A stretch of DNA of 36,119 nucleotides from Oxalobacteraceae bacterium (GTDB lineage: Bacteria; Pseudomonadota; Gammaproteobacteria; Burkholderiales; Burkholderiaceae_D): contig JAIXXZ010000070.1 in assembly GCA_027490465.1 (NCBI GenBank), forward strand, positions 1 to 36,119. The letters run 5' to 3'. Below are positions 1 through 36,119 of the stretch, piece by piece; position 1 is the first letter of the stretch; the number at the start of each line of letters is the position of its first letter. The notes under the pieces are model-generated. The model had not been told where the DNA came from. It saw nothing but the letters and a program-made list of their open reading frames with translations, and searched no databases. The position numbers and the translations under genes are program-made.

Positions 1-68
1 AACAGATCGCCAAATACGCCTTGGCCAGCTGCCTTGGCGAAATCGAGCAATTTTTCTTCAAGACCCAT
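1..68 (-). CDS. N-terminal fragment of an unidentified protein, cut by the window edge
   Basis: An ATG at 68 opens a frame that runs off the left end and encodes about 22 residues, beginning MGLEEKLLDFAKAAGQG. An in-frame TGA lies about five codons upstream, so the ATG is the first plausible start. No strong Shine-Dalgarno sequence is visible. A good promoter-like sequence lies upstream at 138-167 in the same direction, which supports a real gene. The fragment is too short to name a family. Confidence 0.4.
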   Translation of the reverse strand, partial: MGLEEKLLDFAKAAGQGVFGDL

Positions 69-137
69 TCTCGCGTCGCCATCTCACCACATCCACTCTG
101 GAAAATCGGTGGGCAATGACTAGCCCAAAGCTTGCGG

Positions 138-167
138 AGTATAAGCGAAAAGAATAACTGTCGCCAA
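138..167 (-). promoter_or_regulatory. Probable sigma-70 promoter for the clipped left-end gene
   Basis: On the minus strand a TTGGCG box (162-167) is followed after 18 bases by TATACT (138-143). A TTGACA (169-174) lies just upstream, but its spacing to the -10 is too long. Transcription would start near 131 and leave a leader of about 60 bases before the ATG at 68. This is seen by eye and not tested. Confidence 0.45.
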
Positions 168-222
168 CTGTCAAGGCGTCTTTACAAGACTTAACCCGAT
201 AGTCAAATTTTGCACAGGTTGT

Positions 223-1164
223 TCAAATTTTCCGGCGCTCAAAATGAACAATAGGCTCTCCCGTGCCAGTGGTGCGTGGTCTGGCCCGAAAAGCGTGGCC
301 ATAGACGACCTCGACTGTGAGACTGAGCCGGCCATCCCGGTCCGCCAGCCGCTCCAGCGCGCGCTCCAATGACTGTCCCTGCCGGCGTGACATCAGCCCA
401 CGCGAGCGATCTTCCAGCGGATTACCACCGAATGCCCGCACATCGGCCAGCAATTTCGCCGCTGATGAATAAGTGATATTCAGTTTTTCCATATCCATGA
501 CGGGTGACGCAAAACCCGCATTGACCAGCATATCGCCGTAATCATGCAAATCCACAAAAGGGAGTACGCGCACATGATGACCTGTCACCGCCGCGGCTTC
601 ACGCAATTCTTTGAACGTATCGGGTCCGAAACAGCAAAACATCAACAAGCCATCAACACGCAGCACGCGCGCCCACTCGCCCAAAACAAGATGCGGCTGT
701 GGATGCCAATGCAAGGCGAGGTTGGACCAGACCAGGTCCATCGCCGCAGCTTTCAAAGGCAGCTGACCAAAATCCGCGCAAACCAGCGCAGACTCTGCTG
801 AACGATCCTGACCGCGCACGCGTAGCGCGCGCATGAGCCTCTGCATGCCCGACCATGAGCGAGCTTCGCGTTGCCGCGTTTCACGCAGCATTCCCATCGC
901 AGCATCCAATCCCAGCATTGCTGACCGCGGAAAATTCTGACGCAGCGTGAGCAAATCATCGCCCTCGCCACAGCCGGCATCCAGCACCTGCCGTGGATCG
1001 ATTTTGATCAGCGACAGTCGCTCGAACATGCGACCGGCAATCTCGCGCCGCAGAAACTGGGATTGCGCCACCCGCTCGGGACGGGCAAAGAGACGGCGAA
1101 TCTGCGCCAGCGAAATCGGCGCGCTGACGCGCTGAGGCTCTTGGGGAGAAAAGGAGGAGGCCAT
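223..1164 (-). CDS. BioC-like SAM-dependent methyltransferase
   Basis: This is a class I SAM-dependent methyltransferase. The glycine-rich SAM-binding motif LDAGCGEGDD is at about residues 61-70. The SLAQIRRLFARP lead-in before it and the conserved LALHWHPQP stretch further on resemble BioC, the malonyl-ACP O-methyltransferase of biotin synthesis. The frame stays open upstream to 1320. I chose the ATG at 1164 (MASSFSPQEP) because it gives a short leader before the conserved region, as in relatives, and avoids overlapping the divergent comF. The product is about 313 residues and cytosolic. No other biotin gene is in the window, so a role in biotin synthesis is inferred from the domain alone. 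A methyltransferase with another substrate is possible. Confidence 0.7.
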   Translation of the reverse strand: MASSFSPQEPQRVSAPISLAQIRRLFARPERVAQSQFLRREIAGRMFERLSLIKIDPRQVLDAGCGEGDDLLTLRQNFPRSAMLGLDAAMGMLRETRQREARSWSGMQRLMRALRVRGQDRSAESALVCADFGQLPLKAAAMDLVWSNLALHWHPQPHLVLGEWARVLRVDGLLMFCCFGPDTFKELREAAAVTGHHVRVLPFVDLHDYGDMLVNAGFASPVMDMEKLNITYSSAAKLLADVRAFGGNPLEDRSRGLMSRRQGQSLERALERLADRDGRLSLTVEVVYGHAFRARPRTTGTGEPIVHFERRKI

Positions 1165-1420
1165 CAGTAAACCAGAACGCCTGCAGGCAAGCTCATGAGA
1201 TGAATGGGGTAGGTCGCTTAATTGGCAAACCTCATGCGCAAGACGCACGACCGCCATGAAATTATTCGGCGCAGTGTACCGCAGCAGACTCAACATGGTA
1301 CTGAGAGGCTCTGACAACAAGCCACTAGTGTCGTTACCCCGTCTTGCCGTACGAGATGTACTGCATGCGACGGTGCGCCTGGCCAGCGGCTTTTGTCAGA
1401 GCCTCCTGAACTTTTTCAAC

Positions 1421-2167
1421 ATGCACATATTGGCTATGCATGGCGCCCATTTGCCTTCATTCTTCCGTCGCATTGGTACGATCCTTGAAAGCATGCTGCC
1501 CGGCAGCTGCGCTCTTTGTCATGGCGATAGTCAACATGCGATCTGCACCACGTGCAGCCTGCAATTTTTTGCGAACATACCCGTGCGTTGCGAGATCTGC
1601 GGAAGGAGAATGCTGCATGTTCATGCGAAAATCTGCGGCATCTGTTTGCGAACACCGCCCGCATTTGACGCCACTATCGTCGCTTGCGATTACGCGGCAC
1701 CTTCGGACATGCTGGTACAAGACCTGAAGTTTCGCTCCCGCCTGCCACTGGCACAATCATTCGGGCAGATGCTGGCAAACGCGATCCAAAAGCAAATCAT
1801 CGATACTCCCGACGTGATCATTCCGGTACCGCTGTCTGAAACAAGATTGGCGCAGCGCGGCTTCAATCAGGCTGGCGAAATTGCGCGCTCGGTCTCACGC
1901 CACACCAACATACCCTTGCAATTTCAAATGTGCGTGCGAGTTCGGGATACGCAGCCGCAGGCCAGACTGCCGATCGGAGAAAGACGGGTTAATATGCGCG
2001 GCGCTTTTGCGGTACAGCTGAATGCGTCCGTGCGCAATCAGCATGTGCTGCTGGTGGACGACGTGATGACTACCGGCCACACCCTCAACGAACTCGCCGC
2101 CTGCCTGAAACGACATGGCGCAAAACGGGTGACGAATGCCGTGTTTGCACGAACACCGGAAAAATGA
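1421..2167 (+). CDS. comF: ComF family phosphoribosyltransferase-like protein
   Basis: ComF proteins combine an N-terminal zinc finger with a type I phosphoribosyltransferase fold and are linked to DNA uptake in competent bacteria. Four CxxC-type pairs are visible, beginning CALCHGD and CTTC, followed by CEICG and CGICL. The C-terminal half carries the PRPP-binding loop VLLVDDVMTTGHT. The frame is open back to 1256, but the extra N-terminal 55 residues do not look like the family, so I start at the ATG at 1421. The ATG at 1436 is equally possible, and neither has a clear ribosome site. The gene diverges from the BioC-like gene and is followed 18 bases later by trmL, probably in one transcript. 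Confidence 0.85.
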   Translation: MHILAMHGAHLPSFFRRIGTILESMLPGSCALCHGDSQHAICTTCSLQFFANIPVRCEICGRRMLHVHAKICGICLRTPPAFDATIVACDYAAPSDMLVQDLKFRSRLPLAQSFGQMLANAIQKQIIDTPDVIIPVPLSETRLAQRGFNQAGEIARSVSRHTNIPLQFQMCVRVRDTQPQARLPIGERRVNMRGAFAVQLNASVRNQHVLLVDDVMTTGHTLNELAACLKRHGAKRVTNAVFARTPEK

Positions 2168-2185
2168 ACTTATGCGGAGGCAAGC

Positions 2186-2656
2186 TTGTTTCACGTGGTG
2201 CTGGTCGAACCCGAAATACCGCCGAACACCGGCAATATCATCCGTCTGTGCGCCAATACCGGGGCTCATCTGCATTTAATCGAGCCCCTGGGCTTTCCAC
2301 TGGATGATGCGAAGATGCGGCGGGCTGGGCTGGATTATCACGAATACGCAGACATGCAAGTCCACCGTGACTGGGCCGCGTTCCTCGAAGTACAGCAGCC
2401 CGACCCATTGCGGCTGTTCGCCATGACTACCCATGGCTCAGCCGTCTTTGCCGAGTTGCGCTTCCATCCTGGTGATGTCTTTGTCTTTGGGTCGGAAACA
2501 CGCGGCTTGTCGGTCAGTCTGCGGGAATCCTTTCCATCCTCACAAAGAATCCGACTACCGATGCGTGCAGGTAACCGCAGCCTGAATCTGTCCAACGCTG
2601 TTGCTGTCACCGTGTACGAAGCCTGGCGACAGAATGACTTTGCCAGCGGCAGCTAG
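2186..2656 (+). CDS. trmL: tRNA (cytidine/uridine-34 2'-O)-methyltransferase TrmL
   Basis: A SPOUT-class (SpoU family) methyltransferase of 156 residues, the usual size for TrmL, which methylates the ribose of the wobble base in tRNA-Leu isoacceptors. The N-terminus FHVVLVEPEIPPNTGNIIR, the central FVFGSETRGL and the C-terminal RLPMRAGNRSLNLSNAVAV are the three characteristic SpoU motifs. Translation very probably starts at the TTG at 2186: a perfect GGAGG (2176-2180) lies five bases upstream and no in-frame ATG precedes the conserved start. The gene follows comF by 18 bases. Confidence 0.93.
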   Translation: MFHVVLVEPEIPPNTGNIIRLCANTGAHLHLIEPLGFPLDDAKMRRAGLDYHEYADMQVHRDWAAFLEVQQPDPLRLFAMTTHGSAVFAELRFHPGDVFVFGSETRGLSVSLRESFPSSQRIRLPMRAGNRSLNLSNAVAVTVYEAWRQNDFASGS

Positions 2657-2702
2657 GTAGCTTCCCAAGCAGGCGATGATGTGACCGGACCAGCAACTTT
2701 TC

Positions 2703-2738
2703 GAAAGACCCAGGATCCTGGCACGCGCCGGGATGACG
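2703..2738 (+). repeat. Dispersed 36-bp hairpin repeat, copy 1
   Basis: The sequence starts GAAAGAC and ends GCCGGGATGACG. It contains an 8-bp inverted repeat (ATCCTGGC at 2715-2722 and GCCGGGAT at 2727-2734, with one G-T pair) around a four-base loop. A second copy with the same flanks lies at 18844-18879. It sits in the 234-base gap between trmL and the copper chaperone gene. There is no T-run, so it is not a classical terminator. It resembles the short REP-like palindromes scattered through many proteobacterial genomes. Confidence 0.6.
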
Positions 2739-2827
2739 TTGGGAATTTCACGGTCGCCGCAACCAGTACGGTCGTCCCAACGCAGGGTACGGCAAGAAGT
2801 TGGAAACGCCTTCGTCGCCGCTGCTGA

Positions 2828-2856
2828 TGAGTTCAGTTTCTTCCTGCGCCTATAAT
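2828..2856 (+). promoter_or_regulatory. Probable promoter of the copper chaperone gene
   Basis: A perfect TATAAT box lies at 2851-2856, 34 bases before the ATG at 2891. The -35 region at the usual spacing (about 2828-2833, TGAGTT) is a poor match, so an activator may be needed. Nothing resembling a copper-regulator palindrome was identified with confidence. Confidence 0.45.
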
Positions 2857-2890
2857 TCGACGATAGCGACTTTTTATATTGAGGATCCCC

Positions 2891-3388
2891 ATGCTGAATC
2901 GACTCATGATTGCACTCGCCGCCTTACTGGCTACCAGCCTGCTTCACGCACATGGCACACACGCTGGCAACATTCATGTGGAACAGGCGCAAGCGCGCGC
3001 CAGCGTCGGCAATCAGTCAAATGGCGCCGCTTTTCTGACCATTGAAAATCAAGGCAAGGCCGATGATGTGCTGCAGTCCGTTGCGGCGCCCATCGCTGGC
3101 AAGGTTGAAATTCACACCATGACAATGGAAGGCGATGTCATGAAAATGCGCGCGCTTGAACGTCTCGAAATCAAAGCGGGCGAAAAAATTGAAATGAAAT
3201 CTGGCCAGGGTTATCACATCATGCTGATCGGCCTGAAAAAGCCACTGAAGGCCGGTGACAGCTTTCCCATGCAACTGAGCTTCCGCAAGGCGGGCAAGGT
3301 ACAGCTCACGGTCACGGTCATGGAGGCGGTAGCGCCCCAAAAATCCGGGCAACATGAGCAGATGCATGAGCATCACCATCATCAGTAA
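2891..3388 (+). CDS. PCu(A)C-type periplasmic copper chaperone
   Basis: Members of this family (DUF461/PCuAC) bind Cu(I) in the periplasm and pass it to cytochrome oxidase or other cuproproteins. Residues 1 to about 21 form a signal peptide (MLNRLMIALAALLATSLLHA). The mature part shows the family metal site: a His-Met pair in VEIHTMTM, a Met in GDVMKMR and the closing HxM motif in GYHIML. The C-terminus has an additional His-rich tail (HEQMHEHHHHQ) that could bind more metal. The ATG at 2891 has GAGG six bases upstream. The frame extends upstream to a TTG at 2879, but that would spoil the signal peptide. A DUF411 protein, also copper-linked, is encoded about 0.8 kb away on the other strand. 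Confidence 0.88.
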   Translation: MLNRLMIALAALLATSLLHAHGTHAGNIHVEQAQARASVGNQSNGAAFLTIENQGKADDVLQSVAAPIAGKVEIHTMTMEGDVMKMRALERLEIKAGEKIEMKSGQGYHIMLIGLKKPLKAGDSFPMQLSFRKAGKVQLTVTVMEAVAPQKSGQHEQMHEHHHHQ

Positions 3389-3451
3389 CTTCTTTTTTGA
3401 AGTGCTGTGAGAGGGCTGCTGCAGTGTCAGTGTTCGGACACCAGCGGCCTG

Positions 3452-3781
3452 TCAGCCATTGATGACTTTGCGCTCGGGCTCCGCCTGCGGATCGCCAAAC
3501 ATGCTCTGGTGCCAGTACGCCTCAGGTTCTGCCAGCCAGGCAAATTTTTTGTTCGTGGCGGACAAACACCTGAGCGGCACCAGCGATACCTGATAGCGGG
3601 TGAGCAGCGCGATGAATTCTCTTGATGCTTTCCTCGTGAGAAATCGTATTTCCATCCTCAACACTAATCGCCCATCATTCAGCTGGAATTCGCGAACAGC
3701 AGTCAAATCTTTCAGTCCCTGAAAAAAACGCTGCTCATCACCGGCAGTCAGGAATGAGGGCAAATCGATTTCAACTTCCAT
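3452..3781 (-). CDS. Small hypothetical protein
   Basis: This is a cytosolic-looking protein of about 109 residues starting MEVEIDLPSFLT, with no signal peptide or membrane segment. It has alternating hydrophobic and charged stretches (REFQLNDGRLVLRMEIRFL) that suggest beta strands, and an aromatic C-terminal part (FAWLAEPEAYWHQSMFG). I do not recognise the family. The frame extends back to a TTG at 3850, and an AGGAG lies about 25 bases before the chosen ATG at 3781, so the start is uncertain. It lies between two copper-related genes, convergent with the PCu(A)C gene, but nothing in the sequence ties it to copper. Confidence 0.55.
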   Translation of the reverse strand: MEVEIDLPSFLTAGDEQRFFQGLKDLTAVREFQLNDGRLVLRMEIRFLTRKASREFIALLTRYQVSLVPLRCLSATNKKFAWLAEPEAYWHQSMFGDPQAEPERKVING

Positions 3782-4171
3782 TATTTTGACTTGAGCGGTT
3801 GTGCATTTCTCCTGACCGAACAAATATCTATGGAAGCGCTGATTTAGCAAAACCAGACACTTTGATAGCTAAATGCATCGCGACAAGCCCTTGATTTTCT
3901 GGGCCCCGCGTTACACAGCCATGCTGGCTCGCCATAAAACGTGGATTTGTTCAGCGCCTCCCTGTATTCACGCGGCGGGGCGAATGTAAAACACTGAGCT
4001 CAGGTGGGGCGAAAAAATTTCAGGAATGTGTGCGCGACACCACAGACCTTTACCCCAAAAAAAGGCTGCACCGATTATCTGAGTCCACGACGCGGGCCAA
4101 GGAAGGCTAGTGCTCAGGTCGCAACCGGCAGGCGATTATCGAGTTCGACCACGCATGGCGACTTATACCCA
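3782..4171. other. Gene-poor stretch of about 390 bases
   Basis: I find no convincing gene on either strand here. The long plus-strand frame that crosses into the next gene has an unlikely composition and no recognisable domain. The 3' part follows the stop of the DUF411 gene and shows no clear terminator hairpin. The 5' part would carry the promoter of the small hypothetical gene, but no good -10/-35 pair stands out. Confidence 0.5.
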
Positions 4172-4630
4172 TCAGGAGCGTGCGTCGTAGTGCTGAAAAA
4201 CCTTGCGGCTGCCATCTTCGCCGAACAAGATCACATCGAACGCATCTCTGCGTGTGCCCTCGACCTCCATGCCGGGACTGCCGACCGGCATGCCGGGCAC
4301 GGCGAGGCCTATGCCTTTTGGGCGCTCAGCGAGCAAGCGACGAATTTCTTGCGCGGGCACGTGACCCTCCAGCGCGTAACCATCCACCATGGCGGTGTGA
4401 CAGGATGCCATGTCGGGTGGCACACCGAAACGAAGCCGGTACGGGCCGGTTTTCGGTACGTTGTGCGCAATCACCTCGAAGCCGTTTTGCTCCAAATGGG
4501 TGATCCACTCGACGCAACAACCGCAGCTCGATGTTTTGAACACGTCAATCTGCGTTTTCTTCTCGGCGCGCGCCAGGCCGGGCGCGATCAGGCCGATGAA
4601 TAATGCTTGCACCAGCGTTCTTCGTTTCAT
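4172..4630 (-). CDS. Exported DUF411 metal-binding protein
   Basis: DUF411 proteins are small thioredoxin-like periplasmic proteins that often sit in copper or silver resistance loci. Residues 1 to about 22 form a signal peptide ending APGLARA. The probable metal or redox site is SCGCC (about residues 35-39), and the family CHT motif follows in ASCHTAMVDGYALEGHVP. The rest matches the conserved GLAVPGMPVGSPGME block. The ATG at 4630 has a GAGGA-like ribosome site upstream. The substrate is not certain: copper is inferred from the family and from the nearby PCu(A)C gene. Confidence 0.85.
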   Translation of the reverse strand: MKRRTLVQALFIGLIAPGLARAEKKTQIDVFKTSSCGCCVEWITHLEQNGFEVIAHNVPKTGPYRLRFGVPPDMASCHTAMVDGYALEGHVPAQEIRRLLAERPKGIGLAVPGMPVGSPGMEVEGTRRDAFDVILFGEDGSRKVFQHYDARS

Positions 4631-4793
4631 TGGCTGTCCTCGTTGGGTGTCGCCCGCACGCGCAGTCGCGCCGCGCGAGCGAGCCTTTAGTGTAGTGCAG
4701 TAAGAGCATCATCGCAGGACGCTGCTGGTTCCCTGTGCGGGGCAGTCTCCTCGACGACACCGAGCAAGCGAAGTGCGCGGCGCGGGCCAGAGA

Positions 4794-5648
4794 TCAGGCT
4801 GAGGCTTTTGCCTGCGGATCGAGGCGTGCCAGGGCTTCCTTGCGATAGCGATTGAGCTCCTGCACCGATTCAAAGCTGCGCTCGAAAAGCAAAGAGAGGT
4901 TGTGCAAAATCCGGTCAACCACTTTCTTTTCCCACTCGCCGTCAAAATGAATCTGGTGGTCCAGCCAGGCCTCAAGCCAGTTGGGATCAGGCAGGCGACT
5001 CTGCACCGTATCGTTGGGATAGAGCGCTTGGTTGACATGCAGATTGGTCGGATGCAGCGGCTTGTCGGTACGCCGAGCCGAGGCCATCAACACGCCAATT
5101 TTTGCGAAGGCGACACGGGCGTTATCCCCCACCTCTGCCAGCGCTTTTTTCATGTAGCGCAAGTAGGCACCACCATGCCGCGCTTCATCCTGGCTAATGA
5201 CTTTGTAGATGTGCTTGATTACCGGCTCGGTGTGCCAGTCGGCAGCACAGCGATACCAATGATTGAGTCGTATCTCGCCGCAAAAATGCAGCATCAGCGT
5301 TTCCAGCGGCGGTGCCGGATCGAATTCGAAGCGCACGTTGTGCAGCTCTGCTTCGGTCGGCACCAACTCGGGGCGAAAACGGCGCAGATATTCCATCAGT
5401 ACCAGCGAATGCTTTTGCTCTTCGAAAAACCAGACGGACATGAAGGCAGAAAAGTCACTGTCATTGCGGTTATCACGCAAAAACATTTCCGTCGCGGGCA
5501 AGGCTGACCACTCGGTAATCGCATTCATGCGTATGGTCTGCGCCTGCTCGTCAGACAGCAGCGCAGGATCGAACTCGCCCCATGGAATATCGGTTTCCAT
5601 GTTCCAGCGGACCTGCTCAAGCGAGCGAAAGAGTTCGGGGTACAGCAT
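4794..5648 (-). CDS. Ferritin-like diiron protein resembling acyl-ACP desaturases
   Basis: This soluble 284-residue helical protein carries the signature of a carboxylate-bridged diiron site: two ExxH motifs (E77-H80 in FFEEQKH and E155-H158 in SQDEARH), a single Glu in CGEIRLNH (about 125), and a first-helix Glu in ITEWSALPATEMF (46 or 54). The spacing and the EEQKH/DEARH pair resemble the EENRH/DEKRH pair of soluble acyl-ACP desaturases, so an oxygen-dependent desaturase or oxygenase acting on a lipid is the best guess. The closest relatives may be uncharacterised ferritin-like proteins. A TAGAAT box (minus strand, 5682-5687) lies about 35 bases upstream of the start. It is encoded next to the photolyase gene and near the fatty-acid modification operon, which fits a lipid role. 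The substrate is unknown. Confidence 0.7.
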   Translation of the reverse strand: MLYPELFRSLEQVRWNMETDIPWGEFDPALLSDEQAQTIRMNAITEWSALPATEMFLRDNRNDSDFSAFMSVWFFEEQKHSLVLMEYLRRFRPELVPTEAELHNVRFEFDPAPPLETLMLHFCGEIRLNHWYRCAADWHTEPVIKHIYKVISQDEARHGGAYLRYMKKALAEVGDNARVAFAKIGVLMASARRTDKPLHPTNLHVNQALYPNDTVQSRLPDPNWLEAWLDHQIHFDGEWEKKVVDRILHNLSLLFERSFESVQELNRYRKEALARLDPQAKASA

Positions 5649-5755
5649 TTGTTGAAGTTCCTGCGTGAATAATGTGTGCGGATTCTACCAACAAAGTATG
5701 ACCGTTCGATTGATGACCGGAACGACTTGTGGGTTACTTTTACTGGAGCCCAAAC

Positions 5756-7291
5756 TTACAAGTCGTTGAGTGAACCAAGCATCTGCCCGGCACGAATCCG
5801 TATCGCCTCCCGCTCGGCTGCATCCAGCTTTTGCAGATTTTTCGCCATCAGCGCCGTTCTTGGGTTCGAAGACAGCGTCGCTTCGTGCGCGTCAATAAAA
5901 TGCCAGTACAAGGTGGTGAAGGGGCAGGCAGTCTCCCCAGTCCGTTTCGCGGGATCATAACGACAACCCGAACAATAATTGCTCTGGCGGTTGATGTAGG
6001 CGCCGCTCGCCACATACGGCTTGCTGGTGAAACGCGGACCACAGGCATGCAATGCCATGCCAGCCGTGTTTGGCAGCTCGACCCACTCAATCGCATCCAC
6101 ATAAATGGCCAGATACCAGTCGCATACCTGCTGCGGCGACAAGCCAGCAAGCAAGGCGAAATTACCCGTCACCATCAGCCGCTGAATGTGATGCGCATAA
6201 CCGAGCTCCAGCGTTTGCTTCAGGCTGTCACGCACACACGCCATTCCGGTTTTGCCGTTCCAGAACCAATCCGGCAGGTCGCGCTGATGGTCATAGTGGT
6301 TTGCCTTGGCCATTGCCGGCATATCGGTCCAGTACACACCACGAATAAACTCGCGCCAACCCAGTACCTGTCGTATGAAACCCTCTGCACTCTCGATGGT
6401 GACATGGCCCCGGCGCCAGGCCTGCTCCGCTGCCGCGATGACTTCGCGCGGATCGAGCAAATGCAAATTGAGCGCCGCTGACAACAGGGAATGCCAGCCG
6501 AGCGGCGTATCGGTCCACATCGCATCCTGATAATCACCGAATTTGCTCAGGCGCTGATCGATAAAACGCGCCAAAGCCTCCAAGCCCTGCTCTCTGGTGA
6601 CCGGCCATGCAAACTGCGCAAGCGAACCGGGGTGGTCGGGAAAAAGTTTTTCCACCAACTCGATCACTTGCAGCGTCACTGCATCGGGCGCGAATGCGGC
6701 GGGCGGCGGGATCACGCCGGGACCGGTGCGCTTGGGATAGGCACTGCGGTTCTCGGCATCGAAATTCCACTGCCCGCCGACCGGTTCGGCGCCGTCCATC
6801 ATGACGGCGAATTTTTTTCGCATCACGCGATAGAAAAACTCCAGGCGCAGCTCTTTCTTGCCTCGCGCCCAATCAGCAAATTCAGCCCGACTGCACAGAA
6901 AATGCGTGTCATCCAGCAGATGCAAGACCACGCCCTCATCACGAGCGACGCTTTGTATCTGCTGCGCCATGCGCCACTCGCCGGGCTCCACCAGCCGCAA
7001 GGCCTGGGGTCGATGCTGGCGCAAGGCCTGCCGCAGACGTTCATCGAAACCGGGATCGACCGGATCATCGATTTGCACATAGTGGAATGGCCAGCCGCGC
7101 TCCGCCAAGCCATTGGCGAAATGCCGCATCGCTGACAAAAAGAGGGCGATACGGGCCTTGTGCGACCAAACCGCCTTTGCCTCGCCCGGCGCCTCGATCA
7201 TCAGCACGGCATCCTGAGCCGGATCGAAGTCCTCGAACGCCGGGCTGGTAAAACTTAACTGGTCGCCGAGAACCAGGATCAGATGACGCAT
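5756..7291 (-). CDS. Cryptochrome/photolyase family protein with Fe-S cluster (FeS-BCP type)
   Basis: This protein of about 511 residues belongs to the iron-sulfur bacterial cryptochrome/photolyase group (Agrobacterium PhrB, Rhodobacter CryB). Members are FAD proteins that repair (6-4) photoproducts with light or act in photo-oxidative signalling. The N-terminus MRHLILVLGDQLS opens the antenna-binding fold. Four cysteines placed as [4Fe-4S] ligands are visible at about residues 352 (MACVRD), 440 and 443 (NYCSGC) and 456 (TACPF). The FAD-domain stretch VLGWREFIRGVYW and the conserved LPNTAGMALHACG are present. I start at the ATG at 7291 rather than the TTG at 7303 because the conserved N-terminus begins there. 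It diverges from the glutathione peroxidase gene. Confidence 0.9.
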   Translation of the reverse strand: MRHLILVLGDQLSFTSPAFEDFDPAQDAVLMIEAPGEAKAVWSHKARIALFLSAMRHFANGLAERGWPFHYVQIDDPVDPGFDERLRQALRQHRPQALRLVEPGEWRMAQQIQSVARDEGVVLHLLDDTHFLCSRAEFADWARGKKELRLEFFYRVMRKKFAVMMDGAEPVGGQWNFDAENRSAYPKRTGPGVIPPPAAFAPDAVTLQVIELVEKLFPDHPGSLAQFAWPVTREQGLEALARFIDQRLSKFGDYQDAMWTDTPLGWHSLLSAALNLHLLDPREVIAAAEQAWRRGHVTIESAEGFIRQVLGWREFIRGVYWTDMPAMAKANHYDHQRDLPDWFWNGKTGMACVRDSLKQTLELGYAHHIQRLMVTGNFALLAGLSPQQVCDWYLAIYVDAIEWVELPNTAGMALHACGPRFTSKPYVASGAYINRQSNYCSGCRYDPAKRTGETACPFTTLYWHFIDAHEATLSSNPRTALMAKNLQKLDAAEREAIRIRAGQMLGSLNDL

Positions 7292-7467
7292 AAGTGGGGC
7301 CAAAAAGTTGTCATAAATAAATTATTACCGTCCAAATGCCGCAGAAATCCTGGTGCTTTTGCTTTTTCGAAAATAACCAGAAAAAAGCTTACGGACAGTC
7401 ACACAATTTCCGTGAATGCGCTAGAATGACCCGGCAGTCTAAATTAAAACTTTATGGTATTCCCACA

Positions 7468-8058
7468 ATGAGCCAGTCGAAGATACGCGCAATACCGAGA
7501 ACGTGGTGGGTCATGGTCAGTTTCCTGGGCCTGATGACACTGCTGGCTTTGACGCCGCGCGCAAGTCTGGCGGGTGAATGCCCCACCCTGCTGAACTTCA
7601 AGCACAGCCGTCTTCAGGATGACTCGCCACAAAACCTTTGTCAGTACGCCGGCAAGGTCACGCTGGTCGTCAACACGGCGAGCTATTGCGGTTTTACCTC
7701 GCAATACGAAGGGCTGGAAAAACTGTATGCGACGTACAAAGACAAAGGCTTGGTGATTCTCGGCTTTCCTTCGAATGATTTCAGTCAGGAGCCTGGCGAC
7801 AGCAAGGAAATCGCCGACTTTTGCTACAACACCTATGGCGTGAAGTTTCCGATGTTTTCGAAAACAGCCGTCAAGGGCAAAGAAGCCCACCCGCTGTTCG
7901 CTGCCCTGGCCAAGACCAGTGGTAAGGCACCCAGCTGGAACTTCAACAAATACCTGATCGATCGCGAAGGCAAGCTCGTCAGTCATTACGGCAGCACCAC
8001 GGGGCCAAATGACAAAGCCTTGCTGGCCGCTATCGAAAAGGCACTCTCGACGAAGTGA
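7468..8058 (+). CDS. Exported glutathione peroxidase-family thiol peroxidase
   Basis: Glutathione peroxidases of this non-selenium type reduce lipid and hydrogen peroxides using thioredoxin or glutathione. The predicted peroxidatic cysteine is C74 in NTASYCGFTSQ. The partner Gln is in FPSNDFSQEPG (Q108) and the Trp in SWNFNKYLIDREG (about 157). C119 in DFCYNTYGVKFP could be the resolving cysteine. Residues 12-35 form a hydrophobic export signal ending PRASLAG, so it acts in the periplasm, which is unusual for the family but not rare. I chose the ATG at 7468. The frame is open upstream to 7336 without family similarity. It lies between the divergent photolyase and the lipid operon. Confidence 0.88.
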   Translation: MSQSKIRAIPRTWWVMVSFLGLMTLLALTPRASLAGECPTLLNFKHSRLQDDSPQNLCQYAGKVTLVVNTASYCGFTSQYEGLEKLYATYKDKGLVILGFPSNDFSQEPGDSKEIADFCYNTYGVKFPMFSKTAVKGKEAHPLFAALAKTSGKAPSWNFNKYLIDREGKLVSHYGSTTGPNDKALLAAIEKALSTK

Positions 8059-8059
8059 G

Positions 8060-8092
8060 TGACGCGGATGCGCGTCATCCGAAACGGTTTTT
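8060..8092 (+). terminator. Possible weak terminator after the peroxidase gene
   Basis: A 7-bp inverted repeat (TGACGCG at 8060-8066 and CGCGTCA at 8071-8077) with a GATG loop starts one base after the stop codon and is followed about ten bases later by five T residues. An alternative pairing, CGGATG with CATCCG, competes. The distance to the T-run makes it a poor intrinsic terminator, so read-through into the following operon is possible. Confidence 0.25.
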
Positions 8093-8203
8093 GCTGTGAT
8101 GCCTCCCAGCGCATGCTGGTGGCATGTCGGGGCGATCTTCCCCCAACCCGTATTCTCCCTGACGGGCGTCACAGCTTTTTTATTCATGCGGGATATCAAA
8201 ACG

Positions 8204-9505
8204 ATGAAGATCGCAGTGATTGGCTCCGGAATCTCCGGACTTTCAGCGGCGTGGCAACTGGCCCGCACGGGACACGAAGTGTCGCTTTACGAGGCAGGCG
8301 ATTACTTTGGCGGTCACACAAATACGGTGGACATTACCGTCGAGGGCAAGACCTTCGGTGTGGACACCGGCTTTCTCGTTTTTAACCACCGCACTTATCC
8401 GAATCTTGTCCGGCTGTTTGACGACATCAAAGTCAATACCTCAGCCAGCGACATGTCCTTCTCCTGCAAACTACCGCTCTCGGATCAACCCGGCGCGCGC
8501 ACGCTTGAATGGGCGGGTGCCAACCTCAATACCGTCTTCGCGCAAAGGCGAAATCTGTTCAATCCGCGCTTCCTGCGAATGATCAAAGATATTCTTCGCT
8601 TTAATCGTGAAACGACGCAGATGGCACAAAGTGGCAGCGCGATGGATGACATGCCACTCGGTGATTTTCTTGTTCAGCGCCAGTACAGCACGGAGTTCCG
8701 CGACTGGTATCTGCTACCCATGGCGGGCTGCATCTGGTCTTGTCCCACCGAGCAGATGCTCGCGTTTCCCCTCGCGACTTTCGTGCGCTTTTGTCATAAC
8801 CACGGATTGATTCAGGTAAATGACAGGCCTCAGTGGCATACCGTCACGGGCGGCGCTCGACATTATGTGATTCAACTGCTCAAAGAGATCACGAACAAAT
8901 ATCTCAAGACACCGGTCAGATCGGTGTCGCGTGTCGATCTCGGCGCACTGCGGCAAGTGAAAGTGGATTCTGCGATGGGCAGCCTCATGTACGACCAGGT
9001 CGTGCTTGCCTGCCACAGCGACCAAAGCCTTGCCATCCTGAGCGACGCCAGCGCTGAAGAGAAAAAAATTCTTTCTGCGGTGGGCTATCAGCCCAACCAC
9101 GCAGTACTTCACACGGACGTCAGCTGCCTGCCAGCCAGCAAGAAAGCCTGGTCGGCCTGGAACTATGAAAGCGCCGGTACTCAAGAGCCGCGTGTCTGCG
9201 TTCACTATCTGCTGAACATGCTGCAGCCGCTGCCGTGCAAAACGCCAGTGATCGTGTCACTCAATCCTTTGTCCGAACCGGATCCTGCGAGCGTCATGGG
9301 TCGCTTTGATTATGCCCATCCGGTCTTCGACAGCGCCGCCATTGCTGCACAACAGGCACTGCCTGGCATTCAAGGTGAGCGCAATACCTGGTTCGCCGGC
9401 GCATGGACGGGTTACGGATTCCACGAAGATGGCCTCAAATCCGGCTTGTCGGTTGCGCGCGCCATCGAACAACAGTCGCAGTTACAAGCGCGCCACGCTG
9501 CGTGA
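8204..9505 (+). CDS. FAD-dependent amine oxidase/desaturase-like protein (COG2907 type)
   Basis: This is a flavoprotein of the NAD/FAD-binding amine-oxidase fold, about 433 residues. The dinucleotide-binding motif MKIAVIGSGISGLSAAW starts at residue 1, followed by an FAD ribose-binding Glu in SLYEAGDYFGGHT. The C-terminal FAD motif is WFAGAWTGYGFHEDGLKSG. This branch is typically encoded with DUF1365 and a CFA-synthase-like gene, and in alphaproteobacteria a member has been assigned as a methyl-fatty-acid desaturase in furan fatty acid synthesis. That assignment is family knowledge and not shown here. I start at the ATG at 8204 because the Rossmann motif begins there. An in-frame ATG at 8186 also exists. 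It is the first gene of an eight-gene run, with DUF1365 beginning 11 bases after its stop. Confidence 0.88.
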   Translation: MKIAVIGSGISGLSAAWQLARTGHEVSLYEAGDYFGGHTNTVDITVEGKTFGVDTGFLVFNHRTYPNLVRLFDDIKVNTSASDMSFSCKLPLSDQPGARTLEWAGANLNTVFAQRRNLFNPRFLRMIKDILRFNRETTQMAQSGSAMDDMPLGDFLVQRQYSTEFRDWYLLPMAGCIWSCPTEQMLAFPLATFVRFCHNHGLIQVNDRPQWHTVTGGARHYVIQLLKEITNKYLKTPVRSVSRVDLGALRQVKVDSAMGSLMYDQVVLACHSDQSLAILSDASAEEKKILSAVGYQPNHAVLHTDVSCLPASKKAWSAWNYESAGTQEPRVCVHYLLNMLQPLPCKTPVIVSLNPLSEPDPASVMGRFDYAHPVFDSAAIAAQQALPGIQGERNTWFAGAWTGYGFHEDGLKSGLSVARAIEQQSQLQARHAA

Positions 9506-9516
9506 CGGAGGCCATC

Positions 9517-10311
9517 ATGCAAAAGCTGCCCAAGCAGGCATTGTTGAGTATGGGTCAGGTAAGACACAGTCGTCTGCGCCCCGCACAAAACACCTTCAGC
9601 TACGGTGTGTTCACACTGATGTTGCCTTTGCGTACCTTGGGTGATGCGGCGCTGCCCAGTCGTTTGTGCTCACGCAATCGCTTCAATCTGATGTCCTTCT
9701 ACGATCGCGATCATGGTGATGGCAAAACACCGCTGCTGCAATGGATAGACCAATTGCTTAAAAGCGAGCAGGTTGAAGATGCCGATGGCGAAATCTGGCT
9801 GCAAACCTTTCCCCGGGTACTGGGCTATGTATTCAACCCGGTCTCGTTCTGGTACTGCCACCGAAGCAATGGTGAATTGCGTGCGATTGTCTGCGAGGTG
9901 AACAATACCTTCGGCGAGCGTCACTGCTATCTGCTCGACACCGGCGACGTGATGCCTTGGGGCGTATCGCTGACCGCGAAAAAAGTATTCCATGTATCGC
10001 CGTTCTGCGCCGTCGAGGGCAGTTACCGCTTTCGCTTCATGCGCACCACGCAAACCATCGATAACCGAGATATCGAGCGTATCGTCGCGCGCATTGACTA
10101 CGACGACAACGCAGGCCCGCTGCTGCTCACCAGTGTGTCTGGGGCACTCTCACCACTCTCCAATGCCAGTGCCACCGAAGCCTTTCTGCGTCATCCGCTG
10201 ATGACCCTGGGCGTGATTGCCCGCATTCACTGGCAGGCGCTGCGACTGTTCATCAAGCGCGTGCCGTTCTTCAGCAAACCTTTGCCACCTTCTTCTTCAC
10301 TGAGCCGATGA
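9517..10311 (+). CDS. DUF1365 domain protein
   Basis: DUF1365 (COG3496) proteins are of unknown biochemistry and are almost always found next to a CFA-synthase-like methyltransferase and a flavin amine oxidase. The family hallmarks are present: an N-terminal GQVRHSRLRPAQNTFSYGVF, the FNLMSFYDRDHGDG stretch, and the central VLGYVFNPVSFWYCH followed by EVNNTFGERHCYLL. The start at 9517 is supported by GGAG at 9507-9510. The protein is 264 residues with no clear signal peptide. Its last four bases overlap the start of the next gene (ATGA), which indicates translational coupling and joint action with the methyltransferase. Confidence 0.92.
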   Translation: MQKLPKQALLSMGQVRHSRLRPAQNTFSYGVFTLMLPLRTLGDAALPSRLCSRNRFNLMSFYDRDHGDGKTPLLQWIDQLLKSEQVEDADGEIWLQTFPRVLGYVFNPVSFWYCHRSNGELRAIVCEVNNTFGERHCYLLDTGDVMPWGVSLTAKKVFHVSPFCAVEGSYRFRFMRTTQTIDNRDIERIVARIDYDDNAGPLLLTSVSGALSPLSNASATEAFLRHPLMTLGVIARIHWQALRLFIKRVPFFSKPLPPSSSLSR

Positions 10312-11543
10312 ATAAACCACTGTCCCCCTCACGTGCCCTCAATGATGAAATTGCCGGCAGCTATCTTCAATCTGCCGCGCTGCCGACACAGGCACGCATC
10401 GTGCTGCAAATGTTGCGACGGCTTGAGCATGGCTCGCTGAAGCTGAAATGCCCGGATGGGAACGTGCTGCATTTTGGCGATGACAGCGCACCGGTCACTC
10501 TGACACTCAAGAACTGGGAACCTTGCATCGCGGTGATGAAATCCGGTGATATCGGATTTGCCGAGAGCTTCATCAGCCAGCAATGGCATACCGATGACCT
10601 GACCGGCCTGCTCAAGCTCTTCATCTACAACCGCAATGCTCTGGAAACGGCGATTTATGGCAGCTGGTGGGGCAGCCTGGTTTATCGCATCCGCCACCTT
10701 TTCAACCGCAATTCGCGCGCTGGCAGTCGTCGCAATATTCATGCGCACTACGATATCGGCAATCGCTTTTACCGGCTGTGGCTGGATCCGTCGATGACCT
10801 ATTCAAGCGCGCTGTTTGCCAAGCCGCAGGCAACGCTGCAAGAAGCACAAACCGCCAAATACGAGCGCATCTATGACGAACTGCACGTGAGTGCCGGCAG
10901 CCGCATTCTGGAAATCGGTTGTGGCTGGGGTGGCTTTGCCGAACTTGCTGCAAAGCGCGGCCTACACCTCACGGGGCTGACGCTCTCGACCGAGCAGCTT
11001 GAATTCGCACGGCAACGCTTGCAAGCTGCAGGACTGGGCGAACAGACCGAACTCAGGCTGCAGGATTATCGTGATGCCGACGGTGAATTTGATGCAATCG
11101 CTTCGATCGAGATGTTCGAAGCTGTCGGTGAATCCTACTGGGATAGCTACTTCGAGTGTGTCGCGCAAAGGCTAAAGACAGGCGGTCGCGCCTGCATACA
11201 AACCATCACGATTGATGATTCACTGTTCGAGCGCTATCGCACCGGCACTGATTTCATTCAGCAATATATTTTCCCCGGCGGCATGCTGCCGTCGCCCTCG
11301 GTATTTCGTGCTCATGCCGAACGTCATGGACTGCAGGTGGTCAATGAACTCGCGTTTGGTCTGGACTATGCGCGCACACTCGAACTCTGGCATGCCGCCT
11401 TCATGAAAACACTGCCCGAGGTGGAAGCGCAGGGTTTTGACCGCGCATTCATTCAAACCTGGCGCTTTTATTTGTCTTATTGCGAAGCGGGATTCCGTGC
11501 CGGCAGCATCGATCTGTATCAGTTCACATTACAGAAACAATGA
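10308..11543 (+). CDS. Cyclopropane-fatty-acid-synthase-like SAM-dependent methyltransferase
   Basis: This 411-residue enzyme belongs to the mycolic acid/CFA synthase family, which transfers a methylene or methyl group from SAM to the double bond of unsaturated acyl chains in membrane phospholipids. The lipid-binding region HAHYDIGNRFYRLWLDPSM and TYSSALF are at about 146-170, and the SAM motif LEIGCGWGG is at 201-209. The active-site Glu lies in SIEMFEAVGESYW (about 267-279), where classical E. coli Cfa has MFEHVG. The IFPGGMLPS motif follows. The overlaps on both sides (ATGA with DUF1365, ATG/TGA with the next gene) point to tight coupling. Whether it forms a cyclopropane ring or a methyl branch cannot be told from the sequence. 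Confidence 0.92.
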   Translation: MNKPLSPSRALNDEIAGSYLQSAALPTQARIVLQMLRRLEHGSLKLKCPDGNVLHFGDDSAPVTLTLKNWEPCIAVMKSGDIGFAESFISQQWHTDDLTGLLKLFIYNRNALETAIYGSWWGSLVYRIRHLFNRNSRAGSRRNIHAHYDIGNRFYRLWLDPSMTYSSALFAKPQATLQEAQTAKYERIYDELHVSAGSRILEIGCGWGGFAELAAKRGLHLTGLTLSTEQLEFARQRLQAAGLGEQTELRLQDYRDADGEFDAIASIEMFEAVGESYWDSYFECVAQRLKTGGRACIQTITIDDSLFERYRTGTDFIQQYIFPGGMLPSPSVFRAHAERHGLQVVNELAFGLDYARTLELWHAAFMKTLPEVEAQGFDRAFIQTWRFYLSYCEAGFRAGSIDLYQFTLQKQ

Positions 11544-12091
11544 TGACAGCGGTATGCCAACGAATTTTCTTGCTGGCTCTGGTTGCATTCCTGCTGCCTC
11601 TGTCGGCGATTGCGCAGTCATCGCCGGCTTACGTACGGCAAGCGCTGCCCGAGGCCACACTGGTCGGACAGGGGATGTTTCGGTGGTTTAGTCTGAGTAT
11701 CTACAAAGCGCGCCTGTGGGGCGACAAAACAAAAGTTACCGCGACGGGATGGGCGGGCAGCCCTTTTGCACTGGAACTGGAATATACGCGAACACTGTAT
11801 GGTGAAAAAATTGCCATCGCCAGCATTGATGAAATCAAAAAACTGGGGATAGGCACCAACGCACAACATGATCAATGGCTGGTGGATATGAAAAAAATCT
11901 TCCCGAATGTGGAAGAAGGCCATCAACTGACGGGCATTTTCACGCCTGGGCAGCCATCGCGCTTTTTTTTCAATGGCAAACCCGTCGGTGATGTTGCCGA
12001 CCCCGAATTCGGTCCTGCTTTTTTTGGTATCTGGTTACACCCGAAAACATCTGCACCGAAATTGCGTCAGCTTTTGCTGAATACGAAATGA
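11540..12091 (+). CDS. Exported chalcone-isomerase-like protein
   Basis: Bacterial chalcone-isomerase-like proteins share a fold with plant fatty-acid-binding and flavonoid enzymes and have no established catalytic role. A signal peptide occupies about residues 1-26 (FLLALVAFLLPLSAIAQ). The mature domain begins with a glycine-containing VGQGMFRWFSLSIYKARLW stretch and contains ALELEYTRTLYGEKIA and FFNGKPVGDVADPEFG, which match the family pattern. The start ATG at 11540 overlaps the stop of the methyltransferase gene by four bases. A second ATG follows directly at 11543. Its place in the operon suggests binding of a lipid or lipid intermediate in the periplasm, which is an inference. Confidence 0.8.
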   Translation: MMTAVCQRIFLLALVAFLLPLSAIAQSSPAYVRQALPEATLVGQGMFRWFSLSIYKARLWGDKTKVTATGWAGSPFALELEYTRTLYGEKIAIASIDEIKKLGIGTNAQHDQWLVDMKKIFPNVEEGHQLTGIFTPGQPSRFFFNGKPVGDVADPEFGPAFFGIWLHPKTSAPKLRQLLLNTK

Positions 12092-12126
12092 CCGGGCTCC
12101 ACCTTGTATAAACAGAGAAGTCTGGA

Positions 12127-13365
12127 ATGAAGTTCTCCCTCAGGCATTTATTTGCCTACGGCTTGTTCGGATTGCCACTGTCGCTGCTGGCGCTGCCCGT
12201 ATATGTCGTGGTACCGCAGCTGTATGCGGGCACGCTGGGATTGTCGCTGACGGCCGTGGGCAGTCTCTTGCTGGCAGCGAGATTGTTTGATGCCTTCATT
12301 GATCCAGCCCTCGGTGGATGGATGGACAGGTCAGCACTGAAGCGGGGTTACGCCGGCTTTGTGCTGATGTCACTGGTGCCCTTGGGCGCGGGTTATCTGG
12401 CGCTGTTTCATCCGCCGATGATGTCGACGAATTATCTGTATCTGTGGTTTGGTTTGAGTTTGCTGGTGGTCTATGTGGGCTTCAGCATGGCGACGATTGC
12501 ACACAATAGCTGGGGCGCGAGCCTCACGCAGCAACGCGGTGAACGCGCGCGACTGACCGCAACGCGCGAAGCCTGTGCCTTGGTCGGCGTGGTGATGGCG
12601 GCAGCGCTGCCGATGCTGATAGGCATGGCTGGCTTGTCGGTTGTTTTTATTGTTTTGCTTGCAGTGACCGCCTTTGTGCTGCTGCGCTTTGCACCGCAGG
12701 CCTTATTGCGCGCTGTCGAGGATGCACCAGCGCACTCGGTCATGCTGCCCTTGCGCGACCGACAGTTTCGCTGGCTGCTGGCCGTTTTCGCTGTCAATGG
12801 CATTGCCGCTGCGATACCAGCGACGCTGTTCATGTTTTTTGCTTCAGACAGACTGCAGCTGCCGGAGTATGCGGGTTTGTTTCTGGTGCTGTATTTCCTT
12901 GCCGCCGCACTGGCATTGCCCGTGTGGGCGAAGCTGGCCTCAAGCATTGGTGAAGCCAATGCCTGGCTGGCCGGCATGCTGCTTGCTGTGAGTGCTTTTG
13001 TGTGGACGGCACAGCTGGACAGTGGCGCGCTGGTGGCCTTTGCGGTGATTTGTGTGTTGTCGGGTGCAGCGCTGGGTGCAGATCTGGCTTTGCCGCCAGC
13101 CTTGCTGGCCGGCGTGATCGGCGCGGCGGGGCATAGTGGGCAGCGCGAGGGTGCGTATTTTGGGCTTTGGAGCTGGATGACCAAGCTGAATCTTGCTCTC
13201 GCTGCAGGCATTTCACTGCCTTTGCTGGACTGGCTGGGTTATGCGCCGGGTCATGCAAGTGAAGAAGGATTACGCGCGCTCGTGATCGGGTATGCGTTAC
13301 TGCCGTGTGGACTGAAAGTGGGTGCGGGCTTGCTCTTGTGGCGTTCACCACTGAAGCAAGTGTGA
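12127..13365 (+). CDS. GPH/MFS-type membrane transporter
   Basis: This 412-residue protein with about eleven or twelve hydrophobic segments belongs to the major facilitator superfamily and resembles the glycoside-pentoside-hexuronide (GPH) cation symporter branch. The loop GGWMDRSALKRGYAG after the second membrane segment matches the MFS motif A position. The typical GPH N-terminus (LFAYGLFGLPLSLLALPVYV) is visible. A homologous symporter gene is found in the singlet-oxygen-responsive operon of Rhodobacter sphaeroides, so the substrate is unlikely to be a common sugar and may be a lipid precursor. That is inference. It starts 35 bases after the previous gene. Confidence 0.88.
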   Translation: MKFSLRHLFAYGLFGLPLSLLALPVYVVVPQLYAGTLGLSLTAVGSLLLAARLFDAFIDPALGGWMDRSALKRGYAGFVLMSLVPLGAGYLALFHPPMMSTNYLYLWFGLSLLVVYVGFSMATIAHNSWGASLTQQRGERARLTATREACALVGVVMAAALPMLIGMAGLSVVFIVLLAVTAFVLLRFAPQALLRAVEDAPAHSVMLPLRDRQFRWLLAVFAVNGIAAAIPATLFMFFASDRLQLPEYAGLFLVLYFLAAALALPVWAKLASSIGEANAWLAGMLLAVSAFVWTAQLDSGALVAFAVICVLSGAALGADLALPPALLAGVIGAAGHSGQREGAYFGLWSWMTKLNLALAAGISLPLLDWLGYAPGHASEEGLRALVIGYALLPCGLKVGAGLLLWRSPLKQV

Positions 13366-13412
13366 AACTGAAATCCGGGACAACACCAAAACAAAAATTA
13401 TGGAGATGGATT

Positions 13413-13952
13413 GTGAATGCATGGATACGATCAATCAGCTTTGTGCTGGCCATCGCAGTGGCTGGCTGCGGGACAACAATGACGCCCGCTGATTACGCTG
13501 CCGAGCAGCCGGCGCTCGACCTGAAAACCTACTTCAATGGCACCGTGGATGCGTGGGGAATTTTTCAGGATCGCTCGGGCAAAGTCGTCAAGCGCTTCAC
13601 CGTGGTGATGCATTGCAGCTGGGACGGCGATACGGGCACGCTGGACGAAGACTTCACCTACTCGGATGGCACCACGCAAAAACGCGTGTGGACGCTCAAG
13701 AAAGTCGGCGCAAACCGCTACATCGGCACAGCAGGTGATGTGATCGGCGAAGCCGATGGTACCACCGGTGGCAACACGCTCAACTGGAAATACGTGCTGG
13801 CACTCCCCGTGGATGGCAAGGTGTATCACGTCAATTTCGATGACTGGATGTACCAGATGGATGAGAACGTGATGATCAACCGCGCGGTCATGAGCAAATT
13901 TGGCATCAGGCTGGGCGAGGTCACCCTGTCATTTCGCAAAAGGCCGCAGTGA
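13413..13952 (+). CDS. DUF3833 lipoprotein
   Basis: The protein is 179 residues long when started at the GTG at 13413, which has GGAG seven bases upstream (13402-13405). Longer in-frame starts would overlap the transporter gene and bury the signal sequence. Residues 1-20 are a lipoprotein signal with lipobox AVAGC, so it is probably anchored to a membrane facing the periplasm. The DUF3833 hallmarks are LKTYFNGTVDAWGIFQDRSG, the EDFTYSDGTTQKRVW stretch and NFDDWMYQMDENVMINRA. The function of DUF3833 is unknown. The fold looks like a lipocalin-type beta barrel, which would fit lipid binding, but this is a guess. It is coupled to the next gene, whose start overlaps its stop. Confidence 0.85.
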   Translation: MNAWIRSISFVLAIAVAGCGTTMTPADYAAEQPALDLKTYFNGTVDAWGIFQDRSGKVVKRFTVVMHCSWDGDTGTLDEDFTYSDGTTQKRVWTLKKVGANRYIGTAGDVIGEADGTTGGNTLNWKYVLALPVDGKVYHVNFDDWMYQMDENVMINRAVMSKFGIRLGEVTLSFRKRPQ

Positions 13953-14797
13953 TGATGCAAGCGCCGCAAGCGCTGCGGGTGCACGACACGCAGACAACGC
14001 TGTATGAACCTGCAGGCAGCGGGATGAACCCGCTCATCCGGGACTGGCGTGGCGCGCGGGTGTGGATCATTGGTGCATCGACTGGCATAGGTGCGGAGAC
14101 GGCCAAGCTGCTGCTCGAGAAAGGCGCGCGTGTGGCGATCTCGGCACGCAAGACGGATGCGCTCCAAGAAATTGCGGATACCTATCCGCAAGCACTGGTC
14201 CTGACACTCGACGTGACACAACATGCACAAGTTCTTTCCGCACGCGATCAGCTGCTTGCAGAATGGGGCGGACTGGATCTGATGTTGATTGTGGCCGGCG
14301 CCTACAATGAAATGCGTGTCGATAGCTTTGATATGGCGGTGGTGAATCAATTGCTGGACGTGAATCTGCGGGGCGTGTTTCACTGCATTGATGCGATGCT
14401 GCCGATTTTGCTCAGTCAGAAGAACGGCGGTGGTGGCATCGGTATCGTGTCATCCGTAGCGGGTTACTCGGGTTTGCCCAAGGCGCTGGTGTACGGCCCG
14501 ACCAAGGCGGCGCTGATCAATCTGTGCGAATCGCTGTACTTCGATCTGCATCCGCGGGGACATGCGGTGTACATGATCAATCCCGGTTTCGTTGCCACAC
14601 CAGCGACCGCGCAAAACAACTTTGTGATGCCCGGCCTGATCAGCGCCGGGCGTGCAGCCCAGGAAATCGTGACCGGGATGGAAAAAGGTGTCTTCCATAT
14701 TCATTTTCCCAAAGGCTTCACGAACTGGCTCAGAATGGCAAGACTCTTGCCCTATCGCTGGTATTTTTCACTGATTCACAAAGTGACCGGTCTATGA
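13952..14797 (+). CDS. Short-chain dehydrogenase/reductase
   Basis: This is a classical SDR with NAD(P)-binding motif VWIIGASTGIGAETAK, the NAG-equivalent IVAGAYN, and a catalytic triad Ser in GIVSSVAGYSG followed by YGPTKAAL (Tyr-x-x-x-Lys). The start is uncertain. The ATG at 13952 overlaps the stop of the lipoprotein gene and has AAAGG about eight bases upstream, while the ATG at 14024 (MNPLIRDWRG) gives a more typical SDR N-terminus. The C-terminus (FPKGFTNWLRMARLLPYRWYF) is amphipathic and could touch the membrane. Its last four bases overlap the next gene. It probably oxidises or reduces a lipid-derived carbonyl or alcohol, inferred from the operon. Confidence 0.9.
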   Translation: MMQAPQALRVHDTQTTLYEPAGSGMNPLIRDWRGARVWIIGASTGIGAETAKLLLEKGARVAISARKTDALQEIADTYPQALVLTLDVTQHAQVLSARDQLLAEWGGLDLMLIVAGAYNEMRVDSFDMAVVNQLLDVNLRGVFHCIDAMLPILLSQKNGGGGIGIVSSVAGYSGLPKALVYGPTKAALINLCESLYFDLHPRGHAVYMINPGFVATPATAQNNFVMPGLISAGRAAQEIVTGMEKGVFHIHFPKGFTNWLRMARLLPYRWYFSLIHKVTGL

Positions 14798-15225
14798 ACC
14801 ATGAAGAAAGCTTGCAAGGACTTATACGATTTTTTGAGACGATCGAGACTGGCAGCGTCGGCCAGCTGGCTGAGGTATATAGCGAAGATGTGTTTTTCAA
14901 AGATCCCTTTAACGAAGTTCGCGGCTTGCCCGAAGTCGTACGAATTTTTTCTCACATGTTCGAGCAAGTCGATAGGCCGCGCTTTGTGGTGACAAATCAT
15001 GTGCTGCAAGGAGATCAGGCGTTTCTGACCTGGGATTTCCTGTTTCGAATGAAACGCTTTTCTGCAGCAGAGCAATGCATACGAGGCGCCACGCATCTTC
15101 GCTTCGGCCCCGATGGCAAGGCAAATTTCCATCGTGATTACTGGGATGCGGCAGAGGAGCTCTACGAAAAGCTGCCCTTGCTGGGTGCATTGATGCGCGG
15201 TCTCAAACGACTGGCGCGCAAATAA
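14794..15225 (+). CDS. SnoaL/NTF2-like protein
   Basis: A 143-residue cytosolic protein of the nuclear-transport-factor-2 fold, a cone-shaped fold used for small hydrophobic ligands, isomerases and hydratases. The pattern FFETIETGSVGQLAEVYSED, then FFKDPFNEVRG, and the closing FHRDYWDAAEELYEKLP are typical of this family, with HRDYWD the usual C-terminal motif. The ATG at 14794 overlaps the SDR stop by four bases (ATGA). It is the last gene of the run, and the next gene (phaM) is convergent. The substrate is unknown. An isomerase or ligand-binding role in the same lipid pathway is plausible. Confidence 0.82.
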   Translation: MNHEESLQGLIRFFETIETGSVGQLAEVYSEDVFFKDPFNEVRGLPEVVRIFSHMFEQVDRPRFVVTNHVLQGDQAFLTWDFLFRMKRFSAAEQCIRGATHLRFGPDGKANFHRDYWDAAEELYEKLPLLGALMRGLKRLARK

Positions 15226-15309
15226 GCGTACTGATCAAGCTCTGGTGGCCAGTGCTGCTCGGCATATTCCGTCGATTGCCGTACTCAGATTGACGGAAGC
15301 GATGAAATC

Positions 15310-15882
15310 TCAGGCCTTGGTTTTTTTTCTGGCGCGCGGGGCGGTGGTTTTTTTTGCCGCTGGCGTTGCTTTCTTTTTGGGTGCTGCCTTCTTGCTGGCC
15401 GCTTTTTTCGGCGGCGTCACCACCTGATTTACTGCTTGAGTAAACTGATCCTGCACGGTGTTCCACCACAGGGCGGGGTTGGCGAACTGTGCCGCGAATG
15501 CCGATGTGTCCGGCATGCCTGGTGCAGATTTGTCTGTCTTGTCGGCAGATTTTTCAAAGGGTGAGTCGAATGCAGGCTTGCTCTCGGCAGTGGGGCGGCT
15601 GGTACCCGCATGCGAAAAACTCTGGCCCATGGTCTGAATCGCAGACAGGGTAGCGCTCTGGACTTCCAGCGTCTGTATCGTGGTGCGCAACATGTTCATG
15701 TTCATTTGCAACCAGGACTCGACAGCCTTGAGATCAGTAATTTGTTTGTTGATGTCGTCGGGTGACATCGATGGCATGGACATGCCGGGGATTTTCATCG
15801 CACCCCACATGTTACGAACGAATTCGAGTGTGTCGTTCATTGCGCCGGCTCCCGGCAAGCTACCCATGTCATTGCTGGACAT
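15310..15882 (-). CDS. phaM: PhaM-type PHB granule-associated protein
   Basis: PhaM activates the PHB synthase PhaC1 and tethers polyhydroxybutyrate granules to DNA in Cupriavidus/Ralstonia. The N-terminal part carries the family's NDTLEFVRNMWGAMKIPGM and LKAVESWLQMNMNMLRTTIQ helix, and the C-terminal 40 residues are a histone-H1-like tail rich in Lys, Ala and Pro (KKAASKKAAPKKKATPAAKK), which binds DNA in characterised members. The length of 190 residues is somewhat below that of the Ralstonia protein. The start at 15882 has GGGGAG seven bases upstream. No other PHB gene is present in the window. Confidence 0.85.
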   Translation of the reverse strand: MSSNDMGSLPGAGAMNDTLEFVRNMWGAMKIPGMSMPSMSPDDINKQITDLKAVESWLQMNMNMLRTTIQTLEVQSATLSAIQTMGQSFSHAGTSRPTAESKPAFDSPFEKSADKTDKSAPGMPDTSAFAAQFANPALWWNTVQDQFTQAVNQVVTPPKKAASKKAAPKKKATPAAKKTTAPRARKKTKA

Positions 15883-16035
15883 TACTCATCTCCCCAAGCA
15901 GTATCATCAGAACGGCTGATGCCATCCGTTTCAGCAAAAGAGTAACAGATCGGATCATGATGACCCGACCCAGCTGCTTTTCTGCGGCGTTTAATCAAAC
16001 AAGCACAGTCCATTTGGCACCGGTAAACTAAGAAG

Positions 16036-17370
16036 ATGTCTGCGCGTGACCCATTCCCTCACTTGCTGCTGCCCTCCGGTCGCAAAGCTGGATTCGTGCT
16101 GCTCGTGCTTCTCATATGCGTGCTCGCACATTTGTTCGTGATTCAATGGGCCAAAGACAGTCTCGCCATGGTATTGCTGCTTGATGATAAAGAAGATGTC
16201 ATCGAGGTCACGCTGCAAACGATGACGACACCCGAAAGCCGGGCGGCGATACCAGAGCCGCCAGCACCCGCAACAACCGCCTCGGAAACCCCGCCACCGC
16301 GCTTGCCCAACATTCCGGAGACAAACACGGCACCGGCCACAAACGAAGCTGCAACCCCCGTTGTCACCGGCCCAGATCCTGCGCCGCCCCCGGGCCAAAC
16401 AAGCACGTCCGCCGAGGCAGTGAATGAAACAGCATTGGCGGCGGTGGCAGCGTCGCCGACAGAGCCCGTATTGCCGCCAGCACCAAGCCCGGTTCAATCG
16501 CATGCACCACCGGAACCCGCTCCAGAGCAAACTCGCGCATCACCGGAACCAACTGAGGAACCGCCGCGCGCATCACCGGAACCAACTGAGGAACCGCCGC
16601 GTGCATCACCGGAACCTAATGCGGAACCGACTCGCGCACCACCGGCACCAGTTCCATCACAAACTGATGTATCTCCATCAGCACCCTCAACTACGGCAGA
16701 TACGCCCCGCCTGTTTTCCCGCATCAGCCTGCCACCATCTGCCGATCTCAGCTATGACGCGGTCGCCATCAAAGGCAGTAGCAAGGTCGAAGGTCGGGGT
16801 CTGGTGAAGTGGGTGCAGGATGGTCGACAGTACTCGATCACGGGTGAAGCCTCCGTATTGTTTTTATCCGTGCTCAGCTACCGCAGTGAAGGTCGCCTCA
16901 GCGAAATCGGTATCTTGCCCGAGCTCTACACGGAAAAGCGTATGGGAAAATCGTCGACCAATACGCATTTTCATCGCGAGCGTCAGACGATCAGTTTTTC
17001 GGCTTCGACCAACAACTATCCGGTCAAAGGCGGCGAACAGGATCGCGGCAGCGTTTTCTGGCAACTGGCCGGTCTGGCGCGCGGTAATCCTGAGAAGCTG
17101 CAGGCAGGCTTGTCATTCGATCTGATCATCGCAGGTAGCCGCACGGCTGATCCGTGGCGGGTGACGGTGCATGGGAGGGAGCCCGTCGCGCTGGGGCAGG
17201 GCCGCACTGATGCCTGGCATATGAGCCTGGTGAGACCTGATGGCGGCACCGACTACCAGCTCGAGGTCTGGATCGCCCCCGGACAGGACTGGTATCCAGT
17301 CAAAATCATGTATGTAGATCGCAAGGGGACATCGCTTGGGTTAACCTTATCGAAACTGGAAAAAAAATAA
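16036..17370 (+). CDS. DUF3108 protein with TonB-like membrane anchor and proline-rich stalk
   Basis: The layout is a short cytoplasmic N-terminus, one membrane helix (about residues 18-37, GFVLLVLLICVLAHLFVIQW), a long Pro/Glu/Ala-rich stalk (about 60-225) containing tandem 11-residue repeats of the RASPEPTEEPP type, then a DUF3108 domain (about 230-444) with the block VKGGEQDRGSVFWQL. The stalk resembles those of TonB-type proteins that cross the periplasm. The function of DUF3108 is not established, though a link to the cell envelope is likely. The gene diverges from phaM and is followed by a paralog of its C-terminal domain starting 38 bases downstream, then queC, all in one direction. 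Confidence 0.8.
   Translation: MSARDPFPHLLLPSGRKAGFVLLVLLICVLAHLFVIQWAKDSLAMVLLLDDKEDVIEVTLQTMTTPESRAAIPEPPAPATTASETPPPRLPNIPETNTAPATNEAATPVVTGPDPAPPPGQTSTSAEAVNETALAAVAASPTEPVLPPAPSPVQSHAPPEPAPEQTRASPEPTEEPPRASPEPTEEPPRASPEPNAEPTRAPPAPVPSQTDVSPSAPSTTADTPRLFSRISLPPSADLSYDAVAIKGSSKVEGRGLVKWVQDGRQYSITGEASVLFLSVLSYRSEGRLSEIGILPELYTEKRMGKSSTNTHFHRERQTISFSASTNNYPVKGGEQDRGSVFWQLAGLARGNPEKLQAGLSFDLIIAGSRTADPWRVTVHGREPVALGQGRTDAWHMSLVRPDGGTDYQLEVWIAPGQDWYPVKIMYVDRKGTSLGLTLSKLEKK
16501..16665 (+). repeat. Tandem 33-bp coding repeat (about five units)
   Basis: Units of 33 bases begin at 16501, 16534, 16567, 16600 and 16633. The second and third are nearly identical (CGCGCATCACCGGAACCAAC plus 13 more bases) and the outer ones are diverged. 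Each encodes eleven residues of the RASPEPTEEPP type within the proline-rich stalk. The unit length keeps the reading frame, so copy number can vary without breaking the gene. Confidence 0.85.
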
Positions 17371-17408
17371 ACACCAACATCCCCATGCCCTACCTGAAAG
17401 AAAAGACA

Positions 17409-18146
17409 ATGAGAATGATATTGAAAAAATTCCCGCTGCTGGTGGTCGGCCTATGGTTAAGCCTGAGCCTGACGCACGCACAAGACAAGATGACAGGCAA
17501 TCCGCCACCATCGAGCCAGTTGCAATACCGGCTACGTGCTGACATCAAGGGGCTATCCGTCGAGGGGAGCGGCCAAATTGATTGGCAAGCCGATGCAAAA
17601 CAATACCGATTGGTCTTCGATACTTCCACCCAGCTGACAGGTCAGCTGATGTCGGAGAAAAGCGAGGGTGCCATTGATCGCAGCGGACTGGTGCCGACGA
17701 ATTTTTTACTGAAGCGCATACGCAAGGAACCTGTGACGGTGATCTTTGATCGTCGCGCAGGTCAGATCAATTTTGCTGGTGATGTTCCCCCTTACAAAAT
17801 TCAAGGTGGCGAACAAGACCGACTCAGTGTCATCTGGCAATTATTATCGGTGGCGCGCGCTCGCCCAGGCAGTTTCGTTCCTGGTTCGAGCTGGAAATTT
17901 TTTGTCGCTGGTCATCGTGGCGGCGAATCCTGGACCTTTCAGGTGAAAGACAAACAGCGGCTTCGCACCAGCCTTGGTGAAATTGACACCTTGCACGTCG
18001 CGCATGTACCAGGTGACCCCGGCAATGGAAGACAAGTCGAGATCTGGCTCGCGCCATCGCAGGAATGGTTCCCGGTACGTATTCGCTTTACTGAATCCGG
18101 CGGCGATGCAATCGAGCAGACGATAGAAAAAATTACAAAGAAATGA
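17409..18146 (+). CDS. Exported DUF3108 protein
   Basis: About 245 residues starting at ATG 17409 ([17 protein letters not shown]), with a signal peptide ending LTHAQ. The AG-rich stretch GAAAGAAAAG just upstream can act as a ribosome site. The ATG at 17385 has none. The mature domain is a paralog of the C-terminal half of the preceding protein: both share the GGEQDR-SV-WQL block ([16 protein letters not shown] here), the following [17 protein letters not shown]-type stretch and a C-terminal [16 protein letters not shown] motif. It lacks the stalk and membrane anchor. The stop overlaps the start of queC by four bases, so the two are co-translated, although no functional link is known. Confidence 0.85.
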
Positions 18147-18877
18147 GTTCTTCAGCACTGGTGCTGTTTTCAGGTGGTCAGGATTCGACCACCTGTCTGG
18201 CTTGGGCGCTGTCACGCTATGCGCGCGTCGAGACGTTGGGATTTGACTATGGCCAGCGGCATTCGGTCGAGCTCAGCCTGCGATTACCTCTGCTGTCATC
18301 CCTGCGCGACTTGAATGCCGAATGGCATCAGCGCTTGGGTGAAGATCACCTGCTCGATCTCTCACTGCTGGGAAAAATTTCCGACACTGCGCTCACGCGC
18401 GATACGGCGATTGCGATGCAGGCGAATGGTTTGCCGAATACCTTCGTGCCAGGTCGTAATCTGCTGTTCATTACGATTGCAGCAGCGCTGGCCTACCGTC
18501 GCGGTATCGATGTCATCGTCGGCGGCATGTGCGAGACGGATTACTCCGGTTATCCGGACTGTCGCGATGAAAGTCTGCGCGCGCTCGAATCAGCGCTGCA
18601 ACTCGGCATGGCAACCACGCTGTCACTGCGAACACCGCTGATGTGGCTGAACAAGGCAGCGACCTGGCAGCTTGCTCAGGATCTGGGTGGTGAGCCACTG
18701 GTAGCGCTGATACGCACGGATACGCATACCTGCTACCTGGGTGAGCGGGGCCTCTTGCATGACTGGGGTCATGGCTGTGGCACTTGCCCGGCGTGTGAAT
18801 TGCGGGCGAATGGCTATCGTGAATACGCCGCTGGCATATCAACGAAAGACACTGGATCCCGGCTTTCGCCGGGATGA
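18143..18877 (+). CDS. queC: 7-cyano-7-deazaguanine synthase QueC
   Basis: QueC converts 7-carboxy-7-deazaguanine to preQ0 with ATP and ammonia in queuosine biosynthesis. The ATP-pyrophosphatase P-loop SGGQDSTTC is at residues 10-18, the conserved [20 protein letters not shown] is at about 105-124, and the zinc-binding cysteines lie in [11 protein letters not shown] and [15 protein letters not shown] near the C-terminus. The start ATG overlaps the DUF3108 stop. The last eleven or so residues ([10 protein letters not shown]) and the TGA stop are supplied by the dispersed repeat at 18844-18879. The family normally ends shortly after [10 protein letters not shown], so this tail is an added extension. 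Confidence 0.95.
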
Positions 18878-18879
18878 CG
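18844..18879 (+). repeat. Dispersed 36-bp hairpin repeat, copy 2
   Basis: This is the same unit as at 2703-2738: GAAAGAC, then a perfect 8-bp inverted repeat (ATCCCGGC at 18856-18863 and GCCGGGAT at 18868-18875) around a TTTC loop, then GACG. It overlaps the end of queC and supplies that gene's stop codon. There is no T-run after the stem. It sits between the convergent ends of queC and the indolepyruvate oxidoreductase gene. Confidence 0.6.
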
Positions 18880-18909
18880 GTAGAAATATTGCAGCCACCT
18901 GAACAGCAC

Positions 18910-21900
18910 TCAGGCCGCGTGACGCCCCGAATCCGGCACAGACGTCGTTGTCGGCTTCAACGCATCAAGCAGCTTGGCTTCTTTCTGCTTGGCGTTTTTC
19001 AAATGCCGTTCTTTCACATGACCATAACCCCGGATATCTTCCGGAATACTGGCCAGCTCTACCATCTGCGACAAATTATCGCTGCTCAGTGTCGGCAGCA
19101 GCGCTGCAATGGTATTGCGATACTCAAGGATCAAAGCACGTTCGCTCTTGCGCTCATCAGTATGACCAAAGGGATCCAGAAGACTGCCACGGAGGAAGCG
19201 TAGCTTTGCCAGCAGCGGGAAGACCATACCGACCCAGCTACCGAACTGACGCTTGATCAGATGACCATTCGCATCGCGATCTGACAGCAGTGGCGGCGCG
19301 AGATGGTATTTGATCGAATAATTGCCTTCGAACATACCTGCAATTTTTTGTTTGAATGCCGGATCGCTGTGCAAACGCGCGACTTCGTACTCATCCTTGT
19401 AGGCCATGAGCTTGAAGAAATAACGCGCAACGGTTTCGGTCAGACGCAGGCTCTGTCCGGCTGATACCAACTTGCTCTCCGCGGCGCGTACTTGCTCGAC
19501 AAATTGCCGATAGCTATCGGCATAGGCTGCGTTTTGATAATCCGTGAGGAAGCTTGTGCGTCGCTTGATCATTTCATCGAGCGTTGGCGCGCGCTTGAAT
19601 TCGATCACCTGTGCCGGTGCGAGCGCCTTCATTTCTTTCTCGACTGCCGACAGATCATCGGCTGCCAGACGACCCCAGGCAAAGGACTGCTGATTGAAAT
19701 CAACGGAGACGCCATTGAGTTCAATCGCTTTCAGCAGTGCCTGCTCGGAGAGTGGCACCCAGCCGCGCTGGAATGCATAACCGAGCATGAACATATTGGT
19801 CGCAATCGCATCGCCCATCAACGTGGTCGCGATCTTGCCGGCCTCGACAGCAGCGACGGCTTCATCACCACAGGCTTTACGAATATTGTCCGCCGCACTG
19901 GCATCCGGATAAACCCAATCCGGATTTCTGACAAACGCAGCTGTCGGCGCGAGTGTGGCGTTGATGACCGCATGCGTGCGGCCACTGCCCATGCGTGCAA
20001 TTGCGTCCTTGCTGGCGGCAACAATCACATCGCAGCCAATCACGAGATCGGCTGCACCGGTGCCAACGCGCGTGGAATGGATCTGATCATCTTTTTCTGC
20101 CAGACGTACATGCGACATCACCGGTCCGCCTTTTTGTGCGAGACCGCTCATGTCGAGCACGCTGCACGCCTTGCCAGCAACGTGTGCGGCCATCGCCAGA
20201 ATCTGGCCCACGGTCACCACGCCGGTACCACCGATACCGGTGACCAGCACACCGAAAGGTTCACCGAGCGAGGGCAGTTGCGGTGCGCTGAGCTTTGCTG
20301 CACGCGACATCGCAGAAATCGCGCTACCGCTGGCATCTTTCATCGCTGCTTTTTTCGGTTTCTTCAGCTGTCCGCCTTCGACCGTCACAAAGCTTGGGCA
20401 GAAACCGGTCACGCAAGAGAAGTCCTTGTTGCAGCTGGACTGATTGATCTGGCGCTTGCGACCGAATTCGGTCTCCAGTGGCTCGACTGACAAACAATTC
20501 GATTTGACGCTGCAATCACCGCAACCTTCACACACCGCCTCATTGATCACAGCACGCTTGGCCGGATCAGGGAAGGCATTGCGCTTGCGGCGACGACGCT
20601 TCTCGGATGCACAGGTCTGGTCATAAATGATGGCGGAGACGCCTTTGACTTCGCGCATTTCACGCTGCACAGCATCGAGTTCACTGCGATGACGAATCGT
20701 CACACCCGGTGCCCAGTTGGTGGTGGCCGGGTATTTGTCGGGCTCATCGGTGACCACGACAATCGGCGTCACACCCTCAGCAGCGACCTGACGCGAAATC
20801 GTCGCGGGATCCAGCGGGCCATCATGGGTCTGACCACCGGTCATGGCAACCGCATCGTTGAACAGAATCTTGTAGGTCATGTTGACCTTGGCTGCAGCCG
20901 ATGCACGAATCGCCAGCAGGCCTGAGTGGTAGTACGTACCGTCGCCGATGTTGGCGAATACATGCTGCTCGGTGGTGAAGGGCGCATGACCAATCCAGGT
21001 CGTGCCCTCGGCACCCATGTGCGTGAAGGTGGAAGTGGAGCGATCCATCCACAAGGCCATGTAGTGGCAACCGATGCCAGCCAGTGCGCGACTGCCTTCC
21101 GGCACACGCGTGGATGTGTTGTGCGGACAGCCGGAGCAAAAATACGGCGTGCGGTCTTTTTGCGGATTGGCGCCAGTGCTGACTTTCAGCACCGCTTCGC
21201 GCGACTCCAGATAGGCAATGCGTTCACGCACACGCTGCTCGACGGGATGACCGGCAAAGTATTTCGAGATGCGCGCCGCAATCGCACGCGCGACTTGCGT
21301 CGGGTTCAATTCATAGGTGCCCGGCAGCAGCCATTCGCCATGACCGGTGCGACGCGTATTGCTCCACTCGCCGGTGTCATCAAACTTGCCAACCACGCGG
21401 GGCCGCACATCATTGCGCCAGTTATAGAGTTCTTCCTTGAGCTGATATTCAAGCAGCTGACGTTTTTCTTCAACGACCAGAATTTCTTCCAGACCGGTCG
21501 CAAACGCGCGCGTGCCTTCGGCTTCGAGTGGCCAGCTCATACCCACTTTGTAGAGACGCAAGCCGATATCGCGTGCAACGGACTCGTTGATACCCAGATC
21601 TTCCAGCGCCTGACGCGTGTCGAGATAAGATTTACCTGCTGTCATGATGCCGAAGCGTGCATTCGGGCTGTCCCAAATCACGCGATTGAGGTGATTCGCG
21701 CGCGCATAGGCGAGCGCTGCGTACCACTTGTAATTGACCAGTCGCTCTTCCTGCTCGAGGATGCCATCCGGCCAGCGAATGTTGAGACCACCGGCAGGCA
21801 TGTCGAAATCACCGGGCAGGGCAATCTGCACGCGCTCGGGATCAATGTCGACCGTAGCGCCGGATTCCACCACATCGGTCACGCATTTCATCGCGACCCA

Positions 21901-22515
21901 CAGACCGGTGTAACGGCTCATTGCAAAACCATGCAGGCCGTAATCGAGATATTCCTGTACCGATGAGGGATAAAGCACCGGCAAGCCGCAGGCTTTCAGA
22001 ATGTGTTCGCTCTGGTGCGCGTTGGTGGATGATTTGGCCGCATGATCGTCGCCTGCCAGTGCAAGCACGCCGCCGTTTGGCGCGGTGCCTGCGGCCACCG
22101 CATGCTTGAAGACGTCACCAGATCGGTCAACACCGGGGCCTTTGCCGTACCAGATCGAAAACACGCCATCGTATTTCGCCCCCGGAAAAAGATTGACCTG
22201 CTGTGTGCCCCAGATCGAGGTCGCGGCGAGATCTTCATTGACGCCAGGCTGAAAGCGCACGTGATGCGCCTCAAGATGCTTTCTGGCTTTGGCGGCGGTC
22301 TGATCGACGCTGCCCAGCGGCGAGCCGCGATAGCCGGTGATAAAACCTGCGGTATTGAGGCCAGCGGCAAGATCGCGCTGACGCTGCATCATCGGCAAAC
22401 GAACCAGCGCCTGCGTGCCGGTCAGGAAGACGCGGCCGCGTTCCAGCGTGTATTTGTCATCCAGTGATATGGAATCCGGCTGCAGCGCCTGCTGCTTGTC
22501 CAGTGGTGCGTTCAT
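18910..22515 (-). CDS. Indolepyruvate ferredoxin oxidoreductase family protein (fused subunits)
   Basis: This very large (1201 residue) cytosolic enzyme fuses the alpha and gamma parts of indolepyruvate/2-ketoacid:ferredoxin oxidoreductase. It oxidatively decarboxylates aryl- or branched-chain 2-oxoacids with thiamine diphosphate and CoA. Visible in order are an N-terminal pyrimidine-binding region (GYRGSPLGSVDQTA), a TPP-binding region (GDGTYYHSGLLAIRASAA, then LFNDAVAMTGGQTHDG), a cysteine-rich Fe-S region (VCEGCGDCSVKSNC, SSCNKDFSCVTGFCP), the gamma-type domain beginning GVLVTGIGGTGVVTVGQI, and a C-terminal extension. The ATG at 22515 has GGGGAG upstream. The divergent LysR gene is the likely regulator. 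The exact 2-oxoacid used is unknown. Confidence 0.92.
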   Translation of the reverse strand: MNAPLDKQQALQPDSISLDDKYTLERGRVFLTGTQALVRLPMMQRQRDLAAGLNTAGFITGYRGSPLGSVDQTAAKARKHLEAHHVRFQPGVNEDLAATSIWGTQQVNLFPGAKYDGVFSIWYGKGPGVDRSGDVFKHAVAAGTAPNGGVLALAGDDHAAKSSTNAHQSEHILKACGLPVLYPSSVQEYLDYGLHGFAMSRYTGLWVAMKCVTDVVESGATVDIDPERVQIALPGDFDMPAGGLNIRWPDGILEQEERLVNYKWYAALAYARANHLNRVIWDSPNARFGIMTAGKSYLDTRQALEDLGINESVARDIGLRLYKVGMSWPLEAEGTRAFATGLEEILVVEEKRQLLEYQLKEELYNWRNDVRPRVVGKFDDTGEWSNTRRTGHGEWLLPGTYELNPTQVARAIAARISKYFAGHPVEQRVRERIAYLESREAVLKVSTGANPQKDRTPYFCSGCPHNTSTRVPEGSRALAGIGCHYMALWMDRSTSTFTHMGAEGTTWIGHAPFTTEQHVFANIGDGTYYHSGLLAIRASAAAKVNMTYKILFNDAVAMTGGQTHDGPLDPATISRQVAAEGVTPIVVVTDEPDKYPATTNWAPGVTIRHRSELDAVQREMREVKGVSAIIYDQTCASEKRRRRKRNAFPDPAKRAVINEAVCEGCGDCSVKSNCLSVEPLETEFGRKRQINQSSCNKDFSCVTGFCPSFVTVEGGQLKKPKKAAMKDASGSAISAMSRAAKLSAPQLPSLGEPFGVLVTGIGGTGVVTVGQILAMAAHVAGKACSVLDMSGLAQKGGPVMSHVRLAEKDDQIHSTRVGTGAADLVIGCDVIVAASKDAIARMGSGRTHAVINATLAPTAAFVRNPDWVYPDASAADNIRKACGDEAVAAVEAGKIATTLMGDAIATNMFMLGYAFQRGWVPLSEQALLKAIELNGVSVDFNQQSFAWGRLAADDLSAVEKEMKALAPAQVIEFKRAPTLDEMIKRRTSFLTDYQNAAYADSYRQFVEQVRAAESKLVSAGQSLRLTETVARYFFKLMAYKDEYEVARLHSDPAFKQKIAGMFEGNYSIKYHLAPPLLSDRDANGHLIKRQFGSWVGMVFPLLAKLRFLRGSLLDPFGHTDERKSERALILEYRNTIAALLPTLSSDNLSQMVELASIPEDIRGYGHVKERHLKNAKQKEAKLLDALKPTTTSVPDSGRHAA

Positions 22516-22600
22516 GACGATCTCCCCGCAGTTTTATAGCTATGCGCCAGAGTATAGGCAGTGGCTAAGGTATCGTAAAATCACAAAAACGCAAGCTTAA

Positions 22601-22617
22601 TATCTGAAAAACTGATA
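22601..22617. promoter_or_regulatory. Candidate LysR-type operator between the divergent genes
   Basis: The 17 bases TATC-N9-GATA contain a T-N11-A core within ATC-N9-GAT, the classic binding pattern of LysR regulators. It lies 18 bases before the lysR start and about 85 bases before the oxidoreductase start, where an autoregulating LysR protein would bind. A second TATC occurs at 22571-22574 without an obvious partner. Confidence 0.4.
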
Positions 22618-22634
22618 CCTTTTGGCGATCGCCC

Positions 22635-23543
22635 ATGCCCATTAACAACGTCACCCTGCGGCAATTGCGCTATTTCGTATCGGCGGCCCGTAACGGCCAG
22701 TTTTCCATGGCGGCCTCGAGCGAAAACGTGTCCCAGTCAGCCATCACCAATGCGGTGCTGGCGCTGGAAAAAGAGCTGGGCGTACGGCTTTTCTATCGTC
22801 TGGCACAAGGGGTGTCGCTGACGCCGGAAGGTCAGGATTTTTTTCTTCAGGCCTGCCACATTCTCGATTCGGTCCGTGATGCCACCCACAAGCCCCGCTT
22901 CCGCGCACCCCAATTGCGCGGCACGGTAAAAATGGCGGCGTCTTACACGGTGCTGGGCTATCTGCTGCCGGATCTGCTGGCGCGCTTCAGGGCCAGCTAC
23001 CCTGAAGTGGAAATCGACTTGCGGGATATGGACCGGGCGAGCATTGAGCAGGCAGTGCTCAACCGAGATGTCGATCTGGGGGTGGCCATTCTTTCGAATA
23101 TCCGCCGACCCGAGCGTTTCGGTCATGCGGTCATGGTGCGCTCGCGGCGTCAGCTGTGGGTCGCGCCGGATCATGCGCTGGCGAAAATCCCGTCGCCCTC
23201 GCTGAAAGACATCGCGCAGCATCCTTACATCATGGTCACCACCGACGAGGCCGAAGAAGCCACCCTGGCTTACTGGAAATCACGCCGCATCAAACCCAAT
23301 ATTGTTTTTCGTACGACCTCAACCGAGGCGGTGCGTGGTCTGGTGGCACATGGTTTCGGCGTGACCGTGCTCTCGGACATGGTGTTTCGTCCCTGGTCGC
23401 TGGAGGGTAAGCGCATCGAGGCGCGCCCTATCCTGGATCTTGTGCCGCCTATGGAGGTCGGTGCAGTCTGGCATCCCGACGGAAAAATGAATACCCACGC
23501 AGAAGCTTTGCAGCAGTTTTTGCTGCATGCCTATGGGCAGTGA
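22635..23543 (+). CDS. LysR family transcriptional regulator
   Basis: This 302-residue protein has an N-terminal winged helix-turn-helix (TLRQLRYFVSAARNGQFSMA, then SQSAITNAVLALEKELGVRL and LTPEGQDFF, about residues 7-70) and a periplasmic-binding-protein-like effector domain (about 95-300). It is transcribed away from the indolepyruvate oxidoreductase gene, the usual arrangement for a LysR protein and its target. The effector is probably a 2-oxoacid or aromatic intermediate, by inference. The ATG at 22635 lacks a strong ribosome site but matches the family N-terminus. Confidence 0.93.
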   Translation: MPINNVTLRQLRYFVSAARNGQFSMAASSENVSQSAITNAVLALEKELGVRLFYRLAQGVSLTPEGQDFFLQACHILDSVRDATHKPRFRAPQLRGTVKMAASYTVLGYLLPDLLARFRASYPEVEIDLRDMDRASIEQAVLNRDVDLGVAILSNIRRPERFGHAVMVRSRRQLWVAPDHALAKIPSPSLKDIAQHPYIMVTTDEAEEATLAYWKSRRIKPNIVFRTTSTEAVRGLVAHGFGVTVLSDMVFRPWSLEGKRIEARPILDLVPPMEVGAVWHPDGKMNTHAEALQQFLLHAYGQ

Positions 23544-23673
23544 GCATTTCTCTGATCTTTCTGTAACAAGCGGTAAACCCGATGCCTCACCCTAGCTCTG
23601 GCACGCCATCATTGGCATGCCGGGTCAGACCTTATGGACAGTACCCGGTAACCAACCCAAGTAAAGGTGACAC

Positions 23674-24171
23674 ATGAAACTGCACACATTCCGCTGGTTA
23701 ATGATGGCGGGACTGCTGACCGGCAGTCTGGCACACGCTGATCATCATCAAAAAGGCGAGGGCAGGCATGACGACGATATGCACGGTGATGCCATGCACG
23801 GCGAAAGAACGCCGCCCATGTTCGGACAGTTTGACAAGAACAAAGATGGCCGCGTAAGTCGCGAAGAAGCGCGCGAAGGCATGGACCGCCTGTTCGCCGA
23901 AGCAGACACCAACAAGGACGGCTTTATCTCCACTGAGGAAATGCAGGCCCATCACCGCGCGATGCGCGAACAGTTCAGACAGAGCATGCGCGACTACTGG
24001 AAAAAAGCCGATACCGATGGTGATGGTGCCTTGAGCAAAGCCGAGGCAGAAGCCGGAAAAATGCCGCGACTGGTGCGCGACTTCGAGAAACTGGACAAGA
24101 ACAAGGATGGCAAGCTGACACCCGACGAAATGGCGGCAGCACCGCGCCACAAGATGGCGCCACAACCGTAA
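23674..24171 (+). CDS. Exported calcium-binding protein with four EF-hands
   Basis: A 165-residue secreted protein with a signal peptide (about 1-22, ending SLAHA). A His/Asp/Met-rich segment (about 23-44) may bind other metals. Four EF-hand loops follow at 54-65 (DKNKDGRVSREE), 78-89 (DTNKDGFISTEE), 113-124 (DTDGDGALSKAE) and 141-152 (DKNKDGKLTPDE). All four have the canonical acidic and Gly positions, so calcium binding is likely. The ATG at 23674 has AAAGGTG upstream. A strong terminator follows at 24222-24255. The physiological role of such proteins in proteobacteria is mostly unknown. Confidence 0.9.
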   Translation: MKLHTFRWLMMAGLLTGSLAHADHHQKGEGRHDDDMHGDAMHGERTPPMFGQFDKNKDGRVSREEAREGMDRLFAEADTNKDGFISTEEMQAHHRAMREQFRQSMRDYWKKADTDGDGALSKAEAEAGKMPRLVRDFEKLDKNKDGKLTPDEMAAAPRHKMAPQP

Positions 24172-24221
24172 TACCTTGATTTACCGATTGGTCTGAACCC
24201 CGCGCCACCCTCCGGCGCGTT

Positions 24222-24255
24222 GCGGACCCCATCAATGATGTGGGTCCGCTTTTTT
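24222..24255 (+). terminator. Rho-independent terminator overlapping the 3' end of cca
   Basis: An 8-bp stem (GCGGACCC at 24222-24229 and GGGTCCGC at 24242-24249) is followed by six T residues (24250-24255). It ends transcription of the EF-hand gene. The same bases on the minus strand encode the last residues (KKADPHH) and stop of cca. No T-run follows in the minus direction, so it works one way only. Confidence 0.85.
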
Positions 24256-25497
24256 ATGCGGCATCACCGCCGCCACTGCGGCCACGCGTGCTGCGCGTAT
24301 CGCCTGCGCAATCGCATCCGCAGGCTTGTCAGGATGCGCAGCGGAGACCGCAGCAGCAATCTCGCCGGCGGCGATGGATTGCGCAGCAGCGAGTACGGTC
24401 TGCAAAAATGCGCGCTGCGGAAAAGGGCGTTCTTCAAATCCGGTACGGCCACGCGCATCGCACTCACTGGCGAGCAGCAAATCCATAAAGCGCGCCGGCT
24501 TTCTGAAGGCATCGCAACGTTCCAGCATTTTCACCAGTGTGTCAGCACGCATCTCGAGCGCGCGTCCGACATTGCCATGCTCGCGCGCTGTCATCACGGC
24601 GAGATCACGCACCTCGCCCGGAATTTTCAGGCGCTCACACAAGGCCTCCACCAGCGTCACGCTGCGTGCTTCATGCGCAATATGCTGCGGCCACTGTTCG
24701 GTCGACGTCGTCCCTTTGCCCAGGTCATGCACGAGTGCCGCAAAACGTACCGCCAATGAAGCGGACTGCCGAGCGGCAGTATCGATCACCATCATCACAT
24801 GGACCAGCGTATCGATTTCGGGATGATGCTGCGCCGGCTGAGGCACGCCATCAAGCGCGACGATTTCCGGCAGGATGCGCGCCAGCGCACCCGCATCGCG
24901 TAGCACCATGAACATGCGCGAAGGCTTGGCTTCCATCAGACCGCGTGAGAGCTCTTGCCAGACGCGTTCGGGCACCAATGCATCCACTTCACCGGATGCC
25001 ACCATCTGTCGCATCAATGACAGCGTTTCTTCGGCAACCGAGAATTCGGTAAAGCGGGCAGCAAAACGTGCGACGCGCAAAATACGCACCGGGTCTTCGG
25101 CAAACGCTGCAGAGACATGACGAAAGACGCGTGCGTCCAGATCAGCACGACCGCCATAGGGATCAATCAGGCTGCCATCAATGTCCTGTGCGATGGCGTT
25201 GATGGTCAGATCACGCCGCAACAAGTCCTGTTCCAGCGTGACATCGGGCGAGGCATGAAAACTGAAACCGGTATAACCGGGTGCGGTTTTACGTTCGGTG
25301 CGCGCGAGCGCATATTCTTCATGCGTATCGGGATGCAGAAAAACAGGAAAGTCTTTGCCCACCGGCAGAAAGCCCTGTGCACGCATTTGATCCGGTGTCG
25401 CGCCCACCACCACGTAATCGCGATCTTTCACGGGAAAACCCAGCAAGGCATCGCGTACCGCGCCGCCGACCACATAGGTTTTGACTGGCCCGGTCAT
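24232..25497 (-). CDS. cca: Multifunctional CCA-adding tRNA nucleotidyltransferase
   Basis: The enzyme adds or repairs the CCA end of tRNAs. This is the long bacterial form with an HD phosphohydrolase domain. The N-terminal class II nucleotidyltransferase motif is VVGGAVRDALLG, followed by the metal-binding DRDYVVVG. The ALARTERKTAPGYTGF and RRDLTINAIAQD blocks come next, then an RNA-binding region. The HD domain shows ALVHDLGKG at about residues 255-265. The length of 421 fits the E. coli form (412). The start ATG at 25497 lies one base after the stop of the NDUFA9-like gene, so translation is probably coupled. Its C-terminal codons form one strand of a terminator hairpin of the convergent gene. 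Confidence 0.95.
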   Translation of the reverse strand: MTGPVKTYVVGGAVRDALLGFPVKDRDYVVVGATPDQMRAQGFLPVGKDFPVFLHPDTHEEYALARTERKTAPGYTGFSFHASPDVTLEQDLLRRDLTINAIAQDIDGSLIDPYGGRADLDARVFRHVSAAFAEDPVRILRVARFAARFTEFSVAEETLSLMRQMVASGEVDALVPERVWQELSRGLMEAKPSRMFMVLRDAGALARILPEIVALDGVPQPAQHHPEIDTLVHVMMVIDTAARQSASLAVRFAALVHDLGKGTTSTEQWPQHIAHEARSVTLVEALCERLKIPGEVRDLAVMTAREHGNVGRALEMRADTLVKMLERCDAFRKPARFMDLLLASECDARGRTGFEERPFPQRAFLQTVLAAAQSIAAGEIAAAVSAAHPDKPADAIAQAIRAARVAAVAAVMPHKKADPHH

Positions 25498-25500
25498 GCG

Positions 25501-26415
25501 TCAGCGTGGCGCGAGATAATGCGGCGCGACCGCTTCCAGTGCAGTCGGATGCCACGCAGGTGGCAAAGGATAATCACCACTGGCGACGTTATCCGCTTTC
25601 ATGGAGTCGAGATTGTCGCGACTCATGACGGGCCCACCCGGCACATGCTCGAGCAAGAAGGCCTGTATGCGCGCCAGCGGCGCAGGCAATCCAATCACGG
25701 GCCGGCGATGATCCGAGTAGGTACCAGACAGACGGATCAGCTCGCGCAAGCTGTACACATGCGGACCCACCAGCTCATACACTTTGCCGATGCTCTGGGG
25801 GTCATCCAGCGCATTGACGAAAGCCTGTGCAAGATCACCGACAAACACCGGCTGGAATTTTGCGTCGGCACCACCCACCACCATGACGGGCAGTATGGCC
25901 TGCATGCGGGCAAACACATTCAGAAACTGATCTTCGGGTCCGAACACGACTGATGGACGAAATGAAGTGACCTCCAGACCGGGCGTCGTTCGCATGAGTT
26001 GTTCACCCGCGGCTTTGGAGCGCTGATACATGGAGGGTGCATCAATAGCAGCACCCAGTGCGCACATATGCAGACAACGTTTCACGCCGAGTCGGCTGCA
26101 CGCCTGCGCAATGCGGTGAGGCAGCGCGACGTGGGCCTGTTCGAATTGTGGACCCCAGGGACTGGCCGGTTTTGAATGCAATACGCCGACCAGATTGACC
26201 ACCGCGTCTGCTTGCGCAATCAGGCTATCGAGCGTGGCATCGTCATGGATGTCGGCTTCGACTACTTGTACGGTGGGCAGCACCAGCAAATGACTGGCAC
26301 GCGGCAGATGGCGGGTGGGTACGATGACATGATGACCTGCAGCGGCAAGTCGCGCGACAATGTGCGAGCCAATAAAACCACTACCGCCAATCACTAAAAC
26401 AGAATCGTGATGCAT
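25501..26415 (-). CDS. NAD(P)-binding SDR-type protein (complex I NDUFA9-like)
   Basis: An extended/atypical SDR related to the NDUFA9 subunit of complex I and to sugar-nucleotide epimerase-like proteins. The nucleotide-binding motif VLVIGGSGFIGSHIV is at residues 6-20, the YQRSKAAGEQL stretch corresponds to the Tyr-x-x-x-Lys site, and SFRPSVVFGPEDQFLN is a family block. I start at the ATG at 26415; a GTG at 26424 overlapping the slt stop is also possible. In related betaproteobacteria a gene of this type lies between slt and cca, and the order is the same here. Its function is not firmly known; a role in quinone or respiratory-chain maintenance has been suggested for relatives. Confidence 0.82.
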   Translation of the reverse strand: MHHDSVLVIGGSGFIGSHIVARLAAAGHHVIVPTRHLPRASHLLVLPTVQVVEADIHDDATLDSLIAQADAVVNLVGVLHSKPASPWGPQFEQAHVALPHRIAQACSRLGVKRCLHMCALGAAIDAPSMYQRSKAAGEQLMRTTPGLEVTSFRPSVVFGPEDQFLNVFARMQAILPVMVVGGADAKFQPVFVGDLAQAFVNALDDPQSIGKVYELVGPHVYSLRELIRLSGTYSDHRRPVIGLPAPLARIQAFLLEHVPGGPVMSRDNLDSMKADNVASGDYPLPPAWHPTALEAVAPHYLAPR

Positions 26416-26420
26416 GACGG

Positions 26421-28385
26421 TCACGGAAGATCGCCGAGTTCGGCGAGATTGGCGTCGCGCGGCGTTACTGTACCGAGCCGGGTTTTCATGGACTGAGGTT
26501 TGTTTTCAAACATGGCGGCATACCAGGTCGTGTTGGCCATCACATTTTTTACATAAGTACGCGTTTCAGTGAACGGGATTGTTTCGGCAAATATCGCGCC
26601 TTCGACAGGTTTGCTGAGCGTAGAACGCCATTGGCGCGGACGACCCGGCCCGGCATTGTAGGCAGCAGTGGCCAGCGTTTGCGAGCCACCAAGATTGGCA
26701 AGCACCATGTTCAGATACTGCGTACCCAGCGTGATATTGGTCTTGATGTCATTCAGGCTGCTGAGCGTGAAGCCTGCCATGCCGATTTTGCGTGCGACAT
26801 AGGTGGCTGTACCGGGCATGATCTGCATCAAACCTGATGCCCCGACCTGAGAGCGTGCCGATCGAATGAAACGCGATTCCTGACGAATGAGTCCGTAGAC
26901 CCAGGCTTTATCCAGACCAATCGGACGCGTGGCAGTCTGCATGATGTCGTCATAGGGTGTCGGATAGCGTTGGGTCAGATCGAGTTCCACCTTTGTACGA
27001 TCTGCCGTCGTGACCATGCGATCCAGCACCTCATTGCGACGCGCGAACTCGGCGGTGGCAAGCAGCTGGCGCTCATTCATTTTGCGTAGCTGCCAGTTCC
27101 ACTCGCGATTGCCCTCAAAGCGCAATTCCATATCGAAAAATTTCAGTGCATTACGCAAGCCAGGATTGTTCGATGCCTCTGCGATTTCATCGGCCTTGGG
27201 TGGTTGAGGTCGGGGCAAGGGTGAGACTTTGAGTCCAAGCTCTTCCATCGCAAGAATGCCGTAAAAATTATGCTGACCTGCAATCAACTGAAAATACTTG
27301 TGTGCTTCTTCGGCCGTACCTGCAGCAAGCAGCGCGCGACCTCGCCAGTAAATCCATGCGGGGTCTTTCTGCAAATCGGGCGGCATGCTCTCGATGGCTT
27401 TGGTCACCATGGGCCAGTCGGCCTCGCGCAACGCAGCGCGTACACGCCACTGATATCCCTCTTGCGACAAAAATGCGCCCCAGCTCTTGCGCCAGTAAGC
27501 CGCTGCATCTTTGGACAGCGACAGTGATGCCGGCAAGGCCAGCTGCGCCCATGCCGCGGCAAGCTCCTCGCCGGACAGACGCGCCTGAATACGCTCAAGT
27601 GCTTTTGCGGCGCGCTCGACATCCGTGCGCGCGAGACGTCCAATGGCAATGATGAGCAACTCGCGCGCGGCCTTCGAACCGCTCGCCCCCTGATCGATGA
27701 TGACATTGGGTTTATCAATCGCCTGAAGCAGCTGCTTTTCGCTGACATCCGTGAACGCAGCGATGCGTCTCGCCGTGGCCGGCACACCGAATTCCACTGA
27801 GAGCCGAACCTGCTTCCATACATCGGCTTCGCTGAACTGTTTTTCACGCTGCAGGCGACCAATCAAATCAACGCAAGCTTCGCCATAGGCTTTGGGTTGG
27901 ATCAGCAAATCCTGGGCGGCTTTGGCGACATTCTCGCCTTTCGCCATTTTCGATGACAGTGCATAGCATTTGAGCTGAGTATCATCATTGAGCACGAACT
28001 TCGGATACTGCTCGTCAAACAGGCGCCAATCGCGAGCACGGCCAATCACCAGCAACCAGTCATTGCGCAAACGATCGCCGATGGCGGTGCCTTCATGTTT
28101 GGACAGAAAGCTGCGTACTTCGCCCTCGGGCGCCGATGCCAGCCGTGGATACAGCCTGTAGTATTCGACATAAGACTGCAAAGGGTAATCAGCCAGACGC
28201 GCCGAGATACGACCCGCCTCGCCCATATCGCCGCGCAGTGAGGCTTCACGCAGGGCGACGAAATCCGCATCAGCGGCATTGAGCGCCAACGGTGCGCGTC
28301 GCGCAGCATCCGCCGACGAAGGCAGCATCGTCGCCGTCGCAACAGCACAAAAAATTCCCAGGGCGATCCAGCTTCTCTTTGTCAT
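26421..28385 (-). CDS. slt: Soluble lytic murein transglycosylase
   Basis: This 654-residue periplasmic enzyme cleaves glycan strands of peptidoglycan with formation of 1,6-anhydro-muropeptides. The signal peptide covers about 1-27 (LGIFCAVATATMLPSSADA). A long superhelical U-domain (about 30-460) is followed by the lysozyme-like catalytic domain. The catalytic Glu is in YGLIRQESRFIRSARS, and QVGASGLMQIMPGTA and LGTQYLNMVL follow, as in Slt70. The NAGPGRPRQWR block is present near the C-terminus. It heads a block with the NDUFA9-like gene (five bases downstream) and cca, and is divergent from the 5-formyl-THF cyclo-ligase gene. Confidence 0.93.
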   Translation of the reverse strand: MTKRSWIALGIFCAVATATMLPSSADAARRAPLALNAADADFVALREASLRGDMGEAGRISARLADYPLQSYVEYYRLYPRLASAPEGEVRSFLSKHEGTAIGDRLRNDWLLVIGRARDWRLFDEQYPKFVLNDDTQLKCYALSSKMAKGENVAKAAQDLLIQPKAYGEACVDLIGRLQREKQFSEADVWKQVRLSVEFGVPATARRIAAFTDVSEKQLLQAIDKPNVIIDQGASGSKAARELLIIAIGRLARTDVERAAKALERIQARLSGEELAAAWAQLALPASLSLSKDAAAYWRKSWGAFLSQEGYQWRVRAALREADWPMVTKAIESMPPDLQKDPAWIYWRGRALLAAGTAEEAHKYFQLIAGQHNFYGILAMEELGLKVSPLPRPQPPKADEIAEASNNPGLRNALKFFDMELRFEGNREWNWQLRKMNERQLLATAEFARRNEVLDRMVTTADRTKVELDLTQRYPTPYDDIMQTATRPIGLDKAWVYGLIRQESRFIRSARSQVGASGLMQIMPGTATYVARKIGMAGFTLSSLNDIKTNITLGTQYLNMVLANLGGSQTLATAAYNAGPGRPRQWRSTLSKPVEGAIFAETIPFTETRTYVKNVMANTTWYAAMFENKPQSMKTRLGTVTPRDANLAELGDLP

Positions 28386-28407
28386 GCAAATTCCAGGTTT
28401 CTATTAA

Positions 28408-28422
28408 TAAACAGTCTGTTTA
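28408..28422. promoter_or_regulatory. Perfect 15-bp palindrome between slt and the cyclo-ligase gene
   Basis: TAAACAG-T-CTGTTTA is a perfect inverted repeat with one central base. It abuts TAGAAT (28421-28426), a -10-like box in the plus direction. It is placed about 23 bases from the slt start and about 53 from the cyclo-ligase start, where a shared operator could act. No known regulator is assigned. Confidence 0.35.
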
Positions 28423-28474
28423 GAATAGCATGCGCTACTGAAATAAATCGACCGCGCACGTATTCTTTCAAACC

Positions 28475-29017
28475 ATGAAAAACAGTCACGTAAAAGCAGA
28501 CTTGCGCAAGGCATTGATTGCAGCACGCAAGGCGATGTCGGCCGATATGAAGGTGCGGGCAGATGAGCGCATTGCATCGAAACTGGTGGCCTGGCTGGAT
28601 GCGCATCAAGTGGCCGTGCTGGGCGCCTATCTGCCCATGGCGGGCGAGCCGGATCTGACCTCGCTGTATGCGACGCTCCCCGGGCGCGGGATACAGGTGG
28701 TGATGCCTGTCGTGCTGGAGAAAAATCAGCCTTTGCACTTTGTTCACTGGCAGGCCGGCGATGCGCTGGCACGCGATGCCAGCGGTACGCTGGCGCCGAC
28801 AGATCGTGAGCATTTCGTGAAACCGGATGCGGTTCTCGCGCCTTGTGTGGGCTTCAACGACGCGCAGTATCGGCTAGGCTATGGCGGCGGCTATTTCGAT
28901 CGCACGCTGGCGCAATCGCCTCGACCTCTGGCTGTGGGCATTGCCTATGCGATCACGAGAGCCGATTTTCCGGCTGACGCGTTTGACATTCCGCTGGATG
29001 TGATCCTGACCGACTGA
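28475..29017 (+). CDS. 5-formyltetrahydrofolate cyclo-ligase
   Basis: The enzyme converts 5-formyl-THF to 5,10-methenyl-THF with ATP, returning a storage form of folate to one-carbon metabolism. It has 180 residues, normal for the family. The N-terminal KADLRKALIAARKAMS, the central GEPDLTSL and the ATP/phosphate-binding GYGGGYFDRTLA (about 129-140) near the C-terminus are the diagnostic blocks. Its stop codon directly touches the stop of convergent metF (TGA followed by TCA), so the folate genes meet tail to tail with no spacer. It is divergent from slt. Confidence 0.94.
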   Translation: MKNSHVKADLRKALIAARKAMSADMKVRADERIASKLVAWLDAHQVAVLGAYLPMAGEPDLTSLYATLPGRGIQVVMPVVLEKNQPLHFVHWQAGDALARDASGTLAPTDREHFVKPDAVLAPCVGFNDAQYRLGYGGGYFDRTLAQSPRPLAVGIAYAITRADFPADAFDIPLDVILTD

Positions 29018-29869
29018 TCAGCGACCCGCGATACCCTGCCAGATGGCGATCGTTGGCGCAGCCTGATTGAGCGTGTAAAAGTGCAGGCCGGGTGCACCGC
29101 CAGCGATCAGACGATCACACATCTGCGTGACCACATCCAAACCAAAAGCGCGAATGGAAGCGCTGTCATCGCCAAAACTGGCAAGCTTGAGACGAATCCA
29201 GCGCGGTATCTCTGCGCCGCACATGTCAGAAAAACGCATGAGCTGTGTGTAATTGGTGATGGGCATGATGCCGGCAACGACGGGCACATCGGCACCTGCT
29301 TTTTTTACCTCGTCAATGAAACGAAAATAAGCATCCGAGTTGTAAAAATACTGCGTGATCGCCGAGTTCGCACCGGCTTTGATCTTGCGAATGAAGTTCT
29401 GCAAATCGTCTTGTGGTGAGCGCGCCTGTGGATGCATCTCCGGGTAGGCAGCTGCCTCGATATGAAACCAGTCACCGGTTTCAGCACGTATGAATTCGAT
29501 GAGCTCGCTGGCGTGGCTGAACTCACCGGAGAGACCGCCAAAACCACTGGGCAAGTCACCTCGCAAGGCAACGATGTGGCGTATGCCGTGCGACTGGTAT
29601 TCACTGATGATTTCGCGCAGCTCGCTGCGGCTGCGTCCTATACAGGACAAATGCGGCGCAGCCTTGTGACCTTCGCGTTGAATTTCGAGTACGGTGTCGC
29701 GCGTGCCCGCCTGAGTCGATCCTGCAGCACCAAACGTGACCGAAAAATACTCGGGCCCGAGTTCGGCGAGCTGCACGCGCGCCGCGCGCAGTTTGTCCGC
29801 GCCCTCGGTAGTCTTGGGCGGGAAAAATTCCATACTGATGGCAGGCGTATTCAAAGCGGTAGTAGTCAT
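29018..29869 (-). CDS. metF: Methylenetetrahydrofolate reductase MetF
   Basis: MetF reduces 5,10-methylene-THF to 5-methyl-THF with FAD and NADH, supplying the methyl group for methionine synthesis. The N-terminal SMEFFPPKTTEGADKL holds the catalytic Glu, GAAGSTQAGTRDTVLEI and LALRGDLP-type (IVALRGDLPSG) blocks follow, and TQYFYNSDAYFRFIDE and VPVVAGIMPITNYTQL are the TIM-barrel folate-site motifs. I start at the ATG at 29869 (MTTTALNTPAIS), eight bases after the stop of the membrane protein gene. A GTG at 29881 overlapping that stop is an alternative. It is the last gene of the riboswitch-led transcript ahcY / membrane protein / metF. Confidence 0.96.
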   Translation of the reverse strand: MTTTALNTPAISMEFFPPKTTEGADKLRAARVQLAELGPEYFSVTFGAAGSTQAGTRDTVLEIQREGHKAAPHLSCIGRSRSELREIISEYQSHGIRHIVALRGDLPSGFGGLSGEFSHASELIEFIRAETGDWFHIEAAAYPEMHPQARSPQDDLQNFIRKIKAGANSAITQYFYNSDAYFRFIDEVKKAGADVPVVAGIMPITNYTQLMRFSDMCGAEIPRWIRLKLASFGDDSASIRAFGLDVVTQMCDRLIAGGAPGLHFYTLNQAAPTIAIWQGIAGR

Positions 29870-29877
29870 TGAATGAA

Positions 29878-30222
29878 TCACTTATTTCGTATCAAGATAG
29901 CTGACAGCAACCAGGACAACAGGCTGTAGACAAACGCACCAAGCACGGCAGCACCAAAGCCTGCGACCTGAAAACCCGTGACCAGATCAGCCACCGCCCA
30001 GAACATCAGGCCGTTGATCACGAACACAAATAGCCCGAGCGTGAGGAAGGTGACCGGGAGCGTGAGCAGGATCAGCACGGGGCGAATCAGCGTATTGACG
30101 AGGCCAAGAACCAGCGCTGCGGTCAGCGCGGTAGTGAAGCTGTCGACCTGCACAGAGTCGAGCAAATGGGGCAGGGCGAAAATCGCGACTGTGTTGATCA
30201 GCCAGAGAAGCAGCAGGCGCAT
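29878..30222 (-). CDS. Small holin-4-2/YvlD-type membrane protein
   Basis: A 114-residue protein made almost wholly of four membrane segments (about 2-22, 30-50, 55-78 and 85-110), with the conserved GLVNTLIRPVLILLTLPVTF between the second and third. It matches the phage holin 4-superfamily/YvlD group (Pfam Phage_holin_4_2), which despite the name is a common chromosomal membrane protein of unknown function. In many betaproteobacteria it lies between ahcY and metF, as here. It starts at the ATG at 30222, 96 bases after ahcY, with a hairpin in between. Confidence 0.88.
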   Translation of the reverse strand: MRLLLLWLINTVAIFALPHLLDSVQVDSFTTALTAALVLGLVNTLIRPVLILLTLPVTFLTLGLFVFVINGLMFWAVADLVTGFQVAGFGAAVLGAFVYSLLSWLLSAILIRNK

Positions 30223-30272
30223 GGGTGACGCGTGTGGGTGGCGCGTAAGCGGAGTCGATGAAAGAATCCGTA

Positions 30273-30301
30273 CATCACCGGGCCTCGTGAGCCCGGTGAT
30301 G
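30273..30301 (-). other. Strong stem-loop between ahcY and the membrane protein gene
   Basis: An 11-bp perfect inverted repeat (CATCACCGGGC at 30273-30283 and GCCCGGTGATG at 30291-30301) with a seven-base loop sits 18 bases after the ahcY stop. Short GGATTCT repeats lie just outside each arm on the minus strand. No T-run follows in the reading direction, so it more likely protects the ahcY end or reduces downstream expression than terminates fully. Confidence 0.5.
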
Positions 30302-30318
30302 CAGAATCCATACTGCGA

Positions 30319-31737
30319 TTAGTAGCGATAGTGCTCAGGCTTGAACGGACCCTGCGTCGTCACACCAATGTAAGCCGCTTGTTCCTCGGACAATTCCGTC
30401 AGCTGCGCATTGAGCGTTTTGAGCTGCAGGCGCGCGACTTTTTCGTCGAGGTGCTTGGGCAAGGTGTAAACACCGATCGGATACGCCTTGGTGTTGGTGA
30501 ACAGTTCAATCTGCGCAATCGTCTGGTTCGCAAACGACGAGCTCATCACATACGATGGGTGACCGGTGCCGCAACCCAGATTCACCAGACGGCCTTCGGC
30601 CAGCAGAATGATGCGCTTGCCATCGGGGAAGATCACGTGATCGACCTGAGGCTTGATGTTTTCCCACTTGTACTGCTTGAGCGCGACGACTTCAATTTCA
30701 TTGTCGAAGTGGCCGATGTTGCAGACGATGGCCTGATCTTTCATCTTGGCCATGTGCTCATGCGTGATCACATGGTAATTGCCGGTGGCAGTCACGAAGA
30801 TGTCGGCGTGCTCGGCCGCATAATCCATGGTCACGACGCGATAACCTTCCATCGCTGCCTGCAATGCGCAGATTGGATCGATTTCGGTGACCCAGACCTG
30901 CGCGGACAGCGCACGCAGCGCCTGTGCAGAGCCCTTGCCCACATCGCCGTAGCCGGCAACCACAGCCACTTTGCCGGCGATCATGACGTCAGTCGCACGC
31001 TTGATTGCATCGACCAGCGATTCGCGGCAGCCGTAAAGGTTGTCGAACTTGGACTTGGTGACCGAGTCGTTGACGTTAATCGCGGGGAAAGCCAGCTTGC
31101 CTTCTTTATGCATCTGATACAGACGGTGCACACCAGTCGTGGTCTCTTCAGTCACGCCGATGATTTTCGCGAGACGAGTGGAATACCAGGTCTTGTCGAT
31201 TGCGAGTTTTTTCTTGATCGAATTGAACAGGCAAATCGATTCTTCCGAATCAGGATGATCCAGTACGCTGATATCTTTCTCAGCGCGTGTGCCCAGATGC
31301 AGCAGCAAAGTGGCATCGCCACCATCATCCAGAATCATGTTGGAGTAACCACCATCGGGCCACTCAAAAATGCGATGGGTGTAGTCCCAGTACTCCTCGA
31401 GTGTTTCGCCTTTGTACGCAAAAACCGGTGTGCCAGCAGCAGCGATGGCGGCAGCTGCGTGATCCTGTGTGGAGTAGATGTTGCACGATGCCCAGCGAAC
31501 TTCTGCGCCCAACGCTTCAAGTGTCTGAATCAGCACGGCCGTCTGGATCGTCATGTGCAGGGAACCTGTCACGCGCGCGCCCTTGAGCGGTTGCTTGGCA
31601 GCGAATTCCGCGCGGATGGCCATCAGGCCAGGCATTTCGGTTTCGGCAATACGCATTTCCTTGTTGCCAAAGTCAGCGAGGCTGATATCTGCAACGTGGT
31701 AGTCGTGGGTATTTGAGTTTTTTAATACGGCGCTCAT
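30319..31737 (-). CDS. ahcY: S-adenosylhomocysteine hydrolase
   Basis: The enzyme splits S-adenosylhomocysteine into homocysteine and adenosine and keeps methyltransferases from being inhibited by their product. It is 472 residues long. The NAD-binding motif [19 protein letters not shown] is in the middle, the substrate-site block [16 protein letters not shown] precedes it, and the C-terminus ends KPEHYRY as in all members. GGAG (about 31745-31748) lies six bases before the ATG at 31737 and three before a GTG at 31740, so I chose the ATG. An SAH riboswitch precedes it, so it should be induced by its own substrate. Confidence 0.97.
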
Positions 31738-31768
31738 CACGCTCTCCTTTCAATTGAAAAAAAGTAAC

Positions 31769-31839
31769 GTGAGCGCGGTTGCGGTGAAGACTAACCAAGC
31801 CTGGCGAAATTCAGATGATTTCGTCGCAACGCTCCTTGG
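31769..31839 (-). promoter_or_regulatory. SAH riboswitch
   Basis: On the minus strand the leader reads CCAAGGAGCGTTGCGACG, a short hairpin with arms GAAAT/ATTTC, CCAGGCTTGG, then GCAACCGCGCTCACG. This matches the conserved SAH riboswitch core: the GGAGCG-TGCRACG strand, the CCAAG/CTTGG-type stem with GCCAGGCT, and the closing AAC-GCGCTCAC strand. The class is known upstream of ahcY in beta- and gammaproteobacteria and turns expression on when SAH accumulates. A run of seven T residues (31757-31763) and the ribosome site (about 31745-31750) follow. The upstream edge is close to the end of the rhombosortase gene. Confidence 0.9.
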
Positions 31840-31851
31840 CAGGGCGATATT

Positions 31852-32421
31852 TTAACTGAAAATTCCATGACGTCGTGCGCGTGCCCGAAAAACCGCCCAA
31901 ACGAGACCCGATAGCGCGCCATAGCCATGCGCGACCGTGACTACCGGCACCTCACTCGACGCATACGAGGGCAAAACAACTTTGATCGCCAGCAGCAAGA
32001 GCGCAGCGCCAGCCAGTTTGTCACCTGTGCGACACCACCATGCCATGGCGCAGCCCGCCCAAAGACCATGCAAAAGACCCGACAAGCCTGCGTACCACTG
32101 AATCGCTGGCGCAAACCACCACAACAGCAGGCTGGTGCCAGCCGCTGTCCATACCGACAGCGCGCAGGCTTCCGCAAGTCCGAGCTCATCCCAAACGCAG
32201 TCACAAATCACGAGCAGTCCCAGCAAATTACTCAGGCAATGTCGGGTACTTAAATGCACGACGTGCCCGCTTATCCAACGCCAGGCTTGTCCATCGGCGA
32301 TCTGCACACGCTTCCATATCAGCAGGTCGGCAGCTGCAGGCCAGGCGAGCAAGAACAGTGAAATAAGCGAGACGATGGCTGCGAACTGCCAGCGCGCCGA
32401 ATGGCGTACCTCCATCAGCAT
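31852..32421 (-). CDS. rrtA: Rhombosortase-like intramembrane serine protease
   Basis: A 189-residue polytopic membrane protein of the rhomboid family, of the short rhombosortase type that cleaves the C-terminal GlyGly-CTERM anchor of exported proteins. The catalytic Ser lies in AGLSGLLHG (about residue 114) and the His in VAHGYGALSGL (about 165). The rhomboid HLSTRHCLSNLLGLL block is at about 56-70. The ATG at 32421 overlaps the protease stop, and an ATG at 32415 sharing one base with that stop is equally likely. The frame is open to 32463 without a better start. The preceding protease carries a GlyGly-CTERM tail, making it the obvious substrate. Confidence 0.82.
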   Translation of the reverse strand: MLMEVRHSARWQFAAIVSLISLFLLAWPAAADLLIWKRVQIADGQAWRWISGHVVHLSTRHCLSNLLGLLVICDCVWDELGLAEACALSVWTAAGTSLLLWWFAPAIQWYAGLSGLLHGLWAGCAMAWWCRTGDKLAGAALLLLAIKVVLPSYASSEVPVVTVAHGYGALSGLVWAVFRARARRHGIFS

Positions 32422-34595
32422 CGACGAATGCGTCGCCCAAGCGCCAGCAAAGCCAGCGACCACAACATCAGATCACCCTCCAGGCTGCCGCCGCCACCGC
32501 CAGCACTGCTGCTGCTAACTATGGGCGCATTGATGTTACCGACCGTGCCAATGGCATCACTGACTGTGACCGTTAATCCGGCTGGCGCACTCTCGCCATA
32601 CGCATCGCTGGCATACCACTCAATGCGGTAGCTGCCCACGGGTGCCGTGCCACTCCAGTTGAACAAGCCTGTTGCGGACAGGCTGGCACCCTCCGGGAGA
32701 GCACTGGCATGAAACACCAGCGCGTCCCCGTCGGCATCGGTGGCGCGCAATTGCAGTTGCAGGCGACTACCCCAACCAAGCTGCTGATCTGCGACGGACT
32801 CCGCGACCGGCAGGTTGTTGACGCGAACGCTGGCGGATGCCGTCGCAATGGCACCAACACTGTCGATGGCTTCAAGCGTGAATACATAGCGACCCAACGC
32901 CGGCGCGGTAAAACTCGCCACAGGCTGATCTGCATTCATCAAGCTGACACTGCCTGGGTTGGAAGCGGCAGCCCGCCACCGATAGCTGACGATGGGATGA
33001 CCATCGACAGTTCTGACACTGCCGCGCAGCAGGACATTTGCCGATGGCGCGACCACCTGGCGGTCGGTTTCCATCTGTATCACGGGACCGCGGGCATTCA
33101 GGGCATTCAAGGCAGCCAGCGCATCCAGCAAACCCGCACCACACAGGCCGGCATTGGCAACCATCGCGCACGCACTGCTGAGCGGCGGCGGTCGTGCGGA
33201 AGCACGCAGGATGGAAATGATGTCAGCGCGATCCAGCGATGCATTCATTGAGAGCATCAGCGCAATCGTGCCAGCGACATGCGGCGCGGCCATGCTGGTG
33301 CCGATTTTCAAAGCGCCTGTATCGATCCCCGGCGTAGTGGTGCCTGCATTGCCCAGGGAGTACACCGCCGAGCCATTGCTGCTGTAAACGGAGTAGCAAT
33401 CCGCAGCGAGTGTGCCGCAACCGCCACCGGGAGCACTGACAAGTATCTCGGGCCCGATGTTGGCGTATTCGGCATTGTCACCATCAACGGCATGCGCGGT
33501 AATGGCCAGCGCACCGCGGCAATTGGCTGGCTGATTGACCGCATTCGATGCACCATTGCCTGATGAAATGACCACCATCGCCCCAAGCGCATTGACATCA
33601 TCGATGGCTCTTTGAAACGCATCGGAGCAAGCGCCCGAACTACCCAGACTGAGATTGATGATGCGCGCGGGGTAGGCATTGTGCGGCACGTTGGGCACAT
33701 CGATGCCGGCGGCCCAACGCAGGCCATCGGCAATGTCCGAGGTATAGCCACCACATTTGCCGAGTACGCGCACCGGCAGAATGCGGACCTGCGGCGCAAT
33801 CCCTGTGCCATACAAGCCATTGTTCATCAGCGCCGCGATGGTGCCCATGATGTGCGTGCCGTGCCAGCTTGAATGACTCGCCGCAGATCCGCGCGCACAT
33901 TCGCCAGCCGCCACGAAATCGCCCGGATCGCTGGCATCGGCATCACGACCGTCGCCATCATTGGCAGTGGCAGCGTAAGAAATGAAATCGTAACCCGGCA
34001 ACATGGTCTGCAAATCTGCATGCGGACGGTAGCCGGTATCAAGTACCGCGACGTCGATGGTTTCGCTGCCCAGCGTCAAATCCCAGCTGCCTGGCAGGTC
34101 AGCACCACCGAGATTGTTACCGGCCGGCGCCATGTAATGCCACTGTCCGGGTGACGCGCTGTACCCGGGATCATTGGGCAGCACACTGTCAGCCTGCATC
34201 ATCAGGTCAGGCTCGGCGTTCATCACTTCACCGCTCTGCCGCAAGCGTGCCGCGATGGCAAGCGCCTCGCTCGAAGTCACAGGTGCATTGAGCCGAACCA
34301 AGTGCGCGCGTCCGGACAACTTGCGGTCCAGCGCCAGAGGCACATCGGCCAGCGCTGCCAGCCGCGAGGCTTTGCCTTGCGTGAGTTGCGCATCGATTTT
34401 GCTGCCTCGCGTTGGATGGGGTGTGACGATGAGTCGCTCGATCAGAGGCTCGGCCCTTTGTGTCGGTGGCAATCGAGAACCGGCTTTGCGCGGCGAGGCT
34501 GTCTGAGCAACGACAGATGTCAGGACAAACAATAGAGAGAAACAGAAAAAAAGAATCGACGCGCACAGACGACGCTGCGCAAAATGAAGGTGCAT
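32415..34595 (-). CDS. Secreted S8 (subtilisin-like) protease with GlyGly-CTERM anchor
   Basis: This 726-residue protease has a signal peptide (about 1-30), a propeptide (about 40-135) and a subtilase domain with Asp186 in VAVLDTGYRPHAD, His245 in SSWHGTHIMGT, the oxyanion Asn347 in VISSGNGAS and Ser434 in GTSMAAPHVAG. Several cysteine pairs are visible. Two Ig/cadherin-like domains follow (about 510-690, with RYVFTLEAIDSVGAIATA and LQLRATDADGDALVFHA). The C-terminus is a Gly-rich stretch (SSSSAGGGGGSLEGD), a hydrophobic helix (LMLWSLALLALG) and a basic tail (RRIRRC), the GlyGly-CTERM pattern. The rhombosortase gene overlaps its end. Such proteins are usually released by type II secretion; no type II genes are in the window. 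Confidence 0.9.
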   Translation of the reverse strand: MHLHFAQRRLCASILFFCFSLLFVLTSVVAQTASPRKAGSRLPPTQRAEPLIERLIVTPHPTRGSKIDAQLTQGKASRLAALADVPLALDRKLSGRAHLVRLNAPVTSSEALAIAARLRQSGEVMNAEPDLMMQADSVLPNDPGYSASPGQWHYMAPAGNNLGGADLPGSWDLTLGSETIDVAVLDTGYRPHADLQTMLPGYDFISYAATANDGDGRDADASDPGDFVAAGECARGSAASHSSWHGTHIMGTIAALMNNGLYGTGIAPQVRILPVRVLGKCGGYTSDIADGLRWAAGIDVPNVPHNAYPARIINLSLGSSGACSDAFQRAIDDVNALGAMVVISSGNGASNAVNQPANCRGALAITAHAVDGDNAEYANIGPEILVSAPGGGCGTLAADCYSVYSSNGSAVYSLGNAGTTTPGIDTGALKIGTSMAAPHVAGTIALMLSMNASLDRADIISILRASARPPPLSSACAMVANAGLCGAGLLDALAALNALNARGPVIQMETDRQVVAPSANVLLRGSVRTVDGHPIVSYRWRAAASNPGSVSLMNADQPVASFTAPALGRYVFTLEAIDSVGAIATASASVRVNNLPVAESVADQQLGWGSRLQLQLRATDADGDALVFHASALPEGASLSATGLFNWSGTAPVGSYRIEWYASDAYGESAPAGLTVTVSDAIGTVGNINAPIVSSSSAGGGGGSLEGDLMLWSLALLALGRRIRRC

Positions 34596-34805
34596 GACAA
34601 TCGCTGATGCCCGTTTGTTTTAAGCAAACACGACTCTAGCAGCGAGGAAATCGTTTACGGACGCATCATGCGAATCTGTCTACGGTATTTTTGAAACATG
34701 ACATTGCATCAATCAGCGGCATGACCTGCATAACGTATGTGCGTGAGCGCTCAGTATGCGATGACTACATCACAAAGGGATCTTTTGCATCGAAGATCGA
34801 AGACG

Positions 34806-34838
34806 AAAAAAAAGGGCAAGCGATGCTTGCCCTTTTTT
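34806..34838. terminator. Bidirectional terminator after metK
   Basis: An 8-bp stem (GGGCAAGC at 34814-34821 and GCTTGCCC at 34825-34832) with a GAT loop is flanked by a run of A residues on the left and six T residues on the right. It therefore reads as an intrinsic terminator in both directions. It ends metK transcription (minus strand), 19 bases after its stop. Confidence 0.9.
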
Positions 34839-34856
34839 GTGTGACGCGATGCTGAT

Positions 34857-36020
34857 TTACAAACCAGCGGCCGCTTTGAGTGCAGCAGCTTTATCGGAAC
34901 GCTCCCAACTGAACTCGGGCTCTTCGCGACCGAAGTGACCATAGGCGGCTGTCTTGCAGTAGATAGGACGCAGCAGATCCAGCATCTGTACGATACCTTT
35001 CGGACGCAGATCGAAGTGCTCGCTGACGAGTGCCGCAATTTTTTCATCACTGATCTTGCCGGTGCCGAAGGTGGTGACCATCACTGATGTTGGCTTGGCG
35101 ATACCGATGGCGTAGGAAATCTGGATCTGCGCGCGCTCGGCCAGGCCAGCGGCCACGATATTTTTCGCGACATAGCGGCCGGCATAGGCAGCCGAGCGAT
35201 CCACTTTCGACGGGTCCTTGCCGGAGAAAGCACCACCACCGTGTGGGGCAGCACCGCCGTAGGTGTCAACAATGATCTTGCGGCCGGTAAGACCGCAATC
35301 ACCCTGCGGACCGCCGATGACGAAACGACCGGTGGGGTTGATCAGGAAGCGCGTGTCCTTCAGCCATTCCTTGGGCACGACGGGCTTGATGATCATTTCG
35401 ATTGCCGCTTCTTCAATCTGCTTGTGCTCCATCTCGGGTGCGTGCTGAGTTGAGAGGACAATCGTGTCGATACCGACCGGCTTGCCATTGACATATTTCA
35501 GCGTGACCTGCGATTTCGCATCCGGACGCAGCCAGGGCAAACGACCATCCTTGCGCAATTGCGACTGGCGCTCGACGATACGGTGCGAGTAATAGATCGC
35601 AGCAGGCATCAGCTCAGGCGTTTCGTTGCATGCATAACCGAACATCAGACCCTGGTCACCAGCGCCCTGATCGAGGTCCATGCCCTTACCTTCATCAACA
35701 CCCTGCGCGATGTCCGGTGACTGCTTGTCATAGCAGACCATGACGGCACAGCCTTTGTAGTCGATGCCGAAATCGGTGTTGTCGTAGCCGATGGATTTGA
35801 GTGTGTCGCGCGCGACTTTGATGTAGTCGACGTTGGCGGTGGTGGTGATTTCACCGGCCAGCACGACCAAGCCGGTATTGCAAAGCGTTTCGGCAGCGAC
35901 GCGAGCGCGCGGATCCTGCTCGAGGATGGCATCGAGAATCGCATCGGAAATCTGATCGGATACTTTGTCCGGATGGCCTTCTGATACAGACTCGGACGTG
36001 AAAAGGTAATCGTTTGACAT
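34857..36020 (-). CDS. metK: S-adenosylmethionine synthetase
   Basis: MetK makes SAM from methionine and ATP. The product is 387 residues, the usual length. Visible are the N-terminal [20 protein letters not shown], the [15 protein letters not shown]-binding loop and the [19 protein letters not shown] block. I start at the ATG at 36020 ([10 protein letters not shown]), with GGGAG about five bases upstream. The frame continues upstream to 36047 but adds nothing conserved. With ahcY and metF on the same strand it covers three steps of methyl-group metabolism, and it supplies SAM for the methyltransferases encoded in the window. Confidence 0.97.
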
Positions 36021-36050
36021 GCAAGCTCCCTGAAAAACATTGAACATAGT

Positions 36051-36078
36051 GTCGCGGTCAACCAGGTGAACCTGCGAC
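36051..36078 (-). promoter_or_regulatory. Structured metK leader of unknown type
   Basis: Just upstream of metK, GTCGC (36051-36055) pairs with GCGAC (36074-36078) and encloses two small inverted repeats, GGT-CA-ACC and AGGT-GA-ACCT. This could be a compact RNA structure in the leader or a DNA operator. It does not match a SAM riboswitch class that I can recognise. The window ends 41 bases further on. Confidence 0.25.
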
Positions 36079-36119
36079 GCTTTAGCGAAATTTTTAAACC
36101 GCCTCGCAAGTTGTCTATT

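Follow-up and report, generated by a model that had tools for sequence, protein, structure and literature searches.

Three genes of Rhodobacter sphaeroides, ufaM, ufaD and ufaO, are sufficient for furan fatty acid synthesis, and UfaO contains a DUF1365 domain (PMC7380195). Together with the RSP1087-1091 operon these genes are under RpoE-ChrR control (PMC7380195, PMC7074977, PMC6852236). RSP_1089 is listed as a GPH symporter and RSP_1087 as a short-chain dehydrogenase/reductase (SDR) (PMC7074977 Table 1), and deletion of RSP1087, RSP1088 or RSP1089 left the fatty acid profile unchanged (PMC7380195). A Shewanella operon, SO_3386-SO_3374, includes phrB and cfa and belongs with pgpD to an RpoE2-ChrR regulon (PMC4336711). 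The window (the whole 36,119-nt stretch of Oxalobacteraceae DNA analysed here) carries eight genes whose most likely role is to make and handle membrane fatty acids of the furan type as a protection against light damage. The gene set itself belongs to a known kind of singlet-oxygen and light regulon, and the novelty of the locus lies in its control.

An eight-gene operon with UfaM-, UfaD- and UfaO-like products

The operon consists of the following genes:
8204..9505, + strand: flavin amine oxidase-like protein, ufaD-like desaturase (Pfam Amino_oxidase 7.7e-18; PDB LkcE 2.8e-37)
9517..10311, + strand: DUF1365 protein, ufaO-like furan-forming oxygenase (Pfam DUF1365 6.2e-84)
10308..11543, + strand: CFA-synthase-like SAM methyltransferase, ufaM-like (Pfam CMAS 1.4e-85)
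11540..12091, + strand: Chalcone_3 protein with a signal-like N-terminus by eye (Pfam Chalcone_3 2.7e-11)
12127..13365, + strand: GPH/MFS_2 transporter (Pfam MFS_2 2e-56)
13413..13952, + strand: DUF3833 lipoprotein, GTG start (Pfam DUF3833 3.8e-71)
13949..14797, + strand: SDR (Pfam adh_short 6.2e-39)
14794..15225, + strand: SnoaL_2-like protein (Pfam SnoaL_2 1.7e-15)

All eight ORFs lie on the + strand, and Pfam backs every family name that a sequence-only reading of this DNA had assigned. That reading had also described four overlapping junctions and genes probably expressed together. Each of the four is a 4-bp stop-start overlap (10308, 11540, 13949 and 14794 in ORF coordinates), and the gene layout supports probable joint expression. 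The listed ORF for the ufaD-like gene starts further upstream, at GTG 8096.

Fifty-one relatives were collected, and the region is fully covered by the available DNA in 38. Co-occurrence of the eight families across genomes, the check proposed with the sequence-only reading, was run on these and upheld the grouping: all eight genes are collinear, in the order ufaD-ufaO-ufaM-Chalcone_3-GPH-DUF3833-SDR-SnoaL, in 32 of the 38, and the grouping therefore exceeds chance. A single gene was undetected in five (Chalcone_3 in L015; GPH in L038, L040, L045 and L047), and just three of the eight were seen in one (L046).

The first three genes match, by family, the Rhodobacter enzymes UfaD, UfaO and UfaM, and the whole set (UfaD-like, DUF1365 and CMAS) is found together in the window. 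The tie to the R. sphaeroides system is made through protein families and ChrR-linked loci, and at this family level the earlier link to singlet-oxygen regulons and to methyl and furan fatty acids is supported. The idea that all eight genes form one linear pathway found no such support. Since three genes suffice in R. sphaeroides and deletion of RSP1087, RSP1088 or RSP1089 does not alter its fatty acids, the other five genes look accessory to ufaM-ufaD-ufaO. By homology, UfaM would use SAM to methylate a cis-unsaturated phospholipid acyl chain, leaving a methylated trans double bond; UfaD would add a second double bond; and UfaO would insert O2, yielding a methyl-furan fatty acid that scavenges singlet oxygen.

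The locus could instead be an ordinary cyclopropane fatty acid operon, as the methyltransferase matches the CMAS/CFA family and its closest solved relatives are CFA synthases. We consider this very unlikely. The protein falls below both NCBIfam CFA synthase equivalog cut-offs (255.2 bits against 400 and 261.2 against 600). A Cys and a His common to three solved CFA synthases are replaced by Ser167 (21 of 22 aligned sequences) and Gln298 (22 of 22); these are active-site residues of CFA synthases, with a role involving bicarbonate. Furthermore, DUF1365 and amine-oxidase-like genes accompany ufaM in 37 of the 37 covered loci that have it.

Profiles of the Chalcone_3 and DUF3833 proteins gave only chance-level matches to PDB sequences, and predicted folds were therefore used. 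The Chalcone_3 protein is predicted to adopt a chalcone-isomerase/fatty-acid-binding-protein fold (model pLDDT 91), with chalcone isomerases and AtFAP1 as Foldseek matches (TM about 0.6). The DUF3833 lipoprotein is predicted to form a calycin-like barrel of ten strands, and its Cys19 is invariant. These two proteins probably bind acyl chains that have been modified or oxidised and carry them beyond the inner membrane. Transport and detoxification of breakdown products are the probable tasks of the GPH transporter, the SDR and the SnoaL protein. Fold-based hypotheses are now available for two proteins that previously had no role.

A conserved structured RNA between gpx and ufaD

Upstream of the operon lie the following features:
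5756..7303, - strand: photolyase-related gene of the DPRP family, divergent from gpx (Pfam DPRP 4.8e-77)
7398..7427, + strand: candidate promoter GTCACA-18-TAGAAT upstream of gpx (promoter scan)
7468..8058, + strand: glutathione peroxidase gene, gpx (Pfam GSHPx 4e-32)
8086..8185, + strand: conserved structured RNA of about 100 nt, a three-way junction between gpx and ufaD (alignment and covariation)

The two genes and the RNA had been omitted from the sequence-only reading. The gpx ORF opens at 7336, with ATG 7468 as its likely start, and the peroxidase is probably exported. In relatives, gpx and the divergent photolyase-related gene often accompany the operon, and the latter adjoins it in part of them. 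The candidate promoter is the sole + strand promoter-like match within 7250-15400, where two matches on both strands compare with 3.9 expected by chance, so the call is not above chance. By eye, nine of ten sequences (the window and nine loci) retain its -10 element as TAGAAT or TAAAAT, L022 being the exception. A palindrome downstream of this element, GTTTWAATTWAAAC, was considered as a regulon operator and dropped (three sites genome-wide against one for the control, with no clear regulon).

In the RNA, 8093-8102 pairs with 8166-8175 to form P1, P2 and P3 are hairpins, and a U-tract (8176-8185) ends the molecule. The P3 loop is C/U-rich and includes GATCTTCCCCC at 8134-8144. In a sequence-only alignment of 13 sequences, 95.3% of cells were paired and 15 of 23 pairs showed two-sided (compensatory) changes; shuffles reached the real alignment in 0 of 500 cases on four of five measures, and 13 of 500 did so on the remaining one. 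When the sequence-only alignment was widened to 30 sequences, P1 and P3 were recovered, with two-sided changes in 12 of 18 pairs, and RNAalifold did not recover P2. The window's RNA matched none of 4227 Rfam models, the copy in L054 gave only a chance match below cut-off, and we found no earlier description of the RNA in Rfam or the open-access literature. The anti-Shine-Dalgarno-like CCUCC lies in the P3 run of 17 of the 30 sequences, and CUCCUCCC in that of 15, the window not among them. CCUCC occurs somewhere in the RNA in 28 of 30. The window's clade has it in P1/P2 and lacks it in the P3 run, the window's P3 loop being UCUUCCCCC. No other site in the window's own genome is perfectly complementary to the 11-nt core of this loop.

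A single copy per genome was found directly 5' of ufaD in all 14 family-level genomes with a match. A cultured relative, Simplicispira hankyongi (L057), also has the RNA. Among 369 genomes sampled from the class three had the RNA, all in one order; 20 loci of other orders and classes had none, and none was found on plasmids. One match (L090/G415, E 6.4e-5), which by eye reads as transporter coding DNA, was excluded as a likely false positive before the ten new order-level matches were counted.

Our reading is that this RNA comes from a separate, stress-linked small RNA gene, since seven of the ten believable order-level matches have no ufaD within 1.5 kb; other genes may be its regulatory targets under that stress. 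Its position next to ufaD could instead mark a cis-acting attenuator or riboswitch, in which ligand- or stress-dependent closing of P1 halts transcription before ufaD. The invariable placement in the 14 family-level genomes, the succession of P1 and U-tract, and the 18 nt left before the ufaD start codon in the window, insufficient for a separate promoter, all favour this. The matches lacking ufaD argue against it, however, and four of those genomes (G285, G361, G393 and G534) show no DUF3833 either. Moreover, in 14 sequences the RNA and ufaD lie between 18 and 106 nt apart, and an unsystematic look revealed no conserved alternative anti-terminator helix. On balance we regard an attenuator as unlikely. 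That the RNA is a mere gpx terminator with no function of its own appears quite improbable: it often directly follows gpx and ends in a U-tract, but a terminator needs neither a conserved junction nor two-sided changes in all three helices, L077 keeps the RNA and ufaD although gpx is absent from the surrounding 1.5 kb, and folE2-like DNA (by eye) separates gpx from the RNA in L078 and L079. Finally, conservation of 8096-8203 might reflect coding of an N-terminal UfaD extension, as a frame beginning with the GTG at 8096 runs into ufaD in the window and is also open in four of 13 other loci (L011, L012, L013 and L016). Since the other nine have in-frame stops between RNA start and ufaD, and covariation agrees with the helices, this is scarcely credible.

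The small-RNA reading can be extended tentatively, at somewhat less than even odds. A new Burkholderiales small-RNA family (three-way junction; C/U-rich, often anti-Shine-Dalgarno loop) might be the riboregulatory arm of a furan-lipid/gpx photo-oxidative unit, the operon's transcript emitting an RNA that lowers translation of other genes. The small-RNA reading as such is weakened by the position of CCUCC in the window's clade, in P1/P2 and not in P3. In the main reading, transcription would start before gpx and continue into the RNA, where P1 and the U-tract would cause a partial stop and a partial read-through into the eight genes; the released small RNA would pair with other mRNAs through its C/U-rich loop. 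For the whole picture, a photo-oxidative membrane-protection unit that makes a furan lipid and releases a small RNA from a read-through transcript, we estimate a probability of roughly 0.6. The RNA is a precise, covariation-backed candidate small-RNA family sited in a photo-oxidative stress locus.

Alternative controllers of the operon

An ECF sigma gene and chrR (rpoE-chrR) lie divergent from ufaD-ufaO-ufaM in L162, L165 and L170, the three loci tested, which belong to another class (probably alpha). These loci tie the gene set to the Rhodobacter system (PMC7380195, PMC7074977). At 21 of 40 relatives a CarH/LitR-type photoreceptor gene is present instead, and 20 of these 21 have an operator-like palindrome, TTTGTCNNNGACAAA, upstream; L059 and Limnobacter L029 are examples of loci with a beta CarH-type protein. 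On the extended small-RNA reading, the RNA in the window's genus would sit at a locus that lacks the light-sensing repressor CarH.

No chrR was found in the window's genome, which is 93% complete so that absence is uncertain; the only candidate, a double-cupin protein (L009), was rejected as ChrR, since it scored below cut-off (39.1 of 124.5 bits) and its 3.3-kb locus contains no sigma gene. The sigmaE promoter TGATC-N16-19-CGTA does not occur at the operon, the only exact matches in the window being at 20084 on the + strand and 21601 on the - strand (that strand's own numbering). A one-mismatch site (N17) in gpx at 7955 was discounted as chance level (one of 9 sites against 6.0 expected). Searches of the same 93% complete genome for full-length CarH/LitR yielded only MerR-HTH-level and other partial matches. 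In the window, palindromes of the TTTGTCNNNGACAAA type were limited to 2-mismatch sites at chance level, with none close to the operon, and the + strand report for the Pseudomonas operator T(G/A)TA(C/T)A-N12-TGTA(C/T)A contained no site in the 51 relatives or the window.

The sequence-only reading had left the operon's controller unassigned. This stands for the present genome, in which neither rpoE-chrR nor CarH/LitR was found, but not for the relatives, which show these two as alternatives; in addition, a conserved RNA lies directly upstream. These findings suggest a furan-fatty-acid module of constant composition under interchangeable control, by rpoE-chrR, by a CarH/LitR-type protein or by neither of them, and regulator exchange around one membrane-protection pathway becomes directly testable.

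Comparison with known systems

Cuckoo/alpha-r14 RNAs have anti-Shine-Dalgarno loops, as does part of the window-type RNA family, and the CcsR RNA is processed out of a stress gene's 3' UTR (PMC10746234, PMC8625941). In alpha-r14 three hairpins each present CCUCCUCCC unpaired, an arrangement not found in the window RNA family, which has one junction and one C/U-rich loop, is confined to one order and includes a clade without CCUCC in the loop. Two loci from other orders of the class (L158 and L160) carry DUF2878 between ufaM and Chalcone_3, whereas the window has no DUF2878 there and a GPH gene after Chalcone_3.

Unlike R. sphaeroides, the window groups all the genes into a single operon that also includes Chalcone_3 and SnoaL and is preceded by an RNA, and rpoE-chrR was not found. 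The two share UfaD, the DUF1365 protein UfaO, the CFA-like UfaM, a GPH symporter and an SDR, and we also count as a likeness the photolyase and folE2 of the R. sphaeroides regulon (PMC7380195, PMC7074977, PMC6852236). Shewanella places gpx in a separate operon, but resembles the window in combining photolyase, cfa and a periplasmic glutathione peroxidase in one stress regulon (PMC4336711). The Pseudomonas class II LitR binds the consensus T(G/A)TACA-N12-TGTA(C/T)A (PMC9758184), as against TTTGTCNNNGACAAA at beta CarH-type loci, and the window has neither. Its light-induced pmlR1 region, which is likely polycistronic, is nevertheless similar in content, as it holds phrB, an SDR, an FAD oxidoreductase and ufaM (PMC9758184).

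The operon and its genomic neighbourhood

Analysis of the window by open reading frame listing and Pfam bore out the eight reading frames, family names and four 4-bp overlaps that the sequence-only reading had claimed for 8204-15225. The features considered here are the following.

4794-5648 (-): gene for a ferritin-like protein with weak FA_desaturase_2/AurF matches
7437-7450: palindrome GTTTWAATTWAAAC (one mismatch in the window), right after the gpx -10 element and seen in most leaders of the clade
7468-8058 (+): gpx, glutathione peroxidase gene
8086-8185 (+): conserved structured RNA of about 100 nt, with helices P1, P2 and P3
8204-15225 (+): ufaD-ufaO (DUF1365)-ufaM (the ufa trio), then Chalcone_3, GPH, DUF3833, SDR and SnoaL genes
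16036-17370: DUF3108 protein with a repeated Pro/Glu-rich segment, with another DUF3108 gene and queC coming next
31764-31843 (-): ordinary SAH riboswitch (RF01057; score 56.4 bits, cut-off 37)

Searched with the DUF3833 protein, named genome contigs yielded 51 relatives, labelled mostly as beta-proteobacteria (L024 and L035 as Gammaproteobacteria, L060 as Porticoccaceae), and gene order was counted in the 38 whose DNA spans the entire region. The co-occurrence proposed as a check on the operon was found: all eight genes are collinear in 32 of these 38, a single gene was undetected in five and three genes only were present in one. Given this shared order, the eight genes are a conserved operon rather than a neighbourhood by chance. 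DUF3833 was found in 113 of 398 genomes sampled from the phylum and DUF1365 in 91 of 200 sampled from the order. The gpx gene lies directly 5' of the operon in the same orientation, with a photolyase-related gene running divergently from gpx. The ferritin-like protein is 72-96% identical in relatives where its gene flanks the ufa operon, and could be a further acyl-chain enzyme of the unit.

The methyltransferase and accessory proteins

The window UfaM scored far below the cut-offs of the NCBIfam CFA synthase models. It shares Glu (E271) and Tyr (Y354) with the solved CFA synthases 5z9o, 6bqc and 7qos. Among 22 aligned UfaM sequences (of 41, window included), the Cys of these three enzymes is replaced by Ser in 21 (S167 in the window) and the His by Gln in all 22 (Q298), at positions which we take to be the bicarbonate-holding residues of CFA synthases.

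The predicted Chalcone_3 model (pLDDT 91) resembled chalcone isomerases and the Arabidopsis fatty-acid-binding protein AtFAP1 (TM about 0.6). The DUF3833 model (pLDDT 92.9) is a ten-strand barrel with weak structural matches to BFA1, the fatty-acid-binding-like Ycf58, CpeS, nitrophorins and the spirocyclase OssO (best E 1.2e-4). These predicted folds suggest that both proteins may be lipid carriers. PMC7380195 describes furan fatty acid being made in Rhodobacter sphaeroides without the GPH, RSP_1088 and SDR genes; by analogy, the accessory proteins probably act after or beside furan fatty acid synthesis.

Regulators in the relatives

Regulators were counted in the 40 relatives having ufaD plus at least 300 nt upstream. 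A MerR-type gene adjoins ufaD or the genes before it in 21 of them, and the only one scanned with Pfam (L057) encodes MerR and B12-binding domains. All 21 show the Wx9EH motif together with the CarH core ExHx2Gx41S (motif definition from PMC8156234). The fuller motif with GG is present in 20 of 21 when Ser is permitted at the Thr/Val place, L027 being truncated by its contig end, and in none under strict Thr/Val. The palindrome TTTGTCNNNGACAAA, with at most one mismatch, occurs in the 2.2 kb before ufaD in 20 of the 21 CarH-type loci and in L052, and in none of the 12 loci with the RNA but without CarH; four more sites lie elsewhere across the 40 loci, some sites fall within the CarH coding region, and the window has none at this stringency. 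We infer that TTTGTCNNNGACAAA is a putative CarH operator. In CarH-type loci from L024 to L059 it lies near TTGACA-like -35 elements, beside the CarH-type genes. A folE2-type gene, assigned by Pfam on the representative L049, stands between the CarH-type gene and ufaD in ten loci (L024, L029-L031, L033-L036, L049 and L053). GPH and CarH were undetected in three Undibacterium loci (L038, L045 and L047), where a TetR-type gene, assigned by Pfam on L038, is divergent from ufaD.

The RNA and CarH are both absent in seven of the 40 relatives and both present in one (L057). A near full-length CarH profile match was found in one of 18 genomes of the window's genus (G047); this gene (locus L172) is unlinked to the operon and Pfam recognises its MerR part only. 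Neither chrR nor a full-length CarH was found in the window's own genome (93% complete). The GTTTWAATTWAAAC palindrome occurs at three places in that genome, against one for the control, and is possibly an operator for a repressor.

A structured RNA between gpx and ufaD

The leader alignment of relatives revealed a conserved block between gpx and ufaD that ends in a U-tract. Taken alone, the window RNA outperformed its shuffled versions in folding (z -2.58), although 3 of 200 were equally good. A sequence-only alignment of 13 sequences gave a three-way junction of 23 pairs, with 95.3% of cells paired and two-sided compensation in 15 pairs. It was matched by 0 of 500 shuffles on four of five measures and by 13 of 500 on the fifth, a strong result that is not a probability, since the structure derives from the alignment tested and related sequences can outscore shuffles; slid controls scored far below it. 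Adding eight sequences raised two-sided compensation to 17 of 23 pairs, in a model-guided alignment hence biased to the model. On a sequence-only alignment of 30 sequences RNAalifold recovered P1 and P3, with two-sided changes in 12 of 18 pairs, and did not recover P2. Rfam gave no match for the RNA beyond a chance match of the L054 copy.

The first RNA model matched 14 of 52 sources (the window and 51 loci), all immediately 5' of ufaD; 13 of these had served to build it, and the next match had E 0.41. The RNA was found in 14 of 195 whole genomes of the family, nine from the window's genus and five from four other genera, each with a single copy immediately 5' of ufaD; it was not found in G178, also of the window's genus. 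A refined model matched 13 of 399 genomes of the order: the window's own and G004 again, G415, which was dropped, and ten believable new ones. Three of the ten new copies precede ufaD, four follow gpx with no ufaD within 1.5 kb and three do neither. Among these ten genomes, the DUF3833 gene is on a different contig in two (G324 and G480) and was not found in four (G285, G361, G393 and G534). Three of 369 genomes sampled from the class carry the RNA, all of the one order, and searches of 20 loci from other orders and classes and of 18 other relatives found none. From these counts and neighbourhoods, the RNA belongs to part of one order, and is linked to gpx and ufaD yet able to stand alone.

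Possible roles of the RNA

Conservation is what the sequences establish; as a proposal, the gpx promoter would drive gpx, the RNA and the eight genes through read-through, and the RNA would act in trans. Its P3 loop is C/U-rich. Of 30 sequences, 17 have CCUCC within the longest P3 pyrimidine run and 15 have CUCCUCCC there; in 13, namely the window's clade and L076, runs such as UCUUCCCCC take the place of CCUCC. In alpha-r14 RNAs, CCUCCUCCC is described as anti-Shine-Dalgarno (PMC10746234). A target search with the 11-nt loop core of the window returned the RNA itself as the only match.

The recount of this loop motif made a trans-acting role less likely than before and its rivals more likely. 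Our confidence is 0.58 in the joint reading, a photo-oxidative membrane-protection unit that makes furan-type acyl chains and releases the RNA as a trans-acting small RNA. That the RNA founds a new Burkholderiales small-RNA family, serving as the riboregulatory arm of the furan-lipid/gpx unit, was also weakened by the recount and is a tentative suggestion. The main rival, a cis-acting attenuator of ufaD, gained from the recount and is still rather unlikely; a mere gpx terminator gained as well and seems improbable.

Comparison with known systems

In R. sphaeroides, cis-vaccenate is converted to a methylated diene and then to a furan by UfaM, a SAM-dependent methylase, UfaD and the DUF1365 protein UfaO (PMC7380195), and the first three genes of the operon match this trio by family. 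Table 1 of PMC7074977 places a GPH symporter (RSP_1089), an SDR (RSP_1087), photolyase and folE2 in the same RpoE regulon. For comparison we took 20 regions around DUF3833 genes from other orders and classes, their "gamma" and "alpha" tags being inferred from kinship labels. The ufa trio is present in 12 and absent in eight (L151, L153, L155, L157, L163, L164, L168 and L169), and UfaD there shares 42-50% identity with whichever of five beta queries was closest, rather than with the window alone. In L162, L165 and L170 the operon is divergent to an ECF sigma gene with a chrR scoring above the NCBI cut-off; among the other three alpha-type trio loci (L161, L166 and L167), visual inspection of L161 revealed neither. 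TGATC-N16-19-CGTA occurs between the sigma gene and ufaD in these three loci (five sites), weak evidence alone because the pattern matches 33 times across the 20. The operon is a new representative of a known stress-lipid module, and an unusually complete one, of specialist interest for its controller swap and uncatalogued RNA. The RNA most resembles Rhodobacter CcsR1-4, small RNAs cut from a stress-gene 3' UTR (PMC8625941), in its proposed working, not in membership.
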